Of a DNA stretch of 64,000 nt, positions 1-64,000 are shown one piece after another (the stretch's first letter is position 1; each line of letters begins with the position of its first letter). The DNA lies in the NCBI RefSeq assembly GCF_026210795.1, contig NC_089448.1, positions 1,426,001 to 1,490,000 on the forward strand, written 5' to 3'. The position numbers and the translations under genes are program-made. Source of the DNA: Rhizophagus irregularis (lineage: Eukaryota; Glomeromycota; Glomeromycetes; Glomerales; Glomeraceae). The notes beneath the pieces were generated by a model, which searched no databases, was not told the origin of the DNA, and was given only the letters and a program-made list of their open reading frames with translations.

Positions 1-91
1 GTCGTTGTGGCGTGGTTAATCGTTTATTGTTGGGAACTTCTTGACTTAAAAAGGCTGATTTGAAACTTTGACGAAATTCCTCGGTTCTCAT
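1..91 (-). CDS. 5' end of an unidentified minus-strand gene, cut by the window edge
   Basis: An ATG at 91-89 on the minus strand opens 30 codons that run off the left edge without a stop. The peptide begins MRTEEFRQSF and is polar and basic. It is GC-richer and less repetitive than the flanking DNA, which is why I list it, but no domain can be recognised in so short a piece. It could also be a chance open frame. Confidence 0.3.
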   Translation of the reverse strand, partial: MRTEEFRQSFKSAFLSQEVPNNKRLTTPQR

Positions 92-929
92 TTTTACAAA
101 ATTAAAGATGTAACAAAATGAAAAAATTTTCGAGAGCGATGAAAGCAATGTTATGGTAAAGAAAAAAGAAAATAAAAATGCGAAGGAAATAAGAAACAAA
201 ATTACTTATTTATAAGAGGAAAGGGTAGCATATGTCATCATGTACTCTACTTTAAAAGAGAAATTAGTTAAATCCTGACGCTAATTTGGCCAATAACTAC
301 AGGCTGGCTAGTAGCAAGGCGATCATCATGAATAATTAGGGTATGAGGGTGAACGAGGTTTAAGACGTTAGAAGGAGTTCACGGTGGATACGTAAATTAT
401 GAGGGATATTATGAAGTTACTTTCAGCTGGACACAGAATGAGTTAGTTAAAAATGACCGAATATTTCAATGTGGTACAGTTACCTGCAAGTTTACAACTG
501 GTTCGGGGAATTTGTTGATGAGTAAGTACAAATGTAAATTTTTATTTACGTTATAATTAAAACAATTACCTATATGATATATGATAAATACGATAGCCAT
601 CCTTTAGTTAAATTGATTGTAAACTAATTGTTGAAGAGTAGAGCGTGATAGAATAGGTCTATATCGCGATGGGTTTGATTGATTATTATTAGTTTTGCAA
701 GTAACAAGATAATTTTGATTGAGAGTTGTAGGCTCATAGCATGGCTTTTAGGTTGATGTAGTTATGCACCTTGTACTAAATATTTTACATGTTAAATAAA
801 AAAAGAATTTTATCGCAAGTATCACAAGTTTACATTTTATTTATACAAAAATTATGACTATACGCGTCAACCATTATCTTGTATATTAATATTATTACAC
901 CTATATAAAGGCTTATACTAAAAACAATT
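92..929. other. No gene seen
   Basis: AT-rich sequence with no open frame, repeat or RNA gene that I can support. It separates the cut-off minus-strand frame from the broken gene at 930-1745. Confidence 0.4.
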
Positions 930-1745
930 GGATTAATAAAATAATAAATAAATACTGTACATATATATATATAAATATATACCTAACTTGATGAGTAGGT
1001 TTAAGTACTTCATCTCCTTCGATCGTCTTAGACAAAAAGCCATCATTACATGATTTTGCTTCCTTCCAATATTGTGACCATCTTCACCTAGTTTAATATA
1101 AGGAGTATCTCCTGATTTTATTATAGATTTCTCCAAATAGGAATTAATACATTAAGCAAAGTTAAAAGAGAGCGGAAAGCACCATTTCCTATTTCATGAT
1201 CATCTATTAAAATATCAGTGGTATCATTAATACTATATAGATCTCATCTACATTGAAAATTTCTATGGGTATTGAGTATTTATAAGATTATTTATCTATC
1301 AGCAACCAAATATTCATGAAAAAGAAAAGGTACAACTGCTTCTAAGTGGCGGTATCCATCACGGCATCATCACAAACACGTACAACAGCATCATAAGTAC
1401 TTGCAGGAATTGAATCTTTAAATTTAATATAGACTTGATTTTCTTTGTAGTCAAGATCAATACAGCGTACATATACGATTGGCTGTCCAGAGAAATTCGT
1501 CAATTTATGCTTAACATTTAATTGATCAACCGCCTTTTGATTTCAAAAAGTAATAAAATTTAATTAAAAAAAAATGCAAATTAAAATATTAATATAAATA
1601 TTAATTACAGAATATACCTCTAAAAATGCGTTAGCAACTGCTGTAGAAGATTTTGTACTATTCTGTACGATTTTCCTTGTATTACATATTTTTGTATTTG
1701 AAATATATTTAGTTTCTTTATTTTCACACCTTTTTCAATTATATA
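930..1745 (-). pseudogene. Decayed gene of an unrecognised, probably multi-copy fungal family
   Basis: Three protein-like stretches lie in order on the minus strand. The first (about 1745-1618) continues through a plausible 84-bp intron (GT at 1617, AG at 1534) into a frame ending at a TAG at 1342; it includes VYVRCIDLDYKENQVYIKFK and VVRVCDDAVMD. The second (about 1240-1140) includes IGNGAFRSLLTLLNVLIPIW. The third, frame-shifted (about 1136-1000), includes SGDTPYIKLGEDGHNIGRKQ. Stops between parts 1 and 2 and a frameshift between 2 and 3 show it is broken. The GDG-x-N-x-GRKQNHVM-like stretch resembles an abundant Rhizophagus protein family of unknown function; that link is from memory and unverified. 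Confidence 0.5.
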
Positions 1746-1805
1746 GTTATTAATCAGTAACAATGCTAATATCACGTGTATAGCGTGATATAATCCGCAG
1801 TTCGA

Positions 1806-1984
1806 ATGTTTGATCAACTACTCTATCTATTTTTTTTTATTTTTTTTTTCATTCTTTCCGTTCCCTCCCTTGGTACCTTTCGCCTCTCCCTCGTCCTTTC
1901 CTCTTCCTTTCCCTTTACTTTTACATTTCCCTTTTCTTTTCTTTTCTTTCCCTTTTCGCACTTTTTGTTGAAAAAAATCTTAGT
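1806..1984. repeat. Pyrimidine-rich tract (plus strand C/T)
   Basis: About 180 bp composed almost entirely of T and C on the plus strand, running directly into the intron-like tandem array. Such a tract can be promoter-like or a degraded array unit. No protein signal is convincing. Confidence 0.5.
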
Positions 1985-3740
1985 TATCTCTCCTTAGATG
2001 CGAATTCGGTAAGTTTGTCTTTTTTTTTAATTGTTTTATTTTAACGGACGATTCTAATAGTTGTTTTCTTACTTTTTTTAGACGACTCGGTTCTTCGGCT
2101 ATTTTGACGCGTGAGGAATTTTTTTTCTTAATTATTTATTTTAACGAAACGTTTTCTAACGTTTCAATTTTTTCTTTTTTTTAGGCGGTTCTTTCGGTCT
2201 CCTTAGACGCGAATTTCGGTAAGTTATTCAATTTTTTTTTTATTTGTTTTGTTTTAACGAACAGTTTCTAACAGTTCGTTTACCTTCTTTTATCTAGGCG
2301 GTTCTCTCAAGTCTCTTTGGATATGGGATATGGGATTCTGGTATGATAGTTTTTGGATTTTTTTTGTTTTTTCTTTAATTATTTCATTAACGAACTTTAT
2401 TAATAGTTCGTTTTTTCTTCTTTAGGGTTTGCCAATTCTCTTTGGGAATGGAAATGAGTGTCCGTAATAGAGGTAGATTTTGGTTTTTTATTATAGTTTA
2501 TTGTTTTTTGTCGTCTTTGGTACTAAGTTTTATTTTTTTTAGGCCTTGTCTATGTTCACCCTTCGGACGCGTGGAATTTCGGTGAGAAATCAGACAATAT
2601 TTATTTAATATGTTTCTTATATTTCCATACCGAAATCAACAATCTTCAAAGATCCAGTCGCCTAAAAAAAAGGGAAACCCGAAATATTAAAAAACGTTTC
2701 GTTAAGTATCGGAACTTTTCTTTTAAATTATTCATTTTAACGAAACATTTTATTAACCTTTAAATATTCTCTCTTTTTTTTTAGAGCGACCGAGTCTTTG
2801 GGACGTGGATTTCTTTATAGGTAAACGAAATACAGCAAATTGCCCGAATCTTTGAAAAAACTGATATATTTAATATATATGAATAAAAAGAAATGTGAAC
2901 TCTTTTAGAAAAGAACTATTATTTATTTGATTTAACGGAATTTTTTTTTTAATTTATACTTTTAATGAAACGTTTCTTTTTTTTAGACGGCAAGTCCTTG
3001 GCGCGTATTGTTTCGGTAAGTGATTCCGAAATATGTTTTTATTAATTTAATTCTTTTAGTGAAACATCTTGCTAACGTTTCGATTTTCTCTCTTTTTTTA
3101 TAAGCAGTCAAGTCCTTGGACGCACAGAATTTCGGTAGGGATTCTTTCTTTAACAAAACGCGGAATTTCATTATCGGTAAGTTTTTTCTCTGTTTTAGTT
3201 AGTTTATTCTAACGAACGTATTTTAACGTTCCAAACTTAATTCTTTTTTTTTGGTAGGCCTGGACGTATGGATTTTGGTAAAATTCGGAAAATTTTCTTT
3301 TTATAAACGGGTTTAGAACGTGGATTTCGGTGGGATTATTTGATTTTTTTAAACTTTGGAAAGTGTTTAACAAAGTTTTACTAACATCATTTGTTTCTTT
3401 CTTCTTTTTTAGACGGTTAGTTTTTAGTTTTTTTAGGTCTTTGAAGTTTGGACGCATAAAATTCGCATTAACTTAGTGGAATTACTACTCTTATTTTAAA
3501 TTATTTGATTGTTTCTCTCTTTTTTAGACAGATTGTTCCTCAGGTATTTGTTGCATGGGAATTCGGTAAATTTCTTTTCTTTGAACTACTTTTCTAACGA
3601 AATGCTTATTAACGGTTCGGTTTACTTTTTCTAGGTATAGACGCGTGGAATTTAGTTTGATTATTTCTTTTTTTAGGAAGCCAGTAGCTCTTCAGGTCTC
3701 TCTGGATCTCTTTGGACGTATTGGATTTCAGTAAGTTTTT
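1985..3740 (+). repeat. Tandem array of degenerate intron-like units
   Basis: A unit of roughly 90-130 bp recurs along about 1.7 kb. Each unit has an exon-like piece (for example gacgcg-aatttcg) followed by GTAAGT/GTAAG or a variant, an interior with a small palindrome (taacgaaacg...cgtttc type), a long T-rich tract and TTTTTTAG, then a GC-richer piece such as gcggttc or gtcaagtcc. Clear GTAAG starts lie near 2009, 2219, 3016 and 3177. Clear T-rich/TAG ends lie near 2080, 2180, 2300, 2790, 2980 and 3415. The order donor, polypyrimidine, acceptor is that of a spliceosomal intron. Exon-like pieces do not join into a long open frame, so this is either a decayed multi-micro-exon gene or a satellite built from an intron. 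Confidence 0.55.
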
Positions 3741-4487
3741 TTTCTTTGATTTATTTATAAATTAACTTTTTTCTCGGTGGTTTCTTCACGCGGAGTTTTT
3801 TTGTTTTTCCTTGATAGTATTGATGTCTAAATCAAAAAGAGATGAATGGTGAAAGAAAATGAACGCACATTGGCTGCACAAAGAAAGGAAGCGGAGAGAA
3901 GAAACTTGATCGTAAGGAAAGGGAAGAGAGTATCCAGAGAAATTTGAATGAAGACAAATAAATCTTCTGTAAAATTGGAAGCGTATTTCGTTAAGCCATT
4001 ACTAAAAATAGGAAGAACTGGAGGAATAGCTGGATGAGTGAGAAAATAGGTAATATAATAGCTATGTTTAATAGCTATTATTTATCTGTTGGGATGCAGG
4101 TTTTCAATGGATCTTGATATTGTATAATCTTCAAAAATTCAGTTAGGAGAACAAACGTTAATAATTTTACACCTGACAATTAAATTTACAATGTATTTTA
4201 CAATAATTTGCTACAATTAGTATTAAATGTATGTTAATAAATTAATGCTACAACAAATTTTATACTAACTATTGTACAATGTCTTTACAAGACCAATAAC
4301 GAGTATCTTATGTAATATTAATTTTACAATACATTTAGAAAATTTTAAGTCGTTAGCAAAGTAAGTTCCAGGAGATATTATAATCGACCATTTGACTGAT
4401 AGTGGGCTTCAATTCTTGAACCGGTTGGATAGTTATGTACAAAATCACGACTAGTAAGTCTTTAATAAAGAGATTTCTTTAGTATTT
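3741..4487. other. No gene seen; possible transposon-end remnant
   Basis: AT-rich. 4140-4350 (Tttacaat/attgtac motifs) resembles, in inverted orientation, the left interior of the transposon at 49240-49430. It is followed by agcaaagta at about 4358-4366, like the end of that transposon family. No coding signal. Confidence 0.3.
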
Positions 4488-5810
4488 ATTTCATATATAT
4501 AAACCGATGGCAATTAACTAGAGATTTAACTACGGTAGAGATGGACGAGTGTAAGAAAAATGAATACGAGTTTATAAATACGATTGTGAACAAGGGTCTG
4601 CTGCTGGCAGATTCGCCAAGATACTCAAAATAACTCAACATTGGAAAATTATAGTATATCTTAAGGATCAAAAATCGACAGAACTGGCAATAGGAGAATC
4701 GATCAAACGAGGAATAATGTGGAACATTTGGAAAGTTAGGGATCAAAAAGAAATATATAGAATGGAGAAGTTACCGAAAGAGTACAAGACGAAGTTCCAT
4801 AGAGAGCGTGGTAGTAATGAACGCGAAAAAACAAGAGAAGAAGTAATAAGCGAGTTTCATTTGGATACGCCACCACAATGAATTTATTCAGAATTACATG
4901 GTATTAGTATGTATCAACATGCAGCAAAACCAAATGAAGACAACGTTGTACAAACACTACCAACAAACACGATGAATTCTGAGCCTAATAAGGAGCAATC
5001 CCAAAAGGCAGTTATCACAATAAAAGAGAATGAGGTAGTGGACGTAATTAATAAGCACAGAGGAGGAATTGATGAGGAAGTGAATAATACTATCGTATCA
5101 AGTAAGAAATTACAAAAGATAATACAGAAGAGGTCGTGAAAATTGTTAACGAATATAGAGAGAATTGAAAAAGTCCAGAAACTTATATTAATAGAAGAGT
5201 TGAAGAAAATCTTTACAGCAAACGCGTGCGAGATGAAGCGGGAAGAAATTAAGAAGAATTAGCGTTAGTGGGAGAATCGGTTGGTATAAAAGCAGAGAAG
5301 TTTGAAGCATGGTGTAAAGAGGATAAGAACTACGAAAAATTAGGGCGTGGAATTATTAGTTTAACGGAACAAAGTGATATTGTAAAGCAGTACACGACGT
5401 TAAACGATGAATTCACAAAGCGTCTAACGGATGAAAATAGAGCGACGGATATAAAAGATACCGGGGATAAAAGAATCAAAAACAGCCCTCCAGAAAATAA
5501 GTTCAGGAAACGATGGAGAGTTGAGAGTTTATGCAAGGACAAGTGAAGTATCTGTACGCAGATATATTAGAAAATTTTTCCAACATAGATATACAGGGTT
5601 AAGTTAATAGACAGTATCGATAGTATAGTATTTTTGTTCGTTTTATTGTACCTAAATGTTAGCTTGCTAACATCCACATTTTTTCGGAAAGAGGATAGTA
5701 ATAGTTTAACGTAAGCTAGTTAAGTCTAATGTATTATCATATTGTTTTTCATATATTCAATAAAGGGAAATGCTTTACTATTTAAAAAAAAAAAATTTCA
5801 TATATATAAA
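4488..5810 (+). mobile_element. Poly(A)-tailed retrocopy with 16-bp target-site duplication
   Basis: The 16-bp sequence atttcatatatataaa occurs at 4488-4503 and again at 5795-5810. The inserted body (4504-5794) ends in a run of 12 A, about 20 bp after AATAAA at 5759-5764. A long, variable target duplication plus a poly(A) tail after a polyadenylation signal is the signature of LINE-mediated retrotransposition of an mRNA. No reverse transcriptase is visible inside, so this is a processed retrocopy or a non-autonomous retroposon rather than a complete LINE. Confidence 0.75.
4564..5546 (+). pseudogene. Broken coding sequence carried by the retrocopy, function unknown
   Basis: One frame is open from 4564 to 5139 except for a single TGA at about 4879, where the context PPQ-stop-IYSEL suggests a former CGA (Arg). 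A second open stretch in another frame runs 5268-5546, so there is at least one frameshift. An upstream ATG at 4541 lies in a third frame. The product is hydrophilic and Lys/Glu-rich, with no recognisable domain. Because it lies inside a poly(A)-tailed insertion it is most likely a dead copy of a source gene elsewhere. Confidence 0.5.
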
Positions 5811-6639
5811 AATATACTAGAAAATATTAGAAACATATTACGTTCTGGAATTATAGTTGTTATTTGCCAATATTATCTGTTATGTTTTTATTATAAATAG
5901 CTTCTTTTAAAATGACTTTTTAAAATACTACTTACCACTTTTGATGAATCTTATTCTTTCCAAAAAAACCAATTCCAAACCAGGTTCAAAGTTGCGAAAA
6001 CTAGATTCGAAAAGCCGCAAATTATTGGTTTAAATATAATTTTGTCGAATTTTTATAACGAAGATATTTTGTTGTGTAATACATCAAAATTTTAAAATTT
6101 TCCAGTTGATACTAGATAACTGACCTGCAGTATAGTCTGATAAATCATAAATTTGACCTAAGTTTTATAAAAATCAGTGTGCTACAGCCTACAGGCCATA
6201 ATTATCCAATTATCCGATTATCCGCGGGACGGTCATCTAATATGATGATTTAAAAAGTTTAAACTGATGGGCGTACAGTGAATTAATATCGTACACCCAC
6301 TGGAACCCCTAACTTAACGAATTGACACTAAAATAAATTTATTTGATGATATTGAATTCCTAAGGATTAGAAAATTTTTTTTAGGAGAAATATTATGGAC
6401 AGTACAATTTATATCTCAGATAAATATTAATAAAAAATTTTTTTATTATAAACCATTTTGAAAATTGCTAAAGCTCACCAGCGGTGATGGTCACGATACC
6501 AGCATTATGATGTACTTTTGCCCGAATTAAGAATCTATTAAAATAATGGCCGGTATTACATCATAAATTCACCACAACTGGTGATATTTAGTAATATCCA
6601 AACATTTTAATATAAAATAAAATAGAATAAAATATCAGT
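5811..6639. other. No gene seen
   Basis: AT-rich intergenic sequence. I see no open frame, repeat array or RNA gene in it. Confidence 0.4.
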
Positions 6640-6930
6640 TTACATATCGCTAGTCAGTTTGTTCTTGAGAAGTGGGATTATCGCTGTAGAATTAGTCATG
6701 GATGGAATTGGATTTGCCTCCAAAGCAGCTGAAAGATTCTGGTTTCTGGCTGGTTGATTCATCTGTGCCAGAGTAGTTTTTCCTCTACGTGACATTCTCA
6801 GAGTTGCGCCCCTGGGACTTTGGCTTGACCTATTACTGTTTGCACCATTCACTTGAGCGTTTAACCATGGGAGATTTAACGATTGCCTGGCGTTAGATCT
6901 GCTGGATTCGTGGAGATCAACGAAATGCCT
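6640..6930 (-). pseudogene. Possible terminal exon or gene remnant, unknown product
   Basis: A minus-strand frame is open from 6930 to a TAA-type stop at 6640 (about 96 codons). It encodes a Ser/Asn/Arg-rich segment with SLNLPWLNAQVNGAN and, further on, GKTTLAQMNQPARNQ. Composition is clearly less AT-biased than the surroundings. There is no good ATG at the start and no convincing upstream exon, so it is either a last exon whose partners I cannot place or a remnant. No domain recognised. Confidence 0.35.
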
Positions 6931-8249
6931 TCAAGATTAATGACATATTTACTGGTTTATTTGAGGAAAAAAAAGAGGAATGCAAAGCAATACGAATATT
7001 TTCTCATGAAAAAAAAGTGGCTTCGCTATGATCACAAGGAGATGACAGTGAAAAAGAAATCTCTCACATTTTCATCACTTTTTTTACAAAATCCCTATAT
7101 CTCATACTTCCTTATAGAGATATATGAAGAAAAAACAAATCATCATCTGCCATCACTTTTGATAAAAAAAAATACGATAAATTTTACATAACAGATAATT
7201 GATTAAAGAAAAATTTCTAATAATTTACGAAGAGTGATGTTTTATTTTTTTTAAAAAAGGAGTATGATAAAAGGGGGGAAATTTAATTCTTTCTTAAAAT
7301 GTTCCAGATCCATATAACTTACAAGTAAAAACCAGTTGATCACATGAAAGAAAAATTTCATTAAGCTCCAAATTTTTTTTTCCTTTTTTTAAATAATCGA
7401 AATAGAGCTACATATTGTTACAAGTTGTAAAAAACTTAAACAATAATCCAATTTTTTTGATTCGTATAACAAACAAAAAAAATGGATTTATGATACACAA
7501 AAATAAAAAATTTTTTTTATTTGTAAGACACGCTTTCCTATGGAGAGAGGGAAGGGCTACATATCTAAGATCCAATTCAAATAGAATAATATAATTTTCA
7601 TCGTATTTTTTTCCTATTTCGGCCAAGAAGACTAGCCAAAAAAGAATACACGTTGCAAGTGTTTTGAAGATCTTAACTCTAGAACTTTATGGAGACATAT
7701 AAAATAAAAATAATATAAAATCCTCTTAATAAAATTCGCAAAAGGTGTTTGTAAAACATCTCACAGATTACAGAATTGGAAAAAATATCACTTGGTTTAT
7801 ATTCTATGATAATTTAATAAAGTGTGAGAAAGTTATTTTTAAATGTTTTTGTTGTAAAAGTAATAAAATAATTTATTTTATATAATATTTGAGAAAAAAA
7901 ATATCTTCTCTTTTTCTTTTTTGTAGTTTTTAAATGTTACACGCGAAACTACCAACTCAATTTTAAAATTTTTAACCGCCACAAACATCACGTGGGGTGG
8001 AAAAAAAGTGACAGTGACACTGGGTAAAGACGTCCATATTACCTAAGACTGACGGGCCTGACGGTATATGATGTGACGTAGTGGTGGTATTTCAGAAAAC
8101 TATGTACTTTAAAATGACATTAACTATAAACGTCAATATAGATAGAATAAAATTATCACTTTAACGAACAAAATGGAGGATTTGTACTAAGTTCTGACTT
8201 GGACTGTTTTTGCAGTAAGCAGCAACTTTTTTTTTTATTACATAATATT
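6931..8249. other. Upstream region of F-box copy 1; no gene seen
   Basis: AT-rich. The segment just before the promoter block (about 8165-8249: atggaggattt, then aagttc-gactt) is shared with 44099-44189 upstream of F-box copy 4, so the conserved upstream region extends beyond the core block in those two copies. Nothing else supported. Confidence 0.4.
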
Positions 8250-8360
8250 GGGCGTAATTTTTGTTTATTGATTTTCTTTACTGTGAAACATTACTTATGT
8301 CATTTGATCAAGTTTATGGTTGTACAGAATAATCAAATTTAGCAAATTGATCGGAGTTGT
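8250..8360 (+). promoter_or_regulatory. Conserved upstream block of the F-box paralogues, copy 1
   Basis: Starts gggcgtaatttttg, then a run around tgtgaaacattactt, tttgatcaagtttatgg, and ends near gatcggagttg. The same ordered block lies 120-250 bp upstream of all four F-box genes (31888, 36531, 44190). It is followed by an A/T-rich leader and the start context gaataaagaATG. Conservation across non-coding DNA suggests shared promoter elements; recent duplication alone is the alternative. Confidence 0.6.
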
Positions 8361-8502
8361 TCTTTTACTATATATACAGTACCTAAAAAAAATAGTTTTC
8401 GTTCTAATATTTTAATATTTTGAAAAATTATTTTTTTGAAAATATTTTACTTATAAATTATTTTAAGCCAATTTATTATTATTATTTTTTTTTGAATAAA
8501 GA

Positions 8503-10005
8503 ATGTCCAGTCTCAATAAAGATATTCTTTTCTTAATATTTGAAGAATTACAAGAAGATTCAAAATCCCTCTTTTCATGTCTAATGGTTAATAGACTTTG
8601 GTGTGAAAATGTAGTACCGATTTTATGGAGGAATCCTTGGTGCTACAGTAATATTAATTATGCGAATAAAACCTATTTATTTTTCATTATTGCTTGCTAT
8701 TTATTAGATGATATAAAAGAATTCATAACAGATCGAGGAATCAAATTACCTTCGGGTTCAAATCAATCGCTCTTGTTTGATTATTTTTCTTTCTGCAGAA
8801 GTATCAATGTAAATACTATAAATAGTATAATTTCTATTGGATCAACTTTTGCTTATAATCAATTTTTTATGCAACAAGAATTTTACTCTCTCTTTATGAG
8901 AAAATGTCCAGAATTGAAGTATTTTGATATGAAATCAATTAAGCATCAAATATTTTATTTTCCGGAAGCCATTATTCGTCTTGAGTCACTCTGTGAATTA
9001 AAATGTAATACATCTATTGATTCTTCATACTTTTATGGATTATCGCAATTCTGTCAATATATACAGAGACTCATCATCATTAATATGGACACAAAAACTA
9101 ATTATGGGATTGTTAAGTTAATTGAAGTTCAGAAGAACTTAAAGCATTTTGAATGGGAAGATAATTTTGATGAAGAGCATTTTATGAATGATAATCCATA
9201 CGATAAAATTTTTCTTGCACTAGAAAAGAAAGCAGCAAGTCTCAATTATTTAAAAATATTTTTTCTATATGTGATAAATTATGAATACACATTATTGCAA
9301 AAGATACTTCCAAAATTTTATAAACTAAAAATATTAATAATTGAAAGCTTTTTTTATTTTGATGAAGAACAATTAGAAAAATTGAAAATGCAGGTTTATC
9401 ATGAACTTGAAATTCTTAATATAGATTGTACTAACAGACTAAGTATAATTACTAGTATAATTGAAAATAGTGGAGGACGTCTTAAGAAAATTTTATTTAG
9501 ACCGGATGATGCTGTTAATTACGAATATGATAGCTTTAATGAAAATTCTCTCAAATTTATTCGTAAAATTCATGAAAATTGTCCTTTAATTGAATATTTG
9601 ACAATTGCATTTTCACCATCAAAAGAACATTTCGCTGAATTTGAAAAATTACTTAAAATTTGTCAAAATTTAAAATCACTATTATTAATTTTATATAATA
9701 TGGATGTAATTGAAACTGAGGAAATGTTGAAAAATGGTGAAATTTTATTAAAAATATTAATTAGATCATCCCCAGCTAACTTTAAAGAAATTAGATTAAG
9801 TGATGATGATTTACAATTTTCTTTAGAAAACTTGGAAGAATTCTTAGAAAAATGGAGAGGTAGGCACGCACTTACCATATTTACTATTGATTCTAATTAT
9901 ATAAGAGAAGATTATACAAAACTAATCGATAAATATAAAAGTGATGGGGTAATCAAAGATTTCAAATATTTTCGTCACATAGATTCACTTAATTATTGTG
10001 TTTAA
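8503..10005 (+). CDS. F-box protein with leucine-rich C-terminal region, copy 1 (500 aa)
   Basis: Intronless frame of 500 codons starting in the context gaataaagaATG, identical in all four paralogues. Residues about 3-48 (LNKDILFLIFEEL, CLMVNRLWCENVVPILWRNPW) match an F-box, the helical module that docks a substrate receptor onto Skp1 in SCF ubiquitin ligases. The remainder has irregular leucine-rich strands (LKYFDM, LESLCEL, LEILNI, LKSLLLI), as in fungal F-box/LRR proteins, where this part selects the target. Substrate unknown. The frame is intact and the nearest relative in the window is the copy at 32109. Function in ubiquitination is inferred from the family. Confidence 0.88.
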   Translation: MSSLNKDILFLIFEELQEDSKSLFSCLMVNRLWCENVVPILWRNPWCYSNINYANKTYLFFIIACYLLDDIKEFITDRGIKLPSGSNQSLLFDYFSFCRSINVNTINSIISIGSTFAYNQFFMQQEFYSLFMRKCPELKYFDMKSIKHQIFYFPEAIIRLESLCELKCNTSIDSSYFYGLSQFCQYIQRLIIINMDTKTNYGIVKLIEVQKNLKHFEWEDNFDEEHFMNDNPYDKIFLALEKKAASLNYLKIFFLYVINYEYTLLQKILPKFYKLKILIIESFFYFDEEQLEKLKMQVYHELEILNIDCTNRLSIITSIIENSGGRLKKILFRPDDAVNYEYDSFNENSLKFIRKIHENCPLIEYLTIAFSPSKEHFAEFEKLLKICQNLKSLLLILYNMDVIETEEMLKNGEILLKILIRSSPANFKEIRLSDDDLQFSLENLEEFLEKWRGRHALTIFTIDSNYIREDYTKLIDKYKSDGVIKDFKYFRHIDSLNYCV

Positions 10006-10300
10006 TGTTTTGCAAGCCATAGACAATAATGTTATTTTGTTTAATTTAGCAAGAATTTAAAGTATTAATTATAAAAATTTGTAGTCTATGTTTTTCCCAA
10101 GATTATAATGTATGATGTAACTATTCTATCAAAATAATAGACGGAGTTTTATAGAAATCAGATCTGAATAATTAATAAATATGTTTTGGACATTTTAGAC
10201 TTCTATATTTGCACGACATTTGCAAATAATTGATCGTTTAAGCACTGTATATAAGATCTAATTCCAGATAAACATCATAGTCGTCATATTGTGAGCTACG
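10006..10300 (+). other. Conserved 3' flank of F-box copy 1
   Basis: Contains gcaagaattt-aaagtattaatt, gtttgtagtctatg-like and ataattgatcgttt motifs. These recur in order after copy 2 (33630-33900) and copy 3 (38277-38835, split by an inserted element). This marks the duplication unit as extending past the stop codon and gives the empty site for the 38304-38685 insertion. Polyadenylation site not pinned down. Confidence 0.55.
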
Positions 10301-11830
10301 TGTGCTTATTTCAATGTACTTGAAAGTTGAAAATGACATAAACTTTAACTACTGTATATCATCTTTATACATGAAAATCAATTAACCGAATTTTTACATG
10401 TATATTTTTTTAAAGGAATACAATCTCTCTTATCTTGTTGAGCTCATTCATTCCTAGATAAATCTGGTATTAGATGTCTATATGAACATATCGGCTGATC
10501 AGAAAAGCCTCCCATAATTATATATGCTAATGACAATAAGTAACCCATCAGTTATATAATGAACCCATCAACTGAGCTTAAATATTAATTGGCTTGATTT
10601 TTCCAATCAGCCGATATGATCTATTTGTTTTTGCAGCAAAACTTTATTTAAAAAATGTATATGTTACAATATTTACTAGTATAAGAAATTTTAATAATTC
10701 TGTTATCCCCATGTCACCGATTACTTGTCACATATGGTTAATTATGAGTATTGTTATTAATCTTGTATTAATTGAGATCTTCCGCTCCGAACTCAATAAC
10801 GGTTTCTGGAAACGTTTCCTAGTTATTGTACAAATAAATAGATAAGTTTGAATTTATTATCTGATTTTGAGTGCTTATTTAAGAACAATAAAATAATTTC
10901 ATCGTGCTCTTACGATTATTAGCTCAGTTCAATTAACAGTAATAATTTTTCAATTTGTTTATCTTGTCTTTTAAGTCCCTGGATATAATAGTGAGAGCTT
11001 AATGATTAATATGATGTATTTAACAATTCCGTCGTCGTTGAGCTATGAGTATTTAATGCCAAACAAGTTCAGCAACTGGCTTTAGTTGCTCTTCCCGTTA
11101 TATTAACCAAAAAATTATGCATTATACATCATAATAAAATTCAACCATTCTGTAATCAACAATTCTCTAATTTGAAATTTTAATGAAAAAAAAAGACAAT
11201 ACTGATTTTTATTATTGATTATTCTGATATTTCTAGCTATTTTCTACGGTGTATCTTGATGATTTTAACGCTGTATGACAGCTAATATGATCAATTATCA
11301 AAATTCGTACACACATTTTCTAAAAGTGGTCATATTTGCCATTCAAGATCACACAATGTATAGTATTACAAAATGCATAAAATAAAGATTTTTCATCAAT
11401 TACCATTTCATAAAGACAAAACAAGAATTCAAGAAACAATAATAAAATTTATGATCTATACTTACAATAAATATCATCAATTAATAATTAATCGAACAAA
11501 CAAAGCAGTAATGGCATACTGAGTGGTTTTATCGCATAATTATCATAATGCTAATTTTCTGTTTCAAACAATCATATTTATTCACTGTTCTCTGGTACAT
11601 GCGTAGTGCTTATCACTAAAGTTTCACAATGTGGATATACTGTATCTAATAAAAACAGTGGAAAAATATTAAACACCTTAATATAACGAACTAAATGGAA
11701 GATTTTTGACAGTTTTGTGAATGGCCAAGTAAAAGGATTATGGAAAATTTTTGCTTTTATTCATAATATTAATGTTTTGTCAAAATTTATTTTTCGGATA
11801 TATTTATTATTTATTTTATTTCAAAAGAGG
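10301..11830. other. Intergenic copy of the F-box upstream region; no gene seen
   Basis: Large parts match 42640-44190, the region upstream of F-box copy 4: the gagatcttccgctcc motif (10777 against 42692), aacaagaatcaagaa-type sequence and caaagcagtaatgg (11500s against 43910s), and aataaaaacagtgg followed by aatgga-gatttt (about 11648-11705 against 44067-44110). It therefore looks like the distal upstream part belonging to F-box copy 2. It is now separated from that gene's promoter at 31888 by the nested transposons. Confidence 0.5.
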
Positions 11831-11892
11831 CAGGTAAACTGCTGAACAGTACATAATTACAGAGGCAAAAACTACATACTAACTACGCAAAC

Positions 11893-12056
11893 TCAACTAG
11901 TAATACACATCCATACAGGACCCACCTTTCGAAAAGATCCAGCCTCGGTGGCATAGTCGCAGTACCGGGTCTTCACACTAGGAGAAAATGAACATTGAAA
12001 TACGTAAATCCACCCCACAGAGCCGTATTGGTCTTTCACCTTGACGGTGCCACGTG
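11893..12056 (-). pseudogene. C-terminal remnant of the gene interrupted by the DIRS element
   Basis: Minus-strand frame of about 54 codons ending at TGA (11895-11893), including VKVKDQYGSVGWIYVFQCSF and RYCDYATEAGSFRKVGPVWM. It abuts the left end of the DIRS element. Another decayed minus-strand gene (30969-29694) abuts the other end in the same orientation, so the two may be halves of one gene. The upstream half has a stop 61 bp before the junction, so they could instead be separate. No domain recognised. Confidence 0.45.
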
Positions 12057-12242
12057 TAAATCAATTTCATAACTCCGGACAAGTATAATCACGTGCTAAT
12101 CGGCCATTTTATTAGCTGCGGCAAGTTAGTACAAAGAATAATTACATCATAAATAAACATATTACATAATCATAAACAATTAAACTATTATTTTACTATA
12201 TATAGACTACAATTCCCACACAAGCCTCTTTAGGCCGTTTTT
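12057..12242. repeat. DIRS left inverted terminal repeat
   Basis: 12095-12242 (agcggcc-type edge, ttagctgcggcaagttag through aagcctctttaggccg) is the reverse complement of 29422-29590. The outer about 45 bp are unique to this end and are recopied, complemented, at 29276-29316. The ITR presumably holds the promoter, with the gag start only about 40 bp downstream. Confidence 0.88.
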
Positions 12243-12280
12243 AACTTGTTGCGGTTCGCTCTTGTTAACATCTTCAAGAA

Positions 12281-13066
12281 ATGACTAACGAAGAAAATGT
12301 TAATAATATTAATAATACAAATGAAGATGACCTCGATTTTGAGGAAAACGACTCAAATACCTGGACTGCTTGCGGTCCCATGGCAAACTTACCCACAGAA
12401 ATTTATTGTGGAAACTCTCTCGAGCCTGCTGTTAAGAAAAAAATTTTTCAGGCCGAACCTCGAAATAAAGATATATCCTTTACACCACTCAAGATGGAAC
12501 AACGCATGTTATCCGTCATGTCCCGTTTTGACAAAGAAACTGACAAAAACTATAGTAGACTGCTCTATAAAACGTTCTCAGTTCTTAGACCGATCGATAA
12601 TACACTCAGGATGGTTTATGCTTCAAAGCCGACCGAAGACTCTGGAGATTCTTACGAGTCTTAGCTCCAACTTGAACAGACAGTACTCAACTCAAGGGCC
12701 CTCCTTTTGGACGCCTTATCATACGGAAATGACCTACGTAGGGAACTGGCACTTAAGAACCTCTCTTCCAATTATAGAAAACCTACCGGTCAATGAGGTG
12801 TTTTCAGGGATAAACTACCAGAGTTGGTTCAACAAGAAAATGAAATTAACAAATTGTTTAATGAAGCTGCTTTTCAAAAGAAACGAGCTCAACAAAATTC
12901 AAAACAGAAACAATACTCTCCTGTCAGTTTTAAATCATCTACAACAGGATCTCAAAATTCATACAATTCTTACAAAGGAAAGAACCGTAATTATTCACGA
13001 TCCCAATCACACTCACAATCGCAGGGAAATTTTCAGTCAAGCACGTCAACAAACAACCAAAAATAA
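12281..13066 (+). pseudogene. DIRS gag-like gene with two in-frame stops
   Basis: One frame runs from ATG 12281 to TAA 13064-13066 (262 codons), interrupted by TAG at 12662-12664 and TGA near 12794. The start is Asn/Asp/Glu-rich. The C-terminal part is Gln/Ser/Asn/Lys/Arg-rich (FQKKRAQQNSKQKQ, SRSQSHSQSQGNFQSS), as in nucleic-acid-binding Gag proteins. No zinc knuckle is visible, which is normal for DIRS. Both stops fit C-to-T changes (CAG to TAG, CGA to TGA). Position immediately 5' of the RT gene supports the call. Confidence 0.7.
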
Positions 13067-13071
13067 TTTCT

Positions 13072-14552
13072 TCTTCAACTCCCTCAAAGATCGCTGGAAG
13101 GATCTCCCACTTCAAAGACCATTGGATCGCGTCTTTTGGCAAAAATTGGGTTACAGATATTGTCCAATATGGTTATCGTCCAGAATGGTTAACAGTCCCT
13201 CCTTTAGAAGTTCATCCTATTTCACCCAATCGCCAATACAAGAAAGATCTCAAGATTTTTTACGACGAGATTCAAGCATTATTACGGATTGGAGCAATTC
13301 GAGAATTAGACATCGATACTCCATGTTTTTTGTCCGACCTGTTTTTAGTACCCAAAAAAGGGGGGAAACTCTGACCTGTCATAGACTTATGAAAACTGAA
13401 TCAGTTCGTATACTACCAACATTTCAAAATGGAAAACTTAGAATTGTTGAAATCTATGATCTGACGGAACGATTATATGGTGTCCATAGATTTAAATCAA
13501 GCTTTCTTTCATGTTCCCCTAGCAGTGGACCAACAACCTTATTTTTCTTTCGATTTCCAGAACAGACGTTTTTGTTTCACATGTTTACCTTTCGGTTTAA
13601 CAACAAGTCCGAGGGTGTTCACCAAGATCCTTCGTCCAGTGATAAAATCTCTTCGGAATCAAGGCATCAGATTGATGATATATCTAGACGACATACTCAT
13701 AATGGCAAGGACGAAAGACGAAGCGTTACAACAGTTAAAGGAAGTCATGGATACCTTAGAAAGAATGGGATTTACAATCAACAAAGAAAAGTCAATGCTC
13801 GTACCCTCTCAATCGATAGAGTATCTAGGCTTCAAGATCAACACAAAGACGATGACCTTTGTCCTCCCGCAGACAAAAGTAAAGGACCTAGTGAACGAAT
13901 GCAAAAAGGCAGTACATCTATCCAAAATACCTGTCCGGAAGCTAGCGTCTCTAATCGGAAAGATATTGGCAACAACGTCAGCGGTTTTTCCAGCTCGTCT
14001 TTACTCCAGAGCTCTGCTCCGAGACAAAAATTATGGTCTGAAACTGCACGGGTGGAACGGTACAGTACAGCTCTCCGACAAAAGCAAGTTGCAGCTCGAG
14101 TGGTGGATAAAAAATCTCCCTTCCTGGAATGGAAGAAGTTTAATCCAGGAAGAACCAAGTACAATAATTCACACAGATGCGTCAAATACCGGCTGGGGTG
14201 CATCCCGGGACAACTTGACCATCCACGGAAATTGGACTCAGTTGGAGTCAACTCTTCACATCAATATTCTGGAACTGAAGGCGATTCAGTTCTCCATTCT
14301 CGCGTTCAAGGAGCTAGTGAATCAAACGATATTGATTCGAACAGACAACATGACGTGTGTAGCTTATATCAACCATCAGGGCGGGACGATATCTCCGGAT
14401 CTCTCAAAGATCGCAGAGAATTTGTGGTCTGAAACGCAATCTAAAGTTGATAGCGGAACACATTCCCGGCATAAAAAATGTGGAAGCGGATCTAGCATCA
14501 AGGATAATGATCGAAAAGAACGAATGGAAGTTACATCGCAAAATCTTCAACG
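13072..14552 (+). pseudogene. DIRS reverse transcriptase / RNase H, 5' part, broken
   Basis: The frame enters with PPLEVHPISPNRQYKKDLK and contains reverse transcriptase blocks: SIDLNQAFFHVPL, CLPFGLTTSPRVF and the catalytic YLDD at 13681-13692. RNase H follows, with acidic residues in IIHTDAS, ILELKAI and RTDNMTCVAY. Three TGA codons lie upstream of the main open stretch (near 13372, 13387 and 13459) at positions where the family has Arg, consistent with CGA-to-TGA. A +1 frameshift near 14430 moves the reading to LKLIAEHIPGIKNVEADLAS, the end of RNase H. The gene is then cut at 14552 by the nested transposon and resumes at 27857. Confidence 0.85.
14546..14552. repeat. 7-bp target-site duplication (left) of the nested transposon
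   Basis: ttcaacg at 14546-14552 corresponds to ttcaaca at 27850-27856. The single mismatch is at a CpG (G-to-A). Joining 14552 to 27857 continues the RT frame exactly (KIFN then EIWGPYQLDQFA), which independently supports both the boundary and the length of 7. Confidence 0.8.
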
Positions 14553-14580
14553 TACTTTACAGAAACCTTGAATTTTTAAA
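14553..14580. repeat. Left terminal inverted repeat of element 1
   Basis: TACTTTACAGAAACCTTGAA and a few more bases pair imperfectly with the complement of 27822-27849. After about 28 bp the similarity dissolves into GATATC-type repeats. Confidence 0.8.
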
Positions 14581-14589
14581 CAATACCGA

Positions 14590-15390
14590 ATTGATATAAT
14601 AATGATGTTAAATAAATATCGTGGCGATATCGATTTGCAAATGATATCATTATGATATCGCAATGATATCATTTCAATATTAATTCAATATATCGAAATG
14701 ATATCGTAAAGATATTTGTTTGAAAAAATATCAGATCGATATCATTTCGATATTGTTATAACAACAATGAATTTTTTGAAAAATGGGAAGTAAATACGAT
14801 ATAAATATGATATCGTTCCAACATTAATTCAATATCAATATGATATCGTAAAGATATCACTTTATAATTATCTAATCGACATCATAACGATATTGACGAA
14901 ACATCAAATCGATATCATATCGATATTTCGATATTGTTATAACAATAATGAAAAATAGAAAGTAAATACGATATTAATATGATATCGTTCCAACATTAAT
15001 TCAATATCAATATGATATCGTAAAGATATCACTTTATAATTATCTAATCGACATCATAACGATATTGACGAAACATCAAATCGATATCATATCGATATTT
15101 CGATATTGTTATAACAATAATGAAAAATAGAAAGTAAATACGATATTAATATGATATCGTTCTAACATTAATTCAATATCAATATGATATCGTAAAGATA
15201 TCACTTTATAATTATCTAATCGATATTGACAAATAACGAAACGATATCATTTTGATATTGTTATAACAATAATGATTTTTTTTAATAAATGCAATATCAA
15301 TATAATATTATTTTAATATTAATTCAGTATCAAAATAATATCAAAATGATATTATCTATAAAAATATCAAATCAATCAAATATCGTTTTA
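14590..15390. repeat. Left GATATC-rich subterminal array of element 1
   Basis: Many copies of the palindrome GATATC and near variants (gatatcgt, cgatatc). Part is a 172-bp tandem repeat: the motif g(g/a)aagtaaatacgatat recurs at about 14786, 14958 and 15130. Units contain the phrase attaattcaatatcaatatg, which is also the core of the array at the other end of the element. In TIR transposons such subterminal repeats commonly bind transposase; that role is inferred. Confidence 0.8.
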
Positions 15391-17312
15391 TAATATTTTA
15401 ATAATTTGTAATCTAATTTAAAAGTTAATTTCAATAGATTTAAGTTACCGGTTATTTATTACAATAACAATTTTAATTACAGATAAAGTATACATTAGTT
15501 TAAATATTATATAACAGATAAAAAAAATATCAATAAATCTATAATAAACTAATTCAATAAATTAGAATTATGAGTTAAATTGGTGATGTAAGTCAAAACA
15601 TTATGCCTTAATACTCCAGAATCATAACTCATCAACCCAAAGTTGAGGATTAACCGGGTACCTTGCTTTAGATTCAGCGACACTGCCCAAGTTGGATGGG
15701 GTGTCACAGGTACGCTTTAAGAAGACTCGCTACGACTCTATTGCAAAAAGGATAAGTATATTCGAAAACACCAGACATAAATTCACCTCAGAAGTTTGGC
15801 GGGAAACCCCTATAAACAACTGCAGTTTCATCATTACCAAAATCATTGAATTTAGGGATACAATGAAAAAGTTCATGAGAATGACGGCTTTAAAAAAAAA
15901 ATACAAATATATTCTCAACTTTGACAATTCACCCTTATTCTTTGGCCTGGAATTCTCATATGACTGCATTATTGTTGTTTGTAATTTGATCCATTGAATC
16001 CACCATAAATTGCCTGGCAAAGCGAACTTTTATTAGACAACTATAGCTTCATCAACAAACGTTGCAATGTGTTTGGACGAATGACATCCTGTTTAATAAA
16101 TTTTAAATGGGCAAACGTGGACCTAAAACCCATTATAAGGTAGGCTGCAAGAAGTGCAAAGCAACCTACCTAACCCACGAGTGGGTCTAAGGGTTAGGGA
16201 ATTAATTACACGCCAAACACACACAAGTTGGTATGGAGTTAAAAGTCTTACAAACTAAAAATTATTTTTGCCACTTAATTCTCCAATAATCAATGTTATA
16301 AAAAAGTTACTTACGACTTAAGCCTACTTAATTATATATAAAACGACACTTCGAACAGACAGAGCTCATGATATATGAGAATATCCCATCATGCCTATTT
16401 TAACCTTTGATTAAAGGATTTTCGTTGCGTTAATTATATAAGCTTTACGCCTATATAACATAAGCTTACACCTATATAATTCAAGTCCGCCTTTTCCTAT
16501 AACACACTATGCACGACGGCAAACGGTATAGGAGGAAGACTCTACTTTCAGAAAGAAAGTTTTTTTTTTCAAAAAAAAAAACGTACAAATAAATAGCGGT
16601 TAAATAAAATAGTGGTTAAATTGACTTTTTAGGAATTAATAGGCCTTATAGCCTTATAATATACGCGATCATTTAATATACGCGATCATTTAATCAGACA
16701 ATTTATTAAATTTGGTATTACACGAACTTGATCAACCTGATAATTGTTTAGTCTCTTTATAGGTGGATATTTCTTAAATTATCACCTGAACTTTTCAATT
16801 TTTTGCAGAATCGAAGATGGAAACCGGAAAAGTATTCTGATTCAGAATTTTTTTTTAAGAAATGTGTTTGTTATTTTGTAAATTACCAGTCAGAATTGGC
16901 TTAAACTTTAAAGTTCTTACTTTACGCAAATGTTACGCAAATGTATTCTTTTTGATCTGTATAAGAACGTCAAATATATAGAGATATTTAGGCCGTATAT
17001 ACTAAAGAAGAAACGTCATATAATAACCATTCCATTTTTAACAAAACAACAATTACTTTTTAAACTTGAAAATGTTATATCTTAGACAAACATTTTATAG
17101 TTTTATACATCCATTTTATTTTATATTATTATCACTCGACATTATGGTATAATGTTTAGAATAATGATGTTTCATATTATCATTTGCTTGTAAAATTTAC
17201 TAAATTTATTCAATGTAATATCGTTATAAAATGCATAATTTTATAAAAAAATTAGAGCGTTTGCTAAGATTTATAACTATGTATAATTTAATATTATTAT
17301 TAATAACTATGA
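15391..17312. other. Element 1 interior, no gene supported
   Basis: AT-rich. Open frames near 15692-15997 (plus) and 15730-16020 (minus) overlap each other, lack family features and are probably chance. 16130-16200 holds a short palindromic stretch (taggctgc-aag, then caacctacctaa), but no tRNA-like fold is evident. Confidence 0.35.
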
Positions 17313-18174
17313 TTAAAGGATATGAAGTATCAGTACAGTATAAATAAAATAACTTACCGATAAAGAATCAACGATCTTATTTCCGCTCCTAGAAGGGATC
17401 GTTAATTTTTTGGTCATATTATCTAATTCTTTAACGGCGGACAAATTTTTTCCGTTCCACGAAACCTTAAAGGTTTCTCTTACGAAATCAACCAAGGTAT
17501 TGAATCCTCCATTTCTTGTTAATTCTGAAATATTAACAGCTACAAGCTGTCGGCTTAAAATCTTTTGGACAAATTCTTCATCAACGTAATCTATAAGTTC
17601 CTTTTGAGATAAACTTCCAGTAGATGCTCTATAATTAAATTAATAATTAATACAAACAGCACTATTTGGTTAGCTACGAAACAATTAAATAAATACCTGT
17701 TTTTTCTTATTTCTTTAAATTCTTCTACAGAAGTTAAAATAATTTGGTTAAACTTATTTCTGAAATCGATAAAAAATTTTCGGGTTTTTTCGAGGTAGCT
17801 TTTAGCTTCGTTCGAATGTATTTTTATTTTGAAAATTTTTGTTATCAACTCATCAAAAACTTCACCACGCGGACTTCTTGCACGTAAAAAAAGACACTTG
17901 ACACTTTCGTCTCATAGACGAATTTTATCCTAAAATATTAAAAATACATTATTTAAAAGATTTAGACATAATAAAATCATGTTAATTTAATACTTACGTC
18001 CGTAATTTTACTGGATGATGAGATAGCAACATCCGTATTGTTCATTTCTAGTGCCAATCTTAAAATTTCCGGATGGTCGACGAGCCAAGCAACTATTTCT
18101 AAATTTGACTTTGATTGAAATACTTCGGGTTTTTTATGATCTTCCGTCTTACTCTCATCATCATCATCATCATT

Positions 18175-18206
<32 letters not shown>

Positions 18207-18519
18207 TACTTCTTTTTTCATTTACTACTATAACTTCTTTATCAGCAGATTCGGCAGCTTCTTTATTACTATTTTTACTTTTTTTCATCAACTGATTGGC
18301 TTTCTCAATGTCAATATCTCTTCTTTTTTTCGTAATTTGTTTTCTTTTCGATCCTATTATACATATTTTTGGTATTTATTAATTATTCTTCTTACATATA
18401 ACTATATAAGCAAAACTTACTATAAATTTACAAAAGAGTTATATCTACATACCTCCTTCAACTTCCATTTCTTGATTATCATCAGACGATTTATTAGGTA
18501 ATTTACGTTTAGTCGTCAT
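17313..18519 (-). CDS. Transposon partner protein of unknown function (element 1), with an in-frame TGA
   Basis: Four exons on the minus strand are inferred from GT-AG sites: 18519-18453, 18353-17998, 17929-17697 and 17628-17313 (324 codons). The N-terminal part is basic (KRKLPNK, KRKQITKKRR) and nuclear-localisation-like. A run of Asp follows at about codons 70-90. The C-terminal part (EVFDELITKIFKI, FIDFRNKFNQIILTSVEEF, LVDFVRETFKVSWN, KLTIPSRSGNKI) aligns with the protein encoded at 50046-52014, where order and spacing are preserved. Codon 147 is TGA (17914-17912); the relative has TGA at the same aligned site. The gene points away from the transposase. The last exon may be longer, since GTAAG follows DSLS. 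No known domain recognised. Confidence 0.65.
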
Positions 18520-19019
18520 AATATAAAAAAAAAAATATGAGCGAAAAAAAAAGTGGAACAACCTTTTTGTTTAAAAGTAGGTGATATTTATCGAGAAAAT
18601 ATGAATGAATAAAAAATGTAGAGCAACTTTCTTGCTCAAAAAAGTAAATGATAAATATTGAATGAACAAAAAAAAGGGCGAGGTTATCATGATATAATTT
18701 TGAGATTTTAGCTATTGTAATTATGATTGTAGTATTTAATTGGAAAATATACATGATCTTAATATCATTGTGTATCGTGTAGAATGCAGGATCAGTTAAA
18801 AATATCAGGAGATGGGAAAACTAAAAATTATGATTTCTAGAAGATCGAAAATTAAATTTAATTAATATAAATAAATTATTACAATATCGAATTTCATTCA
18901 GTGAAATTTTTTTTTTACATGGAAGATTACCTCAAATCGATTTTACGGTTTCAAATTTATTATATTTTTCAGGCTATACGTGGAATGAGAAGAAAAATAA
19001 TGGAAAGGTGAGAAGAAAA
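18520..19019. other. 5' side of the partner gene, no gene seen
   Basis: Holds paired short repeats of the type gaatgaac(a/t)aaaaaa and aaaagt near 18540-18690, directly upstream of the partner gene's ATG. No coding or RNA feature seen. Confidence 0.35.
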
Positions 19020-19187
19020 ATGATCGGTAGAAGAAAAGGAGTGAGAAGAAAAATGATCAGTAGAAGAAAAGGAGTGAGAAGAAAAATGATCGGTAGAAGA
19101 AAAGGAGTGAGAAGAAAAATGATCGGTAGAAGAAAAGGAGTGAGAAGAAAAATGATCGGTAGAAGAAAAGGAGTGAGAAGAAATTAA
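19020..19187 (+). repeat. 33-bp tandem repeat encoding an Arg/Lys-rich 11-residue repeat
   Basis: About five copies of gtgagaagaaaaatgatcgg + tagaagaaaagga. The period of 33 is a multiple of 3, and one frame from ATG 19020 to TAA 19185-19187 stays open for 55 codons as repeats of VRRKMIGRRKG. It could be a real strongly basic micro-protein or simply a purine-rich minisatellite. No start-site or homology support. Confidence 0.6.
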
Positions 19188-19856
19188 TGGAATATTACGT
19201 TTTGAATTTCCATTTTTATGTGTGATACGATGACATGCAAGAAAAAAAAATTTATAAGATCCTGGTACTCTTGACGGAAAAATAACTGAGCCAATGAACC
19301 ATGTGATGATCCTATCTAACTAAGCCATATCTATTTAGTGTAAGCCTCTGGATTGATTACATAAAAAATAGATGGGATCTACAGTAGTAGACTTACAACG
19401 ATATTTGAAAAATACCGATATATTGATTGAAATTGTGAAATTACTGATAGGAAAGAGTTTTAATACATATTGGTGTAATCAAATATCGGTATATAAAGTA
19501 TCAACTATTCAAATAATACAAGTCATGTGCAACTAATCATTTGTTTAATTGTTCGATAATATTCCTAAAACGGAGTAAATTAAGATCGAATTAAGTTCGT
19601 TACGGTGTAAATTAAGGTTAGCTTAAAATTCAGTATAATTGTAATATATCATCGCAGTGTAATATGAAATATAATCAAGGAAGGACATGCGTGATTTAAA
19701 ATATTATATTTTATAATTATAAAGTATAAAGATAACATTTTAACTCATTTTTTATTAATAGAATTTGTTTATTTATTTTTATTTATATATATTAATTAAT
19801 GCAGTATTACTATAATTATATTTTTAAAATAAATTGATAAATCAAAAAATTGAGTG
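19188..19856. other. Element 1 interior, no gene seen
   Basis: AT-rich spacer between two tandem repeats. No open frame, repeat or RNA gene supported. Confidence 0.35.
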
Positions 19857-20266
19857 TATTCAATGTTAAATAAATTAATTAAAGATGATTGCATTAGAAC
19901 TAAAAAATTTAGGCAAGATCGTAAAAATAAACTCAAAGAAATCAAAAAAAAATATGTGTGTATTCAATGTTAAATAAATTAATTAAAGATGATTGCATTA
20001 GAACTAGACAAAATCGTAAAAATAAACTCAAAGAAATCAAAAAAAAATTATGTGTGTATTCATTGTTAAATAAATTAATTAAGGATGATTGCATTAGAAC
20101 TAAAAAATTTAGACAAGATCGTAAAAATAAACTCAAAGAAATCAAAAAAAAATTATGTGTGTATTCAATGTTAAATAAATTAATTAAGGATGATTGCATT
20201 AGAACTAAAAAATTTAGACAAGATCATAAAAATAAACTCAAAGAAATCATAATAAATTTATTATAA
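19857..20266 (+). repeat. Tandem repeat of about 105 bp, four units, frame-preserving in the last three
   Basis: Units begin at the phrase tgttaaataaattaattaa (about 19865, 19969, 20065, 20170). The last three differ in length by multiples of 3 (96 and 105 bp), so the frame from 19958 to 20266 stays open for 102 codons as repeats of LNKLIKDDCIRTKKFRQDRK. The first unit is out of frame. Lys-rich, no domain recognised; it may be noncoding. Confidence 0.7.
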
Positions 20267-20317
20267 ATATAGAGCCTTTTCTTGACATTTTCCCCATCAA
20301 ACTAATAATATTTAATA

Positions 20318-20904
20318 ATGGCAGCATTAAACTTAAACGCAAATCTTCCAGTATACATTCAATGGCCCGATGATGCTGCTTTGACCTTAATTCAGCGTCG
20401 TCGGGCCTATCAGCCCTTATTCACCACAACGAGGTTACATAACCAAAACCAATTATGGCGTGGAATTGCTCGTGATATACGAAACAACCACATATTCAGG
20501 CCAACTAGAAAACAATGTAGAGAGAAATGGAATGCGCTAAAGTCGGGTACGAGAATTTAGAGAGATTAATAAACAGAAATCCTGAAGGATATCCCACTCG
20601 TACCCCGACTTTGCATGACGAGAGATTCCACCAGGAACTCTCTGACGAGTTTTGGAGAGTGGAGCGTAAGTATTTATTATTTAACTGATTTTTTCATTAA
20701 TTCATTGCATTTATATTAATACTTGCTTTGTTTTAAGCATTAGTCCGGGCCGCCCGGAGAAATAGGATGGATCGTAGGACATACGAGTATAGAGAGCGCA
20801 GGCGCTCTCGCTCCCGATCCCCCTACTACCACCGAGAGCGCAGGCGCTCTCGTTCTCGATCTCCCTACCACCGAGAGCGCGGGCGCTCTCACCGACGTCA
20901 TTGA
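20318..20904 (+). pseudogene. SANT/Myb-like DNA-binding protein with Arg-Ser tail, one frameshift
   Basis: ATG 20318 opens a helix-rich N-terminal region with spaced Trp: WPDDAALTLIQRRRAYQPLF, LWRGIARDI, CREKWNALKSG. This is the pattern of the trihelix/SANT-like DNA-binding domains common in fungal transposons. At about 20545 the frame breaks; the sense continues one frame over as YENLERLINRNPEGYPTRTP. An intron 20666-20737 (GTAAG...TTTTAAG) leads to a second exon ending at TGA 20902-20904, with two ERRRRSRSRSP repeats. A single-base indel or assembly error would explain it. It lies between the partner and transposase genes, but no copy was seen in the second element, so it may be a passenger. 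Confidence 0.6.
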
Positions 20905-21041
20905 TTTTTTATTTTTTATTTTATTATTTTAATATATTTTATTTTATTTTATTATTATGTTTTATTTTATTTTAATATTATGTTTTATTTTATTTTATTA
21001 TTATATGTTTTATTTTATTATATGTTTTATTTTATTTAATT
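20905..21041. repeat. AT-rich simple repeat (attttatt type)
   Basis: Runs of tattttattttattattatg. The same kind of tract continues at 21550-21640, so the inverted-repeat element at 21042-21543 inserted into it. Confidence 0.6.
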
Positions 21042-21543
21042 CGTGATCCGCCAGTGAACCATAAAATTTGACTATTAAAAGGCGGTGATAAGTTCATATA
21101 TATTTTTATCAATAATTTAGAATCTGCGATTCTGGAGAAAAAATATGGGATAACTCGCCTTCTATTGGTCATAAAGACATAAAATCATTACCATTAGATG
21201 CGTCTCAATGAGACGAATCCGATAAACCAAATTTTATTTTCATACGACCACTAGATGATGAGTTATCTTTAAAATTTTAAAATACTAAATTTTTCTTTTT
21301 TTTCAAATTCAAATTTTCAGCTCTTATGAAAGTGTCTTTTGGTGCTTAAAATTTTTACCGGTCTTTTATTATTAAGATAGCCAAATGGCATATTTTTATG
21401 CCTATAATATTAGTTTTCATATAATATTTTAGTAATTTGTACCTTGCATTGGCGGAACTGTAGATTCCGTGCTATTAGTAAATATATATATAACTTTCAC
21501 CGGAATTTAATAGCCAAGTTTTATGGTTCACTGGCGGATCACG
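21042..21543. mobile_element. MITE of 502 bp with about 40-bp inverted ends
   Basis: Left end CGTGATCCGCCAGTGAACCA; right end is its complement (tggttcactggcggatcacg), with pairing extending to about ctattaaa. Flanks atttaatt and aattaatt match at 7 of 8 positions, a possible 8-bp duplication as in hAT elements. There is no open frame of note inside, so it is non-autonomous and nested in element 1. Confidence 0.7.
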
Positions 21544-21892
21544 AATTAATTATTATTATGTTTATATTATTATATGTTTTATTTTATTTTATTATTATGT
21601 TTTATATTATTATATATTTTATTTTATTTTCTGATTCAATAAATGACTATTTTCGATAATATTATTTGTCATACCAATTGTCATTAACCGGTATAATTGA
21701 CCCTAAATTTTGTGTAGCCAAATCGGCAGTAATTTAACCGAATTGATTACTTAATTGCATTTTTTTTTTGCCGACACACTAATAGTATTTAATAAATTTA
21801 GTTCTAATTGAATTTATAACAGATACTGTGGTAGTGGTACCACTGGTAATTATGTTCTAATTAAATTTGAATTATTTTAAATTGTTATAAAG

Positions 21893-24800
21893 ATGAGAAG
21901 ACGATATAGTCACAACAAGCCAATAGAGCCAATTCGAATTCGAAATCGGTTTTCTTACAGCAAACCTAATGAGACAACAGATTCTGACGAGAGAGTGGCA
22001 ATTCGTTCGCCTGTACGTTCACCTGATAATGATAACGATGACATGGACTTTCAGTATGATCATAAAGATGATTTAAGTTTTCAAGACATTAATGATGACG
22101 ATAATGCATATGGATCAATTAATCCTCAAGACTACAATGATGAGATGATATTTTCGCAAGATAATGTCAATTCATCTGATACTGAAGAGGAAGAAGAAAG
22201 TGATAACGAATACAATTATGAAGAGGAGGAAGAGGAGGAAGATAATAATGAAAACAATGACGAAGAGGAGGAGGATGAAGGTAATAATGATGATAATAAT
22301 AATCAAGTGGAAGAGGAACGTAATAACGATGAAGAGGAACGTAATTACGATGAAGAGGAACGTAATAACGATGAAGAGGAACGTAATAACGAAGAGGAAG
22401 AAATACATCAAATCGTTGAAGCGTTAGATGAAGACAAGATACCGTTCTGCAATGGTCAATTTGCACCGTACTTTGATAATTATACAACTACGGCATTATT
22501 TTGCTGGCTTCAGAAACATAATGTTTCTACGAAAGCATATGAAGATCTTGTCGATATCATTCACAATTCTCAATTTGAACCTACCCATGTGGTAAAAAAT
22601 ATCCGAAGATTCCAATCATGGAGAAAACGTCTTCCTCTCCTACCAATAATAACAAAGTCTATTAAAATTTCACCAAAAAAAACTCCATCAACCTCACGAG
22701 GATCAAAACTTTCGTATCAACTCTCAATTAGTGAAATTATATGGCGTGTTCTTAATAATCCGATGCTAATGAAGCATATGTATTTTGGACCCGGCATTAA
22801 TTCTGAAGAAAAATCAGAATTTTGGCATGGAAATTTATGGGGGGAATCCCCACTTTTTGGACAACACGAAATATTAATATCAGAAGGTTATAAATTAATA
22901 CACTTTGATACAATTATAATTTATTATCATTGATAATATTTATTAAAGTTATTTATTTTTAATAAATAGTATTGTACCGATCTGGTGATTTTGTTTACTA
23001 TCATGATGATAATGGTCAAAAAAAACTTGGAAGATTAAGATCAATTTTAAAAAATCATGATGGATATTATCAGTTACGAATTCAAAAAATTTTGGAATAT
23101 AGTGATTTACCCGGAAATTTAAAAGGGTTACCAAGACAACGTCGTTCTATTACCGGTGAAGTATGGTTACAAGACGAACCATTTTTAATTATAATGACTT
23201 CTCAAATTTTAGAAAAAGTAACTATATTGATGATGTTTCAACATCAAAATATTCCTGATGGTTCATTGCGGATTAGTGAAATAATTTATAAATGTAATGA
23301 CCGTTGGCACGTTCGTAATGTAAAGCTTTCATACCTACATCCATCTGATTACATTTCTATTAGAAATCCACCATCATCATCTATGCCAATCTATAAGCTG
23401 TTTTTAGATCTTTATTATGATGATTTTGGTACATTTAGAAATGTATACCATTCTCTAGGTGGTGTTTATGTACAGTTTGGAAATATGCCAGCACATCAAA
23501 GAAAGCTAATAAAGAACCATTTTGTTATTGGGTTTATCCCATTTGGAGGAAAATTTGACGAATTTATGATACCATTCATTTCAGAAATGAAGGAATTAGA
23601 GAAAGGAAAGGTGATAACTGTCCAAGGACAAGATGCATGGATAATTGCTGGTTTAGGCGTTGTTACGGCAGATTTACCTCAAGGTAACGATATGACAGGA
23701 GTACTAAGGTATTTTTTCAACTTAGTTAATAATATAATAATATAATTTTATGACAACTATTAAAATTGTTTAAAAAATAAATTTAGACATAATGCAAATA
23801 AGGGTTGTCGTACTTGTAAAACTACTAAAGAATCATTGAGTGCTCACAATCAGGATATCGTAACAACATTACGTTATCATCATATTACAGACGAAGAAAT
23901 CTTAAAAATTTCTCATGAGACTATAATGTCAAGAAGAGATCAACTTTGTACGGAATATGGTTTACGATCATTACCTAGTATTTTAGATAAATTAAAAAGG
24001 GAAAGACATTTACAGACGCCGCAGGATGTTTATCATGCGACTGCAGGAAAGATTGGGCGGCTACTAAAATTAACTTGTGAATTATTTTCACGAGAAGGAG
24101 AAGATAATTTTATCGAAATTTGGAAAAATTTAGAAATTCCAAAAAGATGGTCTCGCTTACCAAATCCGATTACTCACTACAATAGTTTTATGATGTCGGA
24201 TTTACTTAGATTAGCTATGATTATGCCATTTTTGTTAAACCAGTTTTTAAAAGAATCAAGTATCAAACGTAATGAAACAGCCATGATTCAACAAAGAATT
24301 GATGCATTTCGAGTTAGTTCAGTTCCAAAAATTATTATATCTTGTTGGATACATGTTGCAAAAACTATGAAAGCGGTTTTTAACAAGAAATTTACATCAG
24401 ATAGCTATGAGGAATTGCAACAATGTCTTGAAGAAGAGTTTTCAATCCTTCCAAAGGTATAGTTACAAATTTGATATTGAAATGTGGAATAATTTCAAAT
24501 AATTAACAATATTTTACTTTTTATAGGTTTTTGTAAATTTTGTTAATTTACCAAACATACACGTTAATATGCATCTTTTGATGCATGCTAAAACCTTTGG
24601 AACACTTATTAATACCCAAGTTGGTATAAAAGAAATGGTCCATCATATTTTTAAGGGGATGGTACCAAAAACTAATTGCAAAAACATAGATTTAGATTTA
24701 TTAAAGCGTTACAATACTTTATTTGCAATTCGACATTTAGCAGATGGTGGTATTGATCCAAGATTTAATAGATCTTGTACTGGATTTACAAATTCAAATT

Positions 24801-25530
24801 TTGGACAATTATTTTTAAATTGGTATGTTACAGAAGATAAATATTCAACTGAAGCAACTGAACAAGTTCAAGACGATGATGATGATACAAAAAGTAAGTA
24901 TTTTATTGCATATAATAGTACATGTTTGATATTTATATTTACTAATCTTTTAATTTAGTTATATCTCCAGTAAACTTTATTTCCAATATTTCATTAAAAA
25001 AAAGAATGCCAAAGCAGGAACGTGATAAACTTCTTTTAACTTTACATAATTTTAAAACTGAATTGTTTTTATCTTATGTGGATATGAAGTTTGAGGCGGC
25101 ACTTATAAACTCTTCAATTAGTTGGTACAAATTTGCATCATATATGATTGAAGAAGAAAATGGTATCCTTTCAAAAGTTCACCTACATCTCGATGATTTT
25201 ATCACAATTTATGAAGAAGATCATGAAGAATCTTATGCAATAATCAAAGGTATCTTTCAACATAAGGGTAACAATAACAAATATTATGCATTTATTGTTG
25301 TAGATTGGTTTGAAGATACTATGGTTGAACATTCAGTATTAAAATGTCCACTTTACCGTCTCCAAGCAACAGGAGATAAATGGAGACGTATTTTTCCAAT
25401 TACTGTAATAGATAATGTTCAAAAAGTACATTTTATTCATAATTGTAATTCAGAAAGGTGCCAACTACCAAATCATGATACTACAAATAGAATTTGGATA
25501 AAAAATAATTTTTATTTTACAGCCATATAA
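21893..25530 (+). CDS. Plavaka-like transposase with embedded BAH-like domain (1113 aa, five exons)
   Basis: Exons 21893-22886, 22970-23708, 23787-24456, 24527-24893 and 24959-25530 join through GT-AG introns of 65-83 bp into 1114 codons with no stop. An acidic Asp/Glu/Asn-rich stretch covers about residues 35-175. Next comes a conserved N-terminal block (ISEIIWRVLNNP, FGPGI, EFWHGNLWGESPLFG). A BAH-like module spans about 336-465 (SGDFVYYHDDNGQKKLGRL). The core begins DLYYDDFGTFRN (about 478-490), continues with GNMP and IPFGGKFDEF, then TADLPQGNDMTG and a CRTC pair at 585-588. The C-terminal region has WFEDT and VHFIHNC. This order matches the Plavaka group related to CACTA/KDZ transposases. 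The active-site assignment is inferred. Confidence 0.85.
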
Positions 25531-26814
25531 TTATATTAATTATATAAATATAATAAAATAATTATTTTAATTTGTATCGTATAAAATTTTAACCAATAAA
25601 ATCATATGCATGATGTAATAATAAATTAAAATTAACCAATTAAAATCACTTTAATTACATGCATGTGATATCATGCATGTGATATCTAAAAATAGCTAAA
25701 ATTCGCGTTTATTAATGAGATTTTTTTTGTTTATTTTCAAAAATACGCTTTTCTCTTGTCTTTTATATTAATACTTTACGGTATTTTAGTTCGTCTCTTT
25801 TTAAAGTATACTTTAATTATCTTTTTACAATATTAACAATACTTTGGGACACTTTAGTTTATATATTCAACATAGTAAGACACCCACATACGAAAAGCAA
25901 GAATAAAAGCAAGAATAAAGAAAAGAAAATGTACCCGCCACTCACATACGAAAGAAAAGAATAAAAGAAAGGAAAAATGTACCCACCTACCCACATACAA
26001 AAGAGAAAAAAGCCGTTTTTTAAATAAATAGTGGAGCTGTTAAGCAAGGTATGAAAATAGGATATACGCGTATTTTTCATATTTTTTTTACAATATGTTG
26101 TGGTTTGAGTATTTTTTTGTTAGACTGTGGTATAAATGTGAATATATTTTTCAACGGCCATGTATCTATTGCTTGTTAAATATATTTGCAATTTCTTTGT
26201 TAGACTGTGGTATTACAATATGAAGTGTGAATATATTTTTCAACGGCCATGTATCTATTGCTTGTTAAATATATTTGCAATTTCTTTTGTAATATTTGCT
26301 TTAGCCTGGAAGAAAATGTTGTAAAATAGGGCTGGATATTTATGGCATTTTCCGCCTTCCAATTACTTTGTCCGGGGGTAGCCTGACAATTTGTCGTTGT
26401 CCGTCAGTCGTAGCAACCAGCATTTTTTTACAATATTATGATTTTAAGAAACAAAACACTTTCAAAAAAATTTAAAGAAAGAACTAACTTAAAAATATTA
26501 TCATTTTTATTATTCTTTACAAAATCCCGGAATTACCTGCTCTAACTATTATCCCAAGGTTATGTATTAAATTTTAAATATATTTTACAAAGAGTACATT
26601 TTATTAATCATGATTGTTTTTTTTATTTTTTATATATATATATATATATATTTTAAAATTGAAAATGACGTATCCATCCACTCACATACGAGAAGAAAAG
26701 AATAAAAAAAAAGGAAGAAAAGAAACGTACTCCACTCACCCATAATAATCCACTAATAAAAAATTATTATTATTAATGTATAATAAATAATAAACATATA
26801 TTACAATAAAAATA
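25531..26814. other. Element 1 interior with small tandem repeats, no gene
   Basis: 25870-26000 and 26670-26750 share a repeat of the type ccactcacatacgaaaagaa. 26128-26290 is a tandem duplication of about 89 bp (gaatatatttttcaacggcc...caatttctttgtt). A (ta)n run is at 26630-26650. No coding or RNA gene seen. Confidence 0.5.
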
Positions 26815-27660
26815 TTTTTGTGATGTTAATTCGGTGTTAATATAATATCATTACGATGTAGTTACGATATTAAATAAATGTAAAACATTTTTTGTAATAT
26901 TAATTCGATATTAATATGATATTATTATGATGTAGTTACGATATCAAATAAAATTGTAATATTAATTCAATGTTAATACGACATCACTACGATGTGGCTA
27001 CGATATCAAATAGATGTAAAATATTTTTAATATTTTTGCAATATTAATTCGATGTTAATATGATATCACTACGATATGGCTACGATGTGGTTACGATATC
27101 AAATAAAATGTCAAATATTTTGCAATATTAATTCGATGTTAATATGATATCACTACGATGTGGTTACGATATCAAATAAAATGTCAAATATTTTGTAATA
27201 TTAATTCAATATTAATACGACATCACTACGATGTGGTTACGATATCAAATAGATAAAATATTTTTGAATATTAATTCGATGTTAATATGATATCAATACG
27301 ATGTGATTACGATATCAAATAAAATGTCAAATATTTTGTAATATTAATTCAATGTTAATACGACATCACTACGATGTGGTTACGATATCAAATAGATGTA
27401 AAATATTTTTGCAATATTAATTCGATGTTAATATGATATCACTACGATGTGGTTACGATATCAAATAAAATGTCAAATATTTTGTAATATTAATTCAATG
27501 TTAATACGACATGGTTACGATATCAAATAAATGTCAAATATTTTTGTAATATTAATTCAATGTTAATACGACATGGTTACGATATCAAATAAATGTCAAA
27601 TATTTTTGTAATATTAATTCAATGTTAATACGACATCACTACGATGTGATTACGTGATAA
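26815..27660. repeat. Right GATATC-rich subterminal array of element 1
   Basis: About ten units of 60-80 bp built from gtaatattaattcgatgtta, atatgatatcactacgatgt and ggttacgatatcaaataaa. The attaattcaat(g/a)tta core is shared, in the same orientation, with the array at 14590-15390. Later units have lost blocks, as in an array shrinking by unequal exchange. Confidence 0.82.
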
Positions 27661-27821
27661 TATTTACATCGCATAATGATCGCTGCGATATCGCAGAGAT
27701 ATCGAACTAATCAATGTCGAATAAATATAGTTACGACTAACTTAACGACGTCGAATCTATTTTTTATCAAAATATCGTAATGATATCGTAATGATATCAT
27801 TGCAATATCTAATCAATATCG

Positions 27822-27849
27822 ATTGTAAACTCCAAGTTTCAGCAAAGTA
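27822..27849. repeat. Right terminal inverted repeat of element 1
   Basis: Ends ctccaagtttcagcaaagta, the complement of the left end with a few mismatches. It is followed by the duplicated ttcaaca (27850-27856). Confidence 0.8.
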
Positions 27850-27856
27850 TTCAACA

Positions 27857-28388
27857 AGATATGGGGTCCTTATCAATTGGATCAATTTGCAAGCAGAACC
27901 AACACCCAACTTCCCCGTTATTATGCATGGAAAACGGATCCGTTTGCCGAAGGGATGGATGCTTTTCGGCAAAAGTGGTCCAAAATGAAACTATGGTCGA
28001 ACCCTCCTTGGGTTTTAATTCCACGGATATTGGCAAAACTGATTCGGGAAAGGCTTCTATGACTATTCTGGTTCCGATGTGGCCGTCAGCCCCATGGTTC
28101 CCATTATTAATGAGCCTATTAATAGATCTACCGATATTGATTTGCTCCAACGAAATTCTTTGCCCATCGTCACCTCCCCAAATACACCCACTTCGCAATC
28201 CACAGTGGAAACTGCTCGCTTGCAATATTTCCAGACTAGGAACAAAGACAAAGGCTTTTCGGATAAAACCATTAACTTACTCTCATCGTCAGTGGATAAT
28301 AGATCTTCAAGAACAGTGTCTTCAGCTATTCGAGTATGGGAACATTGGTGTGACTCACAACACATCGATCCTGTTACTTGCCCTATAA
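27857..28388 (+). pseudogene. DIRS reverse transcriptase / RNase H, 3' part
   Basis: The frame resumes as EIWGPYQLDQFASRTNTQLP, then FAEGMDAFRQKW and NPPWVLIPRILAKL, a block typical of the end of DIRS pol. Near 28050 a 1-bp loss in an A run shifts it to MTILVPMWPSAPWFPLL, and the frame ends at 28388. The last part overlaps the recombinase gene in a different frame, as usual in DIRS elements. The gene is dead through this shift as well as through the 5' stops. Confidence 0.75.
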
Positions 28389-29275
28389 ATAAGATTTGTG
28401 AATTTTTTTCCGACATGTTGACATTTGGAAAATCATATAATACTATCGCTGGCTATAGATCAGCCATTAGTGAAATGCACGAACGAATTGATAATTTCTC
28501 AATTGGAACTCACCCAGACATTTTAAAAGCTATGCAAGCTATTCGGATCAATAAGCCTCCTACTTCAAAGTCAGATGACGCTATTGATATTATTCCTTCG
28601 TTAGAATTTATTGTTTCCTTGGGTGACAATTCAACCATGTCTATTAGAGAACTTACTTGCAAAACAGCCTTTTTATTGGCTTTGATTTCAGCGTGTCGTC
28701 CGTCAGATCTTCATCAGATTAATGCTTTTGATTATACCAAGACAAGGTCTTCTATTTCGTTCAATTGTGTCGCACCCAAGGAATATAATATCGCGGTTGC
28801 ACATTCAGCCTCCACAACAAAATCCCGATTAAAAAAGATTTTTGTTGGTGTTTACCCAGATGAAAGACATCTTTGTCCATATGAAGCTGTTACTTCTTTG
28901 TTATCAAGAACTTCCCTATGGCGTGTATCTGCTGATCAAAAACGTGCTCTTTTTCTTATTACAAAAGAACCTCACTCACCAGCTTCCGTGGATACTATTG
29001 CCGGATGGATAAAATCTATTTTAAAGATTTCCTCTCCGGGTTCAACAGCTAAAGATATGCGTGTATTGGCAGCTTTTTTCGCTCAAAATGCTGGGGCTGG
29101 ATTGGAGACCGTACTAGCACTTGGCAATTGGTCTAGTAATTCGGTTTATCACCGTTTCTACCAAAGGGGTATTAAATTGATGTTAGAACGTAATCAGGTT
29201 TCTTCGTTGATTTTATCGGAAGCACGTGTGGGTCACGATTCTTTAGACGAAGTCATTAATGATTCTCCGCAGTAG
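28094..29275 (+). CDS. DIRS tyrosine recombinase (about 393 aa)
   Basis: First in-frame ATG at 28094 (a GTG at 28079 is also in frame); stop TAG 29273-29275. The C-terminal half has phage-integrase family features: Arg box LALISACRPSDLHQI, then DMRVLAAFFAQNAGAG, LGNWSSNSVYHRFYQRG with the candidate catalytic Tyr, and nearby basic residues. This enzyme integrates the circular DIRS DNA into target sites. The frame is fully open, unlike gag and RT, and overlaps the end of RT. The stop is immediately followed by the internal complementary region. Confidence 0.85.
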   Translation: MVPIINEPINRSTDIDLLQRNSLPIVTSPNTPTSQSTVETARLQYFQTRNKDKGFSDKTINLLSSSVDNRSSRTVSSAIRVWEHWCDSQHIDPVTCPINKICEFFSDMLTFGKSYNTIAGYRSAISEMHERIDNFSIGTHPDILKAMQAIRINKPPTSKSDDAIDIIPSLEFIVSLGDNSTMSIRELTCKTAFLLALISACRPSDLHQINAFDYTKTRSSISFNCVAPKEYNIAVAHSASTTKSRLKKIFVGVYPDERHLCPYEAVTSLLSRTSLWRVSADQKRALFLITKEPHSPASVDTIAGWIKSILKISSPGSTAKDMRVLAAFFAQNAGAGLETVLALGNWSSNSVYHRFYQRGIKLMLERNQVSSLILSEARVGHDSLDEVINDSPQ

Positions 29276-29383
29276 CACGTGATTATACTTGTCCGGAGTT
29301 ATGAAATTGATTTAAGTAAATGTATGAGTTTTAACGAAATGCATTTATAAATCAATGAATAACGTAGGACAAGTATAATCACG
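29276..29383. repeat. DIRS internal complementary region
   Basis: 29276-29316 (cacgtgattatacttgtccg, then gttatgaaattgattta) is the complement of the element's left edge from 12057. 29312-29383 (taagtaaatgtatgag through gacaagtataatcacg) is the complement of its right edge at about 29570-29633. This junction of both edges is the template used to complete the ends during DIRS replication, and it is diagnostic. Confidence 0.88.
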
Positions 29384-29421
29384 CTCCCTCCCATTTTTCC
29401 CACCCTATTTACTAGTTTAGT

Positions 29422-29633
29422 AAAAACGGCCTAAAGAGGCTTGTATGGGAATTGTAGTCTATATATAGTAAAATAATAGTTTAATTGTTTATGATTATGT
29501 AATATGTTTATTTATGATGTAATTATTCTTTGTACTAACTTGCCGCAGCTAATAAAATGGCCGATTAGCACGTGATTATACTTGTCCTACGTTATTCATT
29601 GATTTATTCGTTAAAACTCATACATTTACTTAA
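29422..29633. repeat. DIRS right inverted terminal repeat
   Basis: taaaaacggcctaaagaggc onward is the complement of the left ITR up to about 29590. The outer about 45 bp (ctacgttattcattgattta and beyond) are unique to this end. The end is placed at about 29633 from the internal complementary region. Confidence 0.88.
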
Positions 29634-29693
29634 ATACTGTCAGACGTGAAATGATACGTGATCATAGGATCCATTTGTTAATCATACATAAAG

Positions 29694-30969
29694 TTATGAT
29701 GGGACGTCCTGTTCCATTGAAATTTGGTTGGAAAATTCCGAGGGTGCGTCCTCGTTATCGGTTGATGAAGGTGAAGGTAAATTCAATCGTTTTTTCTTCT
29801 TTCGCAATAGAAAGTCAGGTTCGTTCAAGTATGCATCTGTATCTTCGGACCATTGATAAAATCGGTCAGGTAACGTCGTTGTCAGATCGTCAATAATCAT
29901 GGGTTCTGGGAGGTGTGCTTGTCGTTTCAGATTAGCAGCCACGGCCCGTGCATAGCCACGGTCGTATTTTTCTTGTTGGACGCGACGCTGATATTCAGCT
30001 TCTTGTTTGAGGAATGTGTTGACACGATATCTTTCCCATTTTTTCTTATTTTTCCGATAGTTGCGACGTTGTTTTTGTAAGATTCTTTCATCATGAGAAA
30101 GCGGGGAAGACGATTGCGGTAGAATCTGGCAGGTAAATGTTGGATATGTTTGACAACCGTATGGTTAAACGGTATAGTGGGTAATTTGTTGTCGAGATCG
30201 AACTACATCAAATTTACGGTTTTGTATTGTTTGAATATTTGGAAAACGTAGGATTTCTGTTATTTTCAGCGTATATACGCTCCATTACTGTAATTTTACC
30301 TGGAGGAGTGGTGAAACGACGCAAAGTCATGGTATACAAAATGCCTAAGCGTTTGTTGTGAATTTGTTTGTTATTGGTAAAATTTCTTGTCGCTAGGTAA
30401 TATCGGAACTTGATGTGTCTTGTTGATAAAGGTGAGTTGTTTCCCACATCGCCAACGTAGTGAATGCTGCGGGATTATTGCAGCTGCGATACCGGATCCT
30501 ATATATATCGCGTGTCGTTTATATGAAATTTTATATATGTAGTCGTTTTCCTATTATTGTCTTTGTTCGAAAAAATTCGGTTGCGTAAAAGCGTCTAGTT
30601 TATCCCTTAAAAGGCTATGTAATCGTCGGAAATATTTGTCTCTAATATGTTTTGGGAAAATTCGGTCGTGGAAAAAAATGGCTGATAAAAGTGCTGATCG
30701 TAAAATTCAAATTGAGATTTTTGCTGTTGGTCCTATAGACATTGTTGGTCAAAATATGAAATTCATTTTCTATTGGTGTTAATTTTTCGTGGTTAAGTCG
30801 TAAAAGGTAATATTGTGCTTTTTTCGAATACAGGGTACCACTGCCCGATATCGACGCCAGAGATAGGAAATTGAGCGAAAATTAACGAACTGTGAGAAAT
30901 ATCGTAAAGGTTTGTAAAGTCGTAAACCGCTTCTGCGGGTTCGGAAAAAGTGGGTGGCGCTGTCGCCAT
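29694..30969 (-). pseudogene. Decayed minus-strand gene next to the DIRS element, function unknown
   Basis: Starts MATAPPTFSEPAEAVYDFTN at 30969 and can be followed through at least four frame changes to a TAA at 29694. Pieces include VDIGQWYPVFEKSTILPFTT, HIRDKYFRRLHSLLRDKLDA, HIKFRYYLATRNF, LDNKLPTIPFNHTVVKHIQH, ILQKQRRNYRKNKKKWERYR and MIIDDLTTTLPDRFYQW. The last about 160 codons (30163-29694) are open. The Arg/Lys/Gln-rich coiled segment and acidic tail show no domain I recognise. It may be an ORF of an older repeat family; the C-terminal remnant at 11893-12056 may belong to it. Confidence 0.5.
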
Positions 30970-31577
30970 TGCGCAGATATTAGGTGTAGTAAAGTGAAAT
31001 AGGCTAGCAGAGCAAGTCGAAGAAAAAAGAAAAAAAGTTGTACCTAAAATTTCTCAAGAAGTGAACTAAATAAAATAATGACGAAGGCTCCTAAAGTACT
31101 TATGACTCTCTGGTGTAAAAAGTGGAAAATTGCGGAAAGTCTCTATTGGTAAATCTGGTATTAATCCCAGATTGACCTATTTTATCCCAGATTAATTCGT
31201 TAAACCTATTTAATATTTGCGCAATATTATATTAAAAATTTATTATTAAAAATGAATAAAAATCATTTTTTATTAAAAAATGAAACACTTGATTTTTTTT
31301 TTTCATAAAAAAATCATTTTTTTTTGTTAAAGCAATTTTTTTATTAAATAAATAAACAATTTTTTATTTTAAACGAAAAAATCATTCTTTTCTTATTTTG
31401 GATAACTTTTGATTTGCGATTATATAAATACAAACCTTGGTGAAAGGTTGGTCGATGAAAATTTTGGCTATATCTATAAAAAACATAAATATGATAATAC
31501 TGTATCCTAAGTTTTATTTACTCTGATAAAAAATTGTTTTTTAAAAAATTACATTTATTTATAAACAGGTTTATACG
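30970..31577. other. No gene seen
   Basis: A/T homopolymer-rich stretches (31200-31420) upstream of the inserted element. No coding signal. Confidence 0.35.
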
Positions 31578-31802
31578 AGGACCCAGAAATATATATATAG
31601 GGGTCAGGTGATGAAAAAAATTTTTTACTACGCATTTTTTCAAGGCCGGAATTATGATAATGCCAGTCGGCTACTATAATAGGAAATAAAAGTCTGACTG
31701 GCATTATCAAAAATTATCTAAAAAAGGAAAGATTTTCATGACTTTTTTAGTTCAAAATACGCAAACTCAAACCTGACCCTTTTATATATATTTCTGGGTC
31801 CT
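31578..31802. mobile_element. 225-bp MITE with an exact 8-bp target duplication
   Basis: Ends AGGACCCAGAAATATATATA and its complement (tatatatttctgggtcct), followed inward by agg(g)gtcaggt and its complement. tttatacg stands on both sides (31570-31577 and 31803-31810). The centre holds a second palindrome (aatgccagtcgg and gtctgactggcatt). No open frame. The 8-bp duplication suggests mobilisation by an hAT-type enzyme. Confidence 0.82.
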
Positions 31803-31887
31803 TTTATACGGTAAGGCATGAGATAATTACAACACCAAATTTTTATCTGGGTATCCCAGATGGACTTATTATCAGAACGGGAACGGT

Positions 31888-31987
31888 GGGCGTAATTTTG
31901 TTTATTGATTATCGTTACTGTGAAACATTACTTGTACCATTTGATCAAACTTATGGTTGTACAGGATAATCAAATTTAGGAGTTGTT
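31888..31987 (+). promoter_or_regulatory. Conserved upstream block of the F-box paralogues, copy 2
   Basis: gggcgtaattttgtttattg, ctgtgaaacattacttg, tttgatcaaacttatgg and ggagttgtt in the same order as at 8250. The aaattgatc step before ggagttg is missing here. The block starts just downstream of the 31578-31802 insertion. Confidence 0.55.
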
Positions 31988-32108
31988 CACTCATTCTTTT
32001 AAAAAAAAATAGTTTTCGTTCTAATATTTTGAAAAATTATTTTTTGAAAATATTTTAGAAGTTTCACTTATAAAAATTATTTTAAGCCATTTTTTTTTTG
32101 AATAAAGA

Positions 32109-33608
32109 ATGTCCAGTCTCAATGAAGATATTCTTTTCTTAATATTTGAAGAATTACAAGAAGATTCAAAATCCCTCTTTTCATGTCTAATGGTTAATAG
32201 ACTTTGGTGTGAAACTGTGGTGCCGATTTTATGGAGGAATCCTTGGTGCTACAGTAATATTAATTATGCGAATAAAACCTATTTGTTTTTCATTATTGCT
32301 TGCTATTTATTAGATGATATAAAAGAATTCATAACAGAGCAAGAAATCAAATTACCTTCGGGTTCAAATCAATCGCTCTCGTTTGATTATTTTTCTTTCT
32401 GCAGAAGTATTAATGTAGATACTATAAATAATATAATTTCTATTGGATCAACTTTAGGTCATAATCAATTTTTCATGCAACAAAAATTTTACTTTTTCTT
32501 TATGAGAAAATGTCCAGAATTGAAGTATTTTGATATGAAATCAATAAAGCATCAAATATTTTATTTTCCGGAAGCCATGATCCGTCTTGAGTCACTTTGT
32601 GAATTAAAATGTAATACATCTATTGATTCTTCATACTTTTATGGATTATCGCAATTCTGTCAATATATACAGAGACTCATCATTATCAACACGGACACAA
32701 AATCTAATCATGGGATTGTTAGGTTAATTGAGGTTCAGAAGAACTTAAAGCATTTTGAATGGGAAGATTATTTTCATGAAGAGCTTTTTATGATTGATAA
32801 TCTATACGATAAAATTTTTCTTGCACTAGAAAAGAAAGCAGAAAGTCTCAATTATTTAAAAATATTTTTCCTATATACGATAAATTATGAACACATATTA
32901 TTGCAAAAGATACTTCCAAAATTTTATAAACTAAAAATATTGATAATTGAAAGTTTTCTTCATTTTGATGATGAACAATTAGAAAAATTGAAAATGCAGG
33001 TTTATCATGAACTTGAAATTCTTGATATAGGATGTAATATGTTAAATTTAATTTCTAGTATAATTAAAAATAGCGGAGGATGTCTTAAGAAAATTTTATT
33101 TAAACCCTATGATGTTATTGATAATGAAGTTGGTAGCTTTAAAGAAAATTCTCTCAAATTTATTCGTGAAATTTATAAAAATTGTCCTTCAATTGAATAT
33201 TTGACAATTATATTTCCACCATCAGAAGTACATTTCGCTGAATTTGAAAAATTACTTAAAATTTGTCAAAATTTAAAATCATTATTATTAATTTCATATA
33301 ATGTGGATGAAATTGAAACTGAGGAAAGGTTGGAAAATGGGGAAATTTTATTAGAAATATTAATTAGATCAGCTCCATCTAATTTAAAAGAAATTAGATT
33401 TAGTGATGATGATTTACGATTTTCTTTAGAAAACTTTGAAGAATTCTTAGAAAAATGGAAAGGCAGACATGCACTTTCTATATTTACTATTGATTCTTAT
33501 TATATAACAGAAGATTATACAAAATTGATCAATAAATATAAAAGTGATGGGGTAATCAAAGATTTCAAATATTTTCGTCACATAGATTCACTTAGTTATT
33601 GTGTTTAA
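32109..33608 (+). CDS. F-box protein, copy 2 (499 aa)
   Basis: Intact and intronless, with the same gaataaagaATG start context as copy 1. The N-terminal F-box (residues about 3-48, MSSLNEDILFLIFEELQEDS) differs from copy 1 at only a few positions. Most differences lie in the C-terminal leucine-rich half, and residues about 100-120 have local changes (LGHNQFFMQQKFYFFFM). By family, an SCF substrate receptor candidate with unknown target. Its distal upstream sequence appears displaced by the nested transposons, so its promoter context differs from its sisters. Confidence 0.88.
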   Translation: MSSLNEDILFLIFEELQEDSKSLFSCLMVNRLWCETVVPILWRNPWCYSNINYANKTYLFFIIACYLLDDIKEFITEQEIKLPSGSNQSLSFDYFSFCRSINVDTINNIISIGSTLGHNQFFMQQKFYFFFMRKCPELKYFDMKSIKHQIFYFPEAMIRLESLCELKCNTSIDSSYFYGLSQFCQYIQRLIIINTDTKSNHGIVRLIEVQKNLKHFEWEDYFHEELFMIDNLYDKIFLALEKKAESLNYLKIFFLYTINYEHILLQKILPKFYKLKILIIESFLHFDDEQLEKLKMQVYHELEILDIGCNMLNLISSIIKNSGGCLKKILFKPYDVIDNEVGSFKENSLKFIREIYKNCPSIEYLTIIFPPSEVHFAEFEKLLKICQNLKSLLLISYNVDEIETEERLENGEILLEILIRSAPSNLKEIRFSDDDLRFSLENFEEFLEKWKGRHALSIFTIDSYYITEDYTKLINKYKSDGVIKDFKYFRHIDSLSYCV

Positions 33609-34729
33609 TATTTTGTAAGCTAGACAATAATGCAAGAATTCAAAGTATTAATTATAAAAGTTTGTAGTCTATGTTTTTCTTAAGATTATAATGTATGATG
33701 TAACTGTTTTATCACAATAATAGAGTTTTATATAACGCAGATCTGAATAATTAATAAAGTATATATGTTCTGAAGATTTGGACTTTTATATTTGCACGAC
33801 ATTGCAAATAATTGATCGTTTCAGTACTGTATATAAGATTTGAATTAATCCTTTGCATAAAATGATACAATTCCAGTTAAACATCATAGTCGTCATATTA
33901 ATGACATCACTAAATTATCGGGCAGTCCAGTAATTTTACGTAAAATTAACGAAATATACAGTATGTCCAATAACTGTTAATTGACTATTAAGTCATTAAT
34001 CGTTATAATTATTATGTTTACGGACAATGATTGAACAAGACTGTTTTATAACAGTTATATGACGAACTGTCCAATAAGTTCATAGTAAGATATTAACTTA
34101 CATGATTTTCAACAAAAACATACGTATTATAAATAGCCTAGGTGATTAGATCACGAAAAATGAATATTTAGTGTCTTAGGTTCAATTCTTAAGGTAAGTA
34201 AAGTTAAAAAATTAAAATACGTATATTTATATTACTTTTTAAAATAATTTCAACAAATGCGCAGTATTTATCATGTGGCTTATTGATTAAGTGTACCTGA
34301 GACTGAACGTATTTGACGTCCAACTTGCGTTAATGGACCATATGTGATGTCCAATAATGATAGTGATGAAGCTAGGGGTGCTATCTCTGAAAAATATTTA
34401 TAAACGCCACATAATTTTGGGCACATCAAAGGTTATAACTTATAACCTTACTATTTAAGTCACAAGTGTATATGTTTATTATGTTATAAGTTATAACCCT
34501 TATATGGGCGGCCCATGGGCAGATAACCAATGTCCTGTTTCCCATAGGCTAATAACATAGACCGAACCACTACCCAATATTGAAAGAATTCATGTGAAAA
34601 TAAGCTGGTTAGCTGACCACCAGAACTCGGACATCTGATGTCCTTATTAATTAGGATTCAGATTTCAGACACACAATGTCTTCATTATAGGTTGCCCATA
34701 GCTACAATTCAGGCCAAATGTAATGCTGG
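33609..34729. other. Conserved 3' flank of F-box copy 2, then no gene
   Basis: 33630-33900 matches the 3' flank of copy 1 (gcaagaattcaaagtatta, gtttgtagtctatg, tgcaaataattgatcg). Beyond that, 33910-34620 is AT-rich with short inverted motifs (ttataacttataacc near 34432-34500). No coding signal. Confidence 0.45.
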
Positions 34730-35225
34730 CCCACCAAAAAAAAATTCTCCGCGAAATCTATTAAAGAAAAATTCTTTAATGAAATTCTCTATCAAAAACA
34801 ATCCCCCTATTAAAAAAAAATTCTCTAATAAAATTTTCCGTCAAAAAATACTTTCACCTATTAAAAAAAATTCCCGAAAGAATTCTTTATCAAGGAAAAC
34901 TCCCTCCTATTAAATAAAAATTCTTACCGAAATTCTCTATCAAAAAAAAACTCACTTGTTAAAAAAATTTTCTAACGAAATTATCTATCAAAAAAAAACC
35001 TTCCCTATTAAAAAAATTCTTCAAATAATTTTCTACAAAAAAAAAAATTCTCAATTAATTTCTCTATCAAATAAAAAAATTCTCCTGTTAAAAAAAATTG
35101 TTCCAACAAATTAAGTATATGTCAAAAAAAAAATCTTATTAAAAAAATTCCCAAAGAAATTCTTTCAAACAAATATATTAAAAATAAAAATTCTCTACAA
35201 AATTTGTTTATAAAAAAAAAGCCAA
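34730..35225. repeat. A-rich tandem repeat of about 50-65 bp
   Basis: Eight or so degenerate units of the form tattaaaaaaaattct + ctaacgaaattctctatcaa. A 91-codon open frame runs across part of it but only mirrors the repeat (Lys/Asn/Ser). Noncoding minisatellite is the simplest reading. Confidence 0.6.
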
Positions 35226-36230
35226 TAAAAAAAAAAAAATTTTTTATAACTACGCTAAACTTAGAAACATGTGACCGACAAAATATCAACCCTGTGCTGA
35301 CAAAGAAACTAATTTTTGGCAAAGATAAATTATCGAGTATAGTTGGATTAAATCAAACACAGTTGGACAAAAACATCAAGCACAGACGGACAAAATATTG
35401 TTACCAAAATTTTTGCTTGAAATTGAATTAATCAAAGATTATTGTTAGGGTTGCCCATGAAAATAGTTAAAGATCGAACAAGTCACATGATGTAGTACGC
35501 AGAAATCCTATGATTATGGCTGAGTTTATTACAATATGAAACATTTCTTATAATATATTTTAGTTTTATTAGTTATTTACATTAATTAACCACTTTTAGT
35601 ATTATTAGTACTTTTGACTCATAAGTATTCAATTATAAGTATCAGTTTAATTATTATAACCTTAGAAAATTGCTTTATTAGTTTAGCTAGAGAAGTTTCT
35701 TGAACTTTACATAGTTGATGAATCATATAGACACATAGAACTATTACGAAATAGCAATAGGAAGGTTTCTACAGATAATTGCAATGGAAAAAGGACAATT
35801 GATTGATTAATCATATTAGTATAATAGGATAATATTGATAAGTTTAAACTGTCATGTGTGCAAATGTAAACATATATAGAGCAATATTTTCTTTTGAATA
35901 AAGGTTGTTAACACCTGGGTAATCTAACAGTGAGTTTAGATTGTGTTATCCGAAGTATTGTGTTTTTGTATGATTTGTTTGTTAGTTTTCTTTGTAGTAA
36001 ACTTTTTGCGTGTTTTATTTGTTTTGCCTTTGTGTTTGTCATTATTTGTTTGATAGATTTCTATCTTAAGAAACTCTTACATTGTTTACCATCATTATTA
36101 ATTTTCTACTGAGAATTATTAGTGATACTCTTATATTTATCACAATATTATCAAAACACTTATCATTTTATTTGGCCTTTTTGTCACGACTGTTCAATTT
36201 AACATCTCTGACGTTAGTTATCACTCCAGA
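35226..36230. other. No gene seen
   Basis: AT-rich. Open frames here are short and lack family features. The motif acaaaaacatcaagcacaga at about 35366-35386 is an outlying unit of the repeat at 36234-36475. Confidence 0.35.
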
Positions 36231-36233
36231 CCA

Positions 36234-36475
36234 AATCGGTGATAACAATATCAAGCACAGATGGATAAAAACATAAAGCACGGACGGATAAAAATGTCAA
36301 GCATGGTCGGATAAAACCATCAAAGCACGTACAGTCATACAGATAAAACATCAAGATAAAAATATCAAGCACGTGATAGATAAACATCAAGCATGATTGC
36401 ATGAACAGATAAAAATATCAAGCACGTACAGATAAGCATGAACAGGTAAAATGTCAGGCACGGTGTAATATTTTG
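36234..36475. repeat. Degenerate short tandem repeat (aaaatatcaagcacgtacag type)
   Basis: About ten irregular units of 18-30 bp containing ataaaaatatcaagcacg or atgtcaagcatgg. It lies immediately upstream of the promoter block of F-box copy 3. Spacing is too irregular and no cas-like genes exist, so it is not a CRISPR. Confidence 0.6.
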
Positions 36476-36530
36476 TCAATCCATGCTTGATTTTTCACCC
36501 TGATAGTTTAGTGAGTGGGTGGGCGTAATT

Positions 36531-36617
36531 TATTTTCGTTATTGTGAAACATTACTTGTATCATTTGATCAAGTTTATTGTTGTGCAGAATAATAAATTT
36601 AGCAATTGATCGGAGCA
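36531..36617 (+). promoter_or_regulatory. Conserved upstream block of the F-box paralogues, copy 3
   Basis: gggcgtaatt, tattgtgaaacattacttg, tcatttgatcaagtttattg and gatcggag in the shared order. The interior is shorter than in copy 1 (the tttgtttattgatt part is reduced). Confidence 0.55.
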
Positions 36618-36759
36618 ATATAAATATCGTAAAAAAAAAATTTTTCGTTCAAATATTTAATATTTTGAAAATTTATTTTTTAAGAATATTTTTTATTTAT
36701 AAAAAATTTTTTTAAGTCATTTTATTATTATTATTATTACTATTATTTTTGAATAAAGA

Positions 36760-38256
36760 ATGTCCGGACTCAATGAAGATATTCTCCTCTCAATATTTGA
36801 AGAATTACAAGAAGATTCAAAATCACTCTTTTCATGTCTAATGGTTAATAGACTTTGGTGTGAAACTGTGGTACCAATTTTATGGAGGAATCCTTGGTGC
36901 TACAGTAATATTAATTATGCGAATAAAACCTATTTATTTTTCATTATTGCTTGCTATATATCAGTTGATATAAAAGAATTCATAACAGATCGAGGAATCA
37001 AATTACCTTCGAGTTCAAATAAATCGCTCTTGTTTGATTATTTTTCTTTTTGCAGAAGTATCAATGTAAATACTATAAATAATATAATTTCTATTGGATC
37101 AACTTTAGCTTATAATCAATTTTTTATGCAACAAGAATTTTACTTTCTCTTTATGAGAAAATGTCCAGAATTGAAGTATTTTGATATGAAATCAATTAAA
37201 CATCAAATATTTTATTTTCCGGAAGCCATGATCCGTCTTGAGTCACTTTGTGAATTAACATGTGAAACATCTACTGATGCTTCATATTTTTATGGATTAA
37301 CACTTTACTGTCAATATGTACAGAAACTCATCATTTTTAATACGGATCCAAAATCTTATTATGGGATTGTTAGGTTAATTGAAGTTCAGAAGAATTTAAA
37401 GCATTTTGAATGGGTAGATGATTTTAATGATGGGCATTTTACGAGTGATGATCATTACGAAAAAGTTCTTCTTACACTAGAAAAAAAAGCAGAAAGTCTT
37501 AATTATTTAAAAGTATTTTTCGAATATATGTTAAATCGTGATTACGAAATATTACAAGATGTACTTTCAAAATTTTCTAAACTAAAAGTATTAATAATTG
37601 ATGCATTGCTTTATTTTGAAGATGAACAAGTAGATAAATTGCAAATGCAGGTTTATAGCGAACTTGAACTTCTTAGTATGAATAATAATAGAATAGATAT
37701 AATTTATAGTATAATTGAAAATAGTGGAAGTCGCCTTAAGGAAGTTTTATTTAGACCCTATGATGCCATTGATTGCGACTATGAAGGCTTTGATGAAAAT
37801 TCTCTCATATTTATTCGTAAAATATATGAAAATTGTCCTTTAATTGAGTATTTGTCAATTACATTTCCATCATTAGAAGAACATTTCGCTGAATTTGAAA
37901 AATTATTAAAAATTTGTCAAAATTTAAAATCACTATTATTATTAATTTTTAGTGATATTGAAACTAATGAAGAATATTTGAAAAATGGGGAAATTTTATT
38001 AAAAATATTAACTAGATCAGCATCATCTAATTTAAAGGAAATTAGGATCTGTAATGGAATTAAATTTTCTTTAGAAAACTTGGAAGAATTCTTTGAAAAA
38101 TGGAAAGGTAAACATGCACTTTCCATACTTACTGTTGATCCCATTTATTTAGAAGAGGATTATACAAAATTGATAAATAAATATAAGAGTGATGGAATAA
38201 TTAAAGATTTTAAATATGTGAATCATGCAGAATTAGATAATAGCTATACTCTATAA
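36760..38256 (+). CDS. F-box protein, copy 3 (498 aa)
   Basis: Intact and intronless, with the gaataaagaATG start context. The F-box begins MSGLNEDILLSIFEELQEDS. Residues 1-160 stay close to copies 1 and 2. From about residue 165 the leucine-rich region diverges strongly (LTCETSTDASYFYGLTLYCQ), and the C-terminus ends HAELDNSYTL instead of SLNYCV. The contrast between a stable F-box and a variable target-binding half is typical of expanded F-box families. SCF role inferred; target unknown. Its 3' flank is split by a 382-bp element. Confidence 0.88.
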   Translation: MSGLNEDILLSIFEELQEDSKSLFSCLMVNRLWCETVVPILWRNPWCYSNINYANKTYLFFIIACYISVDIKEFITDRGIKLPSSSNKSLLFDYFSFCRSINVNTINNIISIGSTLAYNQFFMQQEFYFLFMRKCPELKYFDMKSIKHQIFYFPEAMIRLESLCELTCETSTDASYFYGLTLYCQYVQKLIIFNTDPKSYYGIVRLIEVQKNLKHFEWVDDFNDGHFTSDDHYEKVLLTLEKKAESLNYLKVFFEYMLNRDYEILQDVLSKFSKLKVLIIDALLYFEDEQVDKLQMQVYSELELLSMNNNRIDIIYSIIENSGSRLKEVLFRPYDAIDCDYEGFDENSLIFIRKIYENCPLIEYLSITFPSLEEHFAEFEKLLKICQNLKSLLLLIFSDIETNEEYLKNGEILLKILTRSASSNLKEIRICNGIKFSLENLEEFFEKWKGKHALSILTVDPIYLEEDYTKLINKYKSDGIIKDFKYVNHAELDNSYTL

Positions 38257-38303
38257 GTCATAGATTGTTTAATTTAGCAAGAATTCAAAGTATTAATTGT
38301 AAA

Positions 38304-38685
38304 AGTGATCTTAACGTTCACCAGGGGTAAAATTCACCAAGGGTAAAAATCACACCAGGTAAAATTCAACCTTTATCATACTTTATAATTTATATTTGTT
38401 ATATTAAAATTTAAATTTTTTCAGTTTAAAAAAAAAAATCTAAAAAACAAAACTTTTATACAACATTATATACAAGATAAATTAGTTTATATAGTGCATT
38501 ATGTAAATTAAGGTGTAAATTTATCTTTAGTGAATTTCGACATAAAATATTGGAAATTTAACGTATTACACGTAAATCAAGGTGAAATTCACCTTTATTA
38601 TAATAAATATTTATATAAATTAAAGTAAAATTCGCCTCATGTAAATTAATTTAAATTAACCTCTGGTGAATGTAAAATTAATTCT
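38304..38685. mobile_element. 382-bp MULE-like MITE with 9-bp target duplication
   Basis: aattgtaaa stands at both 38295-38303 and 38686-38694. The imperfect inverted ends (about 25 bp) share ttcaccag(g/a)ggt. The interior is rich in ggtgaaattcacc-type motifs in both orientations. The paralogous 3' flanks at about 10062 and 33648 read straight through this site (tattaattataaaa, then tttgtagtctatg), giving the empty allele. A 9-bp duplication fits Mutator-like transposases. No open frame. Confidence 0.8.
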
Positions 38686-38964
38686 AATTGTAAATGTTTG
38701 TAGCCTATGTATTTTATAAAATTATATGTATGATGTAGCTATTCTATGAGTATTTATACCAATTAACTAATAAATTACTTCTACATTTACATGAAGTTTG
38801 CAAATAATTGATCGTTTTAAATGTTATATAAGATCTGAATTATCACAAACAAAGTAGAAAATCTTTTTTTGCAGTTAATTATCACATTCATCAAATTTTG
38901 AGCAATAGTGATTATTTTATAAGAATTATATAAATTGCTTAGTATATAAGTGAACAGTAAAATC

Positions 38965-39400
38965 TATGGCGAGCCACTCTGGTCAAAAGTGTGCCGCATT
39001 TTGCGGCAGGTGCGCCTGTTTTTAGGCGCCTGATGCGCATAATGCGGCAGGTACACCTATTTTTAGGCGCCTGAGTGCGGCAGGTGCACATAGTTTTTAG
39101 GCACCTGATGCTCAGGATGCGCCTGGTTTTAGGCGCCTGAGGCGCCTAAGTGCGGCAGTTGCTCCTGATTGCAGCAGATGCGCCTGTTTTTAGGCGCCTA
39201 ATTGTGGCAGGTGCGCCTGTTTTTTGTTCCTTTTCGATCATAGGCTTTTTTTGGAAATAAGCATCTTTTGAGCTTTTAGCATAGATCTACGTACATTGCC
39301 AAATTAATTTAATAATTTGATAAAAATAGTAAGTTAAGCTTTTTTTTGGTTCAAACTCGTTCCAATGGATTGGATGTTGTTCTATCCTTGGAATTATCAC
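38965..39400. repeat. Left inverted repeat with repeated ttttaggcgcctga motif
   Basis: The outer 270 bp contain about six copies of the palindromic core aggcgcct, alternating with gcggcaggtgcgcctg. It is an unusually GC-rich block in this AT-rich window. The inner 160 bp are unique sequence. Confidence 0.82.
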
Positions 39401-39749
39401 CAGACTTGTGGTTTGTGTGATGATCTCTTTTTATCCTGCTATAGTTATTATAATACTATTTTTAAATGAGAACAATTTTAGTTTATTTCAAAAAATTCAA
39501 AATTTATTACAAATCTTATCTACTGTTTAAATTTTCATGATTTATATATGAGCATAAAGAAGTAGTCTTTCCTAGTTAATATTACCTTCAGTTAATCTCA
39601 GTTTATTAAACAAAAATAGAAATAATTGCATAAAATTTTTATAAATCACTAATTATTTTGTGTAACATATATACTACTGTACAATTATATAATCCATGGT
39701 TTTGTATAAATGTAGCAAATTAATAGAAATTACTCAGCTTGCTCAAATA

Positions 39750-39914
39750 TACCCAGTAAATAGTTTTTGTATAAATTTGTACCAAATGGGCTCATCCATA
39801 TATAATTGGCTCTAGATTGGCTTAAATTTGGATTATTTATTGCATAAATTTGAGCTAATTTTGAGCCAATGAGCCCGTTTGGTATAAATTTATACAAAAA
39901 CTATTTACTGGGTA
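39750..39914. mobile_element. 165-bp TA-flanked MITE (mariner-like)
   Basis: Ends TACCCAGTAAATAGTTTTTG and its complement (caaaaactatttactgggta); the arms extend about 45 bp, with a short loop. TA flanks both sides (39748-39749, 39915-39916), as for Tc1/mariner elements. It is nested inside the 38965-42476 element. Confidence 0.75.
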
Positions 39915-40109
39915 TAGCATTGGTATTGAAAATTTTAGTTAACCAAAGTCATGTACTATAAATATTTATACTAGCCCTGCTCATCCGATTCTAGTGTAAT
40001 TAATTTTAGCAAATTAAAATTGAGTATAAAATCATATTCAATTTTTTCTTTTTATTTTCAACCGATCATGTTAAAGCTGTATTGCATTTTAAAATTTCGG
40101 AATACACAG

Positions 40110-40633
40110 TAGAGGTTGGAACTGGTCCAAAAAGTCTTAACGGTTAATAACCGGTTAACCAAACCTTTAACCGGTTAATTAACCGGTTAAAACTCAATCC
40201 TAGTCAGAATTAAAATTCGGCCAGGATTAGCATCAAATATATTTTTAATCCCGGCCAAAATTAGGCCAGACCAAAACTCTAACAATCGAAACGAAACTCT
40301 AGCTGAAAGACGAAATTCAGGCCAAAATTGTCTGGCCGGCACTATGAATTTCGGCCCGCATATATAACACAAAAAATTTCTTACCTGGTGGCTAAACTTT
40401 TATCCGAAGTCCCGTGATTTATAATTCTGGCCGGCACTGTAAATTTGGCCAGAATTACGCATTTTAACCGGTTAATTTAACCGATTAATTTAACCTATTA
40501 ATTTAACCGGATAATTTAACCGGTTAATTTAACCGGTTAAAAATTGTTTTTTAACCGGTTAACAAATGTTTTAACCGGTTAACCGTTTTAACCGGTTAAT
40601 TAACCGATTAAGCTTAACCGGTTCCAACCTCTA
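40110..40633. mobile_element. 524-bp hAT-like MITE with exact 8-bp target duplication
   Basis: atacacag stands at 40102-40109 and 40634-40641. Ends TAGAGGTTGGAAC and complement GTTCCAACCTCTA. Subterminal ttaaccggttaa repeats occur on both sides (several near 40140-40190, many at 40460-40620). The interior has ggccagaatt/ggccggaatt motifs. The 8-bp duplication and TAGAG ends fit the hAT superfamily. No transposase gene. Confidence 0.87.
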
Positions 40634-40941
40634 ATACACAGATCATCAGTTGTTGTTCCAATTTTTAAAAATTTTGAAAAAAATCAAATGGAAGTAAACA
40701 GGGCTACTGTCTAGAATTGCATATAGTATTCCCTTTTCACAAAGCAGTAACCCTACCTATGATAAAAATAGTTTACTAACTTTAGCATTACCTCAAAATT
40801 AATCTCTATTTTATTTTTATTTCATTTTAATAATTATGTTATCAATGTTAATCTCATTTTTTCTTGTAAAATAAAATTTCTGTCTTTAAAAACCTTACTT
40901 AACAAAAAAATTTATAATATATTAAAGGGTTTAAATTTTAT

Positions 40942-41214
40942 ATGCAGGTGCATTGCAACGCACCCTTTATAATATCTCATATATAAAAGTCAAAAATACC
41001 ATTCAAACCATACTTTAATCTTAAAGTAAAGTTGTAGGGCAAGCAAAAATACGCATAGTACGTGTCTTTTGAAAGCTTTATAATATGTACATAAAGTTTA
41101 TGCGACGTTTATTCAAACATCAGAAAATTTAACGATGTCACGTGATAATAAATGATCAACATATTTACTATGAGAAAATTACCAAAAAGGGGGCGCGTTG
41201 CTACGCACCCGCGT
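40942..41214. mobile_element. Short element with GC-rich hairpin ends
   Basis: Left atgcaggtgcattgcaacgc and right gcgttgctacgcacccgcgt are imperfect inverted copies. Each end is itself partly palindromic (gtgcattgcaacgcac; gcgcgttgctacgc). I see no convincing target duplication, so the exact edges and class remain open. Confidence 0.5.
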
Positions 41215-42071
41215 AAAAATGTTTTTTTCCTATATTAAATTACTATTAAATTATTATGTTTAACAAAAAATAATTTTTTTTTTACAAATACTTTTATTAA
41301 AAATAATTTTTTTAGCATATTTTTAAATTTTATAACTTATAATATAGTAATAATATTAAAAAAAATAATTTATATAACTAATTAATAAAGATACTGTACC
41401 TTTGACTTTTTTTTTTTAACTAAATGTTATAAAATAATATTAAACTGACACATTTTTACTTATATATTTTAAACTATTTTTATCACGGTGCAGGATTACT
41501 GCATATCCAATTTCATAAGACCTGGATATTTTACTAGAAATAAAAAAAATTCCTATCTTAGAACCCGGGTAATTTATAAACTCCTAATAATTTAATAATT
41601 ATAAAATCTTGTATTAATATGATTAATAATAATAACAAACATAAAAGACCTTTTTGTGATTATTGTATTCAGTTGTTAGTTTTTTCAATTTTCTTGTTCA
41701 TGTATTTATTTTACATTAAAAGATGGAATGTTGAGACTGAATTTCTAAAAAGTCAAAATCTTTTATTTAACTAGTATGCAATCAAAAGGTAATAGAATTC
41801 TTATTGTAAAATTGCATATGAAGTTTAAAAATAAATTTTACTTGTTTCACTATACAAATATATTTAAAAAACAAACTAAAAATACCAATTATAAAAGAAA
41901 GACAATGAAATTATTCAAGATTATAAGCAAAAAAAAATTTAAAAAAATAAAAATAAAACAAAAATAAATGATACAATGGATAATCCATTAAGATAAAAAT
42001 TTTTTTATATGTTTATATTCATAATTATTTTGAACATTTAATTTAATAAAATTTAGTTGGTTGAAAAAAAA
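41215..42071. other. Interior of the 3.5-kb element, no gene
   Basis: Very AT-rich. One 63-codon open frame (41776-41967) is Lys/Phe/Asn-rich and reflects base composition. Nothing supported. Confidence 0.4.
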
Positions 42072-42476
42072 GTGATAATTTCAAGGATAAAACAACATCC
42101 GATCCATTGGAACAAGTTTGAACCAAAAAAAGCTTAACCTTACTATTTTTATCAGATTATTAAATTAATTTGGCAATGTACGTAGATCTATGCTAAAAGC
42201 TCAGAAGATGCTTATTTCCAAAAAAAACCTATGAACAAAAAAACAGGCGCACCTGCCACAATCTGCTGCACCTGCCGCAATTAGGCGCCTAAAAACAGGC
42301 GCATCTGCTGCAATCAGGAGCAACTGCCGCACTTAGGCGCCTCAGGCGTCTAAAACCAGGCGCATCCTGCGCATCAGGCGCCTAAAAACTATGTGCACCT
42401 GCCGCACTCAGGCGCCTAAAAACAGGCGCACCTGCCGCAAAATGCAGCACACTTTTGACCAGTGCGGCTTGCCATA
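42072..42476. repeat. Right inverted repeat of the 3.5-kb element
   Basis: Complement of 38965-39400 with some lost motif copies (31 bp shorter). It contains repeated taggcgcctaaaaacaggcg. The arms have diverged by scattered substitutions, so the insertion is not brand new. Confidence 0.82.
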
Positions 42477-44189
42477 AAAATCAATCAAACGAAAGTAATC
42501 GTTTTCATTCGTCCCTATGTAGAACTTGTATTAGATTTTTATGTAATTATGTATGGAATAAGTGATTTATTTATTTTGTATGAGAAAAAATTAGATAAAT
42601 TTATTTACAATATTTTATAAGGAATAATTCTCTTAACCCCTTGTTTAAGAGATTTTAACTTCGTTGTTTGTCACGTGTGGCTAATTATGATTAAGATCTT
42701 CCGCTCCTTAGTTGTGATAGTTGTAATACAAGTAATTTAAACAAAAGTGACGCATCATATGAATTGATAAGTATGAAAGTTTATTTATGAAAGCTTATTT
42801 ATGAACAATAGAATTTTTTGTGCTCTTATGATTTACCTGCTTTATTAGCTTAGCAAACACTTTCAACAATTCTTTCAATTTGTTTATTTGTTTTTTAATT
42901 CTTTTGGTATAATAGTGATAGTTTAATAATTATTATAATATCAGATAAAACTTTATACAGTATTATTTAGAAAAATTATGAAATATGGAACCATTTGTCT
43001 TGACCTTAACGCCGTTGTATAATAGCTAATCTGAATCATTATCAAAATTAGTAAATTCACGCTTGATGTTTTTTCACTAACAGAATCATCCCAGTATAAT
43101 TAATATAATAATTATTTTTATTTTTCTGTAAACACCTCTTCACGTTCAGTATTGAAAGATCATTTTTGTGACAATCACTAATCTGTTTGTCAGATTCGAC
43201 TTCATTATTAATCGCTATAGTGCTAATCAAGTAAAGTATAAGAGTTACATTTGATTTTTATTGTTGCTATTTCACAATTACATATTAATAATAATTTTCC
43301 AGTCTTTTCTCACAGGTCTATATTTCAAGATTATTACGCTTATATGATCGCAAATGGCCGCAAAAAATTCTGATATACTGGATTAATTAATTATTGAATA
43401 AAATGTGAAACCTCAGAAGATAGTAAGAGCATGGACTTACTGAGCGATGCCTAATCTTGTTGAAAATGCATTGAAGAAGTGTAAGTTGGCTTACTGAATT
43501 TTAAAATTATAAAGAAATGTAGCATTTATAAGCAACATATAAAGTATCATAATATTACCTTTACTATATGACTCCAATGGATGAGGAATATGATGCTTAG
43601 ATCACTGTGTAAAAAAATTTCTTAAACTTATTCGTAATATTACCTGTATCACGGCCATAGTAATATAACATAATTTTTTGTTTTTTTTCATAAATACCGG
43701 TTAATATGTCAAAGACCGTTGATTTATTTGTAATCATATTTACCTATTCAAAGATAACGCAATCGTTACAAAAATTATAAAATTTCATCAATTATATCTC
43801 ATTTATCACTTCATAAAAGCAAAACAAGAATCCAAAGAACATTAAAATTTTTATAACCTACCTTTACAATAAATTTCATCAATTAATTAATCGAATAAAT
43901 ATATACTGCAAAGCAGTAATGGTGTACTGAGTTGCTTTATTAATTGGTTTGTTTTAAAAAATATTATCACATTGCTTCAAATAATCATATTTATGGCTGT
44001 TCGTCGGCAGCACGTGCCTTATTGGCGTAGTAAATTTCTGTTGTTTATCACGATGCGGATATAAATAATAAAAACAGTGGAAATTATTAAATACTTACCA
44101 AATGGAGGATTTGATACCAAGTTCCGACTTTTGACTATTTTGTTAGGCAATCACTTTTTTTTTAAAAAAAAAATAACCTCTGTTACAAT
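42477..44189. other. Distal upstream region of F-box copy 4, no gene
   Basis: Shares long stretches with 10600-11760 (see there), marking it as part of the duplicated F-box unit. No open frame or RNA gene is supported. Confidence 0.5.
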
Positions 44190-44286
44190 GGCGTAATTTT
44201 TGTTTATTTATCTCAGTTATTGTGTAACATTACTTGTTTTATTTGGTCAAGTACGAATATCTAAATTAGCAAATTAATCGGAGTTG
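44190..44286 (+). promoter_or_regulatory. Conserved upstream block of the F-box paralogues, copy 4
   Basis: ggcgtaatttttgtttattt, gtgtaacattacttg, atttggtcaagta and aatcggagttgg. This is the most diverged of the four blocks but in the same order. It is followed by (attt)n tracts and the gaataaagaATG start context. Confidence 0.5.
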
Positions 44287-44438
44287 GATTTAAGTAGTTT
44301 TTATTTATTTATTTATTTATTTCTTTTTTTTTGTTTTAATACTTTGAAAAATTTTTAAAAATATTTTTTGGAAGTTTTAAATCGTTTTAAACCATTTTTG
44401 ATTATTTTATTTATTTATTTATTTATTTTGAATAAAGA

Positions 44439-45938
44439 ATGGCAAAACTCAATAAAGATATTCTTTTCTTAATATTTGAAGAATTACAAGAAAATTCAAA
44501 ATCCCTTTTTTCATGTCTAATGGTTAATAGATTTTGGTGTGAAACTGTGGTACCGATTTTATGGAGGAATCCTTGGTGTTACAAAGGTATTAATTATAGA
44601 AATAAAAACTCATTATTCATCATTATTTCTCACTATTTAATCGATGATATAAAAGAATTCATAACAATTCAAAGAATTCAATTACCTTCATATTCAAACC
44701 AATCACTCTTATTTGATTATTTATCCTTCTGTAGAAGTATCAATGTAGATACTATAAATAATATAATTTCTATTGGATCATCTTTACCTTATAATCAATT
44801 TTTTATGCAACAAGAATTTTACTCTCTCTTTATGAGAAAATGTCCAGAATTAAAGTATTTTGATATGAAATCAATTAAACACCAAATATTTTATTTTCCG
44901 GAAGCCATGGTTCGTCTTGAGTCACTTTGTGAATTACAATGTGATACAATAATTGATTCTTCATATTTTTATGGGTTGTCACAATTGTGTCAATATATAC
45001 AGAGGCTTTTAATTATTAATAATGACTCAAAACCTAATCATGGGATTATTAAGTTAATTGAGGTTCAGAAGAAATTAAAGCATTTTGAATGGGATGATGA
45101 TTTTGATGATGATTTTACGGATTATGATCCATACGAAGAACTTATTCTTACACTAGAAAAAAAAGCAGAAAGCCTCAATTATTTAAGAATAATTTTTTTA
45201 TATTCGTATGATTATGACCACATATTATTGCAAGATATACTTTCAAAGTTTAATAAATTAAAAGTATTAATAATTGGTGATTATACTCCTTTTAATGAAG
45301 AACAATTAGAAAAATTGAAAATACAGGTTTATTGTAAACTTGAGGTTCTTAATATAGAGCAGAATAAGCTAAGTGTAATTTCCAGTATAATTGAAAATAG
45401 TGGAGGGTGTCTCAAGAAAGTTTTATTCAGTCCTTATAATATTAAATGTGAACGTTTTAATTTTAATGAGGATTCTCTTATCAATTTTATTCGTAAAATT
45501 TATGAAAATTGTCCTTCAATTGAATACTTGTCAATTGCATTCTCACCATTAAAGGAGCATTTCATTGAACTTGAAAAATTATTAAAAATTTGTAAAAATT
45601 TGAAATCATTATTATTAGTTGTAATTTTTGATAATGAAAAAGATACTTACGAAAATTCTTTGAAAAATGGGGAAGAATTATTAAATATATTAATTAGATC
45701 AGCGCCAACTAATTTTAAAGAAATTAGGTTCTGTCATAGATTTAAATTTTCTTTGGAAATCTTGGAGGAATTCTTGGAAAAATGGAGAGGTAGACATGCA
45801 ATTTCATTATTTACTACTGAATATTTAGGTATTTATAAGGAATTGACCAATAAATATAAAAGAGATGGAGTAATCAAAGAATATAAATATTTACCTTATG
45901 TAGATTTAACTGAATATATTATGGAAGTTTGCTATTAA
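44439..45938 (+). CDS. F-box protein, copy 4 (499 aa)
   Basis: Intact and intronless. The F-box begins MAKLNKDILFLIFEELQENS and keeps CLMVNR-WCETVVPILWRNPW. This is the most diverged member: residues 55-95 (GINYRNKNSLFIIISHYLID) and the whole C-terminal half differ, and the C-terminus ends LTEYIMEVCY. A block near residues 115-150 (FFMQQEFYSLFMRKCPELKY, then FDMKSIKHQI) stays almost identical in all four copies, hinting at a constrained core between F-box and leucine-rich part. SCF substrate-receptor role inferred. Confidence 0.88.
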   Translation: MAKLNKDILFLIFEELQENSKSLFSCLMVNRFWCETVVPILWRNPWCYKGINYRNKNSLFIIISHYLIDDIKEFITIQRIQLPSYSNQSLLFDYLSFCRSINVDTINNIISIGSSLPYNQFFMQQEFYSLFMRKCPELKYFDMKSIKHQIFYFPEAMVRLESLCELQCDTIIDSSYFYGLSQLCQYIQRLLIINNDSKPNHGIIKLIEVQKKLKHFEWDDDFDDDFTDYDPYEELILTLEKKAESLNYLRIIFLYSYDYDHILLQDILSKFNKLKVLIIGDYTPFNEEQLEKLKIQVYCKLEVLNIEQNKLSVISSIIENSGGCLKKVLFSPYNIKCERFNFNEDSLINFIRKIYENCPSIEYLSIAFSPLKEHFIELEKLLKICKNLKSLLLVVIFDNEKDTYENSLKNGEELLNILIRSAPTNFKEIRFCHRFKFSLEILEEFLEKWRGRHAISLFTTEYLGIYKELTNKYKRDGVIKEYKYLPYVDLTEYIMEVCY

Positions 45939-48885
45939 TGTACAGTGATTGTAGCTGCATTGTAGTTATAAATAATAGTAGTAACCACATAGTAAAGCTT
46001 ATTAAGGAACTAAGTTTTTGTAAAGTATTGTATTTGATATGTTATAAGTCATAATGTTAAGGTTTAAAAGATTCAAAACATTATTTCTATAGATATCAGG
46101 TTATTTTTATGACATTTTTATATTTTTTAACTAGAGGATCGAATTGGTTCACTTATTAACAATTTTTCAGTATAGTTTAAATAAAGCATGTTTAAGTATA
46201 TTTATTATTCAATTTTTTATCGTATGATTACGTGTGATCATAACATGATTTTATACTGTATATTAACAATTATTAAAAGTATTTCTTTGTAAAAATTTTT
46301 GAATGAAATTTATTAAAATAAACTTTCTTTAAAATTTTATAATAATTTTTACGGCAAAGATATCACGGGAAATCATTGATTTTTTCTTATTTGGCTAATT
46401 CCACTTTTTCAAATCAAATTGTTAGTTAATACGATCCTAAGTACAAACAATTCAGGTGTTAAACAATAAAACTTTTTTATTTACTCATTGATTATTTATT
46501 TTGTAAATTTTAAATATAATTTTTCAAACTTTTATTTTCAAAGATAATAAATACTTAATAAATTTAGATGCTTTATTTTACATATAATAGAATTTCATAC
46601 GTAAGGAAAGCTTTTATTTGGCTTTTAATGTAGTAATCTCATCTAATAATTATGGAATATATAAATATTTTAAATAATAATTAAAGATTTGAAATTCAAG
46701 TAGAAATATCATTTACGTGATTTGTAGCGAAAAAACTAAGCAATTATTTTGTTTCATGTTTTATCATATTTTTTATAAACTACGGATTTCTTAAACTGAT
46801 AAAAGAGATTAATATAACTCAAGTTTTTAGCGTCACTACTTCTCTTTTTCTGGATATCATAAATATTTATATATTATTTCAGCAACAGTGTCTCGCTGGT
46901 AAATCCTAGCTACAAACCTTTTAACCTTGAACAGAGATAAAGCTGAATTATTAATAATTATTGATATTACTATTTTATAATTTTACGCAAATATAATAAA
47001 CATGATTTATTAGAGCAAAGTGATTGAACGAACCTTTTTTTATACTCCTTCAATTTTAAATTTATCCAGTTTTTTGTCCATATTTTCTATTTTAGGAATA
47101 ACGAACAAATAAATAGAAAAATAGAAGACCAATAAGACCCATTAATTAAATACACTGTTAATAATAACATTTAATAACAACAAGAAAAATATGTAAATAA
47201 ATATGAAAATGTATTGCATTAACGTATCCTTTGCTCTATCACTTTCCACTCTTCCCTGTACTTTCAGAAGTTATTTATAATGCGGATGAAACAGGCTTAT
47301 TTTTCCGATAGAACTAAAGTTTCTGGATAAAAAAAGTTATTTATTCTTAATTTTTTTTAAAATTTTATTATTGTTTTTTTTTACGGAATAAATGGAAGAT
47401 TTTTATTACCCTGTTAGCATTAGCTTGCCTTGTTATCTAATTGTCCTTGAAGGCAGACTGGTTATTCAGTCTTTTTCGTTCTAATGCGGTCATATTGTAT
47501 TCCGAAATCAATCTCACGAGATTAGTGAATCTTTTTATCCTCCTTGCGCATATCAAACAAAAATTCAACTTACTTTTACGTCATTAACCCAAACTAAATC
47601 CCTCCTCTCCTTCCATAGACCTCCCGGAAAAGTCACGTGTATCATAAGCGCAGTGACTCACCTGAATTTTATCACGTGCCTAAATAATATTGGCGCAGTA
47701 TACCTACTTGCCAGGTATCTACAAACCCGAAGCAAAAGCTTTATCTATTATCTGTTGGCCCTCAATACAAATGTGGGAATGAAATATCACAATTATAGAT
47801 ATGTAGAATCCGTCTCAGGAAAGTTATCTTGCGAAATATAATTTTTCACATAATTTGTGTTGGTGAGTGATACGGATATGCGAAAATCTTGTTGGGCAAA
47901 ATAGATTATTTCGAAAATCTGTTTATAGAAAAAGACTATAGGATGTGAGAAAATTGTAGTTTACAAATATTAACAACATTATGCATCATCCCATCATATT
48001 GATAAATTCATAATTCATGTTTATTGATATTCGAGTTTTTTCGCTTTAGCGGGTTTGATATAATATTGGATATTCGTGAAAGGGAAATTGAACCAAAATA
48101 CTGTGTCCTATGATCATTCGGTATGTGTAATAATGTCTCTAAGGAATTGATACCCCAACACTTAGATCTAAGAATTTTTTGGACGAAGTTACTAATTGTA
48201 TTCTAATAATAAACCCAGCATTCTAGATAAAGCTAGAGAAGTTTCACCGAAGGTATATTCCGTCAAATGTACATTTCATAAAAAAAAACATGATATAAAT
48301 CTTTGCTATTAGTTAGCTAAAATAATTGAATTTCCAAGCTTATAAAGAAAAATCATATTATCTGGTATATTTGTATGTCAACTTGCAAATAGCAGTTTGT
48401 AAAGCATGTAATCATCTTTGTTTAATGGATCATCTAATATTATTTTACTAGTTTTTTTTTAAATTTTACTTTAAATTGGAAAATTGGAATCAAAACCAAG
48501 AATGAACTTAGCGTATAGCCTGGGTAAAACTTTTTATTATTTTATTTCTAATAGATATGACAGACATCAACACTTGTCGGTCATTAATGTAGCAGTTTGA
48601 AACTGGACTGATATGAGGCAGTTTGAACATTTACATTTCAAAACCATGGTTTGATTCAACTGATTCAAACTGCAGTTCAACTTGTGGTTTCAAAACCAAT
48701 TTTTTAATAAAATGATTAATGAATTGAATTTTTTTTTGTTTTTATATTAAGTTCTTATAACACATGATATATTATTTCTTTTTTACTATTTTTATCCAAC
48801 TTTCTAATGTGATTCTTTAAATTTCTGTAAATTTTTAATTAAAGTATTATAGCCATTAATTTTTGATCTTTACTTCTTTAATTAC
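45939..48885. other. Nearly 3 kb without a supported gene
   Basis: AT-rich intergenic sequence. A 62-codon frame at 47653-47841 has unremarkable composition and no start-site support. 48560-48690 has repeated gtttgaa/tttcaaaaccaa motifs. No RNA gene seen. Confidence 0.4.
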
Positions 48886-49481
48886 AACTTTGCTGAAACC
48901 TCTGATTTAGCAACTTTAACGCTTCTGGCATGTGACTATCACGTGACTATAGAGACAACTGCTAGTGGCATTTTTTTCGTTTTGAACGTCTAGTTTCTAC
49001 CTCACTACTTTATGTTGGCTACATGGAGTTAATATAAAACCTTAATTGTTTTTTAAGCTTGGAAAATACGATTATTTTTTTTTAAAAAAAAACATGTAAT
49101 TATAGATTCTGTCATTTCACTTCATATCTGCTATATAGAGACGATAAATTGTATACAAACCATAATAAGATGCTCGTTATTAATTATTTAAATTTTAATA
49201 GATTACATAATTTTTTTGAAATACTTAGAGGTATCAATAATAAATAATTAATCATCGTAAATTATAATCATCGTACAATAGTTAACTTTAATTGTAGTAT
49301 TAATTTATTAACAAATACATTATTGTAAATTATTAACATATATATTTTAAAATTTAATTATAAAATATTGTAAATTTAATTATAATATATTGTACAATAC
49401 AGATACATTATATAATGTAAAAATTAATTCCTCTTGTTATAATTGGATTGCCGCGGATTTTTAAGCGATCAACGTACTTTT

Positions 49482-49818
49482 TTATTTTTTCCGTTGATAT
49501 AGCGCCCCTGGTGACACAACCATAACAAGGTGGGAACCTGATTTGGACAATGTTATCACCTGATTGATCATTCTCCGAACTGAATTTTTAGGTGCGTCTG
49601 CAGATAAAGAATTCAAGTGGTGGATATACGATGCAAGTATCCTTACCCAAGAACTTATACGATCCTGCGGATCTTCAGTCTTCACAACCTATCAATCAAC
49701 ACGGTTCTCTGATTCTCTTCTCAACCTAATCTCACACCTCACTATGGCAGATGATTTTTATGCTCTCGCTATATTTCGTTCTACTCCACAGATCCGAGCT
49801 TGTTTTTTGAATTTGTGA
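49482..49818 (-). pseudogene. Broken minus-strand frame of unknown function
   Basis: One frame from about 49818 to TAA 49482 reads as protein (ARICGVERNIARA, KSSAIVRCEIRLRRESENRVD, EDPQDRISSWVRILASYIHH, KSGSHLVMVVSPGALYQRKK) but contains three stops near 49757 and 49695. It is distinctly less AT-biased than its surroundings. No domain recognised. It lies downstream of the partner gene inside element 2, with no counterpart seen in element 1. Confidence 0.4.
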
Positions 49819-50045
49819 ATGTATGATAATAGATTAAAAAAAAATAACGAAATTAATGATTGTAAAAGAATTAATAAAATGTAATTTTAAAGAATGTATA
49901 ATAAAAGAAAGTGTATAAAATGTGATTTTTAAATATTATGCAAAGTTCGCAAAGAACAAATAAAATATTAAAATGCTACTACTTCGCACATATAAAAAAA
50001 TGAAATTTTTAAGTGTAACAATTCTACCAGCACCAACTCTTCGCT

Positions 50046-52014
50046 TCATTCTAATGAAAATTTTGATGCAATGTTTTTTCCAGACCTGCTTGGGACTTTA
50101 CACTTCATTGTAATTTTATCAAGTTTCTTAATATCTTTGATGTTATATTTAGTATAATGTATCTTAAACGCCTCTCTAACAAATAATACGAGCTTTTCCA
50201 TAGTCCCACAATTTTTGACCTTGGTTTTGTCTGTGCCTTTTAAATATCTGTCTAAAATATTCTCAACAACTTCTTTGGACAAAAACTCTTCAATTTCTGT
50301 TCTTGTTGGCGCAGTTGTTAGTTCTTCCCTGATTCGTTTTTCTTTAAATTCGCTTACCCTTGCATCAATTTTTTTATTGAGTTTGCTACAAAAATCTGTC
50401 AGAACCCTTTTGGAGTGACAAATGACCTCTTCAGCATCACTGCTATAGAGGTCATAATTAAAGATTTTTGTGACGAGTCTTTCAATTACTTCATCCGGTG
50501 GTACCCTACATCGGAGAAAAAGACACTTGATTTCCTCATGTCAAAGTCGAGCAAGGTCCTTTTCATCATTCGGTGTAATAGCAGCAGGTTTCATCATAAG
50601 AGGGGAGGTGGGCATATTGACAAGAGGTGAATCCAGCGATGCATTTGAAGCATTATACATCTGATTCGCCATAAATAATATATCTTGCCTTTCCGTTATT
50701 AACCATTGGCAGACTTCAAGTATATTTTCCATTCCATTTAAAGCCTTAGGCATATCTAAAATACATTGCATTAATTGTTAAATATCTATTATATAATATT
50801 CGTAATAATAATATTAAAGAAATTAAAAAACAATTACATTTTTTTACATTTTTCACACCACGCGACATTGAGACTTCAGTTTTTCTGTCTTCACCGTCCT
50901 CGGCCTCATCTGAGCTTTCAGAATGGTCATAGATATTATCTAATTTACATGATAATAGATGATACATAAGTCATTCTGGCACACATAGCATGGTATCCGT
51001 AAAACCAACAACAACTACCTTCCCCGTCTTCACTTTCTGATAATTGAAGTAGACTAGTGATTCTGCCTTCAACTCGTTGACGTTTATTTTTGGCAGAATT
51101 TGTAGATAAATTTCTTTTTTAAACGTAACTTTAGCTGGTTTACTTGTAGATGCTCCTGTTGTTTCCAATTCATAGTTGTCTTCATTAGACTCATCAAGAA
51201 TTGCGCTGTAATCCAATGTAAAATAGTCATTTCGGCCAAATTGTGACCTCTCCGGCAGTTCTGAAGTGCTAAAATCATCAGGTGGATCATCATAGATTGG
51301 ATCATCGTCATGAACAGTAATAACATTAGGACTTGACTTGCCGCTATGACCTAATTACAATATGTATAAAATTAATTTTAAAGCTTTAAAAAATTTGTAA
51401 TTGCGACTTCTTGTTCTTGAATCGGAGTATCAGGTTCAACTGGTTACCTTTAAAATAAATGTCAAATGCCGATCAGTGAATTTTCAAAGAAAGATTAATT
51501 GATAAATATTGATAAAAAGTCCAAAAATATTACCTGTTTTATCTTTAATCGTAGTACTTACATCAGATTCAACTGGCTTATTTGTTTTGCCATGGCCACG
51601 ATCACGATCACGACCACAACCACCTCCTCCAGATGCGATAGGCGCATGTTCAGGTTCAACAGGTTTGATAGGTTTTGTGACAGCCTTTACTTTACTACGA
51701 CCACGACCACCTCTTCCAGATGCGTTAGGCACATGTTCAATAGGTTCAATAGGTTCAATAGGTTCTGTGACAGCCTTTGCTCTACCCCGACCACGACCAC
51801 CTCTTCCACGACCTTCTAATAGAAAATAAAAAATTGCAACATATTAATTGCAAATTTATTGGTGACTTTTTTTTGTAATTTTTTATTTTTTTGCCGGATG
51901 GTTTCTTTAATTATTTGGTTATAACTTACTTGCAGCTTGTGTTTCATTTGACACGTTAGTTTTAGCAGGTTTTGAAGCTTTAGCGGGTTTTGGAGATTTT
52001 CTTGCTTTTGTCAT
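50046..52014 (-). pseudogene. Transposon partner protein (element 2), two in-frame stops
   Basis: ATG at 52014 begins a Lys/Ala/Pro-rich segment (TKARKSPKPAKASKPAK). After an intron (51929-51816) comes an RGG/AT-hook-like region with repeated GRGGRGRS and EPIEPIEP. A later exon from 51350 has PNVITVHDDDPIYDDPPDDF. The final exon from 50755 has CQWLITERQDILFMANQMYN and the conserved C-terminal block EEIKCLFLRCRVPPDEVIER, KIDARVSEFKEK, KLVLFVREAFKIHYTKYN, CKVPSRSGKNI. TGA codons lie near 50969 (CVPE-stop-LMYHL) and at 50543-50541 (ARL-stop-HEEIK). The C-terminal block aligns with the protein at 17313-18519; the N-terminal halves share only basic/low-complexity character. Confidence 0.6.
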
Positions 52015-52831
52015 TTTAAAATATTTGTAATAATAAAGTAAACACGAAAATTTCAAAGTAAAAAGTAGGAAAGAAATCCTTTTACTTTAATAGACAGATT
52101 TTTGTGATAAGCTTTTATTAACTTTCATTAAATTCAATAAATGGATTTTATACAATTTTTAAACTTTCTATATACTTCAACACATAGATTTCGATATAAC
52201 TGAACATGAACATTATTTTTCAAGAAAATCTAACGTAACACATAGATTTCGATATAACTGAACATGAACATTATTTTTCAAGAAAATCTAACGCAAGAAT
52301 AGTTTTCTGATTTTTCATATATCAGTTACACTGATTATTAAGGCTTTGCTGCTTCGCCCTTATTGTTGGGCTAAAGAACTCTTAATATGTAATACTCGCT
52401 TATTGTTAACCAAATAATATGTAACACTCGCTTATTGTTAACCAAATATAGTTAACAATGCTATTTTCTAAATTAATTATGACGAACAATTGATAAAATC
52501 TATATATAGCGAAACTTGTATATTTTTTTTTCTTTAATTTTCTTTCTTTAAACTTTGTATAATTTGAAACCTTTTACAATAAATGAAATTCCTTTTAACT
52601 TCTTTAACTTTGTATTTAAACTTATATATATATAAAGTTTATTAAAGTTCGTTATATACAAACAATAAATAATAAACTTTTGCATCTTTACCATTCTTTG
52701 TAAACTTGAAATGCATAAAAGTCGTCTTTCATTAACTAAACCATTTTCTTTACGCAAAAGTACAAATTTTTCTGGACGTAATATCCTTCAAAGGCATAAG
52801 CAGTTTCATTTGTATAAGTAATATTATACAG
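52015..52831. promoter_or_regulatory. Divergent intergenic region between partner and transposase genes of element 2
   Basis: It separates the two start codons by about 820 bp. It contains a 58-bp tandem duplication (52180-52295, acacatagatttcgatataa...) and a 32-bp one (52383-52446, taatatgtaa-actcgcttat). These could be binding sites that co-regulate both genes; this is inference from position. Confidence 0.4.
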
Positions 52832-55800
52832 ATGGGCCCAATAGTCCGAACTTTTTCTTATAATGATTCTATAATTGTTTCTAAAGCATTAAATGCGGAT
52901 AATAAAGAAAATGGTGAAAACAAATTGCAAGATGAAATGGATGTTGAAAGTGATAACGACGACAACAATGGTGAAGATGACAACGGCAACGGCGAAAAAG
53001 AAAATAACGAAGATGATGATGATGACAACAACGAAGAAGATGATGATGATATCTATGGCGAAGAAAACGTTTATTATGATGATGATGTTGACAATGTGGA
53101 TGAGAACGAAATGGAAGAAGATTACAATTTGGGAGTGGATGATAGTATTATTGATGATACTAGCAGTAATGTAATATTTAAATTTATTCATTTGCTTGCT
53201 TTAATGAACGAACCTCTCATTCTAGATACTGCCATATTTTTAATAATTGAAAAAGTGTTCACTTTTCACGTGATTTAACTAATAAACATATTTTCCGTTA
53301 ATTTTGTAATAAAGCATAAAGATACAATAGTTGATTCATCATTAGATAATGACTATATGTCAAAAATAAACGGAAGCTTTGCACCTTACTTCGAAAATGC
53401 GACTTCCATATTGTTATTTTGTTGGATACAGAAACATAATATATGTAAGTACAATTTAGCTATAACGATATAACGAACACAATTAACGATCTACTTTAAA
53501 ATAAATGATCTACATCGATAGCAACAAACGCCTATAACGACTTGGTAGAAATATTGCAACATCAAAAATTTGAAGTGAAAGATATTGCGAAAAATATAAG
53601 AAGGTTCCGTCAATGGAGAAACTGATTGCCCTTAATGCCAATAAGGACATGCTCTATTAAAATAAATCCAAAAAAGACACCATCTATATCTAAAGAAACA
53701 AAACCTTGTTTTTATCTTTCAATTCGTGATATTATTCAGAATATATTAAATAATCCGTCACTATACAACTCAATGTACTTTGGACCGGGAATAGAAGCTG
53801 AAGAAAAAAAGGAATTTTGGCATGGGGATCTTTGGGCAGAATCACCATTATTTGGCCAAGACAAAATAACTATCAATGAAGGTACTTTGGTTTAATGCTA
53901 TTGTCACGAAAATCGTTTGTTATGTCACAATTCACAAACAAATGATGAAAATGGATCAAAAATGATCGTCAAAGTCTCAATTCATTTTTATTGTTTTGTA
54001 CTTAGAAATTTATCGTCCAAGTGAATTCGCTATATACAAAGAAAATGGTAATCAAAGATTTGGACAGATAAGATCAATAGTATCTGTTAATGATGAACTT
54101 CAGATAAAAATACAACAGATATATACTTATGACGAATTACCGAACAATTTTCATTGTCATTCTCGAATGAACACAAGAGAATCACAATTGTGGTTGGTAG
54201 ACCAATATTTGGAAGAGAGCAGTATTATCGCAAGTACTAATGAGATAGTTAGAAAGATTGATATTACAATTGTTCGTGATTCAACAATTATAACTGATGG
54301 CCTTTTTATTAAGACAATTTTATACAAAAACAATGGTCATTGGAAATTACGAGATGCAACGCTAGATTATATGCATCCATGCGAATATTCTGTCCTAAAT
54401 CCTCCACCACCACAATATAATAACCTCTGAGTGTTAAAGATATTTATTGATATTTATTATGACGACTTTGGTACATATCGAAATGTTTACCATTCTCTGG
54501 GAGGAGTTTATATTCAAGTAGGAAACATGCCATATGACATGAGGCAACAACTTCGTAATCATTTTGTCTTGGGCTTTGTGCCTTTTGGCAGTTATTTCGA
54601 AGAATTTATTCAACCTTTTATTAGAGATATTAAATGATTGGAAAAGGGCGTATTAATGAATGTCCAAGGAATAAATTGTTAGGTCATCGCTGGTCTTGGA
54701 TGTGTAACCGCGGACCTACCCCAAGGCAATGACCTAACTGGTGTAAAAAGACATGGTGCAATAAAGGGATGTAGAACATGTCTAACTGCCAAAGAAAATG
54801 CAACAGACATTACACTAGATATCGCTAATATTTCTCGCTACCATCACATTACCAATACCCAATTCGAAGATATATTTACAGCTCTGACCCAAAAGGAACG
54901 AAGTGATCTTGCGAAAGAATATGGTTTACATACCATTTTGCCAATACTCGATCAGCTTCAACGAGAACATCACCTGCAGTCGCCGCAGGATATTTACCAT
55001 CTAATAGCTGGTAAGACGTCAAAATTACTTAAATTGATGATTTCTATATTATCTCCAGAAGGCGAACGAAGATTTATTAGAGAATGGAAATCGTTCAAAT
55101 ATCCTCGTCAATGGTTGAAGTTGCCGAATCCCATAAGTCACCTAGAAAGCTTCATGATGTCTGACCATCTTCGATTGGGTATGGTAATGCCATTTATATT
55201 GAATAGATTCTTGGTCAGTAATTGTTTAAAGCCACAAGAGATGGAGAAACTACAAGTGCGAACAAACTTGAATCGCAATCAAGTTATCAATGCAATCGTT
55301 AAATGCTGGGCAATTGTAGCAAAATGCTCTCGCCTTGCATTTAAGAATTCATTAACAAATAACGACTATATAGTTCTTGAAAAGTATTTGAAAATGGAAC
55401 AAAAAGCATTGATAGAGGTAAATTTTATTTATGTTTGTATGAATTATTTATTATATTGACCATCTTTCAAACAAGCTCAGAATGGATCGGCAGCTCGAAG
55501 TAGATACTCCGGAAGTTAATTCTATATTCGAAAACTAATAATAATGCCAGTTCTCTGAACCTGAAAATTTTTTTTTCTATAAGGTCAATTTAGATTTTGC
55601 TAACTATATTATCTTGAATGCAGTTATTCGATGATTTCGTTGGTCTTCCTAACCTTCACGCTAACTGTCATTTATTGCGACATGCAAGAACTTTTGGAAC
55701 TCTCACGAATACTGAAGTCGGAACAAAGGAGATGGTCCATCGTATCTTTAAAAATATGGTTCCTCATACCAATCGCAAGAACATTGAATTTGACTTATTA

Positions 55801-56574
55801 AAACGTTATACGACTCTGCAATCCATTCGGTATCTTGCAGATGGTGGAATTGATCCTCGAAACTTATGATCCAGCATTGAATTTATGAATATATCTCAAG
55901 ATTTTAATCATTTATTCAAAGATTGGTTTATTATGAAAAATTCAGAGATGGATGACGAAGAACTATTAGAAGGTAATAAATATATTTATTATAAATAGTT
56001 AAAAATGACTATGTGCTAACATTTTTAAATAGTCTGTTCACAGTCTAGTCAATTCCGAAATATAATGCTAAGAAAGCCAATATCAGGTCGCAACACGAAT
56101 ATTGTCATTGATACAACGTTTCAAATTGATTTGTCTCTTGTATACGAAAGTTTTGGATATCATACATCAATGATCAACAAAACTTTTAGTTTTTATAAAT
56201 ACGCATCTTATATCAGTGGCGAAGCCCAACACCATTTGAATATAGACGATGTGGTGACCATTCAAGTGGCCAATTATGGTGAAAGTTACGCAGTCATCAA
56301 AGGAATTTTTAAACACAAAAGCAACGATGGTTATTTCTATCCATTTATTTACGTCAATTGGTTTGAAGATGCCAATAAGAATCACGACAAATTGGATTGT
56401 CCAATCTTTGTTCTTCGTCGTGATGATTTTTATCGCAATATTTTTCCATTAACGGTTATAGATAAAGTTCGAAAGGTGCATTTTGTACATGATTGTAATG
56501 CAAGATGCAAGGATAGTCATGATTCGGAAAATAAGCATTATTTAAAAAATGACTTCTTTTTCGAAGCTATTTAA
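52832..56574 (+). pseudogene. Plavaka-like transposase with BAH-like domain, broken (element 2)
   Basis: Exons inferred at 52832-53170, 53315-53444, 53522-53881, 54006-55417, 55624-55972 and 56033-56574. The block order is that of the 21893 gene: acidic start, FGPGI and WHGDLWAESPLFG, BAH-like FAIYKENGNQRFGQIRSIVS, IYYDDFGTYRNVYHSLGG, FVPFGSYFEEF, TADLPQGNDLTG, GCRTC, SFMMSDHLRLGMVMPFILNR and VHFVHDC. Stops interrupt it near 53623 (N-stop-LPL), 54428, 54635, 54678 (Trp site, TGG to TAG) and 55867. Intron positions differ from element 1: two extra near the N-terminus, and the one before GCRTC is absent. Confidence 0.8.
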
Positions 56575-57059
56575 ATATACAGTATGTAAGTTTTTCTTTA
56601 TTTGTTTCTATCATTTCTTACTTGTATTAACTTTATTTCCAAAAGGCAAGTGCTGAAAAAGAACGTTAAAGATGAAAAACTTTATCTGGTTACATGAACG
56701 AATTAATCCATTAAACACGTATTGTTAATTTAATTCTTAAATATTTTCAATCAAACTTTATCTGTTTAGTTGTTATCATACATGAAGCTGCGTAAATCTC
56801 AAGTTGTACTCCATGGAATCATATAGAATTGTATGTAATAAGGCTTTCTTTTTTTTTATTAAAGGTTTACTTTACTTTCAAGGAACTTAATTAACGTTTT
56901 CATACTCATTTTTTAGGTACTAGACCGGACTTGGATAAGACTTTATTTTGCGAACTTGGACCGGATTACATTAAATAGAATAGAATATTACTTTATGTTT
57001 ATTGTAGAGAATATATGAATATACTATAGAGTTACTGCGCATTTGCTACAAATTTATTA
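56575..57059. other. Element 2 interior, no gene
   Basis: AT-rich 3' flank of the transposase gene; nothing supported. Confidence 0.4.
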
Positions 57060-57250
57060 TATAACTGCTTTAAATAATCTACATGTTTACTTTATAAATG
57101 CTTTAAATAATCTACATGTTTACTTTACAACCACTTTAAATCATTTATGTGTTTACTTTATAACTGCTTTAAATAATCTATATGTTTACTTTAAATCATT
57201 TATATGGATACTTTAAATAATCTATATGTTTATTATATGGCTACTTCGAA
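57060..57250. repeat. Right subterminal tandem repeat of element 2 (about 33 bp)
   Basis: Five to six units of gctttaaataatctacatgt + ttactttataaat, decaying towards the terminus. It occupies the same position as the GATATC array of element 1 but has a different sequence. This suggests subterminal arrays turn over faster than the terminal repeats. Confidence 0.7.
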
Positions 57251-57512
57251 TAATCTATACTATTACTATACTAAATACATTTCTACGCGTTGAAAATAAC
57301 TTAAAGTAGCCATACGCCTACTATGATAAATGGCGGATATATAGCTACTACATAGCCACGATTTCACAGGTTTCAGCAAAGAATATAACTATATAAGACA
57401 CGACAGGCACATTGATCAATGCAATAATATCAAGTGAAATTTACTTTGATGATACTAATAATAATGAGTAATAATTGATAATAATCTAACAAATAAAGAA
57501 TATTTAATAGAA

Positions 57513-60500
57513 TTAATAATCCTCAATCATACAATCAAAACCCTGAGACTCTTCTTGAACTAAAATTTCAGTAAGTTTGTGACTTGAATAATATGCTTGT
57601 GAATGATACTGGATAATAGAAGTATTTGTTTGTTTTTGCACCAAAAATTCGTTTGCTTCTACAAATTCTTTCATTTCATTTTTTAATTGATTATCAATAT
57701 TAGGTACTAAAAATTTATAATTTTCATTCTTGTTTATTTCATAATATTTATTAATACATCTAATCCATTTAGATATAATGTTTTCAAGCATTTTTATGGT
57801 CGGTCTATTGGAAGGATTTAAATCCCAACATTTTGTCATTAAATCTATATAACATTTTGGGGTATTTTTCATGATTTTAGGACGTTTTCCTTCATAAACA
57901 CTTAAGATAAAATGATGATCATGTGCTTCATGGTTAAATGGAGGAACGCCTGATGTAAATTCCCACATTATCATCGAAAAGCTATAAATATCACTTGCTG
58001 GAGTATAGGGTTTTTTTCTTAATATTTCAGGCGCCATGTAAGGTAAAACTCCATAAATTTCATTAACTTTATTATCAGAATCTTGTAAATCACTTATAGG
58101 TTTGCATAATCCTAAATCAATAATAAATAGCTCATTATAATTATCTGATATTAAAATATTACCATCATGTAAATCACCATGAATTAAATTTGATTCATGG
58201 ATTACTTTAAGTCCTAATATTATTTTTTTCAATAATTGTAACTTTTCTTGCCACTTGAAATTAATTATATCAGATAAACATTTTCTCAAACTTCCTTTTT
58301 TCGCATAACTCATTATTATTATATAATTTAAATTATTTGGATCTTGGGTAATTCCAAAAAATTGAATAAATTTCGAAAATGACTTTTTCTGACAATTATG
58401 ATGATATTTCCACTATGTAAATAACAAAAAATTATTAAACTTTTGAAATAAAATTTGCTATTAAATATATATATATATACTATACCTCATCTAGAAATTC
58501 ACTATTTAAATTTGGTGATTTATTAAGTGTTTTAAGAATAACCTCATAACATGTTTGTCTATTCCATTGTTGTTTGTCAAAATTCCAACTAAAAATAGGC
58601 CCATCTGACCAGATAGCTTTATGAATTTTGCTAAATCCTCCTTTAGCATAATAATCAATACTTGATAAATTATTGTAAGGTATCCACTCCAAAATTTCAT
58701 AACTATTTTTAGCATTCGTTTGTGCTTCTTGAATAAATTTATCAATAAATTTATTTTTACTAGTCCACTTTGAAAAATTTTGTTGAAATCGCCTAGTATT
58801 ACATTGTTGGCACCATTGATAATCAGTGTTTGGTAGCCTGCATTCATTACAAAATTCAACTTTATTTTTAGAATTTGTTTTGTAACTTTGATGCCAATAA
58901 AAGGCCCTTTCTAAATTCCTTTCTGTTCCTTCTCCATTTCTATAACATGCAGCTAAATTAAATATTGCATTAATATGACCTTTTTCTGCTGCTTTTACAA
59001 ACCAATGAAAGGCTTTTTCTAAATTCTTTTTTGTTCCTACTCCATTTCTATAACATACAGCTAAACCATACATTGCATCAATATAATCTTTTTCTGCAGC
59101 TTTTACAAACCAATAAAAGGCTTTTTCTAAATTCTTTTTTGTTCCTACTCCATTCCTATAATGTACAGCTAAATCATACATTGCATAAATGTGATCTTTT
59201 TCTGCTGCTCTTTGACACCAATGAAAAGCTTTTCCTAAATTCTTTTCTGTTCCTTCTCCATTTCTATAACATATGCCTAAGTTATGCATTGCAACAATAT
59301 AATCTTTTTCTGCTGCTTTTTGACACCAATGAAAGGCTTTTTCTAAATTCTTTTCTGTTCCTTCTCCATTTTTATAATATACAACTAAACCATATATTGC
59401 ATCAATATAATCTTTTTCTGCTGCTTTTTGACACCAATGAAAGGCTTTTTCTAAATTCTTTTCCGTTCCTTCTCCATTATAGTAGCGATTGGATAAATTA
59501 CACATTGCATAAATATGATCTTTTTCTGCTGCTTTTTGATACCAATGAAAGGCTTTTTCTAAATTCTTTTCTGTTCCTTCCCCATTATAATAGTGATTAG
59601 CTAAGTTAAACATTGCATAAATATGATCTTTTTCTGCTGCTTTTTGATACCAGTAAAAGGCTTTATCTAAATTCTTTTCTGTTCCTTCCCCATTTGTATA
59701 AAATATGCCTAAGTAATACATTGCAATAATATAATCCTTTTCTGCTGCTTTTTGATACCAATAAAAGGCTTTTTCTAAATTCTTTTTTGTTCCTTCCCCA
59801 TTTCTATAATATACAGCTAAACCATACATTGCAATAATATAATCTTTTTCTGCTGCTTTTCGACACCAATGAAAGGCTTTTTCTAAATTCTTTTCTGTTC
59901 CTTCTCCATTATAATAGTGATTGGCTAAACCATACATTGCAATAATATAATCTTTTTCTGCTGCTTTTCGACACCAATGAAAGGCTTTTTCTAAATTCTT
60001 TTCTGTTCCTTCTCCATTATAATAGTGATTGGCTAAACTATACATTGCAATAATATAATCTTTTTCCGCTGCTTTTTGACACCAATGAAAGCCCTTTTCA
60101 AAATTTTTTTCTGTTCCTTCTCCATTATAATAGTGATTGGCTAAACTATACATTGCAATAATATAATCTTTTTCTGCTGCTTTTTGACACCAATAAAAGG
60201 CTTTTTCTAAATTCTTTTCTATTCCTTCTCCATTATAATAATGATTGGCTAAATAACACATTGCATTAATATGATCTTTTTCTGCTGCTTTTTGATACCA
60301 ATAAAAAGCTTTTTCTAAATTCTTTTCTGTTCCTTCTCCATTATAATAGTGATTGGCTAAATAACACATTGCATTAATATGATTTTTTTCTGCTGCTTTT
60401 TGGTACCAATGAAAGGCTTTTTCTAAATTCTTTTTTGTTCCTTCCCCATTTCTATAAAATATGCCTAAGTAATACATTGCAATAATATAATCTTTTTCTG

Positions 60501-62466
60501 CTGCTTTTTGACACCAATGAAAAGCTTTTTCTAAATTCTTTTCTGTTCCTTCTCCATTTCTATAATATACAGCTAAACCATACATTGCAATAATATAATC
60601 ATTTTCTGCTGCTTTTTGACACCAATGAAAGGCTTTTTCTAAATTCTTTTCTGTTCCTTCTCCATTATAATAGTGATTGGCTAAACTATACATTGCAATA
60701 ATATAATCTTTTTCTGCTGCTTTTTGACACCAATGAAAGGCTTTTTCTAAATTCTTTCTTGTTCCTACTCCATTTCTATAATGTGCAGCTAAATCATACA
60801 TTGCATCAACATGATTTTTTTCTGCTGCTCTTTGACACCAATGAAAGGCTTTTTTTAAGTTCTTTTCTGTTCCTTCTCCATCTCTATAATATACAGCTAA
60901 AACATACATTGCATCAACATGATCTTTTTCTGCTGCTCTTTGACACCAATGAAAGGCTTTTTTTAAATTCTTTTCTGTTCCTTCTCCATTTCTATAATAT
61001 ACAGCTAAACCATACATTGCAATAATATAATCTTTTTCTGCTGTTTTTCGGCACCAATGAAAGGCTTTTTCTAAATTCTTTTCTGTCCCTACTCCATTTC
61101 TATAATGTGCAGCTAAATCGTACATTGCATCAACATGATTTTTTTCTGCTGCTCTTTGACACCAATAAAAGGCTTTTTTTAAATTCTTTTCAGTTCCTTC
61201 TCCATCTCTATAATATACAGCTAAAACATACATTGCAATAATATAATCTTTTTCTGCTGCTTTTTGGCACCAAAGAAAGGCTTTTTCTAAATTCTTTTCT
61301 GTTCCTTCTCCATTTCTATAATATACAGCTAAATCATACATTGCAATAATATAATCTTTTTCTGCTGTTTTTTGACACCAATGAAAAGCTTTTTCTAAAT
61401 TCTTTTCTGTTCCTTCTCCATTATAATAGTGATTGGCTAAACTATACATTGCATTAATATAATCTTTTTCTGCTGCTTTTCGACACCAATGAAAGGCCTT
61501 CTCTAAATTCTTTACTGTTCCTTCTCCATTATAATATTGATTAGCTAAATTAAACATTGCAATAATATGATCTTTTTTTGCTACTTTTTGATACCAATAA
61601 AAAGCTTTTTCTAAATTCTTTTCTGTTCCTACTCCATTTCTATAATGTACAGCTAAGTCATACATTGCATCAACATGATCTTTTTCTGCTGCTCTTTGAC
61701 ACCAATGAAAGGCTTCTTCTAAGTTTTTTTCTGTTCCTTCTCCATTATAATAATGATTTGCTAAACTATACATTGCAATAATATAATCTTTTTCTGCTGC
61801 TTTTTGACACCAATGAAAGCCCTTTTCAAAATTCTTTTCTGTTCCTTCTCCATTATAATATTGATTAGCTAAATTAAACATTGCAATAATATGGTCTTTT
61901 CCTGCTACTTTTTGATACCAATGAAAAGCTTTTTCTAAATTCTTTTTTGTTCCCACTCCATTTCTATAATGTACAGCTAAATCATACATTGCATCAACAT
62001 GATCTTTTTCTGCTGCTTTTTGACACCAATTAAAGGCTTTTTCTAAATTCCTTTCTGTTCCTTCTCCATTTCTATAATATACAGCTAAACCATACATTGC
62101 AATAATATAATCTTTTTTTGCTGCTTTTTGACACCAATTAAAGGCCTTTTCAAAATTCTTTTCTGTTCCTTTTCCATTATAATAGTGATTGGCTAAGCTA
62201 TACATTGCATCAATATGATCTTTTTCTGCTGCTTTTTGAAACCAATGAAAGGCTTTTTCTGAATTCTTTTCTGTTCCTACTCCATCTCTATAATGTACAG
62301 CCAAATTAAACATTGCTTCTTTATCGCCATTTTCTGCTAAAGAATTAATACATTTTTTACACCATAATTCTTCAGTAAAAGGTATATCACAATACGAACA
62401 ATTTTTGGTGTCTATTGTAATAGTACCTTCATCCAAGATATTTAATTTATTAAATTCAGTTTCCAT
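57513..62466 (-). CDS. Sel1-repeat array fused to a protein kinase, with two Cys4 motifs (1626 aa)
   Basis: Two exons, 62466-58486 and 58412-57513, with a 73-bp GT-AG intron that keeps frame. Residues about 22-38 hold C-x2-C-x9-C-x2-C (CSYCDIPFTEELWCKKC). Residues about 49-1197 are 32 consecutive 35-36-residue Sel1-like repeats (AMYGLAVYYRNGEGTEKNLE type), nearly identical to each other. A second C-x2-C-x9-C-x2-C (CNECRLPNTDYQWCQQC) follows. The kinase has a Gly loop YAKGGFSKIHKA, Lys in EVILKTL, catalytic loop HGDLHDGNIL, IDLGLCKP in place of DFG, and YMAPEIL. The catalytic Asp is present, so activity is plausible. Sel1 arrays are protein scaffolds; a signalling role is inferred. Confidence 0.9.
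58880..62340 (-). repeat. 108-bp coding tandem repeat (32 Sel1 units)
   Basis: The DNA period is 108 bp throughout. Neighbouring units are often almost identical, including silent sites (ccttctccattataatagtg and ttctttttctgctgcttttt recur). This implies recent expansion or gene conversion inside the gene. It is also a likely source of length variation and assembly error. Confidence 0.9.
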
Positions 62467-63495
62467 TCGCTATTTAGAAATTTGTTTTACTGGAAAAAAA
62501 AAATTTTTATTTTTTTCTAGACAAATTCTTTTAATAAAATTTTTTTTCTTATTAACAGTATCATGAATGAAGCTGCTAAAAAAGAAATATTTTATTAACC
62601 AAAAATAGAAATTACACAAAAAAAAAAATTTTTCGGTCCGTATTTTTTCCGATGCACTAGATGCACTGATCTGCATTGAGAAATTCCAACATGGGTCGTC
62701 TAAAGTGGAGTAGTTTTGGCCGGAATTACGGCATTAAGAAATTACACCTGTGATAAATAAGAGGTATAACAAATAGTTTTTTACTAACAAAAAAAATTCC
62801 AAGTCCCAGAATACCTACTAAAAATGGAAAGTGGGTGCAATCTTTACTATAATCATGTGATTCTGTCCGCTGTAAACGCCCATGTTCAAAAAAAAAAAAT
62901 AAAAGTAACAAAATTAAACTTGCTTATTTTCTCACATTAAGATTATAAGAAGCATTTTATCAGCATTTTTCTCCAAAAAAAATAAGTAGACAAATAGTTC
63001 TCTTCTACTAGCAAATAAAATAGGATTATGGGCATGTTCAACATTATAATTTGATAATTTAAACAACCATGATGCAGATAAATGCGTCAGAAAAAATATA
63101 GTTAGAAAATTAATAATCCCCTATAAAAAAAGTTAATCCGTGTTTATATTCCATCTTTTTTCCGTAAAAGGTTTATATTTCCGAAATTAATAACTTTATA
63201 TTACGCAATTTATCTAATAATTTACATTTTCCGTGAATGGATCCGTGAAAGGCTCATTGTTACAGAGTTTTTACAAAAATAATGGGTAAAATTTTTTTAT
63301 AGGGTCTAATTTTAGTTAATATGAAGGTATATTCTATTTTAAAATTTTATTTTTTTGATAATAATTTTTTTCATTTATTGTCCGGAACGCCACTTTCCAT
63401 GTATGGTTGATTATATTACAAGTTCATAGATAAAATCACACATTAAAAAAAAGATTTAAAAATTTTTTATTAAATAAAAAGAAGAAATTATAAAT
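62467..63495. other. Upstream region of the Sel1-kinase gene, no gene
   Basis: AT-rich with A-runs. The phrase tggccggaattacggcatta at about 62718-62737 resembles ggccggaatta motifs at 31655 and inside the MITE at 40110-40633. No supported gene. Confidence 0.4.
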
Positions 63496-64000
63496 GTTGT
63501 GCGTCAAGTGTCGATTTGCGTCAGATGCAGCTGACGTGCGTCAGATGTAAATTGATACTTGACGCGCGTCACTTGAATCACACAATAAAGTTCTCCTATA
63601 GTAAAAAAATTTTTTTTACTAATAAAATTATTTTTTATTACGTAAGTAAATTTGTTTGTTACAATAAATTACACATACTATTGTGAAATTTTATGGCTAT
63701 TTAATCTATGTTTAATTAAATATTGTAAATTTACTTGAAAAAACTTGTAATTTATTAATATTTTGAATGAAGTGTTTTCCATGAAACTGAGTCTAATCAA
63801 TTTAATATTACAGGGTTACATATTTTTTAACAAGATTAATAAACTTATTTAATAAAGAAATTTAGTTTAAGTTTGAAAATTTTAATTTAATTATAACTTA
63901 ATTTTGCATATTTTATATCACAAGTTACGCGCGTCAGGTATCAATCTACGTCTGACGCACGTCGGCTGCATCTGACGCAAATCGACACTTGACGCACAAC
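63496..64000. mobile_element. 505-bp inverted-repeat element with tgcgtcaga/tgacgc motifs, at the window edge
   Basis: The left end GTTGTGCGTCAAGTGTCGAT (63496) is matched by the complement of the right end (atcgacacttgacgcacaac, ending at 64000). Arms are about 80 bp with few mismatches and contain four to five copies of gcgtca in alternating spacing. The interior is plain AT-rich. The right flank is outside the window, so a target duplication cannot be tested. Confidence 0.72.

Follow-up and report, generated by a model that had tools for sequence, protein, structure and literature searches.

A minus-strand partner gene accompanies the transposase in two transposons of the window, by which we mean the whole stretch of 64,000 nucleotides of Rhizophagus irregularis DNA analyzed here. 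The partner lies with the transposase inside the TIRs and is tied to that transposase lineage, and not beyond chance to two other transposase types; it is under purifying selection and is largely inherited with the transposase. We estimate a probability of about one-half that it is a dedicated gene of a CACTA-group TIR transposon lineage and encodes a TNPA-like accessory protein that binds subterminal repeats. More broadly, we infer that it acts in transposition, binds DNA or helps to avoid silencing, as an earlier note on this DNA had proposed.

Both transposons named in the earlier note, at 14553-27849 and 48886-57383, are real elements, and their exact ends lie slightly further in:

14555-27847: transposon 1, 13,293 bp, ends CTTTACAGAAACC / GTTTCAGCAAAG
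48888-57381: transposon 2, 8,494 bp, ends CTTTGCTGAAACCTCTG / CACAGGTTTCAGCAAAG (also written CTTTGCTGAAACC ... GGTTTCAGCAAAG)

Transposon 1 is flanked by a TA target duplication (14553-14554 and 27848-27849) and transposon 2 by AA at either side. The ends of element 1 are fixed by its empty site, given that the joined flanks, with one TA removed, match four uninterrupted loci over 240/240 bases at 96-98%. The host of this insertion is a retroelement, DIRS-like by eye, which is split into 12285-14571 and 27850-29275 and matches RVT_1 with an E value of 8e-28; Pfam matched nothing in the frame presumed to encode its recombinase. The survey covered the R. irregularis genome (146.7 Mb, 32 contigs), and the distribution described here is that in this one genome. 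TIRs were read at both ends of six elements (the two of the window and four more), five of which have a 2-bp target duplication (TA, TA, AA, TT, AA), while the sixth, on C16, has none; a 1-kb piece (L054) from a seventh copy (C30) held no end motif. The termini are CTTTRCWGAAAC (CTTTGC, type CT..AG), and the 12-base end CTTTGCTGAAAC occurs 202 times genome-wide versus 8 times for a reversed control. The flanking DNA had been described as unalignable between the two elements, and blastn indeed aligns pieces of the transposase exons and elsewhere only short stretches. Within element 1, about 505 bp at 21041-21546, with inverted ends GTGATCCGCCAGTGAACC seen by eye, have no counterpart when the C19 copy is aligned and are probably a nested small element.

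Elsewhere in the window, a gene of about 500 residues, which by eye we take to be F-box-like, is present in four dispersed copies (8500-10005, 32106-33608, 36757-38256 and 44436-45938). On the minus strand, 57513-62469 carries a large frame of 1329 residues, presumably Sel1-repeat-like, with a second frame beside it that we assume to be kinase-like.

The two partner genes were modeled as follows, partner 1 from the genomic sequence alone:

17358-18519, minus strand: partner 1, four exons, ATG at 18519
18453-18519, minus strand: partner 1 exon 1, which holds the ATG
17998-18353, minus strand: partner 1 exon 2, a basic and acidic low-complexity part followed by the block EIVAWLVDHPEILRLALEM
17697-17929, minus strand: partner 1 exon 3, KCLFLR ... 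FIDFRNKFN, with TGA at 17912-17914 replacing a conserved Trp
17358-17628, minus strand: partner 1 exon 4, LVDFVRETFK ... IPSRSGNKI, true 3' end uncertain
50046-52014, minus strand: partner 2, likely ATG at 52014, RG-rich N-terminal part, upstream exons tentative and roughly modeled
50046-50755 including the stop, minus strand: partner 2 conserved exon, in which the same Trp codon is replaced by TGA (50541-50543)

A conserved partner on the strand opposite the transposase in both transposons was the claim of the earlier note, and it was found at the coordinates and with the motifs quoted there. The homology between the two C-terminal parts also held, but its length of about 170 residues was too short: across 16 aligned loci the core spans about 230 residues and includes an extra upstream block, with ICNWLVxHPxILxLANxM, W-EE-KCLFLRxRxP, DFRNKFN, LVxFVREAFK, KELDxITK and PSRSGxNIASxL following each other in order. 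Seventeen columns are invariant in a 15-row alignment of the core, which left out L034, whose exon piece had been missed. These alignments were built from curated exon pieces in place of an automatic profile iteration that had run through introns; L028, L032, L036, L037, L041 and L043, being broken or close to another row, were kept out, and two further loci (L066-L069) were unused.

Partner-1 DNA is present in at least 40 places of the genome, including the window copy (40 of 81 candidates scored). Both window copies carry TGA at one aligned Trp codon, which means that neither is intact. Of the 39 other partner-1 copies listed, 20 were compared at this codon, and 17 of these have TGG and 3 have a stop, so that we regard the Trp as conserved and the stop shared by the two window copies as a coincidence; five of these 20 copies are unbroken over all four exons. 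Programmed read-through or recoding of the stop, considered on account of the shared TGA, was ruled out by the same 17 TGG codons.

Upstream of the core, the N-terminal parts vary, from acidic and basic runs to an RG-rich part in partner 2 and GRPxGSK or RGRK-type cores elsewhere. Of 20 partner loci scanned by pattern, irrespective of exon boundaries, 10 have an N-terminal AT-hook-like core and the other 10, partner 1 included, have none; a match in L039 was excluded from the count as not N-terminal. The earlier note had recognized no known domain in the protein, and database searches agree with it. Among 15 partner members scanned with Pfam, weak matches were scattered over 12 families (best E value, 5e-4), none of them in more than two members, and a PDB profile search with the core reached a best E value of 0.4. 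A search of plasmid proteins gave one match (E value 9e-3, 29% identity), which we took as chance. Two AlphaFold jobs run on the window sequences alone returned mean pLDDT values of 52.5 and 39.3 and no usable fold.

The association with transposases was assessed with two locus lists. Partner loci, at least 99, came from a search with the partner 2 core, in which 150 rows were merged by locus (177 matches; 150 of 218 candidates scored); transposase loci, at least 129, came from a search with the third exon of transposase 1 (153 matches; 150 of 243 candidates scored). Second pieces of one locus were left out of both lists. Within 20 kb of the 99 listed partner loci, the nearest transposase was divergent in 71, on the same strand in 7, convergent in 1 and absent in 20. 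A second transposase query, in which 22 unresolved partner loci were compared with 15 transposase places and 40 of 100 listed TIR places, added two divergent cases, giving 73 of 99 divergent and 18 of 99 without a listed transposase, some of the latter having a TIR end within 20 kb. The chance expectation for a transposase in any orientation within 20 kb is ∼3.5%. These counts are lower bounds in which the 20-kb limit may join neighbors of separate elements (a few pairs lie 16 to 18 kb apart), and because near-identical copies are not independent, we also give figures at the level of pairs. The linkage for which the earlier note had proposed a search is thus present in this genome, a divergent transposase of the same lineage lying within 20 kb of 73 of the 99 listed partner loci, and the hits are not scattered away from transposases. 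It is also specific: the at least 123 listed places of the Plavaka profile PF18759 lie within 20 kb of 3 of the 99 partner loci (3.3 expected), and the 150 listed places of the En/Spm-type profile PF02992 within 20 kb of 4 (4.0 expected), both at the level of chance.

A head-to-head arrangement, as the earlier note had it, applies to most of the lineage, with 11 of 14 pairs from different families being divergent, but not to L027, L029 and L039, where both genes share a strand and the partner is the upstream one. In L027, L028 and L029 (C5, C2 and C4), where the partner is on the transposase strand, a further frame located upstream can be aligned weakly and collinearly with the core; the match has E values, within a small set, of 6e-5 and 0.03 in L028 and is not significant in L027 and L029, and the frame is perhaps a tandem duplicate of the partner in these families. 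At C6:1308585-1318603 (L050, L025 and L051), a 10-kb element bounded by the same TIRs and by an AA duplication carries an unbroken partner core. In L051, the 7.9-kb remainder of this element, tblastn found no transposase; it contains a Piwi-domain (Argonaute) fragment (PF02171, E value 9e-19), a captured piece of a silencing gene.

Partner and transposase have largely diverged in parallel. For the 14 pairs, the distances within the two proteins correlate with a Mantel r of 0.69, a value reached by none of 20,000 permutations. The delimitation of the families was our own judgment; the set excludes L034 and also L025, for which no transposase was found, and partner 1 is represented in it by the C16 copy (L007), paired with the transposase of the window. 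The clades (partner 2, L026), (L027, L029), (partner 1, L035) and L042/L038/L040/L033 are common to both trees. Conflicts concern L031 and L039, which are sisters in the partner tree alone (the transposase piece of L031 has only 118 residues), and L044 and L030, which differ in place. Mean identity over the 14 pairs is 38% for the partner core versus 56% for the transposase piece, a comparison that is only rough, given that the transposase piece is a conserved exon. In four close pairs of partners, dN/dS was 0.20, 0.18, 0.15 and 0.17 (dS 0.53-1.12), three of these pairs sharing three sequences; the other four of the eight pairs computed gave 0.28 (dS 1.4), 0.13 and 0.06 (both saturated, with dS above 2.8) and one undefined value. 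Taken with the at least 40 genomic places of partner-1 DNA, the values of 0.15-0.20 in four pairs show that the conservation is not due to chance. Co-inheritance and dN/dS therefore identify the partner as an old, selected gene of the element.

These results make it very improbable that the partner is a passenger or a captured host gene with no role in transposition. That reading can draw on the 18 of 99 listed partner loci with no listed transposase of the lineage within 20 kb and on the C6 element, where an unbroken partner core stands without a transposase detectable by tblastn in L051, but some of these orphan partners retain a TIR end and look like deletion derivatives, and the reading is at odds with the co-phylogeny, the purifying selection and the linkage. 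A known host family as the source of the gene, which the earlier note had considered, found no credible match in Pfam or PDB.

The transposases themselves are as follows:

21893-25530, plus strand: transposase 1, 1113 aa, unbroken in this model, with five exons (21893-22886, 22970-23708, 23787-24456, 24527-24893 and 24959-25530)
52832-56571, plus strand: transposase 2, decayed, with several in-frame stops; matching pieces are 44-59% identical to transposase 1

The CACTA/EnSpm-Plavaka-Transib group is described as having a D, D, E, C(2)C, H(3)H arrangement (PMC12730594, in excerpt). Both D, D, E and C(2)C are found in these proteins, with D96, C115, C118, H343 and E367 invariant in seven transposases and the second H of H(3)H present in six of the seven. 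The earlier note had called the transposase Plavaka-like, which did not survive as a statement of membership: PF18759 lists 123 places above the cut-off (123 of 180 candidates scored), neither window transposase being among them, and hmmscan of 930 residues of transposase 1 and of pieces of transposase 2 returned no Plavaka match. We dropped Plavaka membership on these results and retained a remote relation, on the basis of an hhalign probability of 95.4% (E value 2e-8) against the Plavaka copies of this genome. Against the En/Spm-type proteins of this genome, hhalign gave 98.4% (E value 5e-15), placing transposase 1 nearer to the En/Spm type than to Plavaka by profile comparison; the En/Spm type and Plavaka compared directly gave 73.7% (E value 3e-5). 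No transposase family was listed by hmmscan for 930 residues of transposase 1, and none of 150 listed places of PF02992, Transposase_21 (of 162; 150 of 393 candidates scored), lay within 3 kb of 24 transposase loci. Plavaka termini are given as 5'-TGT or 5'-CATCA with a 2- to 3-bp target duplication, and those of the group as CA..TG in most cases (both from the excerpt of PMC12730594); the CTTTRCWGAAAC termini here are not of the Plavaka form, whereas the 2-bp duplication fits, and they are CT..AG instead of CA..TG. Based on these comparisons, we call the transposase a putative CACTA-group (CMC/EnSpm-related) lineage of its own. A possible BAH domain in transposase 1 (22970-23708; E value 0.0069, below the cut-off) was rejected, as it was not repeated when exon pieces of elements 1, 2 and C3 were scanned singly.

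Besides the two genes, the elements contain a third frame and subterminal repeats:

20318-20557, plus strand: Myb/SANT-like third frame of transposon 1 (PF13837, E value 4e-9)
14626-15248: left subterminal array of element 1; 18 GATATC in the first 1 kb, CpG observed/expected 3.45
26940-27798: right subterminal array of element 1; 18 GATATC in the last 1 kb, CpG observed/expected 3.08
57009-57271: right-end repeats of transposon 2, spaced 22 or 33 bp

The arrays stand out from the interior of element 1, whose middle 11.3 kb contain five GATATC and have a CpG observed/expected ratio of 1.14. About one GATATC per kb is expected, and the maximum in 500 simulations was six. A spacing of 11 bp is the most frequent, accounting for 7 of 40 intervals, and CGATATC and GATATCG together amount to 14 per terminal kilobase, sites with both motifs being counted twice. 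The C19 copy has 18 GATATC in its first kilobase, 5 in its middle and 10 in its last kilobase. Outside the CpG-rich arrays, element 1 is otherwise AT-rich. The repeats of element 2 differ from those of element 1 and are clear at the right end only, with CpG observed/expected ratios of 1.57 at the left end and 1.10 at the right. Across 21 partner-1 copies, C-to-T change is ∼3-fold more frequent at CpG (0.0465 per site and copy) than elsewhere (0.0145), as would be expected of methylated DNA. CpG methylation of transposons has been reported for R. irregularis (PMC8647823, in excerpt).

For element 1, the description of a two-gene family has to be extended: the partner and the transposase are there as the earlier note had them, but element 1 and its close relatives add the Myb/SANT-like frame, which also occurs at other element-1-type loci, with 77 residues at 100% in the C19 copy. 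This frame bears on another explanation, which we judge unlikely, namely that the partner is a transposase-binding cofactor for end pairing or nuclear entry that leaves the reading of subterminal repeats to other proteins, in element 1 to the Myb/SANT protein. The invariant residues of the core and the co-inheritance with the transposase agree with such a cofactor, as does the existence of the separate frame in the element 1 group. Judged by eye among the matches listed (150 of 191 candidates scored), however, a Myb/SANT place within 20 kb was found for only 2 of the 14 pairs, partner 1 and L035, from which we take it that this protein is not the general binder of the repeats, and the basic N-terminal parts of the partners point toward nucleic acid binding.

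In the TNPA-like explanation that we prefer, the basic N-terminal part, AT-hook-like in about half of the loci, would bind together with the C-terminal core to family-specific repeats below the TIRs, which in element 1 would be the GATATC/CGATATC arrays. Pairing of the core with another copy of itself or with the transposase would bring the element ends together, and the transposase would cut at the CTTTGC termini, with a 2-bp target duplication. Given that the sites of element 1 contain CpG and that transposons of R. irregularis are reported to carry CpG methylation, binding of the partner may respond to, or counter, this methylation. The model has a precedent in En/Spm, whose TNPA recognizes subterminal repeats and is required together with the transposase (PMC2613891, in excerpt). 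A second gene, a basic N-terminal part, lower conservation and arrays near the ends of element 1 all fit a TNPA-like role. It is weakened by the lack of a recognized DNA-binding domain in the core, by the 10 of 20 scanned loci that have no N-terminal AT-hook-like core, by the position of the partner in a gene of its own, unlike tnpA of En/Spm, by element 2, which has neither clear left repeats nor strong CpG enrichment, by the Myb/SANT protein of element 1 as the other candidate binder of the arrays and by termini of the type CT..AG, not CA..TG.

The same CpG data enter into a further, less probable explanation, in which the partner would mainly be an anti-silencing factor like VANC of the Arabidopsis VANDAL elements, binding noncoding repeats and removing CpG methylation with no part in cutting. 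The CpG-rich terminal arrays of element 1, the excess of C-to-T change at CpG (0.0465 versus 0.0145 in 21 partner-1 copies) and the reported CpG methylation of R. irregularis transposable elements (TEs) (PMC8647823, in excerpt) are consistent with it, and the repeats differ between elements 1 and 2, as do the targets of VANC (PMC5735166 and PMC10398659, both in excerpt). Faster change of the partner core than of the transposase piece (38% versus 56% identity) fits such a factor but equally fits TNPA-like binding; the partner has no known demethylation domain, and the ends of element 2 are less CpG-rich than those of element 1. We regard as doubtful the joint claim that an undescribed protein family of arbuscular mycorrhizal fungi recognizes subterminal arrays that contain CpG and frees the element encoding it from CpG methylation, as an independent CACTA-group fungal counterpart of VANC that has diversified with the transposase into many families.

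Repeats are reported to make up about half of the R. irregularis genome, with two-thirds of the TEs unclassified and both Plavaka and CMC families present (PMC11075540, in excerpt), and the TEs that expanded recently include CMC elements (PMC8647823, in excerpt). A conserved accessory gene offers a handle to classify this lineage, to separate complete from deleted copies and to investigate how, in a fungus that methylates CpG, elements evade methylation or turn it to their use. With it, CACTA-group elements gain a second protein that can be aligned across families, making its coevolution with subterminal repeats measurable.

Several known systems resemble the one described here. Harbinger elements likewise have a second protein, a Myb/SANT accessory protein, but the partner core has no Myb/SANT match and element 1 carries its Myb/SANT frame separately. 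The Myb-like protein of Harbinger is an end-pairing or nuclear-entry factor. Like the partner, VANC is a non-transposase protein encoded by the element; in both cases the noncoding repeats differ between elements and the host is reported to methylate transposon CpG. The transposase here is of the CACTA group, whereas VANDAL belongs to the MULE group. With Plavaka, these elements have in common a remote relation of the transposase and a 2-bp target duplication (PMC12730594, in excerpt), but their termini are CTTTGC and not TGT or CATCA, PF18759 lists neither window transposase and Pfam does not identify the second gene as TET/JBP. Nuwa also has two proteins, according to the same excerpt (PMC12730594). 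No paper was found on a Plavaka accessory protein or on fungal TnpA-like EnSpm genes, the titles and abstract openings of the other literature listed do not mention such a partner gene, and no accessory gene is named in the excerpt of PMC11075540, whose supplementary library may hold these elements under some name. The closest likeness is to TNPA of En/Spm and TNP1 of Tam1 from plants, each, like the partner, a second protein of a CACTA-group element and more divergent than the transposase (PMC2613891, in excerpt). Subterminal repeats, another feature of those plant elements, are strong at both ends of element 1 but clear only at the right end of element 2. There are also clear differences: in En/Spm, splicing of a single unit yields both tnpA and tnpD transcripts, and similarity is low among the TNPA-like proteins of different elements (PMC2613891, in excerpt), whereas the partner is a separate gene, usually divergent, with a core of about 230 residues that is maintained over many families. 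Accessory proteins of CACTA-group transposons are a known kind, while the family itself, with its mostly divergent layout and a sequence that can be aligned between many families, appears to be new.
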